Virus record (IMG/VR): IMGVR_UViG_3300047476_000577
Coordinates: 1-64,000 of that record
Length of the DNA stretch: 64,000 nucleotides
Source of the DNA: a virus
Strand: one strand, 5' to 3'
Shown here one piece after another: positions 1-64,000 of this stretch. The notes under the pieces were generated by a model. It worked only from the letters and a program-made list of their open reading frames with translations. It searched no databases and was not told where the DNA came from. The first letter of the stretch is position 1. Every line of letters begins with the position of its first letter. The position numbers and the translations under genes were made by a program.

Positions 1-993
1 AGCACTAGCAATTTCGGCTAGCATAGTCTCTTGTTTAGCATCGTGTAAGTCTTGACCGCAAGCGTGACAAGTGTGTTCTTTCGTTTTAGATAGTGCAAGA
101 TTCAGTTCGCTTACTTGTTGCTCTAGCTTTTTCTTTGCAGAACTATGTACTGATAGGTCTTTGTTAAGTCGCTTTAGTTGCGACTCTAACTCTTTCCATC
201 GTGCAAGTTCTTTATGTGCAGCAAGTTCTGCATCAATGTCTATGTTTTCTAATTCTTTAATAGCAGCGTGTAGCTTTTCGATGTCAGTTTCTCTACTCTT
301 AAGCCATAATGCGCTACGGCGCTCTAAGTCTGCAATACTTTTTTCTATCTTAAGATTGCTTTCTTGTTGCGCCTTAATTTTAAATTCTTCTTCCTTAACA
401 CTGTCCTTGATAGTCTTGATAAGCTCTTTAAGAACAGTAGCCTTTTCGCTAAGTTGCGTGATACCTAGCAACTGCTCGATAATCTCACGCTGGTCGTTAG
501 CTTTAAGGCTGAGGAAAGGAGGAGTATAGGTATTAAGTGCAACAATATGCCTAAACATATCTGCACTTAATCCTAGTACACGTTCGATGTGCTCTTGTGT
601 TAGTTTGCTTTCGCCTTGTCCTTCATCAGTTCCACCATTGTTGACTTCGGAATCGTTAACAAGAAAGCGGAAGACGTTCGGCTTGCGCCCACGTTCGATT
701 TTATAGCTGTGTCCGTTCTTTTCGAACTCGACAGTAACGAGCATATTTTTTGCGTTGGTTTTGTTAACAAGATTGTCTTTCCTGATATCAGTAACGGCTG
801 TACCATACAAGCCGTAGCACAATGCGTTTAGCAGTGTTGTTTTACCAGTGCCGTTACGACTACCATCGCCGCCTTGGTCGAGGTTGTTGCCTAGCACTAG
901 TGTTAATCCGTGCTGGTCGAACTTTACAGCTTGGCTAACGTTGCCTACGCTCATAAAGTTCTTCACAGTTAAATTTTTAATCTTTAAGCTCAT
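1..993 (-). CDS. 46: Recombination endonuclease subunit gp46 (SbcC/Rad50-like), 3' end outside window
   Basis: This is the ATPase subunit of the gp46-gp47 nuclease that resects DNA ends for recombination-dependent replication. The 331 visible residues start at ATG 993 and the frame is open to base 1. Seen: an N-terminal strand typical of SMC/Rad50 ATPases, a phage-type Walker A (GSRNGTGKTT, near residues 45-55), a long Glu/Lys/Leu-rich coiled coil, and a zinc-hook CxxC (CHAC) near residue 315. The C-terminal ATPase half lies beyond the window. It follows gp47 by 11 bases, the usual T4-like partner order. The assignment is firm. Confidence 0.95.
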   Translation of the reverse strand, partial: MSLKIKNLTVKNFMSVGNVSQAVKFDQHGLTLVLGNNLDQGGDGSRNGTGKTTLLNALCYGLYGTAVTDIRKDNLVNKTNAKNMLVTVEFEKNGHSYKIERGRKPNVFRFLVNDSEVNNGGTDEGQGESKLTQEHIERVLGLSADMFRHIVALNTYTPPFLSLKANDQREIIEQLLGITQLSEKATVLKELIKTIKDSVKEEEFKIKAQQESNLKIEKSIADLERRSALWLKSRETDIEKLHAAIKELENIDIDAELAAHKELARWKELESQLKRLNKDLSVHSSAKKKLEQQVSELNLALSKTKEHTCHACGQDLHDAKQETMLAEIASA

Positions 994-1004
994 ATCTTGT
1001 TATT

Positions 1005-2024
1005 TTAATTTAAACTGTTGTAGATTTCAATCAGTGTTTGCTTGTTAATTACATCACTATCAATAGCTGCAAGCTGACTTAACACAATGCTATCGACGCT
1101 TTCGAATTTAATCTCGCCTTCGTCCCATTCCTGGGCGTGTTCGTCTTTCTTTGCAGGAATAAAGCTAATTTCACGAACTTTGTACACTTCTTGAAAGTTT
1201 TCTTTAAGAAAATTGCTTTCTTCGTAAGAAATGTCGATATCTACAGTAACTCTTGCAAATGTATTAGAGTCTAGGTAGTTCTCGGGATTTTCGATTAGCT
1301 TGGATAGTGCAATGGTACGGAATTTAGGAGCGTCTGGCCAAGCAACATATTTAGGTTCTCCTCCCCATTCTAGCATCATCATACCGCGATCGTCGTCCCA
1401 CGCATCTGCAAAAGTATGCGGGAATGGGTTTCCAATGTAGTGTACATTGCCTTGACTTTGGCGTTTATGGAAATGTCCGCTAAACACATAGTCTTGGTTA
1501 GGAAAGTTTTTACTATTAAGTCCACCGTGATCTGGCATCTGGACCATAGCATTCATATAAAAGTTCGGAAGCTCGAAGTGTCCAAAAACGTACTTAGACT
1601 TAAGAGTCTTCATTTGCTTCCACTCGTCTTCTACTAGCCAAGGCACAATAGATACGTTGCCATCTGTTAGGATATCATTAACAATGACTACGTTGTCGAT
1701 GTTCCTAGCAAAAGGCAAACTGCTAATTTCACGTTTCTCACGATAGTACAAATCGTGGTTGCCAGAAATCAAGTATACCTTTTCGAAGTTTCTGCTTAGT
1801 GTTTCTAGATTACTAACAGTATAGTTCAACGTGCTAACGTTAACGCTAGCACGATGATCGTGCCAATCACCTAAAAAGATAGCTGTCTCGCAGCCGTTTG
1901 CTTTAGCAGTCTCGCAAAACCAGTTAACGAAATTTTCGCAGTCCTGATTATGCGACCTGCTGTTGTTGCGTCTACCAAAATGGATATCAGTAAAGCACGC
2001 TACCTTCTTAAACAAATTACTCAT
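1005..2024 (-). CDS. 47: Recombination endonuclease subunit gp47 (SbcD/Mre11-like)
   Basis: This is the metallophosphoesterase nuclease subunit that pairs with gp46. The 339 residues are close to T4 gp47 length. Metal-binding motifs appear in the family order: DIH (residues 13-15), GDWHDH near 52, GNHD near 95, and GHFHKR near 185. Asp, His and Asn of these motifs would bind two Mn ions. The start overlaps the end of gp55 by 8 bases, so the three genes 55-47-46 form one operon driven from the promoter before gp55. Confidence 0.95.
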   Translation of the reverse strand: MSNLFKKVACFTDIHFGRRNNSRSHNQDCENFVNWFCETAKANGCETAIFLGDWHDHRASVNVSTLNYTVSNLETLSRNFEKVYLISGNHDLYYREKREISSLPFARNIDNVVIVNDILTDGNVSIVPWLVEDEWKQMKTLKSKYVFGHFELPNFYMNAMVQMPDHGGLNSKNFPNQDYVFSGHFHKRQSQGNVHYIGNPFPHTFADAWDDDRGMMMLEWGGEPKYVAWPDAPKFRTIALSKLIENPENYLDSNTFARVTVDIDISYEESNFLKENFQEVYKVREISFIPAKKDEHAQEWDEGEIKFESVDSIVLSQLAAIDSDVINKQTLIEIYNSLN

Positions 2025-2922
2025 CGATTGATCCTACATTATCTTTAAGGGCGAGAGCTCGCTCCTTCTCGATAATTGTAGCATACTCGTGTTCAAGTTG
2101 TCTAGTGAAACTGGGCATCTGTCCAGATTCCATTAGCAAGTCGTCTCTGATTAATTGGTTTTTCTTTTCGATGTTTACAATGCGAGTGAAGCTATTGGTT
2201 AGCACTGCGGTATAGTAAGCAAACGGATTGTCGGACTTTGATTCGTCAAACTGTAGACCAATTTGACTGAGTTGAAGTAATGCTTGTCCACGCATTTCCT
2301 CAATATAAGTGTATCCGCGCCAGTTGCTACGCATACTATATCGTTCTGCTAGCTTTAGATACATTTTTGCGAGATTATTAGTAGTTTTTCCGTGTTCTAC
2401 ACTAAATTCTCCGCTAGTTAAGTCGCCTTTCCAGTGGCTCCTGACTACTTCTGTTACTTTACCGTCGATGAATGAAAAGTGTTTAAATGGTGGAAAGTTA
2501 ACTTTGGTGTGATGGTCAGCAGTGCTTTTTGGTTTATTCTTTCGTCCTGGTTCTTCTGGAATATGGTCAAAAGTCATAATTCTAAACACAAGGTCTTCGT
2601 TTGGAATCGTTGTAGGGTCAATTTGGAACTGAGCCATTTTTGGCTTTTCGCCTTTGCTGTTACGTTCCTGCCATTGTGCTACTGCTGCTTCTAATAGTTC
2701 TGCTGCTCGTTTATCAGCACGTTTCTGTCTGGCATATTCGACGATACCCTCGGGGTACTGTTCGCTAACTGCATTAGATTCGATATCGGATATGCTAGCG
2801 ACAATAACGTCATAGTCTGCGTACTTCTTGTCGAGCAACCAACTATAAGTTAATTTACTTCTATGTATTTCCTTGAGCAATTCTTTATTACTCAAGTATA
2901 TTTTAGGTGCATTGGTTGTCAT
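2017..2922 (-). CDS. 55: Late-transcription sigma factor gp55 with long N-terminal extension
   Basis: This protein directs host RNA polymerase to late promoters. Residues from about 175 to 285 match T4 gp55: an N-L-A-x-M helix, the GYTYIEEM segment, FDESKSDNPFAYYT (T4: FDETKYKNPHAYIT) and a basic region after it. T4 gp55 is 185 residues. Here 301 residues include about 165 extra N-terminal residues (NKELLKEIH start, charged middle, Lys/Pro-rich PGRKNKPKS). The extension has no motif I recognise. The late boxes at several genes in this window are its expected targets. The gene has its own sigma70-type promoter at 2929-2958. Confidence 0.88.
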   Translation of the reverse strand: MTTNAPKIYLSNKELLKEIHRSKLTYSWLLDKKYADYDVIVASISDIESNAVSEQYPEGIVEYARQKRADKRAAELLEAAVAQWQERNSKGEKPKMAQFQIDPTTIPNEDLVFRIMTFDHIPEEPGRKNKPKSTADHHTKVNFPPFKHFSFIDGKVTEVVRSHWKGDLTSGEFSVEHGKTTNNLAKMYLKLAERYSMRSNWRGYTYIEEMRGQALLQLSQIGLQFDESKSDNPFAYYTAVLTNSFTRIVNIEKKNQLIRDDLLMESGQMPSFTRQLEHEYATIIEKERALALKDNVGSIDE

Positions 2923-2928
2923 AGTGTT

Positions 2929-2958
2929 ACTGTAGCAAAAATACTACACTGTTGTCAA
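2929..2958 (-). promoter_or_regulatory. Sigma70-type early promoter for 55-47-46
   Basis: On the minus strand the -35 is TTGACA (complement of 2953-2958) and the -10 is TACAGT (2929-2934), with an 18-base spacer ending in TTGC. The gp55 ATG lies 7 bases beyond the -10, so the mRNA would have almost no leader. Confidence 0.6.
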
Positions 2959-2988
2959 CCGAATCATTAAAACTAGTGTTTTTGTTTT

Positions 2989-2998
2989 CAATAAATAC
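2989..2998 (+). promoter_or_regulatory. Late promoter box
   Basis: CAATAAATAC matches the T4-type late -10 (TATAAATA) at 7 of 8 positions. It lies 17 bases before the ATG at 3015 and faces the plus-strand baseplate genes. Confidence 0.6.
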
Positions 2999-3014
2999 AC
3001 TAAAGGATATTAGT

Positions 3015-3623
3015 ATGCGAGCCAACGAACTTTCTAGATTTTTAGTAATTTACCCTGGTAGATTCCAGCCCTTCCACTTGGGGCATAAAAGCGTCTACGA
3101 CTATTTGCTAAAAACATTTAAGTCTAGCCCAGTATACATTGCAACTAGCAACAAAGTAGAGCCACCTAAGAGCCCATTTAACTTTGAAGAAAAGTCATAT
3201 ATGATGGAATTAACAGGTGTGCCGTCGAGGGCTATTGTACAGTGCAAACAACCCTACAAAGCAGAAGAGATTACTGCTAACTACGATCCTGCTAAAACCG
3301 TACTAGTATTTGCAGTCAGCGAAAAGGATATGGCAGAAGATCCTCGATTTGCATTCAAACCGCTTAAAGACGGCCGCCCTAGCTATTTCCAAAGGTTTGA
3401 TCCACACGGACAATTAGCAGGATTTGACAAACACGGTTATGTAACTACTGTTCCTACTGTTAACTTTAACGTATTAGGTAAACCAGTTAAGAGTGCGAGC
3501 GAAATACGTGCACTGTATGCTGGTGCAGATGAACAGCAACGTAAGCAAATTGTAGAAAGTTTATACGGTAAATTTGATGCTGGCGCATACAACATACTAA
3601 ACAAAGGCTTATTAAATGGCTGA
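3015..3623 (+). CDS. Cytidylyltransferase-like nucleotidyltransferase
   Basis: This is a 202-residue enzyme of the HxGH nucleotidyltransferase superfamily (NMN adenylyltransferase / cytidylyltransferase fold). Seen: GRFQPFHLGH near residues 15-24, the nucleotide-binding signature, and SASEIRALY near residue 160, equivalent to the ISSTxxR motif. The substrate cannot be deduced; phage relatives are annotated variously as cytidylyl- or NMN-adenylyltransferases. ATG 3015 was chosen because AAAGGA lies 6-12 bases upstream; an earlier in-frame ATG at 2952 would lie before the late box. It overlaps the next gene by 8 bases, as in aquatic T4-like phages where it sits beside baseplate genes. Confidence 0.82.
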   Translation: MRANELSRFLVIYPGRFQPFHLGHKSVYDYLLKTFKSSPVYIATSNKVEPPKSPFNFEEKSYMMELTGVPSRAIVQCKQPYKAEEITANYDPAKTVLVFAVSEKDMAEDPRFAFKPLKDGRPSYFQRFDPHGQLAGFDKHGYVTTVPTVNFNVLGKPVKSASEIRALYAGADEQQRKQIVESLYGKFDAGAYNILNKGLLNG

Positions 3624-4230
3624 TAATAGAGTTTACCTAAGGCTAAAAAGAGGGTCAGCTGATCCTATATTTGACTACCCTGTAATGGCACCGCTTAAGA
3701 AGTTCGGCGGTGTAATGTTCCCCTACACTCCTATCGTTCAGCACGTGCAGCAAGTGTCCTGGCAGCAAAATGCTCTAACCCATACTAACTATGCACCACA
3801 AGTCTACGGCCGTACCGAGAATCCTAAAATTAATATCAACGATGCTAAGTTTACTGCTACTACAGACGAAGATGCACAATACTTGTTGGGTGTGCTGTTC
3901 TTCTTTAAGTACATTACAAAAATGAATTTTGGTAAGCGTGACGGTAAAGCAGGCACGCCGCCTCCTGTGCTAGAGTTTAGCGGCTACGGACAAAGTCAAT
4001 ATAACAATGTACCTGTCGTTATAGCTAGCGTAAACTATCAATATCCTAACGACATAGATTATGTAAGAGTAAAGACTGCTTTCAGTGGCACTGGTCAAGA
4101 AGAACTAGTACCAGCAGTTATGTCGCTCAGTATAGATATGCTAGTTCAGTATAACGTTAAAGACATAAGAGATAATTTTAGTTTAAGTGATATGGCATCA
4201 GGCAAACTTGCAGGAAAAGGATATATTTAA
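3616..4230 (+). CDS. Baseplate tail-tube cap/initiator protein (gp48/gp54 type)
   Basis: This 204-residue structural protein resembles the conserved part of marine T4-like gp48: FPYTPIVQHVQQVSW, then ITKMNFG, then a segment on fine positioning of strands (VPVVIASVNYQYPNDIDYVRV) and a final SLSIDMLVQYN. Such proteins cap the baseplate hub and start tail-tube polymerisation. T4 gp48 and gp54 are longer (364 and 320 residues), so this is a short version and which of the two it replaces is uncertain. Its stop overlaps the gp53 start as TAATG. Confidence 0.6.
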   Translation: MADNRVYLRLKRGSADPIFDYPVMAPLKKFGGVMFPYTPIVQHVQQVSWQQNALTHTNYAPQVYGRTENPKININDAKFTATTDEDAQYLLGVLFFFKYITKMNFGKRDGKAGTPPPVLEFSGYGQSQYNNVPVVIASVNYQYPNDIDYVRVKTAFSGTGQEELVPAVMSLSIDMLVQYNVKDIRDNFSLSDMASGKLAGKGYI

Positions 4231-4517
4231 TGGAATACAAATCATCTAGCCCTTATTACAATACACCTGTAACTAAATTTTATTTAGATGTAGGCATACC
4301 TGCTATTCCAAGAGATGGTTCTGAAGTTCCTGTAACTATAGAACCTAAATATCACCGCCGTCCGGATCTACTAGCATACGAGTTATATGGAACTAGCCGC
4401 CTATGGTGGCTGTTTGCCGCAGTTAACCCAGACGTACTACAGGACCCTGTATTTGATTTTACAACAGGTAAAGAGATAGTGCTGTTAAGTAAAGAACGAG
4501 CACAAGAATATCAATAA
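4230..4517 (+). CDS. 53: Baseplate wedge subunit gp53
   Basis: This is a 95-residue wedge protein. The LysM-like core is clear: RRPDLLAYELYGTSRLWWLF followed by NPDVLQDP and an end with GKEIVLLSKE, typical of gp53. T4 gp53 is about twice as long, so this one holds little beyond the core. It would join neighbouring wedges to close the baseplate ring. It is coupled to the gene before it and is followed by the large hub-like gene. Confidence 0.85.
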   Translation: MEYKSSSPYYNTPVTKFYLDVGIPAIPRDGSEVPVTIEPKYHRRPDLLAYELYGTSRLWWLFAAVNPDVLQDPVFDFTTGKEIVLLSKERAQEYQ

Positions 4518-4531
4518 TACAAAGACACACA

Positions 4532-6883
4532 ATGACAGCTAAACCGCCAATTGACCAAGTAGCAAATAAAGCTAAGGTAGTAAATGCTACACTAAGTAAA
4601 ACATCCGCGGTTAACTCTGCCGAGCAGCAACAAAAAGATTCCAGAGCAAGAGACACTGCGGTGGTACCTGTACAGGAACAATTAGCAGCAGGTGCAAAGT
4701 TTTTAGATAATGTGCTGCAAGGCTACGATAACGTTGCTTACAATTTTAAACTAGTGATGGTTAACCCTGCACTAGTTGAAAACTTTGACATAACGCAAGG
4801 CATTGTGCTAGCACAGTCCGGTGTCACAACTGACTTAGTTATTAAAGATTGTTCATTTACACATATTGTAGGTTGGACAAATAAAGCACAAGGCGCATTC
4901 GCCCACAGTGGCAAGATGACTATTGTCGAACCTTTAGGTGTTAAGTTTTTAGATAAGCTAGTTACTGCTGCTCGTGCTCTTCGTATTCCTAATCATACAC
5001 AGGCACGCTATCTATTAGAGCTAACATTTAATGGAAGAAACAAAGAAACTGGCGCAGAAGAAATGGGAATCACGCACCATATATGGAGTATCTTCTTTGT
5101 TAAAGTTCAAATGAAAGTAGGCGTAGAAGGCGGCCAGTACAACATTGAATTTAGAAATCAGTTAGAAGCAGCGCAAGAAAACATTGTAGAAAACTTAAAA
5201 GATATTGTTAACATCCCTGCTAATACCTTGCGTGATTACTTTGCAGGTTTAGAAAAAGCATTAAACGAACGAGAAGCAAAGAACGTGGGCATTACTAAGT
5301 TTGTTCCTAACGAATATAGATTTGTAATCGACCCGGAAATTGCAGGCTACTCTTTTGCTAACTTTAATCCTAGCCAAGTTTCTAAGTCAAAAAATCAACA
5401 CACCAAGGACGGCAAAGCAGTTGCTTCTTTTAGAGAAGGTACAGGCATATTAGGTTTAATTAACGTTATTATGTCTGGCACTGATCAGTTTCAACACTTC
5501 CAAAAACAGAAGTCAGGTGATACTAAAAAGACTAACGAAACATTGGCTACGAAGAAAGACAAAGAGCAGGCAGACGTTGCAGCCGATCTAGCTAAATTTT
5601 ATAGAGTACAGACTTGGTGCGAGTGCACTGACTTTGACTTCTTTACTAAGGACTACGGTAAGAAGCTAACATTTTTTGTGTTCCCCTCGCTAGCACCACA
5701 AATTATTACACCTAGTGAGCAAGATATTGCATCGTCTAAAGAATACGGCGAATACGTTTCTATGCAAAAGAAAGCAGCATTAGAAGCACAATCCTTGCTA
5801 GCTAAACGCTACGACTATATGTATACTGGTATGAACACTAGTGTAGAAGATTTTGATATTCAAATGAACTACTCGTTTTACCAGGCGCTACCTCCTAGTG
5901 ATGCAGGCTTCGTTGCAGATGCAAGTCAGTTAGGTAAGAAGATGGATCCTAACCTGACACCTGAGTTATTAAAGGATAAGCAAGAAGTAAGAAAACGCTG
6001 GGAAGCAAACAAAGTAGAAATTACACGTTTAGAAACCCAAGGCAAAGGCACGTCATCGGAAGCAGAAAAGCTAAAGAAGGAACAGCAACAACTAGCAGGC
6101 GCCTTAACAGAAGAACAAGCTCTTAAGAAACAAGCACTTGGCCCGTTACGAGTATTCGAGCAGAATCAAGGTAGAGGTTACAAGGAACCTAGACTACATT
6201 ATGTAGACGATGGCGAAGTCGCTTACATTAACGATAGCTCATTAGATCCTCAATTTATTGTCTACCGATTCCTAGAAGATGATGTAGGTACAGAATTAAC
6301 TAGCGGCGGCGTAGAGGGCCCGTATGCTAAAAACAGAGGTGCATTCGCCTACGTGTTTAACCAACTGCGCCAAAGTGGCGATTTAATTCAAATTAAAGTC
6401 AGGGTTGTAGGTGATCCGTATTGGTTTGGTAGAGACAACAAAATCTTAGCAGACCTAAAGAAAAACGTAGCAGGACAAAAAAGCATAATGACTGCACAAC
6501 AGTCTAGTGACTTGAAAAAGCAATACGCAGACTACGAAAAGGGTGCTAACTACTTTTACATCAAGTTTCAGGGACCTAACGACTATAACCCTGCAACAGG
6601 TTATGTTGAATTTGATACTAACGATGTTATTAGCGGTGTGTACCTTGTAAAAACAGTTACATCTACATTTGAAGGCGGCAAGTTTACGCAGACCTTAGAT
6701 GCAGTCAAGGATATGGTTATTATGCAACCGTTCATCGTTAAAACTGAGAAACAGTTTACTAAGGATAGAACAGATAAGCTAGTAACAGATAAAGAATTCG
6801 CACAAAAGAATAAAACAGAAGTTAAGCAACTAGCAGACGCAGGCGATCAACGTGCAAAAGATATGTTAAAGAAACTCAAATAA
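4532..6883 (+). CDS. Large baseplate hub-type structural protein
   Basis: This 783-residue protein lies directly before gp5. The N-terminal third has beta-rich segments and a helical stretch (residues 235-265). The middle has charged coiled coil (about 470-540, rich in Glu/Lys/Gln). The C-terminal part has SGVYLVKTVTSTFEGGKFTQ near 705, the pattern found at the end of tail hub proteins of the gp27 / phage D family, where a GkFtqtL strand precedes the end. Its position suggests it does the job of gp27, holding the gp5 spike. No gp27 similarity is evident over the whole length, so hub is an inference. Confidence 0.55.
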   Translation: MTAKPPIDQVANKAKVVNATLSKTSAVNSAEQQQKDSRARDTAVVPVQEQLAAGAKFLDNVLQGYDNVAYNFKLVMVNPALVENFDITQGIVLAQSGVTTDLVIKDCSFTHIVGWTNKAQGAFAHSGKMTIVEPLGVKFLDKLVTAARALRIPNHTQARYLLELTFNGRNKETGAEEMGITHHIWSIFFVKVQMKVGVEGGQYNIEFRNQLEAAQENIVENLKDIVNIPANTLRDYFAGLEKALNEREAKNVGITKFVPNEYRFVIDPEIAGYSFANFNPSQVSKSKNQHTKDGKAVASFREGTGILGLINVIMSGTDQFQHFQKQKSGDTKKTNETLATKKDKEQADVAADLAKFYRVQTWCECTDFDFFTKDYGKKLTFFVFPSLAPQIITPSEQDIASSKEYGEYVSMQKKAALEAQSLLAKRYDYMYTGMNTSVEDFDIQMNYSFYQALPPSDAGFVADASQLGKKMDPNLTPELLKDKQEVRKRWEANKVEITRLETQGKGTSSEAEKLKKEQQQLAGALTEEQALKKQALGPLRVFEQNQGRGYKEPRLHYVDDGEVAYINDSSLDPQFIVYRFLEDDVGTELTSGGVEGPYAKNRGAFAYVFNQLRQSGDLIQIKVRVVGDPYWFGRDNKILADLKKNVAGQKSIMTAQQSSDLKKQYADYEKGANYFYIKFQGPNDYNPATGYVEFDTNDVISGVYLVKTVTSTFEGGKFTQTLDAVKDMVIMQPFIVKTEKQFTKDRTDKLVTDKEFAQKNKTEVKQLADAGDQRAKDMLKKLK

Positions 6884-6891
6884 ATTAGTAT

Positions 6892-8865
6892 ATGGCAAAG
6901 TCTACATTAGCAGGTCAGGTAAGGGAACAGTATAAAGACGGATCAAGCGGCAGGATTAACCTAGCAGCAGGCCTCTACTTGGCTATTGTAAAAGATACAG
7001 TAGACGAGCAAAAACAAGGTCGCATACGTGTATGGGTTCCGGAATTTAAAAGCAATCCAGAAGATGAAACTAGTTGGCTAACTGTTAGCTATTGTAGTCC
7101 GTTTGCCGGCGCAACAGATCCATTCAAGCTAGGCAGCAACGTACAAGAGTTTAGTGACACACAAAAGTCGTACGGATTTTGGTTTACATTACCCGATGTT
7201 AACAACGAAGTTTTAGTAGCTTTCCCTAGTGGTGATTTAAGCAGGGGTGTATGGTTAGGCAGTTTATTTCAAGCAGCTAGTAGTTATGCTGTTCCTGGTA
7301 TTGCGTATGGTAATACATATGGAGAACAGAAGAACGAATACTATCCTAGCGCAGAAAAGAATAAGAAAGATACAGACGGTAACGATGATCTGCGCCCTAA
7401 GCATACTACACTAGGTACGGCACTAAACCGCCAAGGTCTACTGTCGGACTTAACTAGGGGCGCAGGCACTAGCAGTTCTATGCGAGAAAGTCCTAGTCGT
7501 GTGTTTGGTATTCTTACACCCGGCCAGCATCAGTTTGTTATGGATGACGGCGACGAAGCAGGCGGCAACAGTTTAATTCGTTTCCGTACAGCAAATGGCG
7601 CCCAGATATTAATTGATGATACACACGGTTTAATTTACTTTGTAAACAAAGACGGAACTGCTTGGTTAGAACTCAATCAAGAAGGACATATAGATGCTTA
7701 TGCTGCTCAAGGTATTAACTTAAATGCAGCAGGAGACTTCAACATACGTGCCGGCGGCAATGTTAACATAGAGGCAGCAGGAGACTTTAATGTAAAGTCC
7801 AATGAAATGCGTATGTTTGCTAATAATACTTTTAATCTAAGTTCAGTTAGCGGAACTAAGTTAAGCACAGGGGGCAATACTGAAATAGGTAGTAGCGGCG
7901 ATCACATCGAAACTGCGGCACACGTGCATATGAACGGACCGTTAGCAGCAGAAGCAACTCCACCTACAGTTAATCAATTACCAGTTAACGTTGTGGTAAG
8001 AAAGAGTATTGCAAGTAGAGTGCCGGAAGCAGAACCTTGGAAAGGTCACGAAGTTAGCGCCAGTACGTTAAGCAGAGGTCAGAGTAGTCAAACTGCGGCA
8101 GGCTCATTAGGCAGTGCAGGCGGCGAAGGCGAACCTAGTGGAGACGGTAAAGTGGTTGATACAAGCGATATTACTCCTACCGAAAATGTTGATACAAAGA
8201 CTTGCACCCCAGTAGGAACACTACACGTTAGTAAGAATATTGTAGATTACATTATTGCTAAAGAGCGCTGGCGTCCTGTAGAGTACTGGGACTTTAGAAG
8301 CAACAGTATCGGATTCGGACATTTACAGGATGGCAAGAGTTATGACAGCCCGACTGAGTTTGACAACGGCTTAGATTGGGATGCAGCTTATAACAAGTTT
8401 TTACAAGACATTAAGAGCTTTGAAAATGCAATTAAGAGTTTGTTTAAGTCTACAAAATGTATGACACAGAACCAGTTCGATGCTCTAGTGTCTGCTGCAT
8501 ATAATATGGGCCAAGGCAACTTAATGAAGTGCAACTCTAGCGGGAAGAAGATAACTGACTTGGCTGCGGCAGGAGAATGGGAAGGTGTTGCAAACGCTAT
8601 AGCAGGTTATCCGCACGAACAAGGCCGCCGCCAAGAAGAAGCAGTTATACTGAAGAAGGGTTACTATCCTCCTAACACTAAGCCTAAAGACGCACTAATA
8701 CAAGAAGGTCTTAAGATTTGCAAGAGCTGGATAGAAGGCAATAGGGCACAAATTAAAGGACCTGCTATAGAAGGCAGACCCGGCGCATTTAAGCCTATAT
8801 TCGGTGCTCCTACAGAACGTCAAAAGAAACAATGGGCAGCAATTAAAGGCAAGTACGGACTATGA
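6892..8865 (+). CDS. 5: Baseplate central spike gp5 with C-terminal lysozyme
   Basis: This 657-residue spike punctures the outer membrane and cuts peptidoglycan. Residues 25-140 are the OB-fold collar (GLYLAIV, QGRIRVWVP, FTLPDVNNEVLVAF). Residues 205-350 form a beta-helix with repeated N-x-x-A-x-G-D-F / G-G-N turns. After a Gly/Ser-rich linker (about 395-420), residues 440-605 are a T4-lysozyme-like muramidase: Glu458, Asp467 and a Ser at 472 where T4 has Thr26, then GFGH. T4 gp5 places lysozyme between the OB fold and the beta-helix; here it follows the helix. Confidence 0.88.
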   Translation: MAKSTLAGQVREQYKDGSSGRINLAAGLYLAIVKDTVDEQKQGRIRVWVPEFKSNPEDETSWLTVSYCSPFAGATDPFKLGSNVQEFSDTQKSYGFWFTLPDVNNEVLVAFPSGDLSRGVWLGSLFQAASSYAVPGIAYGNTYGEQKNEYYPSAEKNKKDTDGNDDLRPKHTTLGTALNRQGLLSDLTRGAGTSSSMRESPSRVFGILTPGQHQFVMDDGDEAGGNSLIRFRTANGAQILIDDTHGLIYFVNKDGTAWLELNQEGHIDAYAAQGINLNAAGDFNIRAGGNVNIEAAGDFNVKSNEMRMFANNTFNLSSVSGTKLSTGGNTEIGSSGDHIETAAHVHMNGPLAAEATPPTVNQLPVNVVVRKSIASRVPEAEPWKGHEVSASTLSRGQSSQTAAGSLGSAGGEGEPSGDGKVVDTSDITPTENVDTKTCTPVGTLHVSKNIVDYIIAKERWRPVEYWDFRSNSIGFGHLQDGKSYDSPTEFDNGLDWDAAYNKFLQDIKSFENAIKSLFKSTKCMTQNQFDALVSAAYNMGQGNLMKCNSSGKKITDLAAAGEWEGVANAIAGYPHEQGRRQEEAVILKKGYYPPNTKPKDALIQEGLKICKSWIEGNRAQIKGPAIEGRPGAFKPIFGAPTERQKKQWAAIKGKYGL

Positions 8866-9075
8866 TCGTGTCCCAAATCGTAGTCCTATAAACAGTGCAT
8901 CGTTCTCATTGGCAAAGTCTACGTAAACACCGTTAGGTTCGTATCTAACACTGTAGTCTTCTATTTTATTTTCTTTGAGAAATTTCCAAATATCTAACAA
9001 GTCTAGGGTATACGCAAGGTTACCCATAACAGTCTTGTCGCTTGCTAGTTCTTTTATCAAGACAGATGCGCTCAT
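8860..9075 (-). CDS. Small LRW-module protein (isolated member)
   Basis: This 71-residue protein of unknown function ends in the module shared with the arrays at 54424-55656 and 60235-64000: a strand (GVYVDF), an acidic turn (ANEND), then ALFIGLRF and a short tail. It is last in the minus operon and overlaps the gp5 end by 6 bases, tail to tail. Its Arg-Phe codons are CGA TTT rather than the AGG TGG common in the arrays, and no gene follows that would need a ribosome site. Its start overlaps the previous stop as ATGA. Confidence 0.75.
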   Translation of the reverse strand: MSASVLIKELASDKTVMGNLAYTLDLLDIWKFLKENKIEDYSVRYEPNGVYVDFANENDALFIGLRFGTRS

Positions 9076-9314
9076 TTGCCTGCTAAGTCCTTCATAAACT
9101 TTTCTTTAAGTTTCTCGTCTAGCAAGTCCTGCTCGTTTTTAAGTAAGTTAATGAATACTAGTTGTGCAGTTTTCGTTAAGAGTGCAATACCTTCGTCTGT
9201 TAAGTGACTGTAGTCTGCTCCTACTGAGCTAACATACGACAGCTTTTTATCTAATGCAGCCTGTTTGAGTACACCTAACAGTAAGTTAGCACATTCTTTA
9301 TCGTTAAACCGCAT
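9072..9314 (-). CDS. Small helical protein, unknown function
   Basis: This 80-residue, mostly helical, charged protein (starts MRFNDKECAN, ends KEKFMKDLAGK) is not recognised. ATG 9314 was chosen because the longer frame to 9479 would overlap the gene at 9331-9534 by most of its length. It starts 16 bases after that gene and ends overlapping the next start as ATGA, so it is part of the ligase operon. Confidence 0.6.
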   Translation of the reverse strand: MRFNDKECANLLLGVLKQAALDKKLSYVSSVGADYSHLTDEGIALLTKTAQLVFINLLKNEQDLLDEKLKEKFMKDLAGK

Positions 9315-9330
9315 CTTATAACTCACTGTC

Positions 9331-9534
9331 TTACTTTTTATAATAGACTCGGCCGTCCGTTTCAAAGTCCAAGCCCGCCATACGTCCCTCATAGGCGCGA
9401 CCATTGTACTGCAATTTAATCTTAACTGACTTATTGATAACCAAAGTAATGCTCGAATTTTGCTGAAAGTCATAGACAACTGCTTCTGTTAGTTTGCCGC
9501 TAGGCACTGCTTTAATTGTGCAATATTGTTCCAT
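9331..9534 (-). CDS. Small beta-rich protein, unknown function
   Basis: This 67-residue protein begins MEQYCTIKAV and ends DGRVYYKK. Alternating hydrophobic residues suggest a small beta barrel. No motif is recognised. It starts 2 bases after the stop of the membrane peptide at 9537-9683, so it is probably translated from the same mRNA. Confidence 0.6.
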   Translation of the reverse strand: MEQYCTIKAVPSGKLTEAVVYDFQQNSSITLVINKSVKIKLQYNGRAYEGRMAGLDFETDGRVYYKK

Positions 9535-9536
9535 AG

Positions 9537-9683
9537 TTACACCTTGTATTTTTCTTGGATCTGTTTAATTTGATCTTTGTACTCTTGTTCTATGCGCTGA
9601 TCCCGTTTGTATAGCTTATAGAAAACTATAGCCAAAGGCACATAGAACAAAAAGAACGCTAGTAATCCAGCTTCGTAGTTCAT
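9537..9683 (-). CDS. Single-pass membrane peptide, 48 residues
   Basis: This is a short frame with one clear transmembrane helix (LLAFFLFYVPLAIVF, residues 7-21) followed by a basic then acidic/Gln-rich tail predicted to be cytoplasmic. The N terminus is short and acidic. Its ATG overlaps the ligase stop as ATGA, and the downstream gene begins 2 bases after its stop, both good signs that it is translated. The function is unknown; size and shape fit small phage inner-membrane proteins. Confidence 0.6.
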   Translation of the reverse strand: MNYEAGLLAFFLFYVPLAIVFYKLYKRDQRIEQEYKDQIKQIQEKYKV

Positions 9684-10981
9684 TTGTCATCCCGGAAACG
9701 CACAAAGCGAGGGAAGCGCAAGCTATAAGTACCGTCTTGGTTGCGAGTAACTGCGTCTGCTAACACTTCAGCAGTTTGCCCAAACAAATCGTTCTTATCG
9801 TTCCAGAACTCGATACGTTGTTCGTCTGTAAAGCCACTACCTACATTAACAGTAATGCTACGGCCGGCATCTTCGCCTTCGCAAATAATAGCGCCCATAC
9901 GACCTTCATTTTTACCAGTGCCTTCTTCTACACCAACTACAGTAAGGTCTAGTGTAATAGTAGGCTTAATCTTAAGCCAGGCGTGGCTACGTTTGCACTC
10001 GTATTTTGCTTCAAGGTCCTTGAGCATAATGCCCTCGTAACCCCCTGCAATAGCACGAGCATTAATTTCTTTAAACTGTTTTTGACCTTCCGGAGTATTA
10101 AGGTCTACAATTTCGTGCCCAACAATCTCGACGTTAGGGGTTTCTTCGGCCCACAAGTCTTTCCAAGCCTTTAGTTTGGCACTGCGATCTACTTGCTTGC
10201 GATCCCATACACCTTTGTTAAAAGCATCTAGCGTGACGAAGTCGAAGAGGTGCAGAACTGCATCGTCGGTTTCTGCGTCAGTCTTACGATGCACGTGCTT
10301 CATTAAGTCTTGGAAGCTACTAGACATAATTTCACCATCAAACACTACGGGTTCGGTGATGCCTATTACAGTCTTTGCAAACTGACGTTTGATGTTTTCG
10401 AAGTTAACTAGTTCTTTACCGTTACGGCTAAACTGATCTACTTGTCCGTTGGGGTAAACAATAGTAAGCACACGAACGCCGTCTAGCTTGACCTCGATCA
10501 TTTTCTTACCAGTACACTTCTTAGGATGGTCGGTACCATCGTGAGCCAGCTGGCAGCTAAACACGGGGATAGTTAGATCCGTGCGCCCTGCTTCCTTGAC
10601 CACAGTGTTAACAGTCTTTTCGGTAATACCGCAACGTAGATCCTTAATAAGGATTAGTCGATACCAATCATTCCACTGCTCTTGTGTAGCAACATCCATT
10701 GCAAGTTGGATAGCTTCACGAGCAGCATTACCGGTTAGCTCACGCTTACGCAGACTGTCTGCAAGTTGCACAAAAGCACGCCAAGGGAATCCTTGTCCGC
10801 CGGGGATGTCTTTAACAGGAACTTGCTTAACTCCAAACGTAATCAACGCATCGTATGCCATACGAGCGCCATCGAAAAATGTACTAGCTTCTTTATCATT
10901 CAGCACACTTGCAATAATAGCTTCTTTAGCCTTGCGGCCAGGCTCTGCATTCAGTGCTTGTACAATTTGCCACGGTGTCAT
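9680..10981 (-). CDS. 30: ATP-dependent DNA ligase gp30
   Basis: This 433-residue ligase seals nicks during phage replication and recombination. The active-site motif EVKLDGVRV is at residues 163-171, with Lys165 the AMP-carrying lysine. Further nucleotidyltransferase motifs follow: FDGEIMS near 235, GGYEGIMLKD near 310, and the KIKP motif near 335, then a C-terminal OB domain ending in RFPRFVRFRDDK. T4 gp30 is 487 residues. The start ATG overlaps the preceding 57-residue gene as ATGA and its own stop overlaps the next, so translation is coupled. Confidence 0.93.
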   Translation of the reverse strand: MTPWQIVQALNAEPGRKAKEAIIASVLNDKEASTFFDGARMAYDALITFGVKQVPVKDIPGGQGFPWRAFVQLADSLRKRELTGNAAREAIQLAMDVATQEQWNDWYRLILIKDLRCGITEKTVNTVVKEAGRTDLTIPVFSCQLAHDGTDHPKKCTGKKMIEVKLDGVRVLTIVYPNGQVDQFSRNGKELVNFENIKRQFAKTVIGITEPVVFDGEIMSSSFQDLMKHVHRKTDAETDDAVLHLFDFVTLDAFNKGVWDRKQVDRSAKLKAWKDLWAEETPNVEIVGHEIVDLNTPEGQKQFKEINARAIAGGYEGIMLKDLEAKYECKRSHAWLKIKPTITLDLTVVGVEEGTGKNEGRMGAIICEGEDAGRSITVNVGSGFTDEQRIEFWNDKNDLFGQTAEVLADAVTRNQDGTYSLRFPRFVRFRDDK

Positions 10982-11151
10982 TGTTTGTCCTTAGATTGTA
11001 GATGTTTAAATTCACGCTTGAGCCAATACTTATACTTTGCAAAATATTCTTGCATTGCATAGTCCGGATCTTTGCCAGTCCATTCGTAAACTTCTTCTTT
11101 GTGTTCGTACCAGATGTTACGTACCCAATTTTTAAAAGCAGTGTTCTTCAT
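10978..11151 (-). CDS. Small basic aromatic protein, 57 residues
   Basis: This is an unrecognised short protein beginning MKNTAFKNWVRNIW, rich in Lys, Trp and Tyr (YFAKYKYWLKREFKH). It sits directly before ligase with an ATGA overlap and 2 bases after the preceding stop at 11154, which supports it as a real operon member. It could be a small nucleic-acid-binding protein; that is inference from composition only. Confidence 0.55.
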   Translation of the reverse strand: MKNTAFKNWVRNIWYEHKEEVYEWTGKDPDYAMQEYFAKYKYWLKREFKHLQSKDKQ

Positions 11152-11153
11152 AG

Positions 11154-11549
11154 TTAGTATAGCACAGGTTCGACTGCACGTTCGCCTTTGATAGTTTTTA
11201 ACATTTCATCTTCTTGAGAAAAGATTAAGTGTTGATCGGCTAAGATAGCGTAACGTTCTTCGCTTGTTTTACTTAGCCACTGCTCCACTGCTTCGTTACT
11301 ACCTCGAGCTTCTGCAGGGATATAGTCTAGAACCCATCCTACTAGGTTTTTAAGTGCAGGGATAGTATTTGCAGGATGACTGCACTGTACAGCTCTTGCA
11401 AAGTCGTTAGCAAGTAGTGCAGTAAAAAACGACCCCGGGCTAAAACCGTGCACTAGATAATTGTACATAGGTTCTGCATAGTCTCTGGCTACTGACCAAT
11501 GTGCAAAGGTGCCCATTAGTTTAGCTTTACTGTGTGCGCCGATATTCAT
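11154..11549 (-). CDS. Conserved-looking protein of unknown function, 131 residues
   Basis: The protein starts MNIGAHSKAKLMG. ATG 11549 was chosen because it overlaps the SWIM gene stop as ATGA and has GAGG 7 bases upstream; a longer in-frame start would run far into that gene. It is helical with a hydrophobic centre (SFFTALLANDFARAV) and no recognised domain. It lies between the SWIM protein and ligase in one operon. Confidence 0.6.
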   Translation of the reverse strand: MNIGAHSKAKLMGTFAHWSVARDYAEPMYNYLVHGFSPGSFFTALLANDFARAVQCSHPANTIPALKNLVGWVLDYIPAEARGSNEAVEQWLSKTSEERYAILADQHLIFSQEDEMLKTIKGERAVEPVLY

Positions 11550-11878
11550 TTGCATACCTCTGCGATGTGCTTGCAGGCGCCGCGGAAAGTAAAGCCAGGA
11601 CAAGTGCAAGTCTTGGCTTCGGGGTCTACCCAATAGCTATTACCCTTGCTACCTTTTACTTCGACTAGGCTAGATTCTGCTTTAGCCTTAAACAGTTGTG
11701 CATCTGCCTTAACAAACTTGCGACCACGGCGGTCGATAGCCAAGGGCGTTTTAAAGTAGAACGGCTCGCCTTTTCCGAACTTAATGTAAGCTACAGCCTT
11801 TTGACCGTCGAACAAGTAGATGTGATTTACTTGCACATCTACGTTCTCCCAGACTGTAACTTCTTTAAGAGCTTCCAT
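11546..11878 (-). CDS. SWIM zinc-finger protein
   Basis: This 110-residue protein (ATG 11878) has a C-terminal SWIM finger: CTCPGFTFRGACKH, the CxC-x8-CxH zinc pattern that binds DNA or proteins in many recombination-linked factors. The first half is beta-rich (VNHIYLFDGQKAVAYIKF). It starts 1 base after the upstream stop. In the operon with ligase it may act on DNA, but no partner is visible. A longer frame to 11917 would overlap the neighbour. Confidence 0.72.
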   Translation of the reverse strand: MEALKEVTVWENVDVQVNHIYLFDGQKAVAYIKFGKGEPFYFKTPLAIDRRGRKFVKADAQLFKAKAESSLVEVKGSKGNSYWVDPEAKTCTCPGFTFRGACKHIAEVCK

Positions 11879-11879
11879 A

Positions 11880-12290
11880 TTAAGCCTCGACAATGTAAGG
11901 CTTGTCCCACTTGCCAATGTTCACATCTACATACCAACCCACATCAAAGTAGTCAGTTTGAATGTCCGAGTTGTCGTGGTTGCCGTTGTTCATTGCAGGG
12001 ATAACTTCGCTCAAGAACTTCAAAGCCTTACCGTCGAAATGACGCTGGTAATGATACACGTTCACGTCGATGTCCTTGGTTGCAGGACGGAACGGCAGGT
12101 GTGCAGGACGAGGCTCAGCAGCACCCAAGCGGTTAAAGGATTCCAGGAAGTCAATCTTGCCCGACTTAATGTTGAGCACAAGAGTTGAATGATTGCGAAC
12201 TGCAAGACTAGCCTTAACGCCGTGCTTCTTGCAAATAGCCTTGATCTTTGGTGCCAACTTAGCTTTCAGTTCTTGGGAAACGTATGCCAT
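11880..12290 (-). CDS. Conserved phage protein of unknown function, 136 residues
   Basis: The protein begins MAYVSQELKAKLAPK. Seen: a helical N terminus with a basic patch (KAICKKHGVKASLAVRNHST), a beta segment, then a His/Asn-rich region (NNGNHDNSD) and a C-terminal strand DVGWYVDVNIG. The style is familiar from T4-like phages but I cannot assign a function. ATG 12290 has GGAG 8-11 bases upstream. It is the first gene of the minus operon running down to 8860 and has its own strong early promoter. Confidence 0.65.
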   Translation of the reverse strand: MAYVSQELKAKLAPKIKAICKKHGVKASLAVRNHSTLVLNIKSGKIDFLESFNRLGAAEPRPAHLPFRPATKDIDVNVYHYQRHFDGKALKFLSEVIPAMNNGNHDNSDIQTDYFDVGWYVDVNIGKWDKPYIVEA

Positions 12291-12351
12291 CTTCAACTCC
12301 TGTTTTGTTACGCTATGTATGTATTATATACGATTTGGATTTATTGGTCAA
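12291..12351. repeat. Duplicated promoter-leader block, copy 1
   Basis: This 61-base block, from the -35 to the ribosome site, is repeated at 12611-12671 with the same length and only scattered differences. The leader part, including CTCCTGTTTTGTTACGCTAT on the plus strand, is identical. Both copies drive a small minus-strand gene. Confidence 0.75.
12323..12351 (-). promoter_or_regulatory. Strong sigma70-type early promoter
   Basis: TTGACC (complement of 12346-12351), 17-base spacer, consensus TATAAT (12323-12328), on the minus strand. It drives the SWIM-ligase operon. The spacer begins AATAAATC, as in several other promoters here. Confidence 0.82.
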
Positions 12352-12352
12352 A

Positions 12353-12610
12353 TCAGCGGCGATAGTGGTTTGCATAGCGGTCAAACAAGAACGCAACAAA
12401 CCCTTCGGGAACGAACCAACGTGCAAGGTTAATAATGCCTTCGTTTTTCTTGTCAAACGTAACAGCCTTTTTGGGCATAAAAAATGTGTACTCTTTTTCA
12501 GAATTTAGTACTTTAAACTTAAAGGCTTTTTCAGTTTCGCCTACAAGTTCTACGCCTAGGGCAGTGCAAACAGAGTAACCGGTTTTCCAAATGCTGTAAA
12601 TGTTTTCCAT
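12353..12610 (-). CDS. Small protein of unknown function, 85 residues
   Basis: The protein starts MENIYSIWKTGY at ATG 12610, with GGAG 8 bases before. It has alternating beta segments (KAFKFKVL, EYTFFM) and ends FVAFLFDRYANHYRR. No domain is recognised. The longer frame to 12652 would start upstream of the -10 promoter element, so it is excluded. Its promoter and leader are a duplicate of those of the next gene downstream. Confidence 0.65.
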   Translation of the reverse strand: MENIYSIWKTGYSVCTALGVELVGETEKAFKFKVLNSEKEYTFFMPKKAVTFDKKNEGIINLARWFVPEGFVAFLFDRYANHYRR

Positions 12611-12671
12611 TGTCGACTCCTGTTTTGTTACGCTATGAATGTATTGTAGCACTTTTGGATTTTTCGGTCAA
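12611..12671. repeat. Duplicated promoter-leader block, copy 2
   Basis: This is the second copy of the block described at 12291-12351. The two alignable blocks start at the same distance from the ATG of their genes, which suggests duplication of a whole gene-start unit and not chance promoter similarity. Confidence 0.75.
12643..12671 (-). promoter_or_regulatory. Sigma70-type early promoter
   Basis: TTGACC (complement of 12666-12671), 17-base spacer ending TGC, TACAAT (12643-12648), minus strand. It serves the 85-residue gene at 12353-12610. Confidence 0.8.
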
Positions 12672-12684
12672 ATCGTGTCAAAAG

Positions 12685-12713
12685 TTGACAATAAATACAT
12701 ACTTTGCTACAAT
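12685..12713 (+). promoter_or_regulatory. Plus-strand promoter, sigma70-type with embedded late-like box
   Basis: TTGACA (12685-12690), 17-base spacer, TACAAT (12708-12713). The spacer itself contains ATAAATAC (12691-12698), close to the late box. It could fire early and late. It drives the HNH gene. Confidence 0.65.
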
Positions 12714-12745
12714 GGTAGCTTGTAGTAACTTACACGAGTTTTATA

Positions 12746-13303
12746 ATGTCAGACACACTAGTATTAAACGGCGACTTTCAGCCGCTTTGCATCTTTCCGT
12801 TAAGCACAATCGACTGGCAAACTGCTATTAAGGCAGTTTTTTCAGAAAAAGTCGTTGTGGTTAAAAATCACGACAATTGGATGGTGCATAGTCAGCGTCT
12901 AACAATGCCAGTTCCTAGCATTGTTGCAATGCGTGATTATGTAGATGCTACTCGCGGTGTTAACTTTAACCGCCGCAGTGTTTACATTCGTGACAACTAC
13001 ACTTGCCAATACTGCGGTAACAAGTTCCATTACGAAGACCTAACATTCGACCACGTTATCCCACGTTGCGATGGCGGGCAGACTACTTGGGAAAACGTTG
13101 TAACTGCTTGCCGTACTTGCAACTTCCTTAAAGGCAGCGACCTGATGGATCCGCTAACTAAGCCACGCAAGCCTACATATTGGGAAATGAGTAAGAAAGC
13201 TAAGGACCTTGTAATTATGATTAAAGATCCTGCTTGGCAAGATTACTTAAATTGGCCCGAGGACAAATTAATTGTTAGGCCAGAAGCTAGAATGGTAGCA
13301 TAA
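12746..13303 (+). CDS. HNH endonuclease
   Basis: This 185-residue protein has a complete HNH domain: CQYC near residue 90, the His-containing core FDHVIPRCDGG at about 108-118, WENVVTACRTCN (Asn plus the second CxxC) at about 122-133. The two CxxC pairs bind structural zinc. The first 75 residues, beginning MSDTLVLNGDFQPL, match the N-terminal part common in free-standing phage HNH proteins related to bacterial McrA-like nucleases. It is the only plus-strand gene between two minus blocks, with its own promoter and a terminator just after the stop. It could act in homing, packaging or host DNA breakdown. Confidence 0.85.
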   Translation: MSDTLVLNGDFQPLCIFPLSTIDWQTAIKAVFSEKVVVVKNHDNWMVHSQRLTMPVPSIVAMRDYVDATRGVNFNRRSVYIRDNYTCQYCGNKFHYEDLTFDHVIPRCDGGQTTWENVVTACRTCNFLKGSDLMDPLTKPRKPTYWEMSKKAKDLVIMIKDPAWQDYLNWPEDKLIVRPEARMVA

Positions 13304-13304
13304 G

Positions 13305-13325
13305 AAAAGCCCCTAAGGGGCTTTT
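13305..13325. terminator. Bidirectional intrinsic terminator
   Basis: A perfect hairpin, AAAAGCCCC / GGGGCTTTT with loop TAA, lies between the HNH stop (13303) and the end of the convergent gene at 13326. The A and T runs let it work in both directions. Confidence 0.85.
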
Positions 13326-13499
13326 CTATTGTTGTTTAAAATCGCTAAAGTCTGGAGTATAGGATATGCGCTCGTTTACTTCGACGAAACCCCCGCACCT
13401 TCTGCAAATAACATCCGGTTCTCCGCTGGTTTGATCGAAACTGTGCCCACATTCGGGGTTAGTACAGTGTAATAGCCATTTGTGATATGTAGTGTCCAT
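13326..13499 (-). CDS. Zinc-ribbon protein, 57 residues
   Basis: This is a short minus-strand frame beginning MDTTYHKWLLHC. Two cysteine knuckles, CTNPEC (12-17) and CRRC (about 35-38), with a His between them, form a typical zinc ribbon. The stop abuts the terminator shared with the HNH gene. The gene starts 8 bases after the stop at 13508, in the same orientation, so both probably come from the promoter at 13923-13951. The role is unknown; such ribbons in phages often bind nucleic acid or RNA polymerase. Confidence 0.6.
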   Translation of the reverse strand: MDTTYHKWLLHCTNPECGHSFDQTSGEPDVICRRCGGFVEVNERISYTPDFSDFKQQ

Positions 13500-13507
13500 A
13501 TCACTAT

Positions 13508-13894
13508 TTAGCGCCGCATTGAGCTGATTTCCTTAGCTTCGTCATCACTAAAAATAGGAACAGCATTACTTTTGTGCATAGTACCGATGCCTTTAACCTT
13601 TGTACCTGTGTAGACTTTTTGTTGCCCTTGTGTACACGGCACCCAACCAGTATCGAGGCTTTGAATTTTCTCAGTTTGACGAACGTGAGGCTTACTGACA
13701 ACAGGAGAAGCTACTGTAGTTGCTACTTTTGCCTTGCTAAACTTTGGAGTAAGTTTAGCCCACTCTGCTTGCTTACGTTCCCATTCGGCTGCTAGCTCAC
13801 GGGCCTTGCGAGCCTCGGCTGCATTTCTAAACTTTTGTTTGCCTTTTTTCTTGCCGCTAGTAGACAGCCAAGGACCTTCAAGATGCATCGTCAT
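13508..13894 (-). CDS. Conserved basic phage protein, unknown function
   Basis: This 128-residue protein begins MTMHLEGPWLSTSGKKKGK. The MHLEGPWLSxxGKKKGKQKF start followed by an Ala/Glu/Lys-rich helix with RKAREL is familiar from aquatic T4-like phages, always as hypothetical. The C-terminal half is Ser/Thr/Val-rich and likely disordered, ending EAKEISSMRR. ATG 13894 has GGAGA 7 bases upstream; the longer frame to 13951 would begin inside the promoter. Confidence 0.7.
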   Translation of the reverse strand: MTMHLEGPWLSTSGKKKGKQKFRNAAEARKARELAAEWERKQAEWAKLTPKFSKAKVATTVASPVVSKPHVRQTEKIQSLDTGWVPCTQGQQKVYTGTKVKGIGTMHKSNAVPIFSDDEAKEISSMRR

Positions 13895-13922
13895 ATATGA
13901 TTCTCCAAAATCGTAGGTTGTT

Positions 13923-13951
13923 AGTGTAACACAAGTGCATTTTATGGTCAA
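13923..13951 (-). promoter_or_regulatory. Sigma70-type early promoter
   Basis: TTGACC (complement of 13946-13951), 17-base spacer, TACACT (13923-13928), minus strand. It drives the basic protein and zinc-ribbon genes. Confidence 0.75.
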
Positions 13952-13977
13952 GTATTAAGTACGCTGATAATTTTACA

Positions 13978-13985
13978 AATAAATA
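13978..13985 (+). promoter_or_regulatory. Late promoter box right before gp25
   Basis: AATAAATA sits 5 bases before the gp25 ATG (13991). In T4 the late start site is about 6 bases past the box, so the mRNA would begin at or next to the start codon. No Shine-Dalgarno is visible. The same spacing recurs at 47908. Confidence 0.6.
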
Positions 13986-13990
13986 ACAGT

Positions 13991-14371
13991 ATGGCAAATT
14001 CACTTGTATATAAAGGTTTTACTACACAATCTTCTGTAATTACGGGCTCTACATTGTATGATTTAGAGTTAGCTAAAACTGATTTAATGAATCATTTTAT
14101 GACACGTAAGGGCGAGCGTGTAATGGCACCTACATTCGGTTCTGAAATATGGGATTACTTATTTGATCCTATGAACGAGGATGTAATACAAATGATTAGA
14201 AACGATGTAGTTTCCATTGTAAGAACAGATCCACGCTTTGATGTACAAAGTGTTAATGTAACGCAATACGAACACGGAATCACTGTCACATTAGATTTAT
14301 ACTACTATCCAATGGACATATTAGATACATTAGCTATCACATTCGATCAAAGCGCAATAGAGGCAAAATAA
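13991..14371 (+). CDS. 25: Baseplate wedge subunit gp25
   Basis: This is a 126-residue gp25/GPW-family protein, a lysozyme-fold wedge component that starts sheath assembly. Typical features: the N-terminal region leading to LMNHFMTRKGERVMAPTFGSEIWDYLFDP (residues 32-60 area), where the R-x-G-E-R-V pattern and the F-G-S motif are family hallmarks, and a C-terminal beta strand. T4 gp25 is 132 residues. It is immediately followed by gp6 with no gap, as in T4-like phages. Confidence 0.93.
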   Translation: MANSLVYKGFTTQSSVITGSTLYDLELAKTDLMNHFMTRKGERVMAPTFGSEIWDYLFDPMNEDVIQMIRNDVVSIVRTDPRFDVQSVNVTQYEHGITVTLDLYYYPMDILDTLAITFDQSAIEAK

Positions 14372-17300
14372 ATGACACAGGCTGTACGACAAGACAACTT
14401 ATTCGCTAGTGAAAACTGGCAAGCGGTATATCAGAGTTTTAGAAATGCTGATTTTAAAGCATACGACTTTGATACATTACGCACCGCTATGATAGACTAT
14501 ATTCGTTTATCATACCCAGAAGATTTTAACGATTGGATTCAGTCTAGTGAGTTTGTTGCTCTAATTGACTTAATTGCTTTCTTAGGTCAAAACCTAGCAT
14601 TCCGTGTTGACTTAAACAGTCGCGAAAACTTTATTGACACCGCAGAACGTCGCGAAAGCATTTTACGCCTTGCACGTTTCGTAAACTACAACCCAAAGCG
14701 TAATATTGCAGCTAGCGGCTTATTAAAAGTTAAAGCAATTAAAACCACAGAACCTGTATATGATCCTTACGGCCTAGATTTAAGCAATAAAATGGTACAG
14801 TGGGTCAACGTAAATGATCCAGACAATTACGAAAAGTTTATTACTATTCTAAATGCTGCTCTTAACCCTGACCATAAGTTTGGCAATCCAGTTAAAACTG
14901 GTTCAGTCGGCGGTGTAGTCGCACAGCAATATGCACTAACTAATATACCCGGTGATATTGTTACTGTATCTTACAGCGCAAACACAGGCGGCAAAGAAGA
15001 CAATTTCGAAATCTGTAATACAGATTTCTTAGATTTAGGATTCTTCAAAGAAGCAACTCCTAATCCATACGGCGCATTTAACTTAGTATACCGCAATGAC
15101 AATGCCGGTAATACAAGTCCTAATACCGGTTTGTTTGTATTGTTCAAGCAAGGTAAGTTAATCAAACAAGACTTTAATATTGTTGATTACGTGGAAAATC
15201 GTGTAGTAGATATTGATATTCCTAATGTTAACGAAGCAGACGTTTATGTGCAAAGCATTTCAGCTGACGGTTCAGTGGTAGAAGATTGGAGTAAAGTACC
15301 TAACGTATCTGGCAACTCTGTAATCTATAACTCATATGCACGTGGTGTTAGAAAAGTATATAGCGTGATTACACGCCAGGACGATAAGATTAGTATTAAG
15401 TTCGGTGACGGCCTATTCTCTGAAGTTCCTGTTGGTTTAATTCGTGTTTGGGTACGTACAAGTAATGCCCAAGCATATACTATTAAACCTAGCGATATGA
15501 AGAATATCACTTGGGACGTAGGTTATTATGATGCACAAGGTCGTCAGCAATACCTGACCCTAGTAGCAGATTTAGAATACACTGTTAATAACAGTAGTCC
15601 TGCAGAATCATTAACTAGTATCAAAGCTAATGCACCGTTGGCATATACTACGCAAGACCGTATGGTTACTGCTAGCGACTATACAGTATACCCTTTAACA
15701 CAAAGCGCAGACGTATTAAAAGTTAAAGCAGTAAATCGAGTACACAGCGGCTTTAGTCGTTATACAGATCCGCTAGACCCGACAGGCACATATCAAAACA
15801 TTGATATGTTATCGGACGATTTCTACATCTACAAACAAACAGATACCGCAGCAGATGTGTTTAAAACATCTAACCAGCTATATGTTAACGACATATTAGA
15901 CACTTTACAAAAGCATTTAACTCGAGGCGGTGCAGTTAACTTATATTATGCTAATTACTCTGCGTTAGATTTTGCAAGCCAGGGTATTACTTGGAACAAT
16001 GTAAGTACAGTTGCAGGAATGTCTACAGGATATTTTACTGTAAATTCTCAAATTGTCGCAGTAGGCACAAACGAGCAATTAAGCAATAGAAAACAGTTAC
16101 ACGTAGGAGCATTAGTAGAATTTACTGTTAACGGGGCTACTGAATGGGCAGCAATAAATTCTGTTAGTTTAAAAGGACTAGGACTAGATAATGCAAGCGG
16201 CATAAGCACCGGCTTAAAAGTTAACGGTGAAGGTGCAATAACTATTAGTAAAAACATACCAACAGGTGCAACTATTACTAGAGTTATCCCTGCACTAAAG
16301 AAGAAATTCGACCAAAAAGAACGTGCAGACATTTTAAGTAACCTTGGAAATAAATTTAACTTCGGTATTAGATACAATTATCTAACTCAAAGCTATGTCA
16401 TAGTAACTGATGACAATGTTAATTCTACTGACTTCTTTAGTCTAAGCAACCAAGGTGATACATCTGGTCAAAATAAAGATGCTAGCTGGATTTATTACAT
16501 CTCATTTGCAGATGGACAATACCTAGTAAGACAGAAGTTATTAAAATATATTATTGGTTCTAACAAGAAGATCAAGTTCGGTAACATTAATTTCTTAGAA
16601 AATGCGAAAGACTCACTAACATCATTTAAAGCAGACGTTGTTAAATTCCTTAAGATTAACACAGTGCCTTCTGGCAATACTGTAATAGGCAAGCCTGTTG
16701 AATTTAGCGTGGCCAGTTATTTTGTAAGTGCAGACGGTTACACTGATACGAGTAAAGTAATTGTTAAGGTAGCCGATTCTGATAATAACTATCTTCCAGA
16801 CAACCCTTACACATTTGAAGAACTAGTAGGAAATACTAAAGTTAATGTGGCAATAACAAACGCTAGCGGTATCATTCAAACTACAGTAACAGAATCTACT
16901 AGTGGTACATTAGCTGGCCGCACAGATTTAATAGGACAATGGAAGCATTATGCAGAAAGTAACCAGCGTATCGATCCAGCAGTAGTAAACATTATTGACT
17001 TGTTTATATTAAGCTCTAACTACGATACAGATTTCAGACGTTGGATGAAAAACGACGGCAGGTTAGTTAATAAGCCGCTGCCTCCTACTACAGTTGCATT
17101 AAGCCAGCAATTTGCAGATTTAGAATTAGTTAAGACTAGCAGCGACACTATTGTATTCCGTCCAGCAAAGTATAAACTACTATTCGGCGCACTAGCTGAC
17201 CAAGAGCTACAGGCTAGATTTAAAGTAGTTAAGATGGCAGGTACCAGTTTAACTGACAACGAGATTAGAAGTAAAGTGCTAGCAGCTATTGACAGCTTCT

Positions 17301-17545
17301 TTGATATACGAAATTGGACATTCGGTGAAACATTCTATTTCACTGAAATGGCAGCGTATATACATACACAGTTAGCAGGCAGCATAAGTTCTATCGTTAT
17401 CGTTCCTACAAATGGCAGCAGCCAGTTCGGTAAATTATTCCAAGTAGGCAGTAACGCAGATGAACTTTTTGTTAGCTGTGCAACAGTAGCAGATATTGAA
17501 ATTATCTCACAGATTACAGATACAAACATTAGAATAGGTAAATGA
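14372..17545 (+). CDS. 6: Baseplate wedge subunit gp6
   Basis: This is a 1057-residue wedge protein, larger than T4 gp6 (660). The N-terminal part has the conserved helical segment with ALIDLIAFLGQNLAFRVDLNSRENFIDTA (about 66-94) and RLARFVNYNPKR, standard in gp6/gpJ-like proteins. A beta-rich middle carries IKFGDGLFSEVP near 345. The C terminus contains FFDIRNWTFGETFYFTEM (about 975), a conserved gp6 element. gp6 dimers form the inner ring that links wedges to the hub. It overlaps the next gene start by 4 bases. Confidence 0.88.
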   Translation: MTQAVRQDNLFASENWQAVYQSFRNADFKAYDFDTLRTAMIDYIRLSYPEDFNDWIQSSEFVALIDLIAFLGQNLAFRVDLNSRENFIDTAERRESILRLARFVNYNPKRNIAASGLLKVKAIKTTEPVYDPYGLDLSNKMVQWVNVNDPDNYEKFITILNAALNPDHKFGNPVKTGSVGGVVAQQYALTNIPGDIVTVSYSANTGGKEDNFEICNTDFLDLGFFKEATPNPYGAFNLVYRNDNAGNTSPNTGLFVLFKQGKLIKQDFNIVDYVENRVVDIDIPNVNEADVYVQSISADGSVVEDWSKVPNVSGNSVIYNSYARGVRKVYSVITRQDDKISIKFGDGLFSEVPVGLIRVWVRTSNAQAYTIKPSDMKNITWDVGYYDAQGRQQYLTLVADLEYTVNNSSPAESLTSIKANAPLAYTTQDRMVTASDYTVYPLTQSADVLKVKAVNRVHSGFSRYTDPLDPTGTYQNIDMLSDDFYIYKQTDTAADVFKTSNQLYVNDILDTLQKHLTRGGAVNLYYANYSALDFASQGITWNNVSTVAGMSTGYFTVNSQIVAVGTNEQLSNRKQLHVGALVEFTVNGATEWAAINSVSLKGLGLDNASGISTGLKVNGEGAITISKNIPTGATITRVIPALKKKFDQKERADILSNLGNKFNFGIRYNYLTQSYVIVTDDNVNSTDFFSLSNQGDTSGQNKDASWIYYISFADGQYLVRQKLLKYIIGSNKKIKFGNINFLENAKDSLTSFKADVVKFLKINTVPSGNTVIGKPVEFSVASYFVSADGYTDTSKVIVKVADSDNNYLPDNPYTFEELVGNTKVNVAITNASGIIQTTVTESTSGTLAGRTDLIGQWKHYAESNQRIDPAVVNIIDLFILSSNYDTDFRRWMKNDGRLVNKPLPPTTVALSQQFADLELVKTSSDTIVFRPAKYKLLFGALADQELQARFKVVKMAGTSLTDNEIRSKVLAAIDSFFDIRNWTFGETFYFTEMAAYIHTQLAGSISSIVIVPTNGSSQFGKLFQVGSNADELFVSCATVADIEIISQITDTNIRIGK

Positions 17546-20500
17546 TGTCAAACAAGAAATTCAGCGCAGATCCAAATAGCGTAAAAAATTCAACAGTTCC
17601 TAATGATACTAATACAGAGTTCATTAATGCAGTTGACTTTTTACCTAAGTATCATCAAACTGCTACTAATAAAAAACTGTTTAACGTTACGCTAGATCCG
17701 CTAATCAGCAAAGGTACAGCAGAAGATATCAGTGCATACGTAGGCCGCAAAAGCGGTACAGTATACCGCCCGGCACGTGATCCGTATCTAACTGAAGTAA
17801 GGAAATCTCGAGAAGATACACAGTTAGACATCGGTGTTGTTAGCAAAGACAGTTCTGGTAATGTTACCGGTATGATTGCATACGGCGATTTGTTAGACAA
17901 GTTTAAAGCACAGTACAGCAACTTTACCGCGGACGATTTAGATGTCGACTACTTTACCTGGGCGCCTCCTATAGACGCAGATAAGTTTGTTAACTTCTCT
18001 CACTATTACTGGCTACCATATGGTATGCCTGCAATCGAAGTGTCAGGTGATATCGATATCGATGCAGACATTGTTAGTAAAGCTGTGTATGTAACACCGA
18101 CTCAACCTAATGGCAAGCGTTTAAATTTCCACAATGGTGCAAAAGTATTCTTTACTAACAACAATATTGCTGATAAGAAATATGTAACACTACCGGACGC
18201 ATCTCGAAAATTTGCTTATTCTACAGGCGCAGAATATAGTGTAGCAGACTTAATTTCTGCTAATTACATCCTACGTGTATCTCTAACTTACTCAACAGTC
18301 GAAAACTTTTACGGAGAACATACTGTTTCTAGAACAGTGATGCTACCCGAGTACAGCAAAGTTAACGGCGAAGCAGTGGGCGTAAATTGGAAACAAACAT
18401 CTGACGGCGTTTTAACTATATCAGATTCAGTGATACCAGCCGAAGCAATTAGCGGTTCAATTGAAGTTGAAGTTCAAGTCATTAACCGTCCTGTAATTTT
18501 TACAGTTGACGGAATTAGCAGAAGAATAACACTACTACCTCAACAAGCAACAGACCCTCGTACAAGTTATGTACTGTATCTCCCAGAAGGTTGGGACACA
18601 CAGAATTGGGACATTACTGCCTGGGATGCAACTACTCCTGGTCACTTGCTACCAGAGTATATTGTAATGTCTCGTGGATCGAATAACTGGAACGCTTGGA
18701 GCAGAATTAACCAATGGGTGCACATCGAAAGCATTCAAGAAACTTTTGAGTTCTTGGGCAAAGACTACAGTTACCTAACAACTCCCGAATTTAGAGGCAA
18801 GCGCCCTATCATCGAGTTCTATACAAATATTGCTTTAGTAAACCACGGCGACTGGGCAACTGGCCAAGTTGATGCAGTATTAGACGGAAAACAAGATGCT
18901 CTGTCTTCGGTACTAGGTCAAGTTGCAGCTAAAGTCGACGGCGTTAGCATCTACAATAAGAACAGAATACTAGTATTAAACACAGGATCAAACTTTGACA
19001 ATAAAATTGTCACAGTAACAGGTGTAGGCGAATCAATTGAATTTGCTTTCCCTGCTGACGCAGACCCTACTACAGAACGCACAGTATTTGTACGCTCAGG
19101 TACTAAGTACCAATTCATTGAATTATGGTACGATACCTATTTAGATACTCCTGTATGGAAGCTAGCACAACAAAAAACTAAGCGCAACCAATTCCCTCAG
19201 TTTGAATTGTATGATGCCAACGGCATTAAGCTAAGTGATACTAGCGTATATAAAAATTCCAACTTTACTGGTAGTACGTTATTTCAGTATAAGGCAGGGT
19301 CATTCGTTGATCCTGTACTAGGCTTCGGGGTTGAATACGAAGATAACAGCTATGACATAGTTTCTGCTAGCAGCCCGTATAGCAAAACTTTTGCTAACTT
19401 AAAATTCCTGTTTACACAAAATGCTAGTGACTTGTACTATGAAGTAGATGGCAAGCGCACAGCTATACCGGGATACTACTACCACAAAGTCTATAGAGAA
19501 TCAGAGTCTGATTACTCATTGAGCAACGGTTGGGTCCGTAATAGCCAAGAACCTATTACATTCCAACGTATTAGCAAAGTAGCTGCATCTTCTACAGAAT
19601 CTGTAGTAGTGCCTGCTGATATATTTGCTAGCTACGACTATCAGTTATTCCTAAACGCAGGAACTCCGTTCTTTAACATTATAACCAAGGAAAACAAGTT
19701 AAGTTTATTAGATCCTCTAGAAAAGCATTTAATTTTTCCTATCGGTAGAACAGCAACAATTTTTAACTACACAGGCATACCATTAACACTATTAGACAAG
19801 TACAACAATCCATTGTCTAATGTAACTAATAACGGCGCTGATTACGGGTTAATTACAGTCGATTTAGATAGTACAAACGTAGATGCAGGTGAATCCGGTT
19901 GCCACTATGCCTACTATACTATAAACGGATATACCAATGCGATTGAAATGATTGATCCTAAACAAGATCCTCGTTTCTTACAAGTAAGAGTAAATGGCAG
20001 AAAACTAAGTTCTAGTCAGTATATTCTAACACAAAACATTGATTCTACTTACACTGTACAAGTAGACAACTTGTCTAAAAATGATGTACTAGAAGTAATG
20101 TTTGTAAGCGAAGAACATTATGGTGTATATGCCACTCATAGCACACTAGAAGCTAATGCAAATAATGCAACAGTTTACGAAACAAGCTACAGCAAAGTAT
20201 TTGAACATTTCACTTCGGTTATATCTAGCCAGCTAGGATTTAAAGGTAGTGCATATGGTTCTAACACTTATCACGAGTCTGCAAGAAACATCGGTTTAGG
20301 ATATGTAATCCAACAGCAGCAAAACAGTTTACTACCTATTACCGCACTAGCTAACGCAGGCGCAGATGTATTAACAGTATTAGAAGCAAGTGGTACACGC
20401 TACGCTAACTTCAGAGCTAAGTTTATTACTAGACTACAGAACATCAACAACGTGCTAGACGTTAATGCAATGATGCCTGCTGATTTAGTAGATACAGTAC

Positions 20501-23500
20501 TCAAAGCAATGAATGTAGGCAAAGATGCATCATTTGTAGACGCATTTAGCAATGTTGCATACTACAGTGAATATTTAGAGTTTAACTATACTGGCGACGG
20601 CGTAACTAAATCTTTTGCACACAATAAGTCCGAATTGTTCAACGGCAACAAATATAATCACGTGTACTTCTATGTAAACGGATTAAGTATGCCTATCGGT
20701 ACTGCAACAATAGGAACAACTACAGTAAATTTTGCTGTAGCACCTGCACTAGGTGAAGCTATTAAAGTAAGGGTATACAGTGCAAACAGTTACTCTTTTA
20801 TTCCACATAGCCTGGCAACTTTAGGCATAAACAAGATGCACAACCCTGCGGTGTATACAGACACTACTAAAGGTTCAAGGAGATACATTCGTTGTCACGA
20901 TGGCACTGAAGTAACAATGTATGACGGTGTATATCAATATGTTAACAATGCTATATTAGAATTAGAACGTAGAATTTATCTAAACTCTATCAGAGCACAA
21001 TTATCTTTTACTGAATTTAGTACCACTAACATACCTGGATACTACCGCGTAACTAGCGAAAGTTTACAAGACTTAAATCGCTATCTAGAGCAGCACTATC
21101 TTGTTTGGGCATCTAACAACAATATCCTAACAATGGAGAATACAGGTTACGATGCAACTAATCCGTTTACTTGGAATTATTCTAGCCCGGAAAACGCACA
21201 CTTAGGCGGCGGCAGCTATAAGGCAATCTACCAGTATCTATTCGACACTTCGACTCCGCATTTAACTCCTTGGGAAATGTTAGGTTTTAATTCTAGTCCA
21301 CAATGGTGGGGAGAACATTATTCTTGGACTAACGCTACTAAGCGAGCAGCGTTAGAAAATGCGCTACGCAAAGGTATAACAAGTGATCCTAGCCAACCGG
21401 TATCTATAGAACCTAGACTTGCACGTGTGGGTGCAGTATTTCCGGTAGATGCAGCAGGCAATTTATTAGATCCTATTGCAGCAGGCATTGCCAATAACCC
21501 AGGAGCAGATATTGCAGCAAGTGACTGGAAATTTGGTGATATCGGCCAACAAGAATATGCTTGGAGGACAAGCCCTCATTTCCAATGGGCATTAGCAGCC
21601 TGGGAATATGTAGAGTGGCCAAGTAAATTTGTCGGGGCAAACTTTGATCCGTTTAACCTAGTGAGAGTCGCTAACAAAACACAAATTGTTAATGTGGACA
21701 CACAAGTTAGAAATTCACTGGCTTCTACTGTCTTACATCGCCAAACTTCTGAGTACAAGTATGGTTTAAATTACCTATGCACAGAATACGTTGTTTCTCA
21801 AAATAAAAACTTAACAGCATATTTTGATTCTGTACATAATTCTACTGTACAGCTAATACACAGAATCGGCGGCTTCGCAGACAAGAGAACATTAAAGTAC
21901 AAGGCAGATACATTAAAATCTTCTGCTAGCGGTTCATTTGTGCCTGAAGAAAACTTTAGCTTACACTTATACGAAAGCGCACCTATTGCAACTGTATTCT
22001 ACAGTGGTGTTAAAGTAACTTGGACTGGCACAGCATATAAGGTAACAGGCTACGACAAGATTAATCACAACTTTGTTGCTTATATGCCTAAGCAAGGTGG
22101 ACGCAGCCGTGCAGTGACATTCAACGGCATCACAATGCTAGATGTGTTAGACTACAGCGAAACTCCTAGCGTTATTCCATACGGTACAGAGTTTACTTCT
22201 AGACAAGATGTTTACAACTTCTTCGTAGGCCTTCACAAGTATATGACAGAAGTAGGCTTTGTGTTTGACCAATTCGACACCGAACAAGATGGCTTCTTGG
22301 ACTTTAAACTTGCAGGTAAGCAGTTTATGTTCTGGAGCGATAGCAAGTGGGAAGCAGGCAACTTTATTGCACTAAGCCCGTTAAGCAACGTAATTAAATT
22401 TAACTACAACTACGGCTGGGTGCAAGACTACAATAAAATTACGCAGTTCGATCCGGTAGTAGACATTGAAGGCAAGCGAGTATTAATTAACGACATCGAC
22501 GTCGACCGTGTAGAACAAGGTATTGTTACCATTTCTGCAAAGTCTACTCCTATATACGGAATTGCAATTAGAATTGTAGAGCTAGAACACGCAGCTATAT
22601 TTGACAACTTAACAATATTCGGTGACACAATATACAATCCGCTATACAGACTAAAGCAATACAGACTAAAGTACATCGGCCAGCGCACAAGAGATTGGGA
22701 CGGCAGCCCTCGTACACCTGGCTTTGTTATTAACGGTGATAAAATACTAGGTAACTTTGATAGAATAATTGCTGACATCAGCGACAAGTATTATTCTGTA
22801 GAAGGTTCTACACAGAACACTAGATTACAGGCGACAGCACGCCACTCTGTTGGTATGGATAGTGCTAGTGCGCTATCACGTATAATAGATAACCCTGCTA
22901 CACAGTTTGAATTCCAACGTCCGGCTGTTAGACAAAAAGGCACCCCTGCTGCATACAGCAAGCTACTACGTACCTCTTTAGTTGACGAGTACTCATCTGA
23001 TTCTATCCTTGCTGATGAAGAGTGGATGTTTAAACTAGGCGATTTTGGTAATATTGAAAGTATTAATAGCTGGGAATTTAAACTAGCACAGCAAGAAATT
23101 AAAGACGCAGTGCAGTTATTAGAGTTCGACGATAGCTACAAATTTAACCAAGTAGATAGGTCATATGCTAAGATATACGATAAGGCCACTGACACTGTAA
23201 TTACTATGCCAGCCGACGATGTGCGCTGGATCTACAAACCTTACGGTTCGGAACGTCTTCGTTTCCCTACTAGAAAGCACAGCGATGCCGGTTTAGAGAT
23301 TTTATATCCTTCCGACAACGTTACAGCAGGATATGCAGTAGTAGCAGATGCCGACTTTACTTGCAATAATTTAGATGATGTTGCGGTATTGTTTAGTTCT
23401 TTAACTGAGCTAACATCTATTCCGCAATGGACCAACATAGGCAACTATAAGCCAGGCGATCTAGTACGACACAACGGCCAACTATATAAGAAGAAGCCTA

Positions 23501-26500
23501 CTATTATTGCTAACTCAACTGAATTCGATGTAACGCAATGGGATACAGTAACCGAAAAGAGTTACAAGCTATGGATCAGTGACTATATTAGCAATCAAGA
23601 CGGGTTAAATGCCGTAAGAAGCACTAACCAATCTGTTCCGTTAGGCTGGAATATGTTAGTCCTACAAGATACTAAGCTAGCAGCAAAGAGTATCATCTCT
23701 TCTAACTACGATTTACCTACTGCCCCTGCTATAGTAGAATTTGAAGTAGCACACGGCTACACAGTAGGCGACTTCGTTGTTATAGTTAATAGCGGCACAG
23801 CAGACGGAATTTACCCTGTGCAAGAAGCAGACGAGTTTACTATTACAGTAGATGCACTAGTTCCTGCTGATATATTAGGCAAGGGCAAGGTTATGGGCCT
23901 ACAGCCTACACGCTTCGATAATTTAGCCCAATTAACTGCTACCTTAACATCTGCTAAGTACAACTGGCAAGAACGCCAACACGGTTATGTAGATAATGTA
24001 GCAGGTTCATATACAATTTACGAAGTGGATGCGAACGGCCAGCTGGTAGTAGATACAATGGACGCCGAGCCTGAGCAAGACTTAGTAGACACACGTTTAG
24101 TTAACTCTGTTAAAATATACGACAAAGTTTCAAACAGACTATTGGTCGATTTGGATATCTATGATCCGTACAAGGGTTTTATTCCACGTGCGGCTCAGAA
24201 CAACATTGATATTCGTAGTAACTACGATCCTGCGGTATACGACTTCACCTCTACAACAGACGACGACACTAGTGTTACGTCTAGCTGGGGCCTAGATCAA
24301 GTAGGTACAGTGTGGTGGGATATTAGCACTGCTAAGTTCTTAAACTACGAAACAATGACTACTGCATACCGTCGTGCAAACTGGGGTAAGTTATTCCCTG
24401 GCGCATCAATTGATGTATATCAATGGGTTGAAAGTCCAGTCGATCCTATAGCGTACAACAATGCCAGCCAATCTGGAACACCAATCGGTGATTATGTGCC
24501 AGTGGGCGTTGCAAAAGTACAGAATCTAGATCAGACTGATATTTACAGTTACAGTACTCGTGACGTTATTAATGCAGACGGTACTACAACTACAAAATAT
24601 TACTTCTGGGTTAAAGGCCTAGACACTGTTGCACAAAACAGAACAGACAAAACATTAAGTGTAGCAGCTATTGCAGCAATTATTAAGAATCCGTCTGAAG
24701 CAGGCATTGCTTGGGCTGCTCCTATTTCTGACAGCGCAATGCTAATATCCGGAGTAACAGGTTTCCTAAACAACGATTCTACTAGTGTACAACTACAGTT
24801 AGTAGACGTTAAAGAAGACAACCTAGACATTAGTCCTACTGTTCACAGTCAGTGGATGCTATTACGAGAAAACGATAGTGTTAACCGTGTTCCGGAATGG
24901 CTACACAACAGACTACGTGACAGCTTGGCGGGTTTTGACCGCAACATCGAAGTTGCCTTCTACGCAGACTACAGTAACACTAAGAAATATACAGCCGGTA
25001 GTGTATTCTATCGTCCTACTGACGGTAACTACTACAGAGTGTTTAGAAATATGTCATCTGCAGATTTGGCAGTAACATTCGATAAGCGTCCGTTCTATAA
25101 GCTATACGACTATACATTGCTACCAGCTGACTTCCAAAAGCGCAAGCGTATTGCTATTCAAGCCCGCCGCGATGTTCCTAACTTCAGGACTAGCGAATTC
25201 GACAGATTTGGTAATAGAATTCGCCCAGCGCAGCAAACCTGGATCAAGAATCGAGACGAAGCACGTAGAACATTTATTGCTAGTGCAAACAAACTACTAG
25301 CAACTATGGACCTATTTGACACTGTTCCAAATTGGAACAAGCACCTAGTTGAAATTACGTCAGGTACACTAAGCTACGACATTACTAAATTCTACACTGT
25401 AGTAGATTTTGTTGCAGTAGACTATAGTCCTACTAAGACTATCGTTAAAGAGTACGCAACTGAATTAGACATTATCGTAAGCGAGTTAAGTTCAGGCGAC
25501 TATGTACTAGTGCAAAATGCTACAAGATATGCAGTATATCAAATATCAGGTAGCGAGCGCATCTTAAAATTTAAGAGCAATGCAACTATACAGTTCACTG
25601 AAGACTTATTCAACAGCTTAAAACAACAATATAGCTGGGACCTTGCGCCGTGGGACTTTACTAAGTGGGATAACGAGCCGGGTGTAGAATTCGGCGAAAT
25701 TGTAACAGCACTACGAGAAGATATTTTTGTAGATAACTACGCAGTTAATTACAATAGATTATTCTTTGATATGGTACGTTACATATTCAGCGAAAATAAC
25801 AATGTTGATTGGATTGCCAAGAGCAGTTATATCTACATCGACAACCTAGACGTTGATAGCCTAAAGCAACAACCATACCTAGACTTAGACAAAGTACAGC
25901 AATATATTGATTACATTAACGAAGTTAAGCCTTATAGAACTAAGATTCGTCAAGTTATCGATACACGCAGCGTAACAGATACAGCGTCAGTTACTATAGA
26001 AGATAGCAACAGTCTAGAAATAGAAGTTAAGTTTGATAGAACTGACGTGCGTACAGTAGAAAGAAACTATATCTCAGGCGGCCGCTTTGGTGTAGAAAAT
26101 GTAGACAACATTTCGGGTGGTGTGTTTGGTGTAATAAACGAAGATATAATATCCGGCGGCACATTCGGTGCTAGCGAATTAATCGGCGACCAAGAAATTG
26201 CACTGTTAACAGTATCCGATGCTTTACAATTAGAAGTTGTAACCAAGTATGACACTGCAACATACAGTTATGCAGCTTATATTACTGATTCATTTGCTAA
26301 GTACTACGCATTGCACAATTCGTTAACTACTACTCTAGTTTCTGCAATTACTAGTGATACAACAGAGATTGAAGTAACCGACGGTAGCGTATTACCTGCC
26401 CCGGATCAGTTTACAAATACACCGGGTGTTATTTTAGTAAACGGTGAGTATATTGCTTATTTTGAAAAGCAAGGCAACATACTGCGTCAGCTAGTAAGAA

Positions 26501-26679
26501 CATACGGAACTATCGGGTTAAATTCTCACACAGCAGGATCTATTGTTTGCAGTGTGCAAGAATCTAACAAATTACTAAGCCCACTTAGTGGGCACATTGG
26601 GTACAATGCCCCTGGATTTACGCTATTGGAAACTACTTCGGGCGATGCAACTAGAATTGTAGAAGAGCAAGGTTTTTAA
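17542..26679 (+). CDS. 7: Giant baseplate wedge protein, gp7-like
   Basis: This 3045-residue protein lies in the gp7 position directly after gp6; T4 gp7 has 1032 residues. The sequence is almost all beta-rich with frequent FNYTGDG, YKYGLN and W-rich segments, and no catalytic motif. The last 400 residues include a helical piece (QQYIDYINEVKPYRTKIRQV), three SGG-x-FG units (positions 26072-26175), and a final domain with ILVNGEYIAYFEK seen in tail-fibre-type proteins. It probably forms the outer wedge arm and may carry fibre-attachment parts. The identity with gp7 rests on position and general style, so the symbol is tentative. Confidence 0.65.
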   Translation: MMSNKKFSADPNSVKNSTVPNDTNTEFINAVDFLPKYHQTATNKKLFNVTLDPLISKGTAEDISAYVGRKSGTVYRPARDPYLTEVRKSREDTQLDIGVVSKDSSGNVTGMIAYGDLLDKFKAQYSNFTADDLDVDYFTWAPPIDADKFVNFSHYYWLPYGMPAIEVSGDIDIDADIVSKAVYVTPTQPNGKRLNFHNGAKVFFTNNNIADKKYVTLPDASRKFAYSTGAEYSVADLISANYILRVSLTYSTVENFYGEHTVSRTVMLPEYSKVNGEAVGVNWKQTSDGVLTISDSVIPAEAISGSIEVEVQVINRPVIFTVDGISRRITLLPQQATDPRTSYVLYLPEGWDTQNWDITAWDATTPGHLLPEYIVMSRGSNNWNAWSRINQWVHIESIQETFEFLGKDYSYLTTPEFRGKRPIIEFYTNIALVNHGDWATGQVDAVLDGKQDALSSVLGQVAAKVDGVSIYNKNRILVLNTGSNFDNKIVTVTGVGESIEFAFPADADPTTERTVFVRSGTKYQFIELWYDTYLDTPVWKLAQQKTKRNQFPQFELYDANGIKLSDTSVYKNSNFTGSTLFQYKAGSFVDPVLGFGVEYEDNSYDIVSASSPYSKTFANLKFLFTQNASDLYYEVDGKRTAIPGYYYHKVYRESESDYSLSNGWVRNSQEPITFQRISKVAASSTESVVVPADIFASYDYQLFLNAGTPFFNIITKENKLSLLDPLEKHLIFPIGRTATIFNYTGIPLTLLDKYNNPLSNVTNNGADYGLITVDLDSTNVDAGESGCHYAYYTINGYTNAIEMIDPKQDPRFLQVRVNGRKLSSSQYILTQNIDSTYTVQVDNLSKNDVLEVMFVSEEHYGVYATHSTLEANANNATVYETSYSKVFEHFTSVISSQLGFKGSAYGSNTYHESARNIGLGYVIQQQQNSLLPITALANAGADVLTVLEASGTRYANFRAKFITRLQNINNVLDVNAMMPADLVDTVLKAMNVGKDASFVDAFSNVAYYSEYLEFNYTGDGVTKSFAHNKSELFNGNKYNHVYFYVNGLSMPIGTATIGTTTVNFAVAPALGEAIKVRVYSANSYSFIPHSLATLGINKMHNPAVYTDTTKGSRRYIRCHDGTEVTMYDGVYQYVNNAILELERRIYLNSIRAQLSFTEFSTTNIPGYYRVTSESLQDLNRYLEQHYLVWASNNNILTMENTGYDATNPFTWNYSSPENAHLGGGSYKAIYQYLFDTSTPHLTPWEMLGFNSSPQWWGEHYSWTNATKRAALENALRKGITSDPSQPVSIEPRLARVGAVFPVDAAGNLLDPIAAGIANNPGADIAASDWKFGDIGQQEYAWRTSPHFQWALAAWEYVEWPSKFVGANFDPFNLVRVANKTQIVNVDTQVRNSLASTVLHRQTSEYKYGLNYLCTEYVVSQNKNLTAYFDSVHNSTVQLIHRIGGFADKRTLKYKADTLKSSASGSFVPEENFSLHLYESAPIATVFYSGVKVTWTGTAYKVTGYDKINHNFVAYMPKQGGRSRAVTFNGITMLDVLDYSETPSVIPYGTEFTSRQDVYNFFVGLHKYMTEVGFVFDQFDTEQDGFLDFKLAGKQFMFWSDSKWEAGNFIALSPLSNVIKFNYNYGWVQDYNKITQFDPVVDIEGKRVLINDIDVDRVEQGIVTISAKSTPIYGIAIRIVELEHAAIFDNLTIFGDTIYNPLYRLKQYRLKYIGQRTRDWDGSPRTPGFVINGDKILGNFDRIIADISDKYYSVEGSTQNTRLQATARHSVGMDSASALSRIIDNPATQFEFQRPAVRQKGTPAAYSKLLRTSLVDEYSSDSILADEEWMFKLGDFGNIESINSWEFKLAQQEIKDAVQLLEFDDSYKFNQVDRSYAKIYDKATDTVITMPADDVRWIYKPYGSERLRFPTRKHSDAGLEILYPSDNVTAGYAVVADADFTCNNLDDVAVLFSSLTELTSIPQWTNIGNYKPGDLVRHNGQLYKKKPTIIANSTEFDVTQWDTVTEKSYKLWISDYISNQDGLNAVRSTNQSVPLGWNMLVLQDTKLAAKSIISSNYDLPTAPAIVEFEVAHGYTVGDFVVIVNSGTADGIYPVQEADEFTITVDALVPADILGKGKVMGLQPTRFDNLAQLTATLTSAKYNWQERQHGYVDNVAGSYTIYEVDANGQLVVDTMDAEPEQDLVDTRLVNSVKIYDKVSNRLLVDLDIYDPYKGFIPRAAQNNIDIRSNYDPAVYDFTSTTDDDTSVTSSWGLDQVGTVWWDISTAKFLNYETMTTAYRRANWGKLFPGASIDVYQWVESPVDPIAYNNASQSGTPIGDYVPVGVAKVQNLDQTDIYSYSTRDVINADGTTTTKYYFWVKGLDTVAQNRTDKTLSVAAIAAIIKNPSEAGIAWAAPISDSAMLISGVTGFLNNDSTSVQLQLVDVKEDNLDISPTVHSQWMLLRENDSVNRVPEWLHNRLRDSLAGFDRNIEVAFYADYSNTKKYTAGSVFYRPTDGNYYRVFRNMSSADLAVTFDKRPFYKLYDYTLLPADFQKRKRIAIQARRDVPNFRTSEFDRFGNRIRPAQQTWIKNRDEARRTFIASANKLLATMDLFDTVPNWNKHLVEITSGTLSYDITKFYTVVDFVAVDYSPTKTIVKEYATELDIIVSELSSGDYVLVQNATRYAVYQISGSERILKFKSNATIQFTEDLFNSLKQQYSWDLAPWDFTKWDNEPGVEFGEIVTALREDIFVDNYAVNYNRLFFDMVRYIFSENNNVDWIAKSSYIYIDNLDVDSLKQQPYLDLDKVQQYIDYINEVKPYRTKIRQVIDTRSVTDTASVTIEDSNSLEIEVKFDRTDVRTVERNYISGGRFGVENVDNISGGVFGVINEDIISGGTFGASELIGDQEIALLTVSDALQLEVVTKYDTATYSYAAYITDSFAKYYALHNSLTTTLVSAITSDTTEIEVTDGSVLPAPDQFTNTPGVILVNGEYIAYFEKQGNILRQLVRTYGTIGLNSHTAGSIVCSVQESNKLLSPLSGHIGYNAPGFTLLETTSGDATRIVEEQGF

Positions 26680-26682
26680 AAG

Positions 26683-26690
26683 CATAAATA
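26683..26690 (+). promoter_or_regulatory. Late promoter box
   Basis: CATAAATA lies 21 bases before the ATG at 26712, right after the gp7-like stop. It drives the structural genes that follow. Confidence 0.65.
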
Positions 26691-26711
26691 TGAATAGATA
26701 AAAGGTTTATT

Positions 26712-27341
26712 ATGTATACAGAAGATACAAACATTTCAATTGAAGGGCATCTTAAAATTTGGGACGATGCTCTCGGCGAAGACCAGGGAGTACTAGTCGA
26801 TAAGCGTAATGCAGTTAACCCCGAAAACCTAAGCGTAGCGTTGGCTAAGAGTTTAGGCAACGGCGGCGGCACTGTATACGAAATACATTTCGGCAACGGC
26901 GGTACTGTTATTAACGACCTAGGTGTTATCACATACAATTCCCCACGTGTAGCTAGTGAAGCGGCTGAACTGTATTCTCCTGCATACTATAAAGTAGTAG
27001 ACGCAAACGATACTGTTAACAACACTGATCCTACAAAAAATTACATTTCTGCACAGCACTTAACTGGCTTAAATTATACAGACATTGTTGTTAATGCAGT
27101 TTTAGACTACACTGAACCTAACATTTCTAGTCCGTTTAATCTAGCAAACGCTAGCCAAGATGCACTAGACAATGCAGCAGATTTTAACGGCGCATTTGTA
27201 TTTGACGAAATCGGCTTAAAAAGCAAGGGTGAAGAATTAAACAGCGGCCTACTGCTAACTCATATTACTTTCCATCCTGTACAGAAGTCAGCTAACAGAC
27301 TTTTCCGTGTTAGATATACACTAAGAATACGTGTTAATTGA
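26712..27341 (+). CDS. Virion structural protein, 209 residues
   Basis: Not recognised as a particular T4 protein. The N terminus (MYTEDTNISIEGH) leads into a Gly-rich segment; the C-terminal part GAFVFDEIGL ... LLLTHITFHPVQKSANRLFRV (about 155-198) is a pattern I associate with phage virion proteins. It lies in the late baseplate region between gp7 and a tail protein, with its own late promoter and the ribosome site AAAGG. A role in the outer baseplate or fibre attachment is likely from position alone. Confidence 0.5.
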   Translation: MYTEDTNISIEGHLKIWDDALGEDQGVLVDKRNAVNPENLSVALAKSLGNGGGTVYEIHFGNGGTVINDLGVITYNSPRVASEAAELYSPAYYKVVDANDTVNNTDPTKNYISAQHLTGLNYTDIVVNAVLDYTEPNISSPFNLANASQDALDNAADFNGAFVFDEIGLKSKGEELNSGLLLTHITFHPVQKSANRLFRVRYTLRIRVN

Positions 27342-27343
27342 AC

Positions 27344-27351
27344 TATAAATA
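27344..27351 (+). promoter_or_regulatory. Consensus late promoter box
   Basis: TATAAATA matches the T4 late consensus at all eight positions. It lies 2 bases after the previous stop and 18 before ATG 27370, with the site AAGGA in between. Confidence 0.82.
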
Positions 27352-27369
27352 CAAGGCAAGGATTTAACA

Positions 27370-27912
27370 ATGGCATACGAAATTAACAAAACTAACGGGG
27401 AAGTGCTAGTATCTATTCCAGACGGTGAAGTAGATGTTTCTACTAGCATCCGTTTAGTTGGCAAGAACTATCCCGGTTACGGTGAAATTATGGCAGAGAA
27501 TCTAGTTAATATGCTAGAGAACTTTACTAACTCTGCTCCTCCTACTAATCCGATTGTAGGACAAATTTGGTACAACAGCGACGAAGACCAGTTATACTTT
27601 TTTGACAAGAATTACGTTTGGCGAGTAGTCGAAAGCTCTTACGTTGGTACACAAGTAAAGAGTATGAAAATCGTCGACACATCCGGCATCGAGCACTACG
27701 CAATGGTTCACTATGCCAATTTCATTCCTGTAATGATTGTTAGTAGCGATAGCGTATACCAGCCGGCTGTAAACACAGCCAATACAACAGCAGGTATTAC
27801 TAGCCAAGCGTTCCCTAGCATTGGCCCGGGTGCAAATATGAGCCAGGCTTCACGCACTGACGGCGATCAATACAAGGTTCGTGGTGTTGCAGTTTCTGCA
27901 CAGTTCTCTTAA
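27370..27912 (+). CDS. Tail/baseplate structural protein, 180 residues
   Basis: The N-terminal half carries the pattern LVGKNYPGYGEIMAENLVNM (29-48), then NSAPPTNPIVGQIWYNS (54-70), found again and again in structural and fibre proteins of aquatic T4-like phages. This domain is thought to help attach or assemble fibres. The C-terminal part is Ser/Ala/Gly-rich and probably flexible. It sits between two late-expressed structural genes and has a perfect late promoter. Confidence 0.62.
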   Translation: MAYEINKTNGEVLVSIPDGEVDVSTSIRLVGKNYPGYGEIMAENLVNMLENFTNSAPPTNPIVGQIWYNSDEDQLYFFDKNYVWRVVESSYVGTQVKSMKIVDTSGIEHYAMVHYANFIPVMIVSSDSVYQPAVNTANTTAGITSQAFPSIGPGANMSQASRTDGDQYKVRGVAVSAQFS

Positions 27913-27930
27913 AATATAAGGATTGTGCAA

Positions 27931-29130
27931 GTGACTATTCCATCAAACAAGATTGCAGGCGAACTTGTTGCAGCTAATGACTACAATCCATTAGCTGCAC
28001 ACGTTAATAAGATTTTCGGGGACGCTGTTCCTGGAAGTCAGCCGTCAACTGACCCTGCAATCATTGCAGCGATGAAGTACGGTTGGGGACAAACATCTCC
28101 TATTATGAACGTTACTGGCAATGGTACTGGACAAAACGGCGAGCTCATCACAGCAGAACAATGGAACAGCTTAGTTGACCGCTTACAAATTGGTTTAATC
28201 AACACTCAAAGCGCACCGCCTGCATTGATTAGATTTAAAGTAGGTAAAAACTATATTCCATCCGAAGGCGACATTAGATCAGATATCGTATACGCAAGCC
28301 ACTTTAACGATATTCTTAGCCTAACTCGTTTGCTAGACGAAAACAAAAATGTATTAGTGCCCGAAGAAACTTTAGTTATTAGTTCAGTAACTGACTTAAG
28401 GCCGAGCCCTTGGCGCAAGCATTTAACTGCATCAGTTGCGTACGATTTCGGAAGCTACGATAAGGCTAGATACTTTTTTAATAGTGGCGGTGCATTAACA
28501 TTAGAAATGGCAGCTAGCGCAGGTAGTACAGCAGGCTATACAATATTTGCCGGCATCTACGAAAAGCTAGGGCAGTTTTCTTTAGACTTAGATTCGTCTA
28601 ACTCAACAGGTACCGGAGCAATTAGCACTAACAAGGGCTTTTACGATATTGGATTAACTGAGACATTACTACTCACTGTTAGTAGCAACGGCGGCGGCTC
28701 CTATGGCGGATATGGAGGCTATGGCGGATATGGAGGCTATGGTGGTTATGGCGGATATGGAGGCTATGGTGGTTATGGCGGATATGGAGGCTATGGTGGC
28801 TATGGTGGCTATGGTGGCTATGGTGGCTATGGTGGCTATGGAGGCTATGGTGGTTATGGTAACACATTTAAACTAGAAGTATTTGGAACTGTAACACCAG
28901 CCGGCAAGTTAACCCTAACGGTTAAATTAACAAACGCTGCTCACATTAATGTTGACGGCATTACAGTCGCTTCGTTTGGTTACCGAAAAGCATCTGACTT
29001 CGATAACACGGCATTTCCTGAATGGAACGACGAGCACGGTGTAGACTTAACTCAAAATACAGTAGAGTTCAAAATACAAGACCCGGTAGTAACCAAGACT
29101 GCATCGTTTACAGATTCATCAAACGAGTAA
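27931..29130 (+). CDS. Structural protein with Tyr-Gly-Gly repeat domain
   Basis: This 399-residue protein probably starts at GTG 27931 (MTIPSNKIAG), with AAGGAT 6-11 bases upstream; an alternative GTG at 27925 is too close to that site. Residues 1-160 resemble phage tail proteins (NDYNPLAAHVNKIFG, ITAEQWNSLVDRL). A central beta region is followed by 17 tandem YGG units (about 258-310), then a beta C-terminal domain. Gly-rich blocks of this kind form solvent-exposed sheets or polyglycine helices in phage adhesins, so a surface-binding role is possible. Confidence 0.6.
   Translation: MTIPSNKIAGELVAANDYNPLAAHVNKIFGDAVPGSQPSTDPAIIAAMKYGWGQTSPIMNVTGNGTGQNGELITAEQWNSLVDRLQIGLINTQSAPPALIRFKVGKNYIPSEGDIRSDIVYASHFNDILSLTRLLDENKNVLVPEETLVISSVTDLRPSPWRKHLTASVAYDFGSYDKARYFFNSGGALTLEMAASAGSTAGYTIFAGIYEKLGQFSLDLDSSNSTGTGAISTNKGFYDIGLTETLLLTVSSNGGGSYGGYGGYGGYGGYGGYGGYGGYGGYGGYGGYGGYGGYGGYGGYGGYGGYGGYGNTFKLEVFGTVTPAGKLTLTVKLTNAAHINVDGITVASFGYRKASDFDNTAFPEWNDEHGVDLTQNTVEFKIQDPVVTKTASFTDSSNE
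28702..28860. repeat. Tandem 9-base coding repeat (YGG)17
   Basis: Seventeen full TAT-GGN-GGN units and a final TAT GGT occupy 159 bases. The third bases vary in ordered blocks: the first part alternates GGCGGA and GGAGGC, the later part is nearly all GGTGGC. This suggests unequal expansion in steps. The frame is kept, so copy changes would not break the protein. Confidence 0.9.
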
Positions 29131-29136
29131 CCCACT

Positions 29137-29197
29137 AAATACTCCGGTATGTTGACATAGTAGATGGACTGTGTTAAACTAAATTACCGGAGTATTT
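29137..29197 (+). promoter_or_regulatory. 13-bp inverted repeat enclosing a promoter and a ribosome site
   Basis: Left arm 29137-29149 (AAATACTCCGGTA) and right arm 29185-29197 are exact reverse complements, separated by 35 bases. The loop holds the sigma70-type promoter 29152-29180. The right arm holds the CGGAG ribosome site of the gene at 29200 and a T run, so the hairpin can act as a terminator or hide the ribosome site in read-through RNA. Confidence 0.7.
29152..29180 (+). promoter_or_regulatory. Sigma70-type promoter inside the hairpin loop
   Basis: TTGACA (29152-29157), 17-base spacer ending TGTGT, TAAACT (29175-29180). The start site would be near 29187, leaving a leader of about 13 bases that has only the right arm of the inverted repeat. 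Confidence 0.65.
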
Positions 29198-29199
29198 TT

Positions 29200-29550
29200 A
29201 TGGATAAAGCATTACAAGAAGCACTAGAGTTCTCAAACTACAGAACTACACTAGAAAATCAAAAAACTAATTTAAAGCACAGGCTTCAAGTTCAACGTAC
29301 TGTATCACACGCAGGCGGACTGTTTACTGCAACCCCCGAACTAATTGCATATACTAAATTCCTAGTAGATAGCAATTTCGAGCAGCAGGTTTTTATAGAC
29401 GAGAACAAGATTCCTGTTATGGTTCGTGACTTACCTAATTTCTTAAACAGGTTAAACGAAGCATATACTACTGCAATGAACGAGTACTTTGTAGAGTACG
29501 AAAAAACAAAACGCCAGCGCAACGTAAAAAGTCTAGTAGGAGTTGCCTAA
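29200..29550 (+). CDS. Conserved phage protein of unknown function, 116 residues
   Basis: The protein starts MDKALQEALEFSNYRTTLENQ. The N-terminal LQEALEFSNYRxTLxxQ pattern, a central FTATPELIAYTKFLVD and the end NRLNEAYTTAMNEYFVEYEK are familiar from T4-like aquatic phages, where it is annotated hypothetical or structural. It is helical with regular heptads. ATG 29200 has CGGAG 7 bases before; an earlier in-frame ATG at 29164 lies inside the promoter. The stop overlaps the next start as TAATG, making it the first gene of the accessory run 29200-38577. Confidence 0.72.
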   Translation: MDKALQEALEFSNYRTTLENQKTNLKHRLQVQRTVSHAGGLFTATPELIAYTKFLVDSNFEQQVFIDENKIPVMVRDLPNFLNRLNEAYTTAMNEYFVEYEKTKRQRNVKSLVGVA

Positions 29551-30440
29551 TGGAAACTCGTGGCGTGGCAATGTTTGCCTACAATAACGACCAGCTGGAC
29601 TATTCTAAGCTAGCGGTAATGACTGCACTTGCAGTTAAGGCAAACTTAAAAAACAATAAGACTGCACTGCTAACAGATGCATCAACTGTTAAGTATGCAG
29701 AGACTGCTATTCCAAAAGATTTATTCGACTATGCTTTTGATACAGTAGTAGTCGAGGATATACGCCACGAGCGAAATATGCGTAGGCACTGGGACAGTCC
29801 TTGGGCAGAATTCAACAGCCAGTTCAGCAATGGAAATAAACACAATGTCTACAACCTAACACCGTTTGATAAGACACTGTTAATAGACGTAGACTACATT
29901 GTGGGGTGTGATGTGCTAGACCGAGTGTTTGACACCTCATATGATTTCTCGCTGTATCGTAACGCTCACGGCTTACGTAATCAAAGCCCGCACCACGAAG
30001 AACAACGCCTGCACCCATTAGGAATAGATATGTGGTGGAGTACTGTAATATACTGGCAAAAGACTCCTCGTGCAAAAATGTTTTTTGACTTGTGGCAGCA
30101 CGTTAAAGACAATTACGATTACTACAAGTTTTTATATAAGTTTCCTAACAACTTATTTAGAACAGATTATGCCAGCAGTATTGCTATTCATATTATGAAT
30201 GGTCAAGTAGAAAGCGAGAATGTACCTTGCTTACCGCCTGGCAGTATGCGGTATATGGATCAAAAAGATAATCTAGTAGATATTAGAGGTAAAAACGACT
30301 TCTTATTCTTATCTAATTACCCGCAAGAATCTTGGCGCAATCTCGCAGTAGCAACGAAAAACGAAGATATTCATATGATGAATAAACGTGCGTTACTACG
30401 CCACTATGACAAATTTTTAAAGCACTATTACTATGGATAA
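29550..30440 (+). CDS. Glycosyltransferase-like protein (GT-A fold)
   Basis: This 296-residue protein begins METRGVAMFAYNNDQLDY. A DxD-type motif, LLIDVDYIV (about 110-118), follows a beta strand, as in GT8-like enzymes that use a metal to hold a nucleotide sugar. Other features: ALLTDAS in the N-terminal Rossmann part and a conserved-looking WWSTVIYWQKT near 157. It is followed by a related protein with an 8-base overlap. The likely role is adding sugar to a virion or host surface molecule; donor and acceptor are unknown. Confidence 0.6.
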   Translation: METRGVAMFAYNNDQLDYSKLAVMTALAVKANLKNNKTALLTDASTVKYAETAIPKDLFDYAFDTVVVEDIRHERNMRRHWDSPWAEFNSQFSNGNKHNVYNLTPFDKTLLIDVDYIVGCDVLDRVFDTSYDFSLYRNAHGLRNQSPHHEEQRLHPLGIDMWWSTVIYWQKTPRAKMFFDLWQHVKDNYDYYKFLYKFPNNLFRTDYASSIAIHIMNGQVESENVPCLPPGSMRYMDQKDNLVDIRGKNDFLFLSNYPQESWRNLAVATKNEDIHMMNKRALLRHYDKFLKHYYYG

Positions 30441-31251
30441 TGGAATTGTAACGTTTGCAGATAAACGGGAGTATATAGAATCAGCAGTTGCGTTATCTGT
30501 TACTGCTAAAAAGTTTAACAGCCTTCCTGTATGTTTAATTACTACTAAAGATGTGATGCCTATCGCAGTAGAGTTTCAAGACTACTTTGATAAAATATTG
30601 GTATTAGATAATGCTGCTACTGATTTTAACTTAATCAGGTCACTAGAAGAAAGTCCATACAATAAGACTTTATTTGTATATAGTGACAGCATTATCACAA
30701 CTGACATTACACCTGCATTTGAATTACTAAACATATTTAAAATGGTGTTTCCTTCTGCACAAGATTTTAAAGGTTTAACAGTCCCGTCTGATTTGTATGA
30801 CAACAGAAAAATAATTACAAAAAATCAATTACCTGATATATGGACATCTGCAATATTGTTTGATAAATCAGAGAATACTAAACGGGTTATTGCACGTGCC
30901 AAGCACGTATATTCAAATTGGCAAATATATAAAAACAATATAGCAAAAGAGTATAATCTAGAGAACGGACTAAAGTTAGCATTCAATACTATAATGAGTA
31001 TGGCTGTATATTTGGAAGACGAACCGGTAGCACAAACTGCATTCGTGTTTAATAACCTATCACGACAGCCTAATAACTTGTTTATTAAAAGTAGTGCTAC
31101 TATGGATTGGTTTTCTTATTTAGGCTTTTGGGTAACAGACGAATCTAAATTTAAAGTAGAAAATTATATACAACAAGGTATTGTGCATTTAACTTCTGCT
31201 TTCCCTGCAAAAGAATATCTGCAAAGGATTAAAGAAGTATGTCGTCAATAA
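30433..31251 (+). CDS. Degenerate glycosyltransferase-like protein
   Basis: This 272-residue protein has the same layout as the one before it: N-terminal strand GIVTFADKREYIESA, LITTKDV, a strand ending LFVYSDSI where the paralogue has the DxD motif, and a C-terminal DIWTSAILFDKS. The DxD is replaced by SDS, so metal binding may be weakened. Base composition is more AT-rich than the flanking genes. It may be an inactive partner or a divergent enzyme. Confidence 0.45.
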   Translation: MDNGIVTFADKREYIESAVALSVTAKKFNSLPVCLITTKDVMPIAVEFQDYFDKILVLDNAATDFNLIRSLEESPYNKTLFVYSDSIITTDITPAFELLNIFKMVFPSAQDFKGLTVPSDLYDNRKIITKNQLPDIWTSAILFDKSENTKRVIARAKHVYSNWQIYKNNIAKEYNLENGLKLAFNTIMSMAVYLEDEPVAQTAFVFNNLSRQPNNLFIKSSATMDWFSYLGFWVTDESKFKVENYIQQGIVHLTSAFPAKEYLQRIKEVCRQ

Positions 31252-32198
31252 TTAAAACAAGTGCTCGCAAATCTAAGCGAGTATACGTTTACTACAATTC
31301 TGATAATGGTGCAGTAACTGATGTAATATTTGCTCCTAAAGAAGCAGGAACATTTATTGAAGTAGATACTTCTCACCCTGTGATATCTGACATACAATCT
31401 AAAAAAATAAAATTAAATCATTGCATTGTTGCATATGATAAGAAAACAGAGGCAATGAATGTTACCTATAAAGGTAATGTTATACGTCAACTTAGAAACG
31501 ATAATGTATTACAGCAAATAGAAGAATTAGCTGAGTTTGACTCTAATGTTCAAGTACTGTTATCTATATTCAACTTAGATAAAACAGTTGAAATTAGCTT
31601 AAACCAATCAGCATTAGGTAGCATTGTTAATGCAACTGGTACATTAGCTAGCGATGTTTCTTATTTAGAAATATGGGCAGTAGACGTTAATGATCCTAAC
31701 AAGTTATATGGAAAATTAAAATGCTCAATGATAGAGTTATTACAAGTCGGCCACGTGCGTATACAAACCCCTTGGTGGTCAAGTGCATTAAAAAGTAAAA
31801 TCAAATTCCTAACTAAAAAAGTATTTGTTTCTTATGGATGGGTATTCAATGAGCTAGATACTAAGCCTCCGTATAAGTCTAACTCTAAATTGACTATTCA
31901 TTCTGCAAGGAAAGCAACGTCAAACGATTGCAATGTCAAAATTAAAATCACAAAAAATAGGGCGATAATAACTAGCTATATTAGCAACCCTGACAAGTTT
32001 AAAATTTTTGACAACTTGAACATTTACCTTATTAAGAACAACGACCCTAGCCAATATATTGGAAAAATATCTATTCCAAACTCTAGCATTTACAATGGTG
32101 CAGAGTTTAGTATAGGTTATGATAGCATACCGGATAATGTCGGATTGATTTACGACAACAGTTTTGTTACAATTAACTACTCTATAGAATCAATATGA
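31239..32198 (+). CDS. Unknown protein, 319 residues, beta-rich
   Basis: Starts MSSIIKTSARKSKRV, inside the previous gene by 13 bases. Beta-rich throughout with repeated strands such as VQVLLSIFNLDKTVEIS and a basic C-terminal half (CNVKIKITKNRAII). No enzyme motif is visible. AT-rich compared with neighbours, like 30433-31251. It might be a structural or adhesin protein that the flanking glycosyltransferases act on, but this is only suggested by position. Confidence 0.45.
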   Translation: MSSIIKTSARKSKRVYVYYNSDNGAVTDVIFAPKEAGTFIEVDTSHPVISDIQSKKIKLNHCIVAYDKKTEAMNVTYKGNVIRQLRNDNVLQQIEELAEFDSNVQVLLSIFNLDKTVEISLNQSALGSIVNATGTLASDVSYLEIWAVDVNDPNKLYGKLKCSMIELLQVGHVRIQTPWWSSALKSKIKFLTKKVFVSYGWVFNELDTKPPYKSNSKLTIHSARKATSNDCNVKIKITKNRAIITSYISNPDKFKIFDNLNIYLIKNNDPSQYIGKISIPNSSIYNGAEFSIGYDSIPDNVGLIYDNSFVTINYSIESI

Positions 32199-33181
32199 AA
32201 ATACCAATTACAGAATTTGACATAGTCTTTATGAGCTATGACGAGCCAAATGCAGATGAGAATTATGCAGACTTGCTAACTAAAGCTCCTTGGGCAAAAC
32301 GCAGTCACGGAGTTAAGGGCAGCGATGCTTGCCATAAAGCAGCAGCAGCCCTAGCTGAGACTGACCGATTTATTACTATTGATGCTGACAACATCGTACG
32401 AGATGACTTCTTTAATATAGAATTAGACGATAGGCACTTCGGCGAGCTTGATGTCATCAGCTGGGCAGGCAAAAACGTAATCAACGGACTAGTATACGGC
32501 AACGGTGGTATCAAGTGCTGGCCAAAGGTAGTTGTAGAGCAAATGAAAACTCACGAAGCCGCTAGCGGTAACAATCCTAGTTCGCAAGTAGACTTTTGCT
32601 GGGACATTAACTATCATCAGATGAACAACGTCTACAGCGATGTACACAACAATGCAAGTCCGTATCAAGCGTATCGAGCAGGATTCCGCGAAGGTGTTAA
32701 GTTGTCATTGTGGGATGGAGTAACAGTTGATTCTCGACAACTTAAAAAACAAGTACACCCTAAAAATTATCAACGACTGCTAGTATGGACTAGTGTTGGC
32801 CGTGATGCTAAACACGGTCTATGGGCAATGTACGGTGCTCGGCTAGGTTGTTACTTAGCTAACTTAAAACGTGATGAGTTTAACTTTGTTGATGTGCGAG
32901 ACTTTGATTGGCACGATCGATACTGGAACGATGTAATTGCAAAACGTTTCCAGGATAATACAGATAGTGCCTGCATCAAGACAGGACACAAGTGGAACAA
33001 ACATCAACTATGGCGTGCTACAGTAGACTTAGGAAATATTCTACGTCAGGAGTTGGATCTAGAAATCGCAGACTTAGACGATATGGGCAGTAAGTTCTTT
33101 AAGGCAACTTACGTTAATCCAAATCGCTTAGGTCCTATGATTAAAGAAAGCCAAGTAATCGAAGGCGTTATCGGTGAGTAA
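32195..33181 (+). CDS. Glycosyltransferase-like protein, family A member 1
   Basis: This 328-residue protein has the signature FDIVFMSYDEPNAD at 8-21, then HGVKG and HKAAAALAETDRFITIDADN (about 48-67) with a DAD metal motif after the strand. The same signature recurs in the genes at 34592 and in the last third of 35274-37580. Middle part: INGLVYGNGGIKCWPK. These are GT-A-like proteins known in T4-like aquatic phages. It overlaps neighbours at both ends by 4-8 bases. Confidence 0.55.
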   Translation: MKIPITEFDIVFMSYDEPNADENYADLLTKAPWAKRSHGVKGSDACHKAAAALAETDRFITIDADNIVRDDFFNIELDDRHFGELDVISWAGKNVINGLVYGNGGIKCWPKVVVEQMKTHEAASGNNPSSQVDFCWDINYHQMNNVYSDVHNNASPYQAYRAGFREGVKLSLWDGVTVDSRQLKKQVHPKNYQRLLVWTSVGRDAKHGLWAMYGARLGCYLANLKRDEFNFVDVRDFDWHDRYWNDVIAKRFQDNTDSACIKTGHKWNKHQLWRATVDLGNILRQELDLEIADLDDMGSKFFKATYVNPNRLGPMIKESQVIEGVIGE

Positions 33182-34592
33182 GGGAATTTACCTGGAAAGG
33201 CTAGAGAAGTTAAAAGCTAGCCTCGACGCAATTAGTCCTAGCTTTTGTGCAGCCAAGTGGAAGCAAGTTACTATACACTTGCAAAACGGCTTGACGCATA
33301 GTTGCCATCATCCATCTACGCATAAAATTCCTATTGAGGAAATTAAAGTTAACCCTAGTGCACTGCACAATACTAACTTTAAAAAAGAACAACGAAAACT
33401 AATGCTAGAAGGCAAGCGCCCTAGCGAGTGCGATTACTGCTGGCGTGTAGAAGACACACCCGGCGAGCATTACAGTGACAGGATTTACAAAAGCACAGAA
33501 CCTTGGGCATATAAGACTATTCCTGACATACTTGCAGAACCTGCAGGCTTTAATACGATACCTACGTATGTAGAAGTAAGTTTCGGAAATACCTGTAACT
33601 TTAAGTGCAGCTATTGCAGCCCCGAGTATAGTAGTAAATGGGTCGAAGACATAGAGCGCCACGGCGCAGTACAAGTCTCTGGTTCTAAATTTAACGATAT
33701 ATCTTATATAAAGTCTAAGGGCTTTATGCCTATCCCCGCTAAGGATCACAATCCTTATATAGACGCTTGGTGGCAATGGTGGCCAGAACTGTACCCTACA
33801 CTGCATACATTTAGGATAACAGGCGGCGAGCCGCTACTTAACAAGAACACATTTAAAACATTGGATTGGATCATATCGCATCCTAATCCTGAACTAGACT
33901 TGGCTATCAACAGCAACCTAGTAGTGCCCGATAATTTAATGCAAGAGTTTATCGACAAGGTCAAGTTCATTGTTGACAATAAACTTGTCAAGCGTATAAC
34001 AGTTTACACTAGTGTAGACACTGCTGGCGAGCACGCAGAGTATATCCGAACAGGTTTAGACTATAACAAATGGTTGGCTAACGTTAATCGAGTAATAAGA
34101 GAGACTGGCGCTTTTATTACTATAATGTCTACGTTCAACTTGTTGAGCTTTACTAACTATAAACAACTGTTAGCCGACATTCTTGTTATTAAGACTGATC
34201 CTACATTGATAAGAACAGGGGCAGATAAGAGTGTAAAGGCGCCACTAACAATAGATATTCCTTATTTGCGTTATCCGGAATTCCTTAGTGCATTGATTGC
34301 CACGCCCGCTATAAAGCAAAAGTTTAGCGAACTAACTGAAATGGTTACTGCTAACCTAGGACATAACGTAGTGCACGGTCATCACTTGGGATTTTACAAA
34401 CACGAAGAGCAAAAGTTTGTTCGTTTACAGCATTTGCTATCTCGCGACGATCACTATAGCCCTACAGACTATGCACGCCATCGTCGTAGCTTTGCAATGT
34501 ATGTAGACGAGATGGATCGCCGCAACGGGACAGACTTTAAAGCAGTCTTTCCTGAATACATTGATTTTTATAATTACTGCAAAACACTATAA
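33174..34592 (+). CDS. Radical SAM protein with N-terminal twitch-type domain
   Basis: This 472-residue protein carries the radical SAM cluster motif CNFKCSYC at 141-148 (CxxxCxxC). A separate N-terminal set of cysteines (C25, C44, and CDYC at 86-89) could bind an auxiliary iron-sulfur cluster. TGGEPLLN near 220 is the SAM-binding GGE motif. The architecture fits the phage group of radical SAM proteins with an N-terminal twitch domain. The reaction is unknown. It lies between two glycosyltransferase-like genes, so a sugar or peptide modification is possible. Confidence 0.78.
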   Translation: MSKGIYLERLEKLKASLDAISPSFCAAKWKQVTIHLQNGLTHSCHHPSTHKIPIEEIKVNPSALHNTNFKKEQRKLMLEGKRPSECDYCWRVEDTPGEHYSDRIYKSTEPWAYKTIPDILAEPAGFNTIPTYVEVSFGNTCNFKCSYCSPEYSSKWVEDIERHGAVQVSGSKFNDISYIKSKGFMPIPAKDHNPYIDAWWQWWPELYPTLHTFRITGGEPLLNKNTFKTLDWIISHPNPELDLAINSNLVVPDNLMQEFIDKVKFIVDNKLVKRITVYTSVDTAGEHAEYIRTGLDYNKWLANVNRVIRETGAFITIMSTFNLLSFTNYKQLLADILVIKTDPTLIRTGADKSVKAPLTIDIPYLRYPEFLSALIATPAIKQKFSELTEMVTANLGHNVVHGHHLGFYKHEEQKFVRLQHLLSRDDHYSPTDYARHRRSFAMYVDEMDRRNGTDFKAVFPEYIDFYNYCKTL

Positions 34593-35290
34593 TGCTTGAC
34601 GTAATATTTTTAAGCTACAACGAACCCTTTGCAGATGCAAACTTCGAGCACTTACTACAATTCGCACCACACGCTAAACGTGTAAGCGGAGTTAAAGGCA
34701 TTTTAAATGCACACAAAGCCGCTGCTGAAAAAGCAATGACTACTTATTTTTACGTAGTCGATGCAGACGCAGTGATTGTAGATGACTTTGAATTTAACTA
34801 TACGCCGACTAAGTTTGAAATGTATCACAACGTTCCGGCAACAGAGTGTATCACTTGCTGGTCAAGTAAGAATCCTATAAATGGTTTAGTATACGGATAC
34901 GGCGGCGTTAAGTTGTTCCCTAAGCACAAACTTTTGTCAGTTACTGAATGGCGAGTTGACTTAGCTACTAGTACAGGAATGCCATTTAGACCTATTAAGC
35001 GCATCAGTAACATAACCGCCTTTAACTATGATGCAGTTACTGCCTGGCGTAGTGCTTTCCGTGAATGTGCTAAATTGGCTAGCGGCCAAATGTACGGTAA
35101 CGATGAATCGAAATATAGACTAGACATATGGACTACACAAGGTGCAGATAAGCCTAACGGAAAGTTTGCTATTGCTGGCGCACTTGCTGGCAGAGAGTTC
35201 GGACTTGCTTGTGGCAACGATTTAAATAAGTTGCAACAAATTAACGATTTTGATTGGTTGAATAAGAAATACTATGAGTCTAATATTTGA
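34592..35290 (+). CDS. Glycosyltransferase-like protein, family A member 2
   Basis: This 232-residue protein begins MLDVIFLSYNEPFAD, followed by VSGVKGILNAHKAAA and YFYVVDADAVI (DAD motif near 55), NPINGLVYGYGGVKLFPKH and a C-terminal WRSAFRECAKLA. It is closely similar to the last third of the next protein (35274-37580) and more distantly to 32195-33181. The protein is essentially the single domain. It overlaps the radical SAM stop by 1 base and the next start by 17. Confidence 0.55.
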   Translation: MLDVIFLSYNEPFADANFEHLLQFAPHAKRVSGVKGILNAHKAAAEKAMTTYFYVVDADAVIVDDFEFNYTPTKFEMYHNVPATECITCWSSKNPINGLVYGYGGVKLFPKHKLLSVTEWRVDLATSTGMPFRPIKRISNITAFNYDAVTAWRSAFRECAKLASGQMYGNDESKYRLDIWTTQGADKPNGKFAIAGALAGREFGLACGNDLNKLQQINDFDWLNKKYYESNI

Positions 35291-37580
35291 CGTACCTGTA
35301 GTTTCCAGTAGAGAATTTTTACAGATTAAACGGCTTAACGATGCAGATGCGGTTAAAGAAGTAGCATCCTGGAACAAATACAAAAAGTTTGTCTGGATTA
35401 AAAACCACGATGTTGATCCTGCACTGTTTGAAAATTTCGATTTTAAATTTGTTCCTACTAAGCTAGAAGCAAATAGAATACATTTGTTTGTATACGAAGA
35501 CACTCCGCATTGGTTAGCTAAACTCGTTCCTTTAAACTGGAAAGAGTCTAGCTCATACGTACTACACGTTATAAATCAAAAACGCACTATAGTCTTTAAG
35601 AATCAATTTCTCAATCACGTGCCGGATGAGGTAGCTAATTACTTGCCTGCCCCGTACGATTTAAAATATACACACGTCTGGAGATTTGATACAGCAACAT
35701 CTGACAACAAGTCAATTGACGCAATACATATCAATTACTGCGAAAATCCGCAAGGTATCAAAGTAGTAAATGTTCCAGTCAAAAACAAGTATACGCTAGA
35801 ATGGAACACAGAGTTGCCCGATGTGACGTACCCTGGCCTGCAACAAGCATTAGACTCTGTTCACTATAGTGCAGGAAAATACACTACTGTCTTTTACTTA
35901 GATGACGAGCACAATACTACAAAATACAATGTATGGATTGCTAAACTTGTTCCTAGTAATAGCGTAGGGCTCAAAGTAGGCGGAAGATTTAAACCAGCAG
36001 TGCCGTTAACAGTAGGATGCAAGCTAACATTTAACCCGTTAGTAGTAGAGCAAGAATATGCTGCAATACCTGACAACTTTGTTCCGGCAGCAGACAAAGT
36101 AAAGTATGAGCACGTTTGGTACATCGAAGATGCACTGATTAGGTACGGCACTAACACTTGGGGCAAGACGTCGGAACGCACCTGGCTAGCTAAGTACGGT
36201 CCAGAAAATCCTATAGGTACAGTGGAAGTTAAGGTGTTGCCAGCACAAGTTCTAATAACTAACCCAGACATTCCTGACTGCGAGCTCAAAGGATTTAACT
36301 TTGATGCGCTAGCCGAAACTACAGGATACGAAAAAGTATGGTACTTGGATCCTAGTTTAACTAACGGCGAAGAAGGCATATGGGCAGTAAAATACGGCCA
36401 CGGTAGTCCTATTAATATGGGTATGCTTAAACCAGAGTTCTCTGCAAGTATAGAATACAATAGCGACTATGCACTGTGGGATTGGAGCGAAGTAAAAGAA
36501 ACATTTAAGCCCTCTTACAGCGAAATGTGGTACGAGCACGTCTGGTATAAATCCAAAACGTTAAAGGTATGGGGTGTAAAAGCCAAGTTCACTAAACGTA
36601 CTAAGGGCGTTATCCATCACGGTTACATAGAACCTAAAGTTCCTGCCTGGCCAGTTGACAAAGGAGATGCTCCTTTGTATTGGAAACTAGCACAGGGGTT
36701 TAGATTTGACGAACACTGGAACTCTAAGTTTATGCCAAGCATTGGTAACGAAAAGAAAGTACACGTATTCGGCCTGCGTGATCCTCGAGGCGAGTTTATA
36801 GACTACGGTGCTTGTTACCTGTTGCCTAATCGCACCATAACAGACACTGACATATTAAAGGCAGTTAAAGTGTCTAGTAGTGGTGCACAGGAAGATGACT
36901 TTGATGTAGTATTTTTAAGCAACAATGAACCTTACGCAGATGCACACTATGCAGAGTTATTAAAGATTGTTCCTACTGCTAAACGTGTTAACGGTGTTAA
37001 AGGTATTGCGGCAGCACATATAGAAGCAGCAAGACAAGCAACTTCTAATATGGTGTTTATTGTGGACGCTGACTGTCGTGTACTAGATGCTAAAGTATTT
37101 TTACATCACCCATTATGGGCAGATAGAAATAACGTGCACGTATGGAAAAGCCGCAACCCTGTTAACGGACTGGAGTACGGATATGGCGCTATCAAATTGT
37201 TTAATAGACATCAACTACTTGGCGCAACTACTTGGACAGTTGACTTCTCTACTACGTTCAACAACAAGTTTAAAGTCATTAACAAGCTAGTATGCGAAAC
37301 AGCATTTAACTACAATGAAGAAACAACCTGGCGCAGTGCTTTCCGTGAATGTGCTAAGTTAGCAGCTAAAGTAATTCCAAATCAAGTCGACAGCGAAACA
37401 GTGCGTAGACTAGAGGTGTGGACTACGCAAGGAGCCGATAAGCCGTACGGTGAGTGGGCAATTAAAGGTGCACTTGCAGGTAAAGAATGGGCACAAAATA
37501 ATCCGGAAGAGTTACACTTGCTAAATGACTACGATTGGCTAGCAGCAAAGTTTAAGGAAGCATATGACAACAACTGCTAA
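35274..37580 (+). CDS. Repeat protein fused to a glycosyltransferase-like domain
   Basis: This 768-residue protein has two parts. Residues 1-530 hold about five copies of a ~100-residue unit recognised by H-V-W-x-x-D/E followed by a strand with (V/T)W-x-(A/V)-K (for example YTHVWRFD, YEHVWYIED, YEKVWYLD, YEHVWYKS). Residues 540-768 are a complete family A domain: FDVVFLSNNEPYADAHY, NGVKGIAAAH, IVDADC, and WRSAFRECAKLA. The repeats may bind a scaffold or substrate. The fused order suggests the enzyme is tethered to a structure it modifies. Confidence 0.6.
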   Translation: MSLIFDVPVVSSREFLQIKRLNDADAVKEVASWNKYKKFVWIKNHDVDPALFENFDFKFVPTKLEANRIHLFVYEDTPHWLAKLVPLNWKESSSYVLHVINQKRTIVFKNQFLNHVPDEVANYLPAPYDLKYTHVWRFDTATSDNKSIDAIHINYCENPQGIKVVNVPVKNKYTLEWNTELPDVTYPGLQQALDSVHYSAGKYTTVFYLDDEHNTTKYNVWIAKLVPSNSVGLKVGGRFKPAVPLTVGCKLTFNPLVVEQEYAAIPDNFVPAADKVKYEHVWYIEDALIRYGTNTWGKTSERTWLAKYGPENPIGTVEVKVLPAQVLITNPDIPDCELKGFNFDALAETTGYEKVWYLDPSLTNGEEGIWAVKYGHGSPINMGMLKPEFSASIEYNSDYALWDWSEVKETFKPSYSEMWYEHVWYKSKTLKVWGVKAKFTKRTKGVIHHGYIEPKVPAWPVDKGDAPLYWKLAQGFRFDEHWNSKFMPSIGNEKKVHVFGLRDPRGEFIDYGACYLLPNRTITDTDILKAVKVSSSGAQEDDFDVVFLSNNEPYADAHYAELLKIVPTAKRVNGVKGIAAAHIEAARQATSNMVFIVDADCRVLDAKVFLHHPLWADRNNVHVWKSRNPVNGLEYGYGAIKLFNRHQLLGATTWTVDFSTTFNNKFKVINKLVCETAFNYNEETTWRSAFRECAKLAAKVIPNQVDSETVRRLEVWTTQGADKPYGEWAIKGALAGKEWAQNNPEELHLLNDYDWLAAKFKEAYDNNC

Positions 37581-38577
37581 AGGCTTTGCTTATGGCCTAG
37601 AAGGATATACGCTAGGTATTAAAGATGTAGGACTGTTTAATGCTTTATCCAATTATGTAAATGATCCTGCTACCCATAGCTTAATTGCTCTATTGGCTAA
37701 GTTAGGAATATACAGTAAACATCGTACCGCAACACAAAACCTTCTTACTTTAGAAGATTATAACAACATATGCTATCTAGGCAACAATAAGAACTATGAC
37801 CACGTATTCTGGGTACTTATGGCCTTAATACCAGACGCAAAAGACTTGATTTATAACCTTAAGACGTCAATTGACAGCGATAAGTTATTCGACTTTATTT
37901 TAGACTATACTGATAGCGACCACGTTAAGCAACAGCTACTTAATATAAAGAATTTTGATTCTAGCCTAGATTACTTGAAACTACTAGAAAAGTTTGATGT
38001 AATTAACTCTGCGTTTGTATACGATTTGATTAAAGCAATAGAAGCCCATCCTAGTGTTAACTGGAAGGATGCAATAAGTAGATTCCAATTAGGTAGTAAA
38101 AATTGGATAGCCACCGAAATAGGTAAACTAAATGTAGACTTGGGCAATGTCGCTCTTATGGGAGGCTGGGTAGGAACACAGGCACGTATATTATACGATG
38201 CACAAATACACTGTGATTCTATTACTAGCTACGATTTAGATGTTGATGCAAACAGTGCAGCAATGATAGTAAATGCAAGGCATAACACATTTAAGTCTGT
38301 TATGGAAGATATCTACAATGTAGACTACAGCAACTACAACACTGTCATTAACGCAATATGTGAGCACATACCTGATTTTAATTCTTGGTATAGTAGAATA
38401 AACCCTGGCACATTAGTTATACTTCAAAATAACAATATGACAGAAGCACCCGACCATATTAACTGTGTGCACTCGTTAGAAGAGTTTAGTAAACAAGTTT
38501 CCTTATCTACTAAACTCTACGAGGGTGAGTACCAATTTATGAATTGGACTCGTTATATGATAATTGGTTACAAATAA
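37564..38577 (+). CDS. Methyltransferase-like protein
   Basis: This 337-residue protein has a helical N-terminal half and a C-terminal Rossmann-like half: VALMGGWVGTQARILYDA (about 197-214) resembles the Gly-rich loop of class I methyltransferases, SYDLDVD follows as the acidic strand, and LVILQNNNM (near 285) matches the position of the product-binding strand. The loop lacks the classical GxGxG, so SAM binding is not certain. It ends the plus-strand accessory run; the stop directly touches the stop of the opposite gene. Confidence 0.4.
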   Translation: MTTTAKGFAYGLEGYTLGIKDVGLFNALSNYVNDPATHSLIALLAKLGIYSKHRTATQNLLTLEDYNNICYLGNNKNYDHVFWVLMALIPDAKDLIYNLKTSIDSDKLFDFILDYTDSDHVKQQLLNIKNFDSSLDYLKLLEKFDVINSAFVYDLIKAIEAHPSVNWKDAISRFQLGSKNWIATEIGKLNVDLGNVALMGGWVGTQARILYDAQIHCDSITSYDLDVDANSAAMIVNARHNTFKSVMEDIYNVDYSNYNTVINAICEHIPDFNSWYSRINPGTLVILQNNNMTEAPDHINCVHSLEEFSKQVSLSTKLYEGEYQFMNWTRYMIIGYK

Positions 38578-38883
38578 TTACGCTAAGTAAATGTCTTCAG
38601 TGCAACCGAACTTTGCCAGATACTCTTCTCTGTACATACTGCGAGCTTGAACATCTTGTTCGTTTTGTAGAACATATGTACGTAATGCAACGTCATCTGC
38701 AAATTCAATTGTTTTCTTACGTTGTAGAGGTGTAACATCCTCGGTTGTTAATGAAACAAAACCAGGCGAGGATTCTAACCTAGCTTGTATCTGTTGTATT
38801 CTTAAAGCATTTTCTTCGATATCTGTAAACCAAGGTACATCTGCACTTGGACGAGTGGTAACAATTACTAATTTAACTGACAT
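38578..38883 (-). CDS. Small alpha/beta protein, paralogue of 55751-56047
   Basis: This 101-residue protein begins MSVKLVIVTTRPSADVPWF. The layout (strand, P-x-A/D-x-x-W, helix, S-P/A-GFVS, strand with TIEF, helix ending in Tyr) matches the 98-residue protein at 55751: LVSKTVKPAEAKWW ... FPGVVSAD ... VIVFES. It may be a small ferredoxin-like fold. Function unknown. Last gene of the minus cluster, preceded by GGAG and a late-type box. Confidence 0.6.
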   Translation of the reverse strand: MSVKLVIVTTRPSADVPWFTDIEENALRIQQIQARLESSPGFVSLTTEDVTPLQRKKTIEFADDVALRTYVLQNEQDVQARSMYREEYLAKFGCTEDIYLA

Positions 38884-38892
38884 AAGTATCTC

Positions 38893-39573
38893 CTATGATT
38901 GTATATTTATGTTAGACACCTGATCTACTCTTCGTCTCAGATTGTAGTCTAAATCTAAATCTCTATATCTATTTAGTAAAGACCATTTTCTTATCAGAAT
39001 AGGAACACTATTTTTTGTTTCTAGTATTCCTAGCATCTTGCTAAAATTAACATACTTGCTAGCAGAATACGGCTTAATTAGCTCTTCTACTGTTACAACA
39101 TATCTAGCAGAATCAGTCTCGAAGTCCCACATTAAAGAAGAATACTGTTTGTCTTTCTTATGCTGAAGATTAACCCCTTGCGCTCCTCTGGCCATTGCAG
39201 CATTAATCGTAACTGCACTGTAAATAGACGTTATATTAATAGATTCGGCATAGGAAATCATTCCGGCCATTAATTTACTAGTAATTTCGTCCGAGTGGAT
39301 ATAGCTTACATAGTTCTTGTCTACGAAAAATAAACCAATGGTAGCAAAAGGTAGTATAGCCCAAGTGCTTATTGTAGAAAATGCTATAAGATTCCCGCTA
39401 TCGTCAAAATTTCCAAATGCAGATACACCTATGTCATTTGCCAAATACAGAGGTAAAATTTTCTTATAATGCAAATCTATATGTTTTGTTTTTTTGACTT
39501 TTAATAAAGAAGGTTGTGAATCATAAACCCTCATCATTTGTTCTAAGTCGCTGCTAATTAGTTTGCGTATCAT
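38893..39573 (-). CDS. GNAT-like acetyltransferase
   Basis: The 226-residue protein starts MIRKLISSDLEQMMRVYDS, the usual first helix of GNAT enzymes, then GVSAFGNFDDSGNLIAFS, and a central helix KLMAGMISYAESINI with the following strand SIYSAV. The acetyl-CoA loop (R/Q-x-x-G-x-A) is not clear. It shares general layout with the proteins at 44345 and 47937. Its start overlaps the upstream 2OG oxygenase stop as ATGA. The acceptor is unknown. Confidence 0.5.
   Translation of the reverse strand: MIRKLISSDLEQMMRVYDSQPSLLKVKKTKHIDLHYKKILPLYLANDIGVSAFGNFDDSGNLIAFSTISTWAILPFATIGLFFVDKNYVSYIHSDEITSKLMAGMISYAESINITSIYSAVTINAAMARGAQGVNLQHKKDKQYSSLMWDFETDSARYVVTVEELIKPYSASKYVNFSKMLGILETKNSVPILIRKWSLLNRYRDLDLDYNLRRRVDQVSNINIQS
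38904..38911 (-). promoter_or_regulatory. Late-type box for the last gene of the minus cluster
   Basis: CATAAATA on the minus strand, inside the 3' end of the acetyltransferase-like gene, 21 bases before ATG 38883. It would allow the small paralogue gene to be made separately late in infection. Confidence 0.5.
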
Positions 39574-40325
39574 AGCTTTAGGGTTTGTTTTAAGCCTGGA
39601 ATAAATTTGCCGTCTACTCTAAAACTAAAAGTAGTTTCGTCTGTAGATTCCGAACCGTGATAATCCCAAGTGTTAAAGAAGCAAGCCTTTGTATCTACTA
39701 TATGCTTTTCTTTTGTATCTTCATCGTATACAAAGAATTTTTTTCTTCCTGAAGGATTGAACCATATAAAATTCTGATTCTTGTATGCTTTTTTATTTTC
39801 TAATGGAGGGAATAAGTATTCTTGTGCAGTTGCAAGATCGCTGTGTATTTGCCCGTCGACAAATGGATTAGACACAAATATAACAATTCGTCCTATACTT
39901 TCAAACGGCAAAGTCTTAACAAACTGCATAAGTTCGGGAAACAAAGAAATAGCAGCCTTATTATCTTCGCACAGTGATTGTTCAAATATGTCTTTGTATC
40001 TTCTGCTCTTAGAATGCCTTAGCTCTATATACCCGCCGGCCGCGATTACTTTATTAGTGAGTTCTGCAAACCTGTATCTTTCCTGAGCAGTAAGCTGAGT
40101 TAAAGTATTAAGGTATTCGTCTTCTATAGACTTGTCGTCACAGACATCTAAGTCATTCATATCTTTATATGTCTGATCCTTAGTCTTTGGAGGAAAATAT
40201 GCAATAGGTAGTGGACCATACTTTGCAATACCTCTAGCGACAGGAACGAATAAAGATTCTAATTGCTTAGTATCTATATACGGGCTCATATCTATAAATG
40301 GTGCGCCGTTAATACCTTCTATCAT
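39570..40325 (-). CDS. 2OG/Fe(II) oxygenase-like protein
   Basis: This 251-residue protein has the iron triad pattern: H161-x-D163 (QIHSDLATAQ) and distal H223 in NTWDYHGSES, followed by R236 (FSFRVDG) that would hold 2-oxoglutarate. The region NFIWFNPSGRKKFFVYDEDT lies between. The spacing fits cupin-type dioxygenases. The substrate is unknown; the neighbours are a PP-loop ATPase and a GNAT-like protein, both overlapping as ATGA. Confidence 0.68.
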   Translation of the reverse strand: MIEGINGAPFIDMSPYIDTKQLESLFVPVARGIAKYGPLPIAYFPPKTKDQTYKDMNDLDVCDDKSIEDEYLNTLTQLTAQERYRFAELTNKVIAAGGYIELRHSKSRRYKDIFEQSLCEDNKAAISLFPELMQFVKTLPFESIGRIVIFVSNPFVDGQIHSDLATAQEYLFPPLENKKAYKNQNFIWFNPSGRKKFFVYDEDTKEKHIVDTKACFFNTWDYHGSESTDETTFSFRVDGKFIPGLKQTLKL

Positions 40326-41398
40326 TTAATATACTCGTCTAAGTTTAGTTCATTTAGGAAATTAAGATCCTGGTCTATTGCCTTATACACTTTCCTATAC
40401 CTAAATACTCCGGGTAAGCTAGGGAACTTTGTTTTATTTACATAGTAGTCATAGTCCTTGGTTACTTTGTAAATTAGTTCTTTAGCAGGACCTTTATAAC
40501 TAGCCCAAGTATTGCCTATTTTCTTATCAGGATTATTAACTGCCCATTGTTGCCAATCTTCAGTTTGCCAGAAGTGAATTAAATTATTATTCAAGTAATC
40601 CCAATCTGGTTGAAACTCTGGTTGCTTGTGGCTTAATATCCTAAATTCAACAGCTTGCCATTTCATTGCAAAGTTGTGATACCATAAGTAATCTGCCCAA
40701 GTCTTAATTTCAAAAGGACAAGTTTTTACTAACTGCTCCAGTTGATCTAAGAACCATTTAGTCTGTGTATCGTTATTGATTTTTCTATTAAAGAAAAAAT
40801 GTGCGTAGTTTTGGTAAGGCTTGTTAATAATATCTTCTGTACCGAAGTAATCGATACTAAATTTTAAAGTTAAGCTACCGAATACATTATCACTAAATTC
40901 GCCTGTAATAACTTTGTACTTTTTGTTCAAGTATTGTTCGAATCTGTTGCTGCTAGCAAGTCTAAAATGACGCTTGATAAAATTTTCGTAAAAGTGTTTT
41001 GCTTCGTCTATGCTAGCATCATTTAATATTACCAACAGGCGTTCCTTAAACTCTTTACTGCAATATTGATGTATCAAGCAAGCAACCATAGTACTGTCGA
41101 TACCGCCGCTGTACATTAACACAGGTTGGGTGTCAGGGTCTGCTAGTATTTGTCGCTCTATTTCTAGAATACGCTCAATTGATAATTCTTCAAAAGACTT
41201 TGTAAATGTTTTCCACTTGGGGAATGGATATAAGTTAGTAGTCCTATACGGCAAATCAATAGTACCTGACCTATCTACTACTGCAATACCTGTGTTAATT
41301 GCCTGGGAAAACGTCTTGTAGTTTTCTAATTGAGGATACTTGCGTATATTCTCGTCTGTATAGATATCAGACTGATGATAGTATATTAGGCTTTTCAT
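40322..41398 (-). CDS. PP-loop ATP pyrophosphatase (asparagine-synthase-like), copy A
   Basis: This 358-residue protein has the PP-loop SGGIDST at 97-103 after a VLMY strand, the signature of enzymes that adenylate a carboxylate or a nucleobase (asparagine synthase, QueC, NadE types). No glutaminase domain is present. It is a clear paralogue of 56092-57192: both share WYHNF/WYNF-(A/C)-(M/F)-KWQ, HFWQTEDWQQW / HFYHSDDFQIW and a C-terminal DYxYYxNK. The upstream partner (41395) also has a paralogue before the second copy. It overlaps that partner as ATGA. Confidence 0.75.
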   Translation of the reverse strand: MKSLIYYHQSDIYTDENIRKYPQLENYKTFSQAINTGIAVVDRSGTIDLPYRTTNLYPFPKWKTFTKSFEELSIERILEIERQILADPDTQPVLMYSGGIDSTMVACLIHQYCSKEFKERLLVILNDASIDEAKHFYENFIKRHFRLASSNRFEQYLNKKYKVITGEFSDNVFGSLTLKFSIDYFGTEDIINKPYQNYAHFFFNRKINNDTQTKWFLDQLEQLVKTCPFEIKTWADYLWYHNFAMKWQAVEFRILSHKQPEFQPDWDYLNNNLIHFWQTEDWQQWAVNNPDKKIGNTWASYKGPAKELIYKVTKDYDYYVNKTKFPSLPGVFRYRKVYKAIDQDLNFLNELNLDEYIK

Positions 41399-42024
41399 AG
41401 CAGAATGTTTAAGAATGTGTCTCGGTGAATTTCATTTAGTAGACCCTTGATAGATTCTACATCATTTAATTCTTTTAGCTTACGCAAAAACTTCATTCTA
41501 AAGAACTCTGTTTTTGTTAGCATATCTATATATAGCTGGTGCTTCAGTATAATTTGTTCCGCTGCCTGCTTTACACTACAGTTATCTAGTTCTGCATAGT
41601 CTACTACCATCGGAGCATTGTTATATGCGCTAATGTCGTAATCATTCTTTTGTAAGAATACAGCTTGCTCGTACTTTATCCTATATGTTTCTAATTGTAG
41701 AATATTAAGTTCTTCGTATCGTGCACGTGCTAGATTAATTCTATTAAGTATTTCGAAATAAATCCAACGTTTGTGGTCAACTAGGTTTACTAATGCTTGA
41801 ATAGCAGTTAGCTCCTTGTCCACTAAAGGTCTATATTCTAGTTTATCTCCTACTAGAACCCAGTCATATGGCCTTGCAGTTACTTTGTCGTAGTCTGCAT
41901 CAGCTACATTAGACGTAAAGACGTTAGAGTCTACAAAACTCTCGTTAACAAAGTAAAGGTGTTTCTTTTCTTTGTGAACCATTAGCACTCTGTTTAGTGC
42001 ATTACATAGTACGTGTACCCACAT
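41395..42024 (-). CDS. Helical partner protein of PP-loop ATPase, copy A
   Basis: This 209-residue, mostly helical protein is of unknown function. The N-terminal 80 residues are beta-rich (LMVHKEKKHLYFVNESF); the rest is helical with QAAEQIILKHQLYIDML and a C-terminal SIKGLLNEIHRDTFL. The end resembles that of 57189-57824 (QAYKELKLRLESDLMTKF ... ESIRRAMAREFW). Both genes directly precede a PP-loop gene with an ATGA overlap. It starts as TAATG at the radical SAM stop. Confidence 0.6.
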   Translation of the reverse strand: MWVHVLCNALNRVLMVHKEKKHLYFVNESFVDSNVFTSNVADADYDKVTARPYDWVLVGDKLEYRPLVDKELTAIQALVNLVDHKRWIYFEILNRINLARARYEELNILQLETYRIKYEQAVFLQKNDYDISAYNNAPMVVDYAELDNCSVKQAAEQIILKHQLYIDMLTKTEFFRMKFLRKLKELNDVESIKGLLNEIHRDTFLNILL

Positions 42025-43556
42025 TATTTTAGTATCCTATTTTTGTATTCTGTAGTTAATTTAGTCTTAGAATCAATAACATATTTTGCATCTATCGTTG
42101 CCATTGGTTTGTTAATTAGATCTTTGCTTTCCCAGCCAGTTCCTTGTTGCCATAGCATAAATGCAAACCCGCTTAATTTGTTCCTACGATTAAACACACT
42201 GCCATTAGTATATCTATCTGCAATCGCCCAGGCATCGGCAAGACGCATATCTTTATTTTTCCAATCACTCCATCTAAAGAAAGAGTTGTTGAACTTAGCA
42301 GGTGTTATTTGATAACCGTGTTCATTGGCATTTTTCTCGAACGCACTTTTCCAAAGTTTCTTTGGGTGCATATTAAACCCTAATGCCTCTACGTTAAATC
42401 CGTGTAAAGGGAAATCTTCCGCCATTACTTGGTCTAACCATTCATTGGCAGTGTCTTCCGTTTCTCCCGGAAGCCCTATCACAAATCCACTATTAGTCAT
42501 TACCTGATCTTTCCACTTGTCGTTTCTTAGCCAATGTAATAATTCTATAGTTTTGTCGGGGTGAAAGCCTTTGCCAACTGCTTTTGCTGCTTGATGATTT
42601 AAAGTTTCTATACCAAATACACAAGTTCTGAGACCGGACTCTAGCAGCAGATCTGCCATCTCCCGGTTGTCCCATATTAAATCGTGTCTTAGATATGTTA
42701 CGAACTCTATTTTAAAAGGCAGTTTAGAAAATACTTCGTTGTATAGTGTTTCTACTTTGTAGATACTATCGTTAAATGTGTCATCGCAGAACACATACTT
42801 TGTTGTTCCGAACTTCTCGTAGTTGCGGATAAATTCTTCTCTTAAAGGACCGGGGTCTCTTATATAGTCAAACTTTTTCTTTCCGTTCATAGGAAAACCG
42901 CAATAGTCGCATTTGAATATGCAACCCCTGCTAATTTCTATAGGAAGAACTTCGCCCGGTAAAATATGGTCACTGTCTTGCCATAGTGTCTGGCATTGCC
43001 TGAAATTAAAAGGACTGTCTTCCCTCCAGGCAACCTGATTCTGCCGATCATTAATTTTTATTAGTTCTATGTCAGCGGGCTTGCCTGCTAGTAGATTAGC
43101 ATACTGTACAGTAGTGTAGTCTGCAAAGCCGTGAATGTAAGTGTCTACGAGCTTTGAGCTCATATACTGACTTTTGCCGCCTCCTAACACAATTTTAATG
43201 TTAGGGTTTTTTGATTTAATATGGCTTATTAGTTCGTGACTAGTTTCGGGCGTGAACGGAAAGTCTTCAGTATAACGTAAGTCTCTTCTGTTGTTATATG
43301 TTCTGTTCTCTCCACCTATAGGCTTGTCTTTAATAGCAAATAGAGTAGAGCTAAATCCTGCGAAAAGAGTGTTAGATCCTACGTATTTGTCTACTGCTAA
43401 TTTAAGCTCATCTAGTGTCCAGTCAGATAGAAAGTCTATCATCTGGACGCTATACCCTGCATTTCTTAATTCTGTGGCTATCCTGTAGCCGCCTATCATC
43501 CTAGTATAAACTAAGCTATTAGTAAACTCTGTGAATATTACAATGTCGGCAGTCAT
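42024..43556 (-). CDS. B12-binding-type radical SAM protein
   Basis: This 510-residue protein has an N-terminal Rossmann-like part (residues 1-165) in the place of a cobalamin-binding domain, with TRMIGGYRIATELRNAGYSVQ and IVLGGGKSQYM, followed by the radical SAM motif CIFKCDYC at 212-219. The B12 signature DxHxxG is absent, so cobalamin binding is unproven. FGIETLN (near 320) is typical of this class. The C terminus is W-rich. Such enzymes methylate or rearrange unreactive carbons. It is translationally coupled to the desaturase gene (stop/start at 43556). Confidence 0.78.
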   Translation of the reverse strand: MTADIVIFTEFTNSLVYTRMIGGYRIATELRNAGYSVQMIDFLSDWTLDELKLAVDKYVGSNTLFAGFSSTLFAIKDKPIGGENRTYNNRRDLRYTEDFPFTPETSHELISHIKSKNPNIKIVLGGGKSQYMSSKLVDTYIHGFADYTTVQYANLLAGKPADIELIKINDRQNQVAWREDSPFNFRQCQTLWQDSDHILPGEVLPIEISRGCIFKCDYCGFPMNGKKKFDYIRDPGPLREEFIRNYEKFGTTKYVFCDDTFNDSIYKVETLYNEVFSKLPFKIEFVTYLRHDLIWDNREMADLLLESGLRTCVFGIETLNHQAAKAVGKGFHPDKTIELLHWLRNDKWKDQVMTNSGFVIGLPGETEDTANEWLDQVMAEDFPLHGFNVEALGFNMHPKKLWKSAFEKNANEHGYQITPAKFNNSFFRWSDWKNKDMRLADAWAIADRYTNGSVFNRRNKLSGFAFMLWQQGTGWESKDLINKPMATIDAKYVIDSKTKLTTEYKNRILK

Positions 43557-44320
43557 TAGATCCTCTTAAGGATAGGGTAAAAAATCATACAAGGGTCAAA
43601 TTCCCACCACTTCTCTCCAAAGTTGTAGTTACCTGGATGCTTGTGGTGATTGTTGTGCCAACCTTGTCCCCACGCGAAATAGCCTAGTAGAGGAACGTTT
43701 CTGCTTTGATCATTAATTTCGTGATTCCTGTAACCGAATTCTTTCATATGGCAGAATAAGTTAATGCAAGCTTCTTGGTGGATACCAGTAATCATCGGTA
43801 GTAGGATTAAGCAAGTTGCAATCTCCCAATTGATTAGCATTGCAACAGCGATAATAGCCCATACAATTTTGTAGTAATGTTTGTGTACGTTAACCTGGAA
43901 CGGGTCGCGTAATAGATCTACGGCATACTTGAAACTAATGTCTTCTGGCTTTAGCTTAAACATCCAGCCTAAGTAAGATACCCACTTGCCGTGAATAGGA
44001 CTATGGACATCGCGTGGCTTATCTGCGTGACTATGATGGTAACCGCGGTGTAATGCTACCCAGAAAATAGGGCTACCTTGCCCAGCCATACAGCCTAGGA
44101 TAGTTAGCACTTTTCTAGTAAAGTTACTCATTTCGGGTATACCTTTGTGACTTAATACCCGATGCAATCCAATAGCACTACCTAAGCCGCTAATCAACAC
44201 CCAGCCTACGGGCCATAGCCACAGATAACTTAAATTGCCGTAGTTCCATAATACTACGAACATAATAACTGCCAGTATGTGAACTGGCCAAAACATTTTT
44301 TCAGCGTGTCCTAATTTCAT
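43556..44320 (-). CDS. Fatty acid desaturase, acyl-CoA delta-9 type
   Basis: This 254-residue membrane di-iron enzyme inserts a double bond in acyl chains. All three histidine boxes are present: HRVLSH at 53-58, HRGYHH at 91-96 and HNNHH at 222-226. Hydrophobic segments around 13-28, 31-51 and 153-180 would form the membrane helices. It is near full family length for bacterial/cyanobacterial types. The phage may use it to tune lipid fluidity or to modify an acyl group made by the cluster. SD GAGGAAAAC lies before ATG. Confidence 0.88.
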   Translation of the reverse strand: MKLGHAEKMFWPVHILAVIMFVVLWNYGNLSYLWLWPVGWVLISGLGSAIGLHRVLSHKGIPEMSNFTRKVLTILGCMAGQGSPIFWVALHRGYHHSHADKPRDVHSPIHGKWVSYLGWMFKLKPEDISFKYAVDLLRDPFQVNVHKHYYKIVWAIIAVAMLINWEIATCLILLPMITGIHQEACINLFCHMKEFGYRNHEINDQSRNVPLLGYFAWGQGWHNNHHKHPGNYNFGEKWWEFDPCMIFYPILKRI

Positions 44321-44344
44321 ATGTTTTCCTCTTTATTTTGATAT

Positions 44345-44983
44345 TTAGTTGTTATTCTTATCTTTGTTTGCACTAGGATCTAGACGGTATTCTGGTTTTA
44401 GGAACTGCATAGTTACGATTAAGTCAACAGGCCACGGCTGGCTGTTCATAAGCCACATCCATTGGTCCTGATACGGCGGGCGTGTCCACGCAGAAATCGT
44501 ATTTAAAATAATTCTGTCGTAGCGTTCTTGTCTTTGCTTAACGTGTTTGGGCCATATACGCTTGTGAACTTCCCAGTACTTTAAAGGATACGCCATAATA
44601 TATTGATACACATAGCGTTCTTCTGCATAACTAATGGCGTGCTCCATTACTTCTACTAGACCATTCATATTCCCTGCACTTTCGCATCTTTCTGCTCTAT
44701 TAGTAAGTGCTTTCTGGATGTACCACATATTAGTGTCGGGACTGAAATATTGTGTCATACAGCTATACAGTTTATCTGTATTTTCGTCAACGTAGCCCCA
44801 CATTTTAAAATGCGGGTTATCCTCCATTAGATAGTAATTCACCATAGTATGGCTTTTTGTTATTTCTAAGTGAGGCTTATACCACGGCATCTTATCTAAG
44901 TCTACACCTGCATATGTAGTCTTATCTTGATTCATTAAATTAATTTGATCAAGATAACTAATGTCTAATTGTTTAACTATCAT
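44345..44983 (-). CDS. GNAT-like protein
   Basis: This 212-residue protein starts MIVKQLDISYLDQINLMNQ, with a central helix VEVMEHAISYAEERYVY followed by strand QYIMAYP and a helix with YWEVHKRIWPKHV. The layout agrees with GNAT folds and with 38893-39573, but the CoA loop is poorly defined. It is coupled to the PP-loop gene by ATGA. The downstream end carries a CTAAATAT late-like box. Confidence 0.42.
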   Translation of the reverse strand: MIVKQLDISYLDQINLMNQDKTTYAGVDLDKMPWYKPHLEITKSHTMVNYYLMEDNPHFKMWGYVDENTDKLYSCMTQYFSPDTNMWYIQKALTNRAERCESAGNMNGLVEVMEHAISYAEERYVYQYIMAYPLKYWEVHKRIWPKHVKQRQERYDRIILNTISAWTRPPYQDQWMWLMNSQPWPVDLIVTMQFLKPEYRLDPSANKDKNNN

Positions 44984-45909
44984 TTTAGGGACTCTATAAA
45001 ATCTTTTACATATATTTGAAATACATTATCGTTATAAGGAATAACTTTTTGCATTTCTTGTTTGGCATTAAAGTTTAATAACTTCAATGTTTCGTAACCG
45101 TGGTACTTAGGCCTGGGTTTCAATAAGAAATGTTGCCCGTATACTTCTTTTTTTATTGCCTGCACACTACGCTTTCCTACTAATTGATTAGTGACTAGTT
45201 TAGTTACTAATGGGTCTATAGCATAACTTAACATTATTTCCGGAGTATAACTAAAGAATTCACTAATTACTGGCCGTTGATTGATGTGTGCATACTTGGG
45301 AACGCTTAAATCGTTGTTTTCTCTAACATAGTAAAACCAACGATTATTTCTTTCCTTCGGATTTTTGAGGTATGCGGCATAGTCGAACTTTTGTTCAAAA
45401 AATACTTCACCGGTTCCTAATACAGGAATAGCATCGTCGATTTTATTCATCAGCCAGATTAATTGAATCTGTGCAATCTGGCTGCTTTGATATTTTATAC
45501 CAATTGGCAAGTATTCTTTGCTTTTATAAAACTCTACAATGTCAATCTCGTGTACTCTATATTGTACATTATAATACTCGCAAAAGTCTATAGCGTATTT
45601 GATATCGTGATCGTTGTATCCGTCTTTGAATCTTAAGATATCTGCTACAAAAGGTACACCTGCTAGTAAAAAACTTTGTGCCAATACTTCGCTATCGACA
45701 CCGCCGCTGAAAAATATACTGAATTTTTCATTAGGGTAAGCATCTTTTATTTTACTAACAACATCTAGGCACTCCGATTTAAAGTCAGCAGGGCGCCTTG
45801 TCACTTTATCCCAGTGCATTTTAAAAATATCCGAGTCGTGTGTTCTATTAGAAAATGGAACACCATTGTATGTCCAATGAAAATGATTATTTTGTGTTAG
45901 TGTTACCAT
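44980..45909 (-). CDS. PP-loop ATP pyrophosphatase, distinct type
   Basis: This 309-residue protein has the PP-loop SGGVDSE at 68-74 after SIFF. It is not closely related to the copies A and B, since the shared WYNF and HxxDDF segments are missing. It contains VLGTGEVFFEQKFD (near 155), suggesting a substrate pocket, and a basic end GKRSVQAIKKEVYGQHFLLKPRP. It overlaps the TauD-like gene upstream by 23 bases. The role is probably amide, amidine or ligase chemistry; the substrate is unknown. Confidence 0.7.
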   Translation of the reverse strand: MVTLTQNNHFHWTYNGVPFSNRTHDSDIFKMHWDKVTRRPADFKSECLDVVSKIKDAYPNEKFSIFFSGGVDSEVLAQSFLLAGVPFVADILRFKDGYNDHDIKYAIDFCEYYNVQYRVHEIDIVEFYKSKEYLPIGIKYQSSQIAQIQLIWLMNKIDDAIPVLGTGEVFFEQKFDYAAYLKNPKERNNRWFYYVRENNDLSVPKYAHINQRPVISEFFSYTPEIMLSYAIDPLVTKLVTNQLVGKRSVQAIKKEVYGQHFLLKPRPKYHGYETLKLLNFNAKQEMQKVIPYNDNVFQIYVKDFIESLK

Positions 45910-46756
45910 AATTAAATTCTGGGTCTAGCTGGGTATCTATAGACACTCGAACGAACCTTCTATCTCCCACGCTATCGGAAAATATTTCTCCCTCGCCTTT
46001 GCGGTGCATAGTGGCCCAATTATCGAAAATAATTAAATCTCCTATTTCCCAGTTGTGTGAGTACTGATATTTATTGCCCAGGTCTTTAACAACATTTTTT
46101 AAAATTTCGTTATCTAAATATTTTTTCTCTGTTCCGTGCTGTTCATACCAGGAGCGAATCCACCCGTTGTCCTGACTAACAGCATTTAATCTTAGAAACT
46201 TTTCTTTAGTATATGGATGTTCTTCTATAGCAGGTAAATCTTTTATATTAGTTCCTACTCGTTGCCAGCTTTGGTATGTGAAATATCTACGACTGTATTT
46301 TTCTTTTTCTTCTTGACTGAGGTCAGAATAAGCTCTTGCCATATTTGAAACATCAGTGGTCATACCTTTAAATTTAGAAGGGAGATCGATGCAGTATAGC
46401 ATTCTACTAGGATATCTTGCAAAGCCGGGTTCATTGGCAATATCTACGTGCCAAGGAATTCCTGAAAATAATCTTGCGTAGCTTTTATTAGTATAGTCTG
46501 TATAAGATCTTCCTTGATTATCAAATCTTGCATCTTCTTTAATTGACTTATAATCTTTATACGCCCACGGCTTACCTAGCTTTTCCCCTAGATCTATTAT
46601 TTTTTTAGGACTAAGGTTGTGCCATCCTTTAAACACTAATACTTTATGGGTGAATAGCAGATGTCGTAAATCACTATTATCGACTGCCATTACTTCGTCG
46701 TATGATAGGTTTATTTTAATTCCTATAAAATCAGTGAGGGAAGTGTAGGGTATCAT
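45887..46756 (-). CDS. TauD/TfdA-family 2OG dioxygenase
   Basis: This 289-residue protein has HVD at 103-105 (SGIPWHVDIANEPG), distal H251 (NWATMHRKG) and R266/R270 in DRRFVRV, the full TauD iron and 2OG set. The N-terminal FTHKVLVFKGW is the usual strand before the core. The family hydroxylates small molecules such as taurine, amino acids or betaines. It is flanked by an AspH-type oxygenase and a PP-loop enzyme, both overlapping. Confidence 0.85.
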   Translation of the reverse strand: MIPYTSLTDFIGIKINLSYDEVMAVDNSDLRHLLFTHKVLVFKGWHNLSPKKIIDLGEKLGKPWAYKDYKSIKEDARFDNQGRSYTDYTNKSYARLFSGIPWHVDIANEPGFARYPSRMLYCIDLPSKFKGMTTDVSNMARAYSDLSQEEKEKYSRRYFTYQSWQRVGTNIKDLPAIEEHPYTKEKFLRLNAVSQDNGWIRSWYEQHGTEKKYLDNEILKNVVKDLGNKYQYSHNWEIGDLIIFDNWATMHRKGEGEIFSDSVGDRRFVRVSIDTQLDPEFNYGNTNTK

Positions 46757-47330
46757 TTCGTACGTCCATTATAATATGTATGCGATCACTGTCTCCTTTA
46801 TTAGATGCCCAGTGCATAGTTTTATTGTCAAACACCCATAATTCTCCTTGCTCGAAGCGGACAGTTTCTGTGTCTTCTTTACTACCACAACTAAAGCTAA
46901 CTCCGTTGTTAGTTTTAAGTACGATATGATATCTATCGTGCAAATCAAAGTATTTTCCTGGATCAATGTGAGGATATATGTTGCCGCCTGGGACCATTTT
47001 AGCAATATAGCATCTTCCTAATTTAGATCCCGGCAGCGCCAATAATAAGGCACTATTAATTAATTTTCTACAAGCAGGAAGTCTGTACATTGCCTCTGCG
47101 TCTACTGCTTCTAGCATTTTATCTGCTAGTTCTTTCGCTCCTCGGGCATCAGATATAGAATCGCTTTTATGATTCTTGTCGTGAATTCTTAGGTGAATAG
47201 ATTGCCCTTCCCTGAGAGGAGGGCTTTGCTCTGGCCTTGCTGTATGCGGCCCAAACAAGTGATAATTTTGCATAACCTCTTCTAAGGCTTCTGTTACATC
47301 AATGTTACCTATAAATTTAAAATATTTCAT
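46731..47330 (-). CDS. AspH-type beta-hydroxylase-like protein, copy 1
   Basis: This 199-residue protein has PHID with H121 and D123, a strand HIVLKTNNG, then GELWVFDN and distal H173 with R183 (SDRIHIIMD): the Asp/Asn beta-hydroxylase pattern. It overlaps its paralogue at 47327-47902 by 4 bases and the TauD-like gene by 26. The substrate may be a peptide or a small molecule. Confidence 0.8.
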   Translation of the reverse strand: MKYFKFIGNIDVTEALEEVMQNYHLFGPHTARPEQSPPLREGQSIHLRIHDKNHKSDSISDARGAKELADKMLEAVDAEAMYRLPACRKLINSALLLALPGSKLGRCYIAKMVPGGNIYPHIDPGKYFDLHDRYHIVLKTNNGVSFSCGSKEDTETVRFEQGELWVFDNKTMHWASNKGDSDRIHIIMDVRNDTLHFPH

Positions 47331-47902
47331 ATCGTGTCAAATAGTAAGTGTACCCGGTCATCCTGGCTAGCGTTCATTGCAGTGTGCATCGCAGTTGAAA
47401 CTAAACTGTAGAGTTTACCTTCAGTCTCCATAGTATATAACCCGTGTTCAGTTACAATGAAGCATCTAGGATTTGTAATAATGGGAACGTGATAACGTAT
47501 TAGATCATCGTCCTTGTGCCAGCTGTAGCAAGTTTTAGATCTAAGCATCATTAGCCTAATTCTGCCAATCGGTCTTGTGCTAAATTCTCTAACTTTGTTA
47601 ATTACAAATTCAAAATATGTATTCTTTACAGCAGGGTGCAAGTGGGTAAATTTTTCTTTTTCTTTACCCTCTTGATATACACGATTAAGTCTGTTGTCGA
47701 GTCCTGGCTTGATAATACTGCCTATACCATCGTATATTTGATCAGCAGGATCATCATACTCGCCTGTATGCACAAGGCTTAATTGATTGCTGTGCGGATG
47801 CCAGGGGTACTTTTTAAGCAAAAACCCTAGTTCCATTTTTAATTTCAGCTTGTCAAAAACTATAGGATAGGATTCGACATCTATTACGTTATCATTAAAC
47901 AT
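47327..47902 (-). CDS. AspH-type beta-hydroxylase-like protein, copy 2
   Basis: This 191-residue protein has SWHKDDD with H129 and D131, RYHVPI as the following strand, and distal H173 with R183 (DDRVHLLFD), so the catalytic spacing resembles copy 1. It is the first gene of the minus cluster; a consensus late box ends 5 bases before its ATG, implying late, perhaps leaderless, expression of the cluster. Confidence 0.75.
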   Translation of the reverse strand: MFNDNVIDVESYPIVFDKLKLKMELGFLLKKYPWHPHSNQLSLVHTGEYDDPADQIYDGIGSIIKPGLDNRLNRVYQEGKEKEKFTHLHPAVKNTYFEFVINKVREFSTRPIGRIRLMMLRSKTCYSWHKDDDLIRYHVPIITNPRCFIVTEHGLYTMETEGKLYSLVSTAMHTAMNASQDDRVHLLFDTI

Positions 47903-47907
47903 ACACT

Positions 47908-47915
47908 TATTTATA
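47908..47915 (-). promoter_or_regulatory. Consensus late promoter of the oxygenase cluster
   Basis: TATAAATA (complement of 47908-47915) ends 5 bases before ATG 47902, the same spacing as before gp25. No ribosome site can fit if transcription begins 6 bases after the box. Confidence 0.75.
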
Positions 47916-47936
47916 GATGCAATACCTTGGCTTTTC

Positions 47937-48488
47937 TTAATCTAGAGCAAAAGTTATTGTCCATTGTAGTGTATGTTGAATCATTTCCGGTTCGTCGTTT
48001 ATTGTAGCGTTTTTATACCACTTGCTCATCGGGTGGTGCTCACTTTTCATTGCACGTTTGAATATAGTAAGCAAACCTCGATTGTACTCGTTAACAGTAA
48101 TCATTGCGCGAGTGGCACCATTTGCTTTAGCCCATTCTAGCTGCTTAGGTAACAAGTATTCGTGTAACAGGTATTGTGTTCTGAACTCTTTCAGCGTCCA
48201 AGTTCTAACTAAAAGAATTGCAGTGGAATCTTTTATGTATACGCCACTAGCAGATATAGTCTGCATATCGTTGCATAGTACAAAGTATTGCCCAGTTGGC
48301 GGGACAAGTCGCTGCTCGTTATAAAGCAAAAAAAGTACACTAGCGGGATTATTTTCCCAGTCAGTGTACTTCATATTAGAAGCAGCAGGATGTTTAGGCT
48401 CTGCTGCTTCTATGGTTTTACAGAATCCAGAAACTAGCCTATAGTGATCTGGATCTTCTTTGTTAATTGCAATTACGCTATAGGTCAT
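47937..48488 (-). CDS. GNAT-family acetyltransferase
   Basis: This 183-residue protein has an N-terminal strand [16 protein letters not shown], a central strand pair with [20 protein letters not shown] and a helix [19 protein letters not shown], followed by [17 protein letters not shown], where the N-x-(R/G) turn and helix match GNAT motif B. It is better preserved than the other two GNAT-like proteins. It overlaps the ThyA start region by 4 bases on its 5' side. Confidence 0.6.
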
Positions 48489-49384
48489 ACTGCCATTGCA
48501 GCCTTGATAGCACCGTGAGATTGATAGCCCACTAGCTCGATGTCTGCCATAGTAAATCCGTCAATGTCTTTAATTGCAGGATTTAGTTTTAGCGTAGGTA
48601 AAGCCAGTGTCTCTCGTGACAGTTGTTCTTTAACTTGCTCTACGTGGTTGGAGTAGATATGGGCATCGCCGATAGTATGCACAAACTCGCCCACACCTAA
48701 ATCGCACACTTGAGCAATCATATGTGTAAACAGGCTGTAGCTAGCAATGTTAAATGGGACACCCAAGAAGAAGTCTGCACTACGCTGGTACATCTGGCAG
48801 CTTAATTTTCCGTTGCGTACATAGAATTGTGCAAAACTATGACAAGGAGGCAATGCCATTTGATCTAGTTCGCCGGGGTTCCACGCAGATATAATATGAC
48901 GCCTATCCTCGGGCTTTGACTTAATGCCAGCAATTAGATTTGCTAGCTGATCTACTTCTGTTCGATCAGCAGCTACCCTGACACCACCTAGGTGAGCATC
49001 TCCCATATCTTTACGTTCAGTATACTTGCGCCAGTGTCGCCACTGTACACCATATACACGGCCTAAGTCGCCTTCGTACTGTGCTTTAGGTGTCCAATAG
49101 TCTGCTTGTGCATTAGCAGTCCATATTGTAGATTTTGCATCATCTCGAGTACCGTGCAGAATTTCTGCTAGTCTACGTTCGTCGCCGCTGCCTTCAATGA
49201 ACCAAAGTAATTCCGACACCACACTTTTCCAGGCTAGCTTCTTTGTAGTGACAGCAGGAAAGCCTTTAGTTAGGTCATAACGGCTTTGCATACCAAACAC
49301 ACTGATAGTACCAGTGCCTGTACGGTCTTTTGATTCTACACCGTTATCTAATATAAATTGTAAATCTTTTAAGTATTGTTGCAT
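48485..49384 (-). CDS. td: Thymidylate synthase ThyA
   Basis: This 299-residue enzyme methylates dUMP to dTMP. The active site is [12 protein letters not shown], followed by [19 protein letters not shown] with the canonical nucleotide and folate-binding residues. Other family features are the [14 protein letters not shown] and [11 protein letters not shown] segments. ATG 49384 is the likely start (upstream codon TTG at 49393 is weaker). It overlaps DHFR by 16 bases, the usual pairing since ThyA makes dihydrofolate. No intron is present, unlike T4 td. Confidence 0.96.
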
Positions 49385-49833
49385 CTTAACCAAGTCTCAA
49401 ATGCGAGCTCTGCTTTTACGGTACATTCATTAAACGTAAAATTATCTAGCAAAGCTTCTGTATCAATGAAAGTATCGCATTGATAGTCACTAGAAAAACG
49501 TGTAACGTACACAGTGTCTATCCTGTCGATAAACGACTGTATCAATTTAGCACCGCCTATTACTACTGCATCTGCAGGTATAGCAGGGTCGTCTATTGAT
49601 TGTACTGTAATAACACCGGGTATGTCAATAGGCTTGCTAGTGACTATAATGTTTGTTCTATTAGGTAATGGCTTAGGGAAAGCAGGATCGTCCCAAGTCT
49701 TGCGGCCCATTACTACTGTTTTGCCTAATGTGTGTTGTTTAAACCAAGCAAAGTCTTCTTTATTTTTTGGCCAAGGTAGTGTACCGTCTTTGCCGATCCC
49801 GCCATTAGAATCGACTGCAAATATAGCCTTCAT
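49369..49833 (-). CDS. frd: Dihydrofolate reductase
   Basis: The 154-residue enzyme starts [20 protein letters not shown], with W-P (20-21), [21 protein letters not shown] (about 44-55) and the C-terminal [16 protein letters not shown]. All are DHFR hallmarks. It regenerates tetrahydrofolate for ThyA. It overlaps ThyA at its end and follows a 101-residue gene by ATGA. Confidence 0.95.
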
Positions 49834-50135
49834 TTTTCCTCGCCGAAGTGTTTTGCTAGTAACCCTGCAACGTGCTTGGTTACGCTTTTCTTTAGTAAGT
49901 CGCTATCCATAGTTATTTGGACGTCGACAATCATATCTTTATATTCTTGGAGTTCTTCAGATTTTAGTATTGTGTCAATGTCGTCGAGACCTTCTAAGTC
50001 TGCGCCTTCGAACACAATTGAAGTGCCGTTGTTTAGGACCACGTTTATAGTTGCTATAAACCTTACAGGGAGATCATTCATAACAACATCGTTTAGGATG
50101 TCGTCAAAACTCCGGTCTCTCTTTATCAATGCCAT
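49830..50135 (-). CDS. Conserved phage protein, 101 residues
   Basis: The protein starts MALIKRDRSFDDILNDV at ATG 50135. It is an alpha/beta protein with a tandem of strands RFIATINVVLNNGTSIVFE and a helical end [14 protein letters not shown]. The function is unknown. It overlaps the gene before by 32 bases, long for this genome, and ends with ATGA into DHFR. The longer start at 50192 would overlap the neighbour further. Confidence 0.65.
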   Translation of the reverse strand: MALIKRDRSFDDILNDVVMNDLPVRFIATINVVLNNGTSIVFEGADLEGLDDIDTILKSEELQEYKDMIVDVQITMDSDLLKKSVTKHVAGLLAKHFGEEK

Positions 50136-50406
50136 CGTCTTTAACCAATTCTTTATTTCTGTATAACGAGTCTTCGTGTTCCAGTGCAGCAACTATAATA
50201 GCAGCGGCTTTGATTAAGTTGTCGCGAAACACTTCACGTTCTGGCTTAATGCCTTTTCTATTTACATCCTGTGCCAAATAATGGATTACGATGGCGATCC
50301 AATCATTTGAACTATATGTTAAGTCGTACTCGCTACCAGGTAAAGACTGCTGACGCAGTCTTTCCTGTTTAACTTTAGCTAGTATGTCGTCAAGCAACGG
50401 CAACAC
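50104..50406 (-). CDS. Small protein resembling MazG-like phage nucleotide hydrolases
   Basis: This 100-residue protein probably starts at GTG 50406, with AGGA 6-9 bases upstream; no ATG fits. Pattern: DILAKVKQERLRQQ (helix), SSNDWIAIVIHYLAQDV, then FRDNLIKAAAIIVAALEHED. The E-R-x-x-Q, ndW and L-x-K-x-A-A-x-x-(V/A)-A-x-(I/L)-E order resembles phage dATP/dGTP diphosphohydrolase-like (MazG-like) proteins, but the metal-binding EExxE set is missing. Membership is therefore tentative. Confidence 0.5.
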   Translation of the reverse strand: MLPLLDDILAKVKQERLRQQSLPGSEYDLTYSSNDWIAIVIHYLAQDVNRKGIKPEREVFRDNLIKAAAIIVAALEHEDSLYRNKELVKDDGIDKERPEF

Positions 50407-50956
50407 TCTTCTTCCTACCGCGAGCTTTAGCTGCCTTAGGATCGATACTGTCTGCTTGTGCACGTAGCTCGGCTGCTTGTTTTTCAAACAATGCTGCTTG
50501 GTTACGCAAGTTTTGTGCAAGTGTAGCATCATCGATAACGCCGTCATCGTGTTTAGCAACTGGACCATCGCCGGGTTGTACAGCGGCTGGATCGATACCG
50601 GAGTCAAGTTGAGACAAGCTACGATTTAGTTCGGATAGATTGATCTCGACGTCGATACGTGGACGCATAATTACACGTTCTGCAGGCACCTTACGAAGGA
50701 AACCTTTGCTGTGAAGTGTAGTTAGCATATTGCTACCGTCATAGAAGAATTGACGGTTTGCATACTCATAAAACTCTAGTGTTTCTTGTGCAGTTAGGCT
50801 TTCTACTGCATCCATTAGGTTTTGATGATAGCGGTCGGGTAGACTATCTGTCTCCACGATTAGACAGCTTTGTGGCTCGTCTGGGAGTGAACGGAATACT
50901 ACGATAACACGGTGACCGGTATCGCGTAGTGTTCCTACGTGTTTTAGAAATTTCAT
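50390..50956 (-). CDS. Conserved phage protein, 188 residues
   Basis: The protein starts MKFLKHVGTLRDTGHRVIVVFRSLPDEPQSC. The first 95 residues are well ordered (LMDAVESLTAQETLEFYEYANRQFF ... LTTLHSKGFLRKVP); the last 70 are Asp/Ala/Gln-rich, ending in a basic tail (ARGRKKSVAVA). Similar proteins are common, always hypothetical, in aquatic T4-like phages. A role in DNA or structural processes cannot be inferred. Confidence 0.65.
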   Translation of the reverse strand: MKFLKHVGTLRDTGHRVIVVFRSLPDEPQSCLIVETDSLPDRYHQNLMDAVESLTAQETLEFYEYANRQFFYDGSNMLTTLHSKGFLRKVPAERVIMRPRIDVEINLSELNRSLSQLDSGIDPAAVQPGDGPVAKHDDGVIDDATLAQNLRNQAALFEKQAAELRAQADSIDPKAAKARGRKKSVAVA

Positions 50957-50974
50957 CTCTGTGTGTCTTTCTAA

Positions 50975-51205
50975 TTAGGCGGCGTCTTCGCCAGTTGCAG
51001 TAGCGGCAGAAGACTCTGCTTGCTCTTGCTCGGCTTTGGCAGCAGCTTCTGCTTCGCGTTGAGCTTTAACAGCTTCAACAAAGGCAGTTAGCTTGTTATA
51101 TACTGCGCCTACTACTGTAGCTTCGGCTGCTTTAAAGGCACCACGCTGTACTGCGGCGTCAATAATTTGTGCCGCGGCTGCTAAGTCTTGATCAGTTAGT
51201 TCCAT
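50975..51205 (-). CDS. Small Ala/Glu-rich protein, 76 residues
   Basis: The protein starts MELTDQDLAAAAQIIDAAV and ends in a charged, low-complexity tail (EAAAKAEQEQAESS). It is mostly helical, perhaps a coiled coil. No function is assigned. AAGAGG lies 6-11 bases before ATG, with a TAATAAATA box and a sigma70 promoter further upstream. Confidence 0.65.
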   Translation of the reverse strand: MELTDQDLAAAAQIIDAAVQRGAFKAAEATVVGAVYNKLTAFVEAVKAQREAEAAAKAEQEQAESSAATATGEDAA

Positions 51206-51233
51206 TTTATACCTCTTAATTAAGTGTGTGTTT

Positions 51234-51242
51234 TATTTATTA
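51234..51242 (-). promoter_or_regulatory. Late-type box
   Basis: TAATAAATA (complement of 51234-51242), 28 bases before ATG 51205 and just downstream of the sigma70 promoter at 51252. The gene may be transcribed both early and late. Confidence 0.5.
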
Positions 51243-51251
51243 TGGTATCTT

Positions 51252-51281
51252 ATTATACAAAAAAGAAAGGCTACAGGTCAA
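51252..51281 (-). promoter_or_regulatory. Sigma70-type promoter overlapping a terminator
   Basis: TTGACC (complement of 51276-51281), 18-base spacer, TATAAT (51252-51257), minus strand. The -35 lies in the loop of the terminator hairpin and the -10 follows the T run. Confidence 0.7.
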
Positions 51282-51289
51282 CTGTAGCC
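51258..51289 (-). terminator. Intrinsic terminator of the VWA/MoxR block
   Basis: The minus-strand RNA would form GGCTACAG / CTGTAGCC with a five-base loop, followed by TTTCTTTTTTG. It ends the 51309-52511 transcript and shares bases with the next promoter. Confidence 0.8.
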
Positions 51290-51308
51290 TTGTAATAAGT
51301 TCAAACTT

Positions 51309-52511
51309 TTATTTGTGCTTGAACTCGTAGTGTGCAGTTACGCCAAACGGTGCTTCAATGTTTGGGCCGCCGTGTACTACGAATAGTGTGTCGCAGTAGT
51401 CTGGGTCACCCCATTCGCCGCAAGGGTAACCGTCTGTAAACATAATGAACTGTTTGGGCTGGATATCCCGTTCTTTCATATATTCCCAGTTAGCTTCGAA
51501 CATAGTACCACCACCGCCTTGAGGCTCGTAGTCTGCAATGTCATCGCCTGCATCACTGCTAAAGTCGCGCTCTGCGTACACTTGAGTATCGAAACACCAA
51601 ATCTTAATGTTCCAACTATCAAAGGTACCCATAATGCCTTGAATCTCGCCAAGGAAGTCTTTAACCATATCGTTAGAGATACTACCTGAAGTGTCAATGG
51701 CAATACACACATCTACTTCTTCAGCAGGTAGCATACCCGGCAGCACTGCACCAGTATGCCAGCTCTTGCGGCTAGGACGAGTAAACGAGTAGTCGTTTTT
51801 AATCATACTAGTCAATTGGATGCGGCACAGTTCTTGCCAAGGCATTTTTGGATCTGTAATGTTCTTAACAATACGATCTACGCCAGTCGGCAAATTGCCT
51901 GCACCAGCAGCCTGTGCTGCCTGGATAACTGCATCTTTAAGCTCGTCACGCAGAGCTTTGCGCTCTTCTTCGGTTAGCTTCTTGCCAATGCCGGACTTGC
52001 CGTCGCCATCACCGTCTTCGCTGTCGCCGTCACCTTCTAAGTCCAAGTGAGTGTCGAGTGTCATCTTAATAGTGACAGCATTTTCCATTAGCTTGTCGTA
52101 GACTTCGTCAGTAGTCATACCATCATACTGTCGGTCTGCGAGGATAGGAACTACCTTAATTACATCGCCAATGCGGTCACGAATGAGGCCGTTGTTAATA
52201 ACATAGTCAGCCGCCATATTCCACACTTGGGGCTCACGCTCGCCTCGGCGTAGCATATGCTCGTAGACGCAGTGCATAACTTCGTGAGCAATTAGAAAGA
52301 TGAGCTCACCGTCTGACAACTTAGAAACAAATTCGTCGTTATAGAACAAATTACGACCATCTACTGCGGCAGTAGGAATACGGTCGCTGGCATCCACAAT
52401 CTTAAGACGAGTTGCAAGGTTACCAAAGAACGGGTGATGCAATAGCAGTTTTACACGGGCTTTGGTAATACGATCTCGTTGCTTAGAAGCAGTTACAGTA
52501 GTCATTGTCAA
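51309..52511 (-). CDS. VWA-domain putative metallopeptidase
   Basis: This 400-residue protein has a HEVMH zinc motif at 76-80 (IFLIAHEVMHCVYEH), an acidic Asp/Glu/Gly-rich insert at about 155-172, and a VWA domain with the MIDAS motif DTSGS at 273-277. The layout fits the VWA-like metal-dependent peptidase family (DUF2201 type). Such proteins pair with MoxR ATPases, and the MoxR gene is directly upstream. The pair may act as a chaperone or protease system on a phage or host target. Confidence 0.85.
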   Translation of the reverse strand: MTMTTVTASKQRDRITKARVKLLLHHPFFGNLATRLKIVDASDRIPTAAVDGRNLFYNDEFVSKLSDGELIFLIAHEVMHCVYEHMLRRGEREPQVWNMAADYVINNGLIRDRIGDVIKVVPILADRQYDGMTTDEVYDKLMENAVTIKMTLDTHLDLEGDGDSEDGDGDGKSGIGKKLTEEERKALRDELKDAVIQAAQAAGAGNLPTGVDRIVKNITDPKMPWQELCRIQLTSMIKNDYSFTRPSRKSWHTGAVLPGMLPAEEVDVCIAIDTSGSISNDMVKDFLGEIQGIMGTFDSWNIKIWCFDTQVYAERDFSSDAGDDIADYEPQGGGGTMFEANWEYMKERDIQPKQFIMFTDGYPCGEWGDPDYCDTLFVVHGGPNIEAPFGVTAHYEFKHK

Positions 52512-52528
52512 TTCCTTATTAAGCCATT

Positions 52529-52557
52529 ATTATAGCACACTTGCATTTATCGGTCAA
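52529..52557 (-). promoter_or_regulatory. Sigma70-type early promoter for the VWA gene
   Basis: TTGACC (complement of 52552-52557), 17-base spacer ending TGTGC, consensus TATAAT (52529-52534). Confidence 0.82.
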
Positions 52558-52562
52558 ATAGT

Positions 52563-52588
52563 AAAAAAGCGCCTTGCGGCGCTTTTTT
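52563..52588 (-). terminator. Intrinsic terminator after MoxR gene
   Basis: Stem GCGCC / GGCGC with a TTGC loop, flanked by A6 and T6 runs; the flanking runs also pair. It overlaps the MoxR stop codon and separates MoxR from the VWA gene. Confidence 0.85.
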
Positions 52589-53669
52589 AGGCAATGTCAA
52601 TTACCAAGTGAGCGTACTTCTTAAAGAACTCTGGGAAGTTCTTGAGCTTCTTGTGCTGGAAAGGCAGCTCGTGAATCTTAAGAGCAGTGTGAGCACCCAT
52701 AATAACCATTTCTGGTTCAAAGTTATCCATCATATACTGGATAAAGTTCTCACACATTGGATGCCAATCATCGAGCTTCTTCTCTTTAGAGAGATTCTCA
52801 AACGCAGCCTTGAGTTCGTAGCACAGACTAGTAGTCAGTGAGTACATTGCAGACACTTCCTTAACCTTCAGGTCCTTGACCTTGCCTGCAAGGATCTCAG
52901 TAGGGTCTGGCAGTTTAGCGGCAATCTTGCGATGCGCCATAAACTTAATAGCAGTGCCTTCACCTACGCAACCTGCAACGATGTCGCTCATAGTACCTTC
53001 GCTGAGCTCGTCGGTTAGCATTTCGCTAACGAAACTCCAAGAGCGAGGAGTAGCGAAGCTACGGTCGTGAACTTTGGGGTCAAAGTTGTTGAGGTCGTTC
53101 TTAGCAAAAGTTAGGTAACCAACAACGTCCGGATGGACACCATTCTTAAGAGCCCAGTTGGACCAGTCAGCAAAGTCCACACGCAGTTCCAAGTGAATGA
53201 AACGGTTAGCCAGTGGGCTAGGCATACGGAAAGTAACGCCCTTGTCTGACATACGGTTACCTGCGGCAACGATGCCAACATTCTTAGGTAGCTTGTAAGT
53301 GCCAACACGGCGGTTAAGGATCAGCTGATAAGCCGCAGCCTGAACAGCAGGAGCCGCAGACACAAGCTCGTCCAAGAACAGGATAGCGTCACTGTCTTCG
53401 TCCTGCGGCAGTTCTGCAGGAGGAGCCCAGCTCATATTGTTGTCAGTGGAATTGTAGTACGGGATACCCTTAATGTCGGTGGGCTCCCAGAGGTTAAGAC
53501 GAACGTCAATAACCTTACGACCAGTTGCAGAGCCGATTTGAGCAATAAGGTCGCTCTTGCCAACGCCGGGGCCACCCCACAGCATAATAGGACGATCGCG
53601 TTTAAGTGCGTGACGGATAATGACGTCAGCTTCGGAAATTTTAACAGTACGGGTGTCAGTTGCAGACAT
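52587..53669 (-). CDS. MoxR-family AAA+ ATPase
   Basis: This 360-residue ATPase has Walker A GGPGVGKS at 32-39, Walker B ILFLDE at 96-101 and a sensor-like VAAGNRMSD near 150. MoxR ATPases remodel proteins or insert metal cofactors, with VWA partners. The neighbouring VWA metallopeptidase gene is the expected partner, though each has its own promoter and they are separated by a terminator. Codon use is slightly more GC-rich than that of nearby genes. Confidence 0.88.
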   Translation of the reverse strand: MSATDTRTVKISEADVIIRHALKRDRPIMLWGGPGVGKSDLIAQIGSATGRKVIDVRLNLWEPTDIKGIPYYNSTDNNMSWAPPAELPQDEDSDAILFLDELVSAAPAVQAAAYQLILNRRVGTYKLPKNVGIVAAGNRMSDKGVTFRMPSPLANRFIHLELRVDFADWSNWALKNGVHPDVVGYLTFAKNDLNNFDPKVHDRSFATPRSWSFVSEMLTDELSEGTMSDIVAGCVGEGTAIKFMAHRKIAAKLPDPTEILAGKVKDLKVKEVSAMYSLTTSLCYELKAAFENLSKEKKLDDWHPMCENFIQYMMDNFEPEMVIMGAHTALKIHELPFQHKKLKNFPEFFKKYAHLVIDIA

Positions 53670-53701
53670 TTGGTGCTCCAGAAAAACTAAGTTAGAAAGT
53701 A

Positions 53702-53730
53702 ATTGTATGCGATTTTGAATTTTGTGTCAA
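53702..53730 (-). promoter_or_regulatory. Sigma70-type early promoter for the MoxR gene
   Basis: TTGACA (complement of 53725-53730), 17-base spacer, TACAAT (53702-53707). A GGAG site lies 7 bases before the ATG. Confidence 0.8.
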
Positions 53731-53757
53731 ATTGCCTTGCAACTGACTGGAATTTGT

Positions 53758-53777
53758 GGCCCGGAGCAACCCGGGCC
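53758..53777 (-). terminator. GC-rich hairpin, possible terminator, with overlapping alternative stem
   Basis: GGCCCGG / CCGGGCC with a 6-base loop sits 12 bases after the stop at 53790. There is no T run. A second stem, GAGCAAC (53764-53770) with GTTGCTC (53780-53786), overlaps and excludes it. Confidence 0.5.
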
Positions 53778-53789
53778 AGGTTGCTCAAA

Positions 53790-54026
53790 TTAAGCAGCTT
53801 CGGAAGCGTCAGCCTCAACAACTTGACCTTCAGGCACAACCTTGGACAGGAAGCCTTCGGCCTCAATTTCAGCCTTGGTCATTGCACGGGGAAGCTCGAC
53901 AAATAGAACGTCCTTGTGACCGTTCTTGACAAGCACCTTAACACGGGTGTTGTCGTTGGTATAACGAACCTTGAATTTGCCGTTGAGGGTTGAAGAACCG
54001 ACGAAAGTGAAAGTCTTGTTAGACAT
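53790..54026 (-). CDS. Small protein of unknown function, 78 residues
   Basis: The protein begins MSNKTFTFVGSSTLNGKFK. A beta-rich core (VRYTNDNTRVKVLVKNGH) is followed by a helix and an acidic tail (VVEADASEAA). No motif is recognised. Codon use is more GC-rich than the surroundings, like the MoxR gene. It has its own early promoter at 54092, and AGGAG lies 8 bases before the ATG. Confidence 0.65.
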   Translation of the reverse strand: MSNKTFTFVGSSTLNGKFKVRYTNDNTRVKVLVKNGHKDVLFVELPRAMTKAEIEAEGFLSKVVPEGQVVEADASEAA

Positions 54027-54091
54027 AATGAAACTCCTATTTCAAAAAAAGTTAAGTTTTTGAACTTGGCAGAATTGCTAGCTCAATTCAA

Positions 54092-54120
54092 ATTATATGA
54101 CCAATCGAATTATTCGTCAA
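54092..54120 (-). promoter_or_regulatory. Sigma70-type early promoter
   Basis: TTGACG (complement of 54115-54120), 17-base spacer, consensus TATAAT (54092-54097). It begins inside the 3' end of the gene at 54110-54262. Confidence 0.75.
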
Positions 54121-54262
54121 GTCCAGGCTTACCCAAACGCTTGCGGCTATAAACTTTTTTGCTTATTTCCTTCTTTTCGAAGAATCGTGTGTCAGCAAAC
54201 AGTTCAAAAGCACGGCGCTTAGGACGCTTAACTTGCAGTTGAATAACTTCTCGACGTTTCAT
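54110..54262 (-). CDS. Small basic protein, 50 residues
   Basis: The protein starts MKRREVIQLQVKRPKRRAF and ends KRLGKPGLDE, with many Lys and Arg. Such short basic proteins may bind nucleic acids or RNA polymerase. No ribosome site is visible. Its -10 (54272-54277) ends 9 bases before the ATG, so mRNA from that promoter would be nearly leaderless; a further promoter upstream would include the overlapping 25-residue frame. Confidence 0.5.
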   Translation of the reverse strand: MKRREVIQLQVKRPKRRAFELFADTRFFEKKEISKKVYSRKRLGKPGLDE

Positions 54263-54336
54263 AATAGTTGTATTGTAGCTTGGATTGATTTATTAGTCAA
54301 CCGTTTTTGCAACACTTCCAAAATTCCCTGCATCAT
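54259..54336 (-). CDS. Possible 25-residue leader peptide
   Basis: ATG 54336 opens a frame beginning MMQGILEVLQKRL and ending in ATGA overlap with the 50-residue gene. It begins about 6 bases after the expected start from the promoter at 54349. No ribosome site is visible. The overlap and position are suggestive but the short length makes chance possible. Confidence 0.3.
   Translation of the reverse strand: MMQGILEVLQKRLTNKSIQATIQLL
54272..54300 (-). promoter_or_regulatory. Sigma70-type early promoter, proximal
   Basis: TTGACT (complement of 54295-54300), 17-base spacer, TACAAT (54272-54277), minus strand. Confidence 0.7.
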
Positions 54337-54348
54337 CGCAGTACCGTT

Positions 54349-54377
54349 AGTATAGCAGAACGGTATTTTCCGGTCAA
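54349..54377 (-). promoter_or_regulatory. Sigma70-type early promoter, distal
   Basis: TTGACC (complement of 54372-54377), 17-base spacer, TATACT (54349-54354). Together with the promoter at 54272 it gives a tandem pair ahead of the small basic gene. Confidence 0.72.
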
Positions 54378-54399
54378 ATCTTGAATAGGAGTACAACAA

Positions 54400-54421
54400 A
54401 GTGTTGTATTTTTGCAACACT
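54400..54421 (-). terminator. Weak hairpin terminator after the small-gene array
   Basis: AGTGTTG / CAACACT with an 8-base loop lies 2 bases after the stop at 54424, followed on the minus strand by TTGTTGT. A weak terminator ending the array at this side is plausible. Confidence 0.5.
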
Positions 54422-54423
54422 AT

Positions 54424-54645
54424 TTAACTGTAACGCAGTGTCCACAGCAGTTTTTCATTCAAATCTGCAAATTTTATACGAATGCCTGCATACTGTGGTC
54501 TTGCATCTTTCGGGTCCCACTCTAGGGTGTACGGCCCCGGGCACTTGAGTTGAAAGTTATGAGTGATAGCGTCTAGCGTGATGTCGTCTAACGGCTCGTA
54601 CGCATAGTGTGACATTATTTCTGACAAGACTTTTCGGTACAGCAT
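54424..54645 (-). CDS. LRW-module protein, 73 residues, last of array 1
   Basis: Starts MLYRKVLSEIMSHYAY at ATG 54645 (TAATG with the previous stop). Unique N-terminal part, then the module: IRIKFADLNEKLLWTLRYS. The Arg-Tyr codons are CGT TAC, not AGG TGG, and no coupled gene follows. A longer GTG start at 54654 overlaps the previous gene and is less likely. Function unknown. Confidence 0.72.
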   Translation of the reverse strand: MLYRKVLSEIMSHYAYEPLDDITLDAITHNFQLKCPGPYTLEWDPKDARPQYAGIRIKFADLNEKLLWTLRYS

Positions 54646-54896
54646 TAGCTCCACCTCAATGCAAACATAGTAGCAACCTCTGGGTCTCTAAAGAAATAGA
54701 TAGTCCTGTGCCCCGGTGTTAGTAAATCGTCGTCAGGATAGCACCAAGCATCGTAGTCATCATCTGCGTTCGGGCAATGGTCTCTTAGCCAGCAAGGTAG
54801 GTATACGATTTTATCGTAAAACTCTATAGGAGAACGGATTATAACTGGATGCCAGCTTTCGACAGTCTCGTACAAATGTCCTTCGTATTCTTTCAT
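54645..54896 (-). CDS. LRW-module protein, 83 residues
   Basis: Starts MKEYEGHLYETVES at ATG 54896. The middle has HCPNADDDYDAW; the module is TIYFFRDPEVATMFALRWS. Arg-Trp is AGG TGG and forms GAGG-type ribosome site 8 bases before the next ATG. Its own start has AAGG 5 bases upstream, inside the last codons of the gene before. Confidence 0.75.
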   Translation of the reverse strand: MKEYEGHLYETVESWHPVIIRSPIEFYDKIVYLPCWLRDHCPNADDDYDAWCYPDDDLLTPGHRTIYFFRDPEVATMFALRWS

Positions 54897-55150
54897 ACCC
54901 ACCTTAATATAAACTTAAATGCTGCCTCGTCGTTGTCAAACCAAAACCTGCTGCCGGTCCACGCATAGTGGTCTTCTCCAATGTGTTCCCCGCACCACCT
55001 ATGTACTTCGGGCCATTTCTTGTGACCTTCCTCGCTTAACAGCGCACTGGGGTAACCTTTGCTATTAAAAGCGTGTCTCCAGTCATAGTCTTGCACTGGC
55101 TCAAACAGCAACTTTGCTTTGATACTAGCAACATACTCTTTTATAGTCAT
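54893..55150 (-). CDS. LRW-module protein, 85 residues
   Basis: Starts MTIKEYVASIKAKLL at ATG 55150 (ATGA overlap). Contains a middle W-rich segment (HRWCGEHIGEDHYAW) and the module SRFWFDNDEAAFKFILRWV. AGG TGG supplies AAGG before the next start. The open frame extends upstream to 55222 but that would run inside the previous gene. Confidence 0.75.
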   Translation of the reverse strand: MTIKEYVASIKAKLLFEPVQDYDWRHAFNSKGYPSALLSEEGHKKWPEVHRWCGEHIGEDHYAWTGSRFWFDNDEAAFKFILRWV

Positions 55151-55656
55151 AACCAACGCAAAGTAAAGTATGCTGCATCTTCCTGACGTTTGAACCAAAT
55201 TTGTCCGTCGGGCCAGCGACAATGGTACTCTACACCCGATTCATCTAACCAGTCTAGCATTAGCTGATGAAGCCCGCCTGATTCGTTAAACGATACTTTA
55301 TACTGCCAAGCACTATAGTTGACTATGGGGTCAACTACAAACTCGGTAGTTAACGTCATTTCGTCAAAGTAAGCCACGCTCCAATCGGGCAATTCTGCTT
55401 GCAAACGCTGGCTAATTTTACGACCCCAATGACTAAAATGCTCAACATTAAAAGCATTATATATGGTTTTATCGCCTATGTCATATGCGTTGGAGTGATT
55501 GTCGTAGTGATCTGTCCATTTTAGTAGCTCATTAAACAAGTCATCGGAAATAGGGATTCTACTAGTATCCATCATTGTATAATCGTAAGCCCATACACCC
55601 GTACTCATATAGTCTGCACAAAGTTTGATGCACTTATTAAGATTTAATTTGCCCAT
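55147..55656 (-). CDS. LRW-module protein, long member, 169 residues, first of array 1
   Basis: This member starts MGKLNLNKCIKLCADYMS and is twice the usual size: an N-terminal domain of about 100 residues unlike the other members, then QLMLDWLDESGVEYHCRWPD and the module GQIWFKRQEDAAYFTLRWL. Arg-Trp is CGT TGG. It is the first of the four-gene array. The N-terminal domain may show what the module is normally attached to. Confidence 0.75.
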   Translation of the reverse strand: MGKLNLNKCIKLCADYMSTGVWAYDYTMMDTSRIPISDDLFNELLKWTDHYDNHSNAYDIGDKTIYNAFNVEHFSHWGRKISQRLQAELPDWSVAYFDEMTLTTEFVVDPIVNYSAWQYKVSFNESGGLHQLMLDWLDESGVEYHCRWPDGQIWFKRQEDAAYFTLRWL

Positions 55657-55702
55657 AATCTGCTTAGTTTGCTCGCGTATTTACATATGTTATCTGAAAT
55701 AG

Positions 55703-55710
55703 TATAAATA
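55703..55710 (+). promoter_or_regulatory. Consensus late promoter box
   Basis: TATAAATA on the plus strand, 40 bases before ATG 55751, with AAGGAG in the ribosome-site position. Confidence 0.8.
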
Positions 55711-55750
55711 CTGCAAGAGCATAAAAAGATTATGCTACAAGGAGAATAAT

Positions 55751-56047
55751 ATGGCATTTACACTAGTTTCTAAAACAGTCAAACCTGCAGAAGCAAAATG
55801 GTGGAACCAAGTCGATCCTGAAGCAGCAGCTCGTGTAGGTGAATTCGTAAAGGCATTCCCTGGCGTAGTTAGCGCAGATGCTAAGGAAATCGAACCAAAC
55901 GTATGGCAATCAGTCATTGTGTTTGAAAGCAAAGCAGTAGTAGAAGAATACAAAGTTGCTATGGCAGCTAATTCCGACAACGCACTACGCAAAGCATACA
56001 ACGCTACACACGGCATTGTAACTAAGTTCCAAGGTCAAGGCGAATAA
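55751..56047 (+). CDS. Small alpha/beta protein, paralogue of 38578-38883
   Basis: This 98-residue protein starts MAFTLVSKTVKPAEAKWWNQ; it has a helix EAAARVGEFVKAF, PGVVSADAKEIEP, and strand VWQSVIVFES, then a helix ending RKAYNATHG. It aligns in layout with 38578-38883. It has a strong late promoter, an excellent ribosome site (AAGGAG), and GC-rich codons, so it may be made in large amounts. It lies against the PP-loop cassette in the opposite direction. Unknown function. Confidence 0.7.
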   Translation: MAFTLVSKTVKPAEAKWWNQVDPEAAARVGEFVKAFPGVVSADAKEIEPNVWQSVIVFESKAVVEEYKVAMAANSDNALRKAYNATHGIVTKFQGQGE

Positions 56048-56066
56048 TTTTTGCTCACTGTACAAT

Positions 56067-56093
56067 AAAAAGGACTCCCAGGAGTCCTTTTTT
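56067..56093. terminator. Bidirectional intrinsic terminator
   Basis: AAAAAGGACTCC / GGAGTCCTTTTT with a 2-base CA centre, between the plus gene ending at 56047 and the minus gene ending at 56092. Runs of A and T let it work both ways. Confidence 0.85.
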
Positions 56094-57192
56094 AATTCCT
56101 GAACGGATTGTCAGGATTGTACCACATATTAGGGTTAACTACTTCGACGGGCTTAAAGTCACTGTCTATGCCGTCTAGCAGCTTGCGCTGGCCAAATACA
56201 GTATACAAGCTAGCCCTTTTAATTTTGTTCTTGTAGTATTCATAGTCCTTGTCGAACTTGAATATATCGTCCTTGGCAGCTTGTTTGTAGTTTTTCCAGT
56301 CCGGAATGATACGCACTTCGGGATGATTAATGCTCCAAATTTGGAAGTCGTCCGAGTGGTAGAAATGGTGCATATAAGTATCGTTCCACTCTGTAGACAA
56401 GTTAGAGTAATACCTAGGAGCAATCAGTGCATACATTCTAAAGTAAACGCTTTGCCACTTAAAGCAGAAATTATACCACCAGAAGAAGTCCGAATTCTTC
56501 TCTATGCTAATTCCGTACTTTCTTGCAGATGCTTCTACGGCATCTACTAACAGTGTTGTCACAGCTTGATCTTTAATTTTACTATCAATGTAGTTGAACA
56601 CCGCAACCTTGCTGTAGTTATTGCTTAGGCTTTCTGCCCCTTTGTTAGCAATATACATCTTCATCAAATCACTACCGAACAGCTGGTCATTAAATTCACC
56701 ACTTACTAAAATCATCGATCCGTCGAATAGCCAAGGTGTGTGCTCTGCATTTACTAGTTCGAAGTTAGGAAGTATATAGTCTTTGTAGAAGTTAGGGTTT
56801 TCGTTTGCAGCTTCTGCACTTGTGATAATTTTAATTTTGTCTTTTAGCACAGACATAGGATAGTTACGCAAAAAGCTAACCATAATCATAGTACTGTCAA
56901 TACCACCGCTCCACATAACGCCTAGTGGTTTTCCTAGTGACTCGCTTAAATCGAATAACTCTTTCGCCCTAGCATCGCAGCAATCTGTATAGGTCATTGT
57001 AGTAGTACGCAATGCAGGCAGCTCACATTTACTGTAGATGCTTTGTGCAACAGGCTGCTTGAACAACTTCATACGGTCATTCATACCTACAGCGTGGCCG
57101 ATAAGTCCGTATACTTTGCTCCATTTTAGTACATCCTTTCTAAAAGAATGATGTACAAATGATAGTGGATTGAAATAATATAAATCGCTCAT
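56092..57192 (-). CDS. PP-loop ATP pyrophosphatase, copy B
   Basis: This 366-residue protein starts MSDLYYFNPLSF at ATG 57192 (ATGA overlap with 57189). PP-loop SGGIDST at 95-101. Clearly paralogous to 40322-41398: W-Y-N-F-x-x-KWQ-(S/A)-V, HFYHSDDFQIW, GEFNDQLFGS (A: GEFSDNVFGS) and the DYEYYKNK end. Both lack a glutaminase domain. Likely an ATP-dependent amide- or thio-forming enzyme; the substrate is unknown. Confidence 0.76.
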   Translation of the reverse strand: MSDLYYFNPLSFVHHSFRKDVLKWSKVYGLIGHAVGMNDRMKLFKQPVAQSIYSKCELPALRTTTMTYTDCCDARAKELFDLSESLGKPLGVMWSGGIDSTMIMVSFLRNYPMSVLKDKIKIITSAEAANENPNFYKDYILPNFELVNAEHTPWLFDGSMILVSGEFNDQLFGSDLMKMYIANKGAESLSNNYSKVAVFNYIDSKIKDQAVTTLLVDAVEASARKYGISIEKNSDFFWWYNFCFKWQSVYFRMYALIAPRYYSNLSTEWNDTYMHHFYHSDDFQIWSINHPEVRIIPDWKNYKQAAKDDIFKFDKDYEYYKNKIKRASLYTVFGQRKLLDGIDSDFKPVEVVNPNMWYNPDNPFRN

Positions 57193-57824
57193 ATAGAACT
57201 GTTCTGCCAAAATTCGCGAGCCATTGCACGTCTAATAGACTCTACTTCTTCTTTTCTAGTTACGCCGTTGATGTAACCCTTCCATTTTTCGGCTAGAGCC
57301 TGGATGCGGAATTTAGTCATTAAGTCTGACTCTAAACGTAGCTTTAATTCTTTGTATGCTTGCTCAACTGGAACTTCTAAGATTCTGGCGTATTCTTCTA
57401 ACATCCAGGTATAGTTCCCTGTTGTAGGATCAGATTGTTGTATTTGTTCTAGTGCAACGTGATCAAACTCTGCCCACCTGTAGCGTGTTTGTCTAGCTAA
57501 AGCCTGTGCTTGAAATGCTTCCCATCGTCCGAATAGTTGTTGTCTGATATTAAGAATATCTCGCATCTGTTTCCAGGATTCGGTAACGTGCTCGTCCGGT
57601 AATAACTGCAACGCATTTCCGTTTGGCTGGTCTAGTGTATAGCAGCCTTGCTTAAAAATCTCAGGATTTAACTTCCCGAAATCAACTGTATTGAAAGGGG
57701 TTAGAACTTTGATAATTGCATCACCGTTGCCCATAACTAGTGCGTTAGCAGTTATGATGCTAGTAGTCATCGTGTAGATACTAGCGTTCTCTAAACTAGT
57801 AATTAAATATCGTTCCTGGATCAT
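57189..57824 (-). CDS. Helical partner protein of PP-loop ATPase, copy B
   Basis: This 211-residue, mostly helical protein starts MIQERYLITSLENASI at ATG 57824 (ATGA with the hydrolase stop). The C-terminal 100 residues share a pattern with 41395-42024: a Y-x-x-x-L-x-V-(E/K)-Q-A helix, MTKFRI / KTEFFRM, and ESIRRAMAREFW / ESIKGLLNEIHRDTF. Each copy lies directly before its PP-loop gene. This suggests a fixed two-protein complex, perhaps with this protein carrying or presenting the substrate. Confidence 0.6.
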   Translation of the reverse strand: MIQERYLITSLENASIYTMTTSIITANALVMGNGDAIIKVLTPFNTVDFGKLNPEIFKQGCYTLDQPNGNALQLLPDEHVTESWKQMRDILNIRQQLFGRWEAFQAQALARQTRYRWAEFDHVALEQIQQSDPTTGNYTWMLEEYARILEVPVEQAYKELKLRLESDLMTKFRIQALAEKWKGYINGVTRKEEVESIRRAMAREFWQNSSI

Positions 57825-58741
57825 ATAATAAACTCCGCTGTCCATTCATAAAGCAGCTCTCTGCTTTTTTCCCAAACACATAAATGAGTTGCATTGGGCA
57901 ACACCTTAAAGTACGATGTACTGACAGGCAATAACTTATATAGTCTGTTAGTCACAAAGTAAGGATTCTCGATATCGTACTGAGATGTAGTAATCAGTAC
58001 TCGAGATTTTAACTCTGCAAACTTGAATGTCTTTAAGTGTTGAATGATGTTAGGGATTTTGCCCAACTTCCAATTGCCAGTAGCAGTGTCGAAACTTCTA
58101 TGATCTCTTGCAAGAGCTTCAAACGCTTGCTCTTTCCACAACGGTTCTCTGAAGTCTTTGCCGGCAGGTTGAGCCGCAGAAAATCGTTTGTCAATCGAAT
58201 CCATACCCACCATTGTATACGGCAACTTCTCGTCGACTTCGACGTAAAAGTTATAACCGCTTGGAGGATCGTCTTTTGCTTTAATCCATTTAGGGTTGAT
58301 GCTGATAATGTTGTCAACAAGTCCGGGATTGAGGACAGAGTACGTTATACACAGCGATCCTAAGTAGCTGAACCCTACTAGCGAAATCTTAGTGGTAGCG
58401 CCTAGTTTATTTTTAATGTAATTGATGGCTGATGTAATGTCCTGGTAGTAGTCCTCGATTGTTAAAGGACTTTTGACTAGTGATATATCTTCTACTAGTT
58501 GTTCTTCTACTGGACTACTTTGTCCGTAACCGCGAAGGTCTATTAGGAAAGCATCTACTCCGGCATCTGCCATATAATCGCCGTAGCTTTTGCTACCCAT
58601 TGCAATACCCATCGTAGACTCTACACACAGGCTTCTGCTATTAAACAATAAGATTGCATTACCCGTGTTAAACTTAGCAGGTATGTGCCGTATATAAAGG
58701 CTAGCAGTACCCGATTCTATAAAATTAATATTTTCTTGCAT
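57821..58741 (-). CDS. Alpha/beta hydrolase
   Basis: This 306-residue enzyme has the nucleophile elbow GFSYLG (Ser125) after KISLV, a preceding DLRGYGQSS loop at 68-76, an acidic residue in ITTSQYDIENP near 260, and His in NATHLCVWE near 290. It could cleave an ester, amide or thioester. It lies between the methyltransferase-like gene and the PP-loop cassette, overlapping both. Confidence 0.78.
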   Translation of the reverse strand: MQENINFIESGTASLYIRHIPAKFNTGNAILLFNSRSLCVESTMGIAMGSKSYGDYMADAGVDAFLIDLRGYGQSSPVEEQLVEDISLVKSPLTIEDYYQDITSAINYIKNKLGATTKISLVGFSYLGSLCITYSVLNPGLVDNIISINPKWIKAKDDPPSGYNFYVEVDEKLPYTMVGMDSIDKRFSAAQPAGKDFREPLWKEQAFEALARDHRSFDTATGNWKLGKIPNIIQHLKTFKFAELKSRVLITTSQYDIENPYFVTNRLYKLLPVSTSYFKVLPNATHLCVWEKSRELLYEWTAEFII

Positions 58742-60197
58742 ATATAGTTGAGAACATATATCTAGAGTTGATGACTTGGATGTCAGAGAAGCCAGCAGAC
58801 TCTAGTGTTTCAAGGTACCATTTTAATGGTTTTGTAGTTAACACTCCTATTAGTGCTTTTTTCTTTTGCTGTATAACTTCTTCCGAAACTCCATTAGCAC
58901 GTTTGAAATCATAATACATTTCTTCCGTTTCCATACTATGATCCATTTTGTCTGAGATGATAACAAAGCCGCCAGTTTGTAAGTTGTCGTAGATGTCTTG
59001 TATATATTGTGCTCGTTCTTGAACAAAGTGCAGAGTCCAGTTAGCTAGTACAACGTTATATGACCCTTGCGGTAGCGTATTGCTTACGGTAACCAATTCA
59101 GGGTACTTGCTTCTGTCAACCATTGCTTGACTATTGTCTACGCCAACAACATCAGTGTATCCACGTTGAATAAATTTATCCATTGTGTTACCTAGAGCAG
59201 AGCCTACATCGATGACTTTAATGTCCTTTTTGCTTTTAAACACTTTACTAGTATAGTCGATGCAAAGGTCGATTACCCTGTTGTAATCGGGAATATGTGT
59301 TTCGGCTTCTTGTTGGAACCTATTAGCAACTGAACCATCGAACACCCAATGTTTATCGACTGGCATAACGTTAGGCATATCTTTCATACGCTCTTTTGCA
59401 GCGTTAATATTAGCCTTAACTAAGTCTCCTACTTGCCTTACGCCTGACTTCTCTGTTTTGTAGAATCTTAGCATATATCTGCTAGGTAATGGATATGTAG
59501 TAGGGCCCGGACGATTGACTAGTGTAGAGTACGAATCGTGTACTGTTTTATCTTCTAGCTGTTCTGGATAAATTAAACCTTCTTTGCTTTGGAAACCTAA
59601 CGACCCTAGGATAATTTTCATTGCATTAGGACTAGGTCTTGACCCAGCACCAGAGAACGCAGTGTTGGCATCTGAGCTGTTGATGTGCTGCTTCTTGATA
59701 ACGTCAATGATAGCAATGTCGGGAGATATCATTGGCCAAGGATAGATGCTGTCTGCAACAATAGAGTAGTCGCAAACCTTAGCTACCCGTTCAAGGAATC
59801 CGTAAGTGTCGAGGAAAGCATATATAACGCCAATCATAACTACAACGTCGTACTTTTTGCCCGCTGCAATCTCATTGTCCAGAAACTCTCTAATATCCCG
59901 TTCTACTATAGAAAACTTATCAGATGACCAATATTTTCCTAGCAACTCTCTACTAGTTGCAGCCATCTGCGGTTGCACTTCGACTCCGGTGTAGTGCTTA
60001 CAGCCTTGAGATAAGACCCACTGTCCAGTAGCGCCCAGGCAGCTACCTAAGTCTAAAACTGTCATTCCGTCTACTAGCCAATCTGGCGCCATTGCTTTAT
60101 GGCGTTTGTCTAGTGATTCTATGGTTACTCTACTGTAGCCTCGGTCTTTGCGTGTATCGTTCTCTACGAACTCTGGATATTGGCTAAAAAAGCTCAT
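58725..60197 (-). CDS. Two-domain methyltransferase with CmoA-like C-terminal half
   Basis: This 490-residue protein has two Rossmann domains. N-terminal: VLDLGSCLGATG (48-59), GVEVQPQMA, and MIGVIYAFLDTYGFLERV at about 121-138. C-terminal: VIDVGSALGNT (328-338), VGVDNSQAM, NWTLHFVQERAQYIQDIYD, and DFKRANGVSEEVIQQKKK (430-447), close to CmoA, the carboxy-SAM synthase, in order and spacing. By my alignment from memory, CmoA Arg199 corresponds to Lys446 here. It might make or use carboxy-SAM, or be an ordinary methyltransferase. A late box and GAGGA precede it. Confidence 0.62.
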   Translation of the reverse strand: MSFFSQYPEFVENDTRKDRGYSRVTIESLDKRHKAMAPDWLVDGMTVLDLGSCLGATGQWVLSQGCKHYTGVEVQPQMAATSRELLGKYWSSDKFSIVERDIREFLDNEIAAGKKYDVVVMIGVIYAFLDTYGFLERVAKVCDYSIVADSIYPWPMISPDIAIIDVIKKQHINSSDANTAFSGAGSRPSPNAMKIILGSLGFQSKEGLIYPEQLEDKTVHDSYSTLVNRPGPTTYPLPSRYMLRFYKTEKSGVRQVGDLVKANINAAKERMKDMPNVMPVDKHWVFDGSVANRFQQEAETHIPDYNRVIDLCIDYTSKVFKSKKDIKVIDVGSALGNTMDKFIQRGYTDVVGVDNSQAMVDRSKYPELVTVSNTLPQGSYNVVLANWTLHFVQERAQYIQDIYDNLQTGGFVIISDKMDHSMETEEMYYDFKRANGVSEEVIQQKKKALIGVLTTKPLKWYLETLESAGFSDIQVINSRYMFSTIYARKY

Positions 60198-60220
60198 ATA
60201 TACGTCCTCTATTATGTACG

Positions 60221-60229
60221 TATTTATTG
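60221..60229 (-). promoter_or_regulatory. Late promoter box for the methyltransferase/hydrolase/PP-loop run
   Basis: CAATAAATA (complement of 60221-60229) lies 23 bases before ATG 60197, with GAGGA between. Confidence 0.6.
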
Positions 60230-60234
60230 AGCAG

Positions 60235-60540
60235 TCAACTGAACTTCAATGCAAATTCAAATAGCAATTCATCGTCAGTGTCATCATTAAAGTCAACCCA
60301 TTGGTCAACAATGATATTAGATACTCCGTCTGTTCGTTTTGGTTCTGCAAAACTGCATACTCCGCCCATAGCCCAACCGCTGCCGTGTATCCATTCATTG
60401 CCACCCGGCTTCCAGTTTTTACTAATAGGGCCTATGTTTGTACTAAGCCAGACTAGTATAGGCGTGTCTGTATATTTGAGCTTTCTGGAATTATTGTTCC
60501 AAGGCTCCCATACATTTCTATTGTACCTAACTCTTTTCAT
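60235..60540 (-). CDS. LRW-module protein, 101 residues, last of array 2
   Basis: This member starts MKRVRYNRNVWEPWN, ATGA-coupled to 60537. It has a Trp/Gly-rich middle (KPGGNEWIHGSGWAMGG) and ends in a divergent module: VDFNDDTDDELLFEFALKFS. The motif residues are LKF with codons AAG TTC; no gene needs a ribosome site after it. A late box for the next transcript follows. Unknown function. Confidence 0.68.
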   Translation of the reverse strand: MKRVRYNRNVWEPWNNNSRKLKYTDTPILVWLSTNIGPISKNWKPGGNEWIHGSGWAMGGVCSFAEPKRTDGVSNIIVDQWVDFNDDTDDELLFEFALKFS

Positions 60541-60767
60541 AAGTCAAGTAAAAATTGTTCTTCTGTAGTCAAGTTAAGTATAAGATTTATCTTACCTTCT
60601 TGCAGCCATCTGTTGATGGTTAATGATATGTATTCGGCTTCGTCGCAGTCGTTAACCTTTACACCTATGCGTTTAAATGTCATACCGTCTGGTCCTTTGA
60701 CCCACGGGTTAACAACTGATATTAGTTTCTTTGGATCAGGTATTCGTACTATAGGTCGTATACTCAT
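60537..60767 (-). CDS. Small protein in array 2 lacking the LRW module, 76 residues
   Basis: Starts MSIRPIVRIPDPKKLI at ATG 60767 (ATGA overlap). It ends NLTTEEQFLLDL, so it keeps an acidic helix but not F-x-L-R-W. It may be an eroded member or an unrelated gene inserted in the array. Confidence 0.6.
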   Translation of the reverse strand: MSIRPIVRIPDPKKLISVVNPWVKGPDGMTFKRIGVKVNDCDEAEYISLTINRWLQEGKINLILNLTTEEQFLLDL

Positions 60768-61036
60768 TTTCCTGCCCACCTTAATTTAAACATCACTGCA
60801 TCTTCTGCAAGCTCGAATGCAACACTGTGGTGTAAGTTAACGTGATTGCCAGTTAAGTTACTGTCCAGCCAAGTGTATATGTCAACTAGTTCAACAATGT
60901 TGGGCTCTTTTTTGTATTCTACTAAATGCCAGCCTTGGCTAACTAGTACCTTACTTAATACTTCTCGGTCGATTTCGTTTTTAATTTCTTCTGCAAGAAT
61001 TTCTGCAAAATCTTGCGACACTGAATCACCGTCCAT
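60764..61036 (-). CDS. LRW-module protein, 90 residues
   Basis: Starts MDGDSVSQDFAEILAEEI. Helical N-terminal half, then VELVDIYTWLDSN and the module SVAFELAEDAVMFKLRWAGK. Arg-Trp is AGG TGG, followed by GCAGGA near the next ATG, giving two possible ribosome sites. Confidence 0.75.
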   Translation of the reverse strand: MDGDSVSQDFAEILAEEIKNEIDREVLSKVLVSQGWHLVEYKKEPNIVELVDIYTWLDSNLTGNHVNLHHSVAFELAEDAVMFKLRWAGK

Positions 61037-61037
61037 A

Positions 61038-61265
61038 TTAGCTCCACCTTAATAAAAATAGCAGCATATCAGATTCTTCTTTGAACTTGATCCAGCCACC
61101 GTGACTATCCCATCCGCTGTGCACGCCAGTATCCGGGTCTGTCCCAGGATGCCCAAATGTATCCCATAGCCAGCCGTATACACTAAGAAACTCTTTTCCT
61201 TGAGGACTATAATACCATTCCCACTTATAATCTCTGTCAGGCCTGTGCTTAAATTTTATGTCCAT
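61038..61265 (-). CDS. LRW-module protein, 75 residues
   Basis: Starts MDIKFKHRPDRDYKWEWYY. Middle WDTFGHPGTDPDTGVHSGW; module GWIKFKEESDMLLFLLRWS. The AGG TGG AGC codons provide AAGGTGGAG before the next ATG at 61036. Confidence 0.76.
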   Translation of the reverse strand: MDIKFKHRPDRDYKWEWYYSPQGKEFLSVYGWLWDTFGHPGTDPDTGVHSGWDSHGGWIKFKEESDMLLFLLRWS

Positions 61266-61449
61266 TACAATGTCCCCATTTTAGCGTAAACATTAGCGCA
61301 TCTCGTTCTTCTAAGCAAACATATATGTATGCTTGTCCTATTTGCCACAGGCCCCAGTTTGTTTCGTCTACGTAACCAGGGCAATGGTCATTGATCCACA
61401 TAAGTTGATCGTGCCACGTAGTAGGACAAGTAATCTCAACACGATTCAT
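61249..61449 (-). CDS. LRW-module protein, 66 residues
   Basis: Starts MNRVEITCPTTWHDQL at ATG 61449 (ATGA). Middle MWINDHCPGYVDETNW; module AYIYVCLEERDALMFTLKWG with a longer tail (GHCNGHKI) that overlaps the next gene. Lys-Trp codons are AAA TGG, and GGGGA follows 7 bases before the next start. Confidence 0.74.
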   Translation of the reverse strand: MNRVEITCPTTWHDQLMWINDHCPGYVDETNWGLWQIGQAYIYVCLEERDALMFTLKWGHCNGHKI

Positions 61450-61706
61450 AACCACCGTAGCTTGAACATTACTGCTTCGTTGTCGTCTTTGATGCTAACA
61501 GTATACATAGGATCTCCGCTGTTAAAGCGATGCGTACAGTCTGCTGTTGGACAATTTGTCTCCATCCACATTTCAAACTCTCTGTCGTCTGCGGGATATA
61601 CCCAGCAGGTCCAACTACGAGGCGGCACCATCGGCCATTGAGACCCGGGGTTGATTGGATCTACACCATTATGGAATTCCCAATGATGCACTATAGTTTT
61701 TCTCAT
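61446..61706 (-). CDS. LRW-module protein, 86 residues
   Basis: Starts MRKTIVHHWEFHNGV at ATG 61706; a longer GTG start at 61718 is possible. Middle REFEMWMETNCPTADC; module YTVSIKDDNEAVMFKLRWL. Arg-Trp is CGG TGG, lying 2 bases before the next ATG with its core GGTGG. Confidence 0.75.
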   Translation of the reverse strand: MRKTIVHHWEFHNGVDPINPGSQWPMVPPRSWTCWVYPADDREFEMWMETNCPTADCTHRFNSGDPMYTVSIKDDNEAVMFKLRWL

Positions 61707-61942
61707 CAAGCAGCCCACCTTAATCTAAATAGCATAATACTTTCTTTACTGTCGAGCAACCACCTGTCATATGCAACTCTTTTACCGCATCCAGTTGTTT
61801 TTACCCAAGCGTCAATTTCTTCAGCTTGCTCGTCCGTTAGCTCAACAAAAGAGTTCCATACCTTACTATACAGACCGTGATATGTTATGGCCTGTTTGAC
61901 CCATATTTTCCTGCGTAACAGTTTAAATGTAAAACGACTCAC
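61706..61942 (-). CDS. LRW-module protein, 78 residues
   Basis: GTG start at 61942 (GTGA overlap with the previous stop), beginning MSRFTFKLLRRKIWVKQ; AAGG precedes it. Contains a helix with DEQAEEIDAWVKTT and a degraded strand (YDRWLLDSKES) before IMLFRLRWAA. Arg-Trp AGG TGG gives AAGGTGG before ATG 61706. Confidence 0.72.
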   Translation of the reverse strand: MSRFTFKLLRRKIWVKQAITYHGLYSKVWNSFVELTDEQAEEIDAWVKTTGCGKRVAYDRWLLDSKESIMLFRLRWAA

Positions 61943-62397
61943 GCCTTGCCCTTGCCGCCGTAGTTTAGTTTTTCCCAAAACTCAAACTTGTGTTCTGCTT
62001 CTTCCCGCAACTTCTTTTCGTGCTCTGCAATACGGCGTGCCCTGCCTTCTTCCATTTTAGCAGTTTCTAATGTTTGTTGCACATCTGCAATAAAGCTAAC
62101 AAGACTTGTAGTAGACAACCGGTTTATTTCTTTGTTCAAGTTATAAATTTCAGTGTCCTTGTCGTCTATATCTCGTTTGTAATAGTCAATGTCATCTCTA
62201 AGTTTGCGGATATAGTCAGCAGGATACAAGTGTTCCCACTCGTATTCGAATGTACAGTCTACTGGATCCATTCCTGCTTCTTCTAACTCTACACGAATAG
62301 TATCATCGTTAATGATAGCAAGTAGGCGCCGAATGACAGGGTCAGTTGACTCTAAGTCAAGTTGGTTGATAAACTCTTTGTTGCTTAGTCCGAGCAT
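61939..62397 (-). CDS. Coiled-coil protein within array 2, 152 residues
   Basis: Starts MLGLSNKEFINQLDLES. Helical, with long charged repeats (IRKLRDDIDYYKRDIDD ... ARRIAEHEKKLREEAEH) and no LRW end. The C terminus is GKGKA. It may be a structural or scaffold partner encoded in the same mRNA as the module proteins. Confidence 0.68.
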   Translation of the reverse strand: MLGLSNKEFINQLDLESTDPVIRRLLAIINDDTIRVELEEAGMDPVDCTFEYEWEHLYPADYIRKLRDDIDYYKRDIDDKDTEIYNLNKEINRLSTTSLVSFIADVQQTLETAKMEEGRARRIAEHEKKLREEAEHKFEFWEKLNYGGKGKA

Positions 62398-62747
62398 TAG
62401 TGTTTCCCCCAGCGTAATACAAAGTTAAAATAATCTTCTTGGTCGCGAATAAGAATACTGTTTTCAAATTTGTGCCACCAACGACTCCACGCATCGGGGC
62501 GTTTGGGGTGCGGCCCGAATTGTTCTTCGCACCACTTGTCTACTGCAAAATAATCAGCAGGATCAAATTCTGCCTGATACCAGTTCCTGCTGAACTTGTA
62601 TTTTGGTTCTTGCTGATTAAGTTTTATTTGCATTTCTTTAAGTATCTTATTTGCCAGGCGTTGAATCTCATCTAACAGTTGTTGGTCCAATGGCGGTATA
62701 GTTTGCCAGGCGTACATACTGTTAATGTCTAAATCTATGTGTTGCAT
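62397..62747 (-). CDS. LRW-module protein, 116 residues
   Basis: Starts MQHIDLDINSMYAWQTI. A helical first half is followed by WYQAEFDPADYFAVDKWCEEQ and the module ENSILIRDQEDYFNFVLRWGKH. Arg-Trp is CGC TGG; GGGGGAA lies 8 bases before the next start. The K/V-D-K-W-C segment recalls other members (W-x-E/C pairs before the module). Confidence 0.74.
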   Translation of the reverse strand: MQHIDLDINSMYAWQTIPPLDQQLLDEIQRLANKILKEMQIKLNQQEPKYKFSRNWYQAEFDPADYFAVDKWCEEQFGPHPKRPDAWSRWWHKFENSILIRDQEDYFNFVLRWGKH

Positions 62748-62965
62748 TATACACCTTGTGCAAGTTTAAACAAAAACATATCGTGCTCGTCTTTGAAGCA
62801 AAATGTAATATAGCAAGCATCGTATCCGCTGTACAATACCTTGCAGGATTCTTTTGGCATATTAATTTTGATCCAGTTACAGTAGTCATCAACTGTTGCA
62901 ACTTTCTTACCATTTGTCTTGACAGATAGTTGATACGGCCAATATTTTTTGTTAAGCACTCGCAT
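62747..62965 (-). CDS. LRW-module protein with altered end, 72 residues
   Basis: Starts MRVLNKKYWPYQLSV. Middle VDDYCNWIKINMPKES; module YITFCFKDEHDMFLFKLAQGV, where LRW is replaced by LAQG. At DNA level AAGGTG is retained just before the next ATG but in another reading frame (CAA GGT G). Confidence 0.72.
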   Translation of the reverse strand: MRVLNKKYWPYQLSVKTNGKKVATVDDYCNWIKINMPKESCKVLYSGYDACYITFCFKDEHDMFLFKLAQGV

Positions 62966-63200
62966 TGCTATATCTCAATTTAAAAATTAAATATGCTTCT
63001 CGATCAAGTAATTCAAAGCCTGCTAAGTTGTCGCCTACATACCAACAGCGAACGCCACTTTCCTTGAGTAGATCTATAGTTGATATTTTAGCATAGTTAG
63101 GATTAGTTTTGTATCGCTTAGTAACCAAAGCAATGAACTCATCACGAGCTTTGAACTGCTCGTATATGCTACAATTTTTTGGGATTAAACTTATTGCCAT
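62952..63200 (-). CDS. LRW-module protein, 82 residues
   Basis: Starts MAISLIPKNCSIYEQFK. Middle contains STIDLLKESGVRCWYVG; module LAGFELLDREAYLIFKLRYS, then a tail NASA that runs into the next gene. Arg-Tyr codons AGA TAT, so no strong ribosome site is visible at the junction. Confidence 0.72.
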   Translation of the reverse strand: MAISLIPKNCSIYEQFKARDEFIALVTKRYKTNPNYAKISTIDLLKESGVRCWYVGDNLAGFELLDREAYLIFKLRYSNASA

Positions 63201-63475
63201 CGCAGTAAAAACATTAATAAATCATCGTGGTCGCGAAACCAAAACGAACTGTTGTTAACAAACCACCTGTCTGACGAAGCAGGCCATTCATTGAGTGGGC
63301 GTTTTCCAAAAGTACTGTAGCACCAGTCTTCCAATTTCAACCAGTCACGCTGTAATTCTTGTTTACTGACCCCGTACGGCACCCACCAGTTTGTACCGCT
63401 AATGTAACTTACATTAGCAACATAATACCTTGCACCGTTTAATCGTTTTTCTTCTGTAGTGAATGTTAAATTCAT
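63191..63475 (-). CDS. LRW-module protein, 94 residues
   Basis: Starts MNLTFTTEEKRLNGARYY at ATG 63475 (TAATG). Middle LKLEDWCYSTFGKRPLNEW, then module SSFWFRDHDDLLMFLLRWQ. Arg-Trp CGA TGG contains the next gene's ATG, an unusual overlap of 10 bases. Confidence 0.74.
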   Translation of the reverse strand: MNLTFTTEEKRLNGARYYVANVSYISGTNWWVPYGVSKQELQRDWLKLEDWCYSTFGKRPLNEWPASSDRWFVNNSSFWFRDHDDLLMFLLRWQ

Positions 63476-63726
63476 TAGCTCCACTTCAGCTTCCATAACA
63501 TAAAAGCCTCGGGCTCGACAACTTCGATTTGGTTGATTTTATAACCTGCTTGGGTACCTTTAATCTCAACTTCAAAGTCCAATTTAAGACCTGCTTCTTG
63601 TTCAAGATAATATTTAAAAGCACGAACGAGGTTAGCATTGCCAATGTTATATTGCCAGTTTGGATCCCAGGCATCGTAGCAGTTGTTTAGCTGATTTTTA
63701 ATTTCTTTTTGATCAACGGTAATCAT
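63475..63726 (-). CDS. LRW-module protein, 83 residues
   Basis: Starts MITVDQKEIKNQLNN at ATG 63726 (ATGA). Helical and beta segments, then the module YKINQIEVVEPEAFMLWKLKWS. Lys-Trp codons AAG TGG; GTGGAG precedes the next ATG. Confidence 0.73.
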   Translation of the reverse strand: MITVDQKEIKNQLNNCYDAWDPNWQYNIGNANLVRAFKYYLEQEAGLKLDFEVEIKGTQAGYKINQIEVVEPEAFMLWKLKWS

Positions 63727-63911
63727 TGTGCCCACCTTAGTGCAAATAGTAACGCATCTTCTTGTTTATCGAAATTAAATGTAACGTGTTGGATTTTATT
63801 AACTACTTCCCAAGTCCGGTTAACGAGATTCATATCGTGTTCAGCCGCCCGATCTGAGCGAGCAGTGCACTCTACTATGTTGTTACATTTAACAGTTACA
63901 GGATACATCAT
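63723..63911 (-). CDS. LRW-module protein, 62 residues
   Basis: Starts MMYPVTVKCNNIVECTAR. Near-minimal member: a short N-terminal strand pair, then VTFNFDKQEDALLFALRWAQ. AGG TGG supplies AAGGTGG, 6 bases before the next ATG. Confidence 0.74.
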   Translation of the reverse strand: MMYPVTVKCNNIVECTARSDRAAEHDMNLVNRTWEVVNKIQHVTFNFDKQEDALLFALRWAQ

Positions 63912-64000
63912 ACGTACCTCAATTCAAACATCATTGCATCTTCTGCTTTTTCAAACCAAAAATCCAATCTAGTACCTTGACTGTGGATTTGATAACTATA
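63908..64000 (-). CDS. LRW-module protein, N terminus outside window
   Basis: The last 30 residues are visible, ending LDFWFEKAEDAMMFELRYV, with the stop overlapping the next ATG (ATGA). Codons AGG TAC give GAGG before the next gene. The array therefore continues past the window edge. Confidence 0.72.
   Translation of the reverse strand, partial: YSYQIHSQGTRLDFWFEKAEDAMMFELRYV

What the first reader, a model, noticed from the sequence alone, without database searches (positions are those of the whole stretch)
54424..64000. Two arrays of tiny paralogous genes with one shared C-terminal module (F-x-L-R-W family)
Eighteen small minus-strand proteins (62-169 residues; 17 here in two arrays, plus 8860-9075) end in the same about 20-residue module: a strand (aromatic-x-hydrophobic-x-F), an acidic turn (D/E-rich), then D-A-x-x-F-x-L-R-W and 1-11 more residues. 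N-terminal parts differ strongly, often with a Trp or Cys pair in the middle. The common end with different fronts suggests either a tag (docking, folding, turnover) or duplicated genes diverging fast. Such runs are unlike ordinary phage hypothetical clusters. Seen in sequence; function is unknown.
Basis: partly seen in the sequence, partly recalled or inferred. Interest (0 to 1): 0.88.

Follow-up and report, generated by a model that had tools for sequence, protein, structure and literature searches.

The report
Self-linking arrays of tiny phage proteins
Large uncultured phages, and a few cultured ones, carry runs of dozens of small related proteins whose shared tail is the end of one small fold; in this lineage the codons of that tail also serve as the ribosome-binding site of the next gene, so genes can be added, lost and reordered like beads, and some members carry pieces of the phage's own capsid protein.

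Summary
Of the 18 proteins named, 14 are recovered by a profile built without this phage (E<1e-3; no false hit below 0.38) and 4 look degenerate. The array runs on to 66.3 kb. The shared end is not a detached tag: it is the last strand and helix of a compact domain of about 55 residues (β-α-β-β-α, pLDDT 85-95) with no match in Pfam, PHROGs or PDB. The family has 7-43 members per record in large IMG/VR phages, and divergent copies occur in cultured Sinorhizobium phage Phosso (53 matches).

Two features are unusual. (1) L-R-W is written TTG-AGG-TGG, a Shine-Dalgarno sequence for the next gene, whose start overlaps the stop codon. AGG makes up 62% of these Arg codons against 7% elsewhere, and falls to 3 of 29 where no gene follows. 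Cassettes have different neighbours in related phages. (2) Some members carry segments of the major capsid protein gp23 as N-terminal extensions, one matching T4 gp23 residues 87-118, in the quarter that holds the EF-Tu-binding Gol region.

Best reading: a cassette array of infection-time interaction proteins, some of them capsid mimics. The family, array and dual coding are well supported; the function is inferred.

The parts
54645..54896 (-). Array 1 family member, 83 aa, ends ATMFALRWS; start ATG overlaps the stop of the 54893 gene
   Evidence: held-out profile E 1.2e-8; ATGA coupling
54893..55150 (-). Array 1 family member, 85 aa from the coupled ATG, ends AFKFILRWV
   Evidence: held-out profile E 1.1e-9
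55147..55656 (-). Array 1 family member, 169 aa; a second, incomplete copy of the domain matches in its N-terminal half
   Evidence: held-out profile E 1.1e-8, two stretches
54424..54645 (-). Last gene of array 1, degenerate candidate (LLWTLRYS; Arg codon CGT, no gene coupled behind it)
   Evidence: position and partial motif only; not recovered by profile
54400..54421 (-). terminator-like hairpin directly behind array 1
   Evidence: consensus scan; number in the region is not above chance
54651..54657 (-). GAGGTGG: L-R-W codons (ttG AGG TGG) of the 54645 gene acting as Shine-Dalgarno for the ATG of the 54424 gene
   Evidence: sequence; codon statistics
54899..54905 (-). AAGGTGG: L-R-W codons (ttA AGG TGG) of the 54893 gene, Shine-Dalgarno for the 54645 gene
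   Evidence: sequence
60235..60540 (-). Last gene of array 2, degenerate candidate (FEFALKFS)
   Evidence: position only; not recovered by profile
60764..61036 (-). Family member, 90 aa, with N-terminal gp23 spine-helix-like segment (DFAEILAEEIKNEIDREVL)
   Evidence: held-out profile E 1e-13; PF07068 E 0.0036; capsid profile E 7.6e-4
61038..61265 (-). Family member, 75 aa; AlphaFold2 model of the domain (pLDDT 85, pTM 0.70)
   Evidence: held-out profile E 1e-12; structure
61249..61449 (-). Family member, ends DALMFTLKWGHCNGHKI
   Evidence: held-out profile E 6.9e-8
61446..61706 (-). Family member, 86 aa; orthologues in six other loci (cluster C7)
   Evidence: held-out profile E 1.7e-9
61706..61942 (-). 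Family member (start GTG inferred from GTGA overlap)
   Evidence: held-out profile E 8.4e-6
61939..62397 (-). Non-family gene (coiled-coil-like, 152 aa) inside array 2
   Evidence: ends without the module; no profile match
62397..62747 (-). Family member, 116 aa
   Evidence: held-out profile E 9.6e-10
62747..62965 (-). Family member of the KKYWPY type, end altered to LFKLAQGV
   Evidence: held-out profile E 1.2e-5
62952..63200 (-). Degenerate candidate (LIFKLRYSNASA)
   Evidence: position and partial motif; not recovered by profile
63191..63475 (-). Family member, 94 aa (NGARYY type)
   Evidence: held-out profile E 2.5e-10; related HGARYY-type orthologue set among the loci
63475..63726 (-). 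Degenerate candidate (AFMLWKLKWS)
   Evidence: held-out profile E 9.7 only
63723..63911 (-). Family member, 62 aa
   Evidence: held-out profile E 2.1e-9
63732..63738 (-). AAGGTGG: L-R-W codons of the 63723 gene, Shine-Dalgarno for the 63475 gene
   Evidence: sequence
63908..64000 (-). 3' end of the next family member; the array continues to 66324 of the record (L002:1908-4324), including L002:3105-3461 with the gp23 QPM segment
   Evidence: capsid profile E 7.9e-7 for that member
8860..9075 (-). Solitary family member beside the gp5-like baseplate gene
   Evidence: held-out profile E 3.3e-4

Best explanation
This is a large unnamed family of small phage proteins, each built on one compact domain (strand, helix ending WC/WL, two strands, final helix DAxxFxLRW) with variable surfaces and sometimes an N-terminal extension. 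In this lineage the genes sit in polycistronic arrays. The last codons of each gene (L-R-W as TTG-AGG-TGG, one residue, stop) form the Shine-Dalgarno and the overlapping start of the next gene, so each cassette carries the ribosome-binding site of its successor. Any cassette can therefore follow any other and still be translated, and the conserved last ~45 nt are a natural place for recombination, which explains the gain, loss and reordering of single cassettes. Inferred function: accessory interaction proteins made during infection (host takeover or counter-defence), the domain being a common scaffold whose surface and N-terminal bait vary. A subset displays segments of the phage's own gp23, acting as capsid mimics that compete for or engage factors that bind gp23 (EF-Tu, capsid-sensing defence, assembly partners). 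Family, array, coupling and shuffling are shown from sequence; the fold is predicted; the function is inferred.
For: Family: 52/52 motif matches C-terminal; 504 unique members; held-out recovery; 7-43 members per record. Coding: median dN/dS 0.135. Fold; many BFVD hits with probability near 1, all uncharacterised phage proteins. RBS: AGG 139/225 at LRW against 92/1270 at other Arg, p 6e-73; 136/196 with a coupled start against 3/29 without, p 1.2e-9, in loci not used to form the idea. Protein-level selection apart from RNA: with no following gene F, L and W remain in 88, 94 and 81 of 96; Phosso keeps the fold end with LTW/LAW codons that are not Shine-Dalgarno. Cassettes: among 80-90% identical orthologues the neighbour is kept in 8/32 pairs against 43/54 for control genes; a clean one-gene indel with its junction inside ttgagatgggcatga; paralogue DNA identity rises from 0.27 to 0.45, 0.53 and 0.70 in the last 45 nt, then drops. 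Capsid mimicry: profile of true capsid proteins finds the segments at down to 1.2e-15; unbiased search of 342 extensions against 1184 large phage ORFs gave 12 queries at E<1e-3, all to capsid-protein ORFs, shuffled 0.
Against: No expression, phenotype or binding data. Most members have no detectable bait, so mimicry cannot be the function of all. Neighbour counts are over non-independent pairs, and in a stricter count of family-family adjacencies 198 were conserved and 164 changed. Only 4 clean X-Y-Z / X-Z events were found. Shine-Dalgarno motifs inside upstream genes are ordinary in phages; only their coincidence with a conserved protein end is not. Array promoters could not be placed with confidence. 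In Phosso the members are in smaller clusters without the AGG feature, so the dual coding is a lineage trait.
Confidence: 0.6

Rival explanations
1. The common C-terminus is a detachable tag (docking, folding or degradation signal) on unrelated proteins.
For: Strict C-terminal position, 624 of 633 profile hits; very different fronts.
Against: The module is the last strand and helix of the predicted domain; the helix with W about 40 residues upstream is conserved with it; some members run up to 14 residues past the W.
Confidence: 0.07
2. The LRW ending is only the imprint of an overlapping Shine-Dalgarno site; there is no protein-level reason for it.
For: AGG enrichment and its dependence on a coupled next start; Arg falls and Lys rises when no gene follows.
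Against: F, L and W remain when no gene follows, in part with CGN Arg codons; F, D and A lie outside the Shine-Dalgarno; Phosso retains the end without Shine-Dalgarno codons; dN/dS of module and rest are alike.
Confidence: 0.05
3. The proteins act in head assembly: gp23-segment members are assembly regulators or competitors (chaperone, scaffold or portal partners), and the rest are minor virion or morphogenesis factors.
For: Three different gp23 segments are each fused to the domain; one solitary member lies beside the gp5-like gene.
Against: The arrays lie away from the structural block, in accessory-type operons; many paralogues per phage with rapid turnover of cassettes, unlike morphogenesis genes; only about two members per phage carry gp23 segments.
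Confidence: 0.2
4. Neutral duplicates: decaying copies kept by recombination without function.
For: A few degenerate members (54424, 60235, 62952, 63475).
Against: Strong purifying selection in 56 of 56 ortholog pairs; open frames in hundreds of members.
Confidence: 0.03

Closest known systems
Host takeover module of Bacillus phage SPO1 (26 small genes; PMC6873191)
   Same: A dense cluster of mostly small phage genes thought to subvert the host, with several targets.
   Different: No shared domain or C-terminal module, not described as RBS-linked cassettes, and no capsid-protein segments are described. Functional likeness only, not membership.
Translational coupling by overlapping genes (ATGA/TGATG) with a Shine-Dalgarno in the upstream gene (PMC6728339)
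   Same: The overlaps here are of this type.
   Different: Known cases are individual gene pairs; here one conserved protein end carries the signal through whole arrays of paralogues, and is kept where the signal is not needed.
Uncharacterised proteins of uncultured Caudovirales phages in BFVD (e.g. A0A6J5T1G0, A0A6J7WGK8)
   Same: Same predicted fold (TM 0.76-0.80 over the query).
   Different: Unnamed and without function; not recognised there as a family or array.
Hypothetical proteins of Sinorhizobium phage Phosso (PV764938.1), Agrobacterium phage Atu_ph07, Pseudomonas phage Cassandra
   Same: Same domain by profile (53, 7 and 4 matches, best E 1.4e-10); overlapping genes; Phosso has a member with a third gp23 segment.
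   Different: Smaller, scattered clusters; the last codons are LTW, LAW or LKW types without the AGG Shine-Dalgarno.
T4 Gol region of gp23 / Lit / EF-Tu (PMC3014915)
   Same: The N-terminal segment of 65105-65461 and relatives aligns with T4 gp23 residues 87-118, within the first quarter of gp23 where the 29-residue Gol region lies.
   Different: Here it is a flexible extension on a small domain, not part of a capsid protein; no EF-Tu binding or Lit activation has been tested.

Membership tests
Any Pfam or PHROG family (for the FxLRW domain) | profile match at the curated or usual threshold over the domain | tested here: not met
   89 and 64 members scanned: no match over the FxLRW domain that recurs between members; gp23 hits (N-terminal segment) are the only recurrent ones
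Known solved folds (PDB) | significant Foldseek or sequence match | tested here: not met
   best Foldseek E 2.6 and 1.9; profile search best E 0.16
gp23 major capsid protein (PF07068) | HK97-type capsid protein over the full profile | tested here: not met
   only short segments match (about positions 2-40, 124-193 or 305-354 of 376); the true capsid genes are separate in the same records
gp23 major capsid protein (PF07068) | homologous segments present in the N-terminal extensions | tested here: met
   capsid profile E down to 1.2e-15; unbiased search hits only capsid-protein ORFs at E<1e-3
Gol peptide (EF-Tu-binding region of T4 gp23) | same gp23 region in sequence | tested here: inconclusive
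   aligned to T4 gp23 87-118 (phmmer E 0.29 alone; strong through the capsid profile); exact Gol limits recalled, not tested
Gol peptide (EF-Tu-binding region of T4 gp23) | binds EF-Tu and activates Lit | not testable with these tools
   needs biochemistry
Host-takeover gene cluster (SPO1 type) | early expression and effect on host growth | not testable with these tools
   no expression data
Translationally coupled overlapping genes | stop/start overlap with a Shine-Dalgarno in the upstream gene | tested here: met
   next start usually 2-8 nt after the W codon; AGG enrichment

The most novel reading that the evidence does not exclude
The arrays are a modular display system. A common adaptor domain carries exchangeable baits, among them three different segments of the phage's own capsid protein (and perhaps a terminase-like P-loop segment), to blunt or misdirect host sensors that recognise those proteins, or to seize EF-Tu through a Gol-like segment. 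The C-terminal codons serve as a universal linker, so that the bait set can be rewritten by recombination.
Probability: 0.2. Interest if true: 0.95.

Novelty: categorically new. Interest (0 to 1): 0.8.

Why it matters
No family, fold or paper found here covers it, although it can make up dozens of genes in a large phage. It shows one stretch of sequence under two selections, a protein core and the ribosome-binding site of the next gene, which turns an operon into a chain of interchangeable cassettes. The capsid-protein segments on small non-structural proteins bear on an open question: how phages cope with defences that sense the capsid protein. Copies in a cultured Sinorhizobium phage make it testable.

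Tried and rejected
Detachable tag: rejected on structure and on conservation of the rest of the domain. Pure RNA artefact: rejected. Presence in bacterial genomes: the motif pattern in GTDB gave one hit, internal to another ORF and so chance. BLAST of members against cultured phages gave nothing even at E 10; this was misleading, since the profile finds distant members in three of four cultured jumbo phages. Terminase-like P-loop extensions (L017, L126, L082, L115) look suggestive but do not reach significance (PHROG E 0.0099; profile E 0.041), so they are not claimed. A DNA-polymerase-like DxxSMYP motif in some extensions was not significant. Closeness of capsid segments to the own capsid protein could not be ranked because the script's pattern missed most capsid proteins. 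Promoter and terminator scans near chance, apart from one intergenic promoter plus hairpin. Rfam: no match in the window. Literature searches found no description of the family. The alignment A1 was too divergent for the search for related loci.
Full report
WHAT WAS CHECKED. The window is the first 64 kb of a 104,246-base virus record. It carries a T4-type baseplate gene (gp5-like, 6892-8865). A neighbouring virion gene has distant relatives (22-24% identity) in cultured jumbo phages such as PA5oct and Atu_ph07. Profiles built without this genome recover 20 members at E<1e-3, with nothing else below 0.38; shuffled tails give no hits.

IT IS A WIDESPREAD FAMILY. A degenerate DNA pattern for EDAxMFxLRW found 50 stretches in IMG/VR. 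All 52 matches are in frame and end 0-5 residues from a stop. With a second pattern the set grew to 504 unique members in 127 loci plus the own genome; 624 of 633 profile hits at E<1 are within 15 residues of the stop. Whole records of 30-519 kb hold 7-43 members each. In 85,000 bacterial and archaeal genomes the first pattern had one match, a chance one. BLAST missed cultured phages, but the profile found 53 matches in Sinorhizobium phage Phosso, 7 in Atu_ph07 and 4 in Cassandra, all annotated as hypothetical proteins in the regions viewed. Purifying selection is strong: median dN/dS 0.135, none above 1 in 56 pairs.

THE MODULE IS PART OF A FOLD. AlphaFold2 with the 89-member alignment gives a compact model of the 61038-61265 protein (pLDDT 85, pTM 0.70; strands 4-7 and 15-18, helix 24-37, strands 52-55 and 58-61, helix 64-74). 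The member at L002:3105-3461 (record 65105-65461) gives the same β-α-β-β-α domain at pLDDT about 90-95, with a poorly ordered N-terminal extension. The nearly invariant residues are W32, F61, F70, L72 and W74, which fits a hydrophobic core rather than a catalytic site. Nothing in PDB matches; the virus model library returns many uncharacterised proteins of uncultured phages with probability near 1.

THE END OF EACH GENE IS THE START SIGNAL OF THE NEXT. On the DNA, L-R-W is usually TTG-AGG-TGG, and the next start codon begins 2-8 nt after the W codon, overlapping the stop (TGG-TCA-TGA or TGG-TCA-TAATG). This was tested on loci that had not suggested it: AGG is 139 of 225 Arg codons at LRW but 92 of 1270 elsewhere in the same genes; with a coupled start 136 of 196, without 3 of 29. 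F, L and W persist where no gene follows (88, 94 and 81 of 96), while Arg gives way to Lys. Both levels are thus under selection, and Arg is the residue most shaped by the RNA. In Phosso the same protein end is written with other codons, so the protein motif does not depend on the ribosome-binding use. Upstream Shine-Dalgarno sites and ATGA overlaps are well known in themselves (PMC6728339).

CASSETTES. For orthologues 80-90% identical in different phages, the gene right behind is the same in 8 of 32 pairs, against 43 of 54 for large non-family genes (p 9e-7); the pairs are not independent. L014 and L097 show a clean one-gene indel whose junction lies within the shared ttgagatgggcatga. Between paralogues DNA identity is at background (0.27) except in the last 45 nt (about 0.45, 0.53 and 0.70 in successive blocks) and falls again behind the stop. 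Recombination in this stretch is inferred; it has not been observed.

CAPSID SEGMENTS. A profile of nine true capsid proteins from the same virus records finds two kinds of gp23 segment in family members: one with the RK-x-x-P-x-x-x-A-x-x-I-x-G-x-Q-P-M signature (best E 1.2e-15; own member 7.9e-7) and one with the EAKSRKL...EIDREV signature (best E 2.4e-9). A third, C-terminal segment is carried by a Phosso member (record 113923-114303). A search of 342 N-extensions against 1184 large phage ORFs gave hits at E<1e-3 only to capsid-protein ORFs, with none for shuffled extensions. The first segment maps to T4 gp23 residues 87-118. The EF-Tu-binding Gol region lies in the first quarter of gp23 and is described as its most conserved part (PMC3014915); that the two coincide exactly rests on my recollection of the Gol limits. 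Capsid proteins are known triggers of defence (PMC9712102). The alignment of this subfamily shows the same 55-residue domain with and without the capsid segment, so the segment is an addition to a complete protein.

INTERPRETATION. [quoted passage not shown] The capsid segments suggest that some members mimic gp23. Whether they act as decoys for sensors, on EF-Tu, or in assembly cannot be decided here. Confidence: family and arrays about 0.97; dual coding about 0.9; cassette shuffling about 0.85; host-directed function about 0.5; capsid decoy about 0.2.

NOVELTY. Each ingredient has a known parallel (coupled overlapping genes, clusters of small phage genes), but I found no precedent for a protein family whose conserved end doubles as the ribosome-binding site of the next cassette, nor for capsid-protein segments mounted on small non-structural proteins. 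I rate it categorically new, with the caution that the function is inferred.

Noticed in passing
L003:7309-19909 and L004:385-1740 (record about 89.3-103.7 kb): 42 tRNA genes on the minus strand, among them tRNA-Arg(CCT), which reads AGG, the codon favoured in LRW, and tRNA-Trp.
   Followed up: partly
L017:3828-4223, L126:1077-1463, L082:2637-3110, L115:4456-4890: Family members whose N-extensions hold a P-loop (GRQxGKS) like that of the large terminase; suggestive but not significant.
   Followed up: partly
Sinorhizobium phage Phosso PV764938.1 182.2-182.9 kb: A gp23 N-terminal segment (PF07068 positions 9-62, E 4.6e-10) in a reading frame of 228 codons whose protein does not end in the FxLRW module: another capsid-segment protein of different build.
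   Followed up: partly
L002:2430-2479 (record 64430-64479): A strong sigma-70-like promoter (TTGACC-17-TATAAT) followed by a hairpin in one of the few sizeable gaps of array 2.
   Followed up: no
window 55147-55656: This member holds a second, incomplete copy of the domain in its N-terminal half.
   Followed up: no
window 56092-60197: Between the arrays: a protein with an SGGIDST motif (asparagine-synthetase/PP-loop-like by eye, no Pfam match), a small protein, an alpha/beta hydrolase, and a tandem methyltransferase.
   Followed up: no
window 33174-34592: Radical SAM-domain protein encoded in the block of large plus-strand genes.
   Followed up: no
window 17542-26679: A single 3045-residue reading frame in the plus-strand block.
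   Followed up: no
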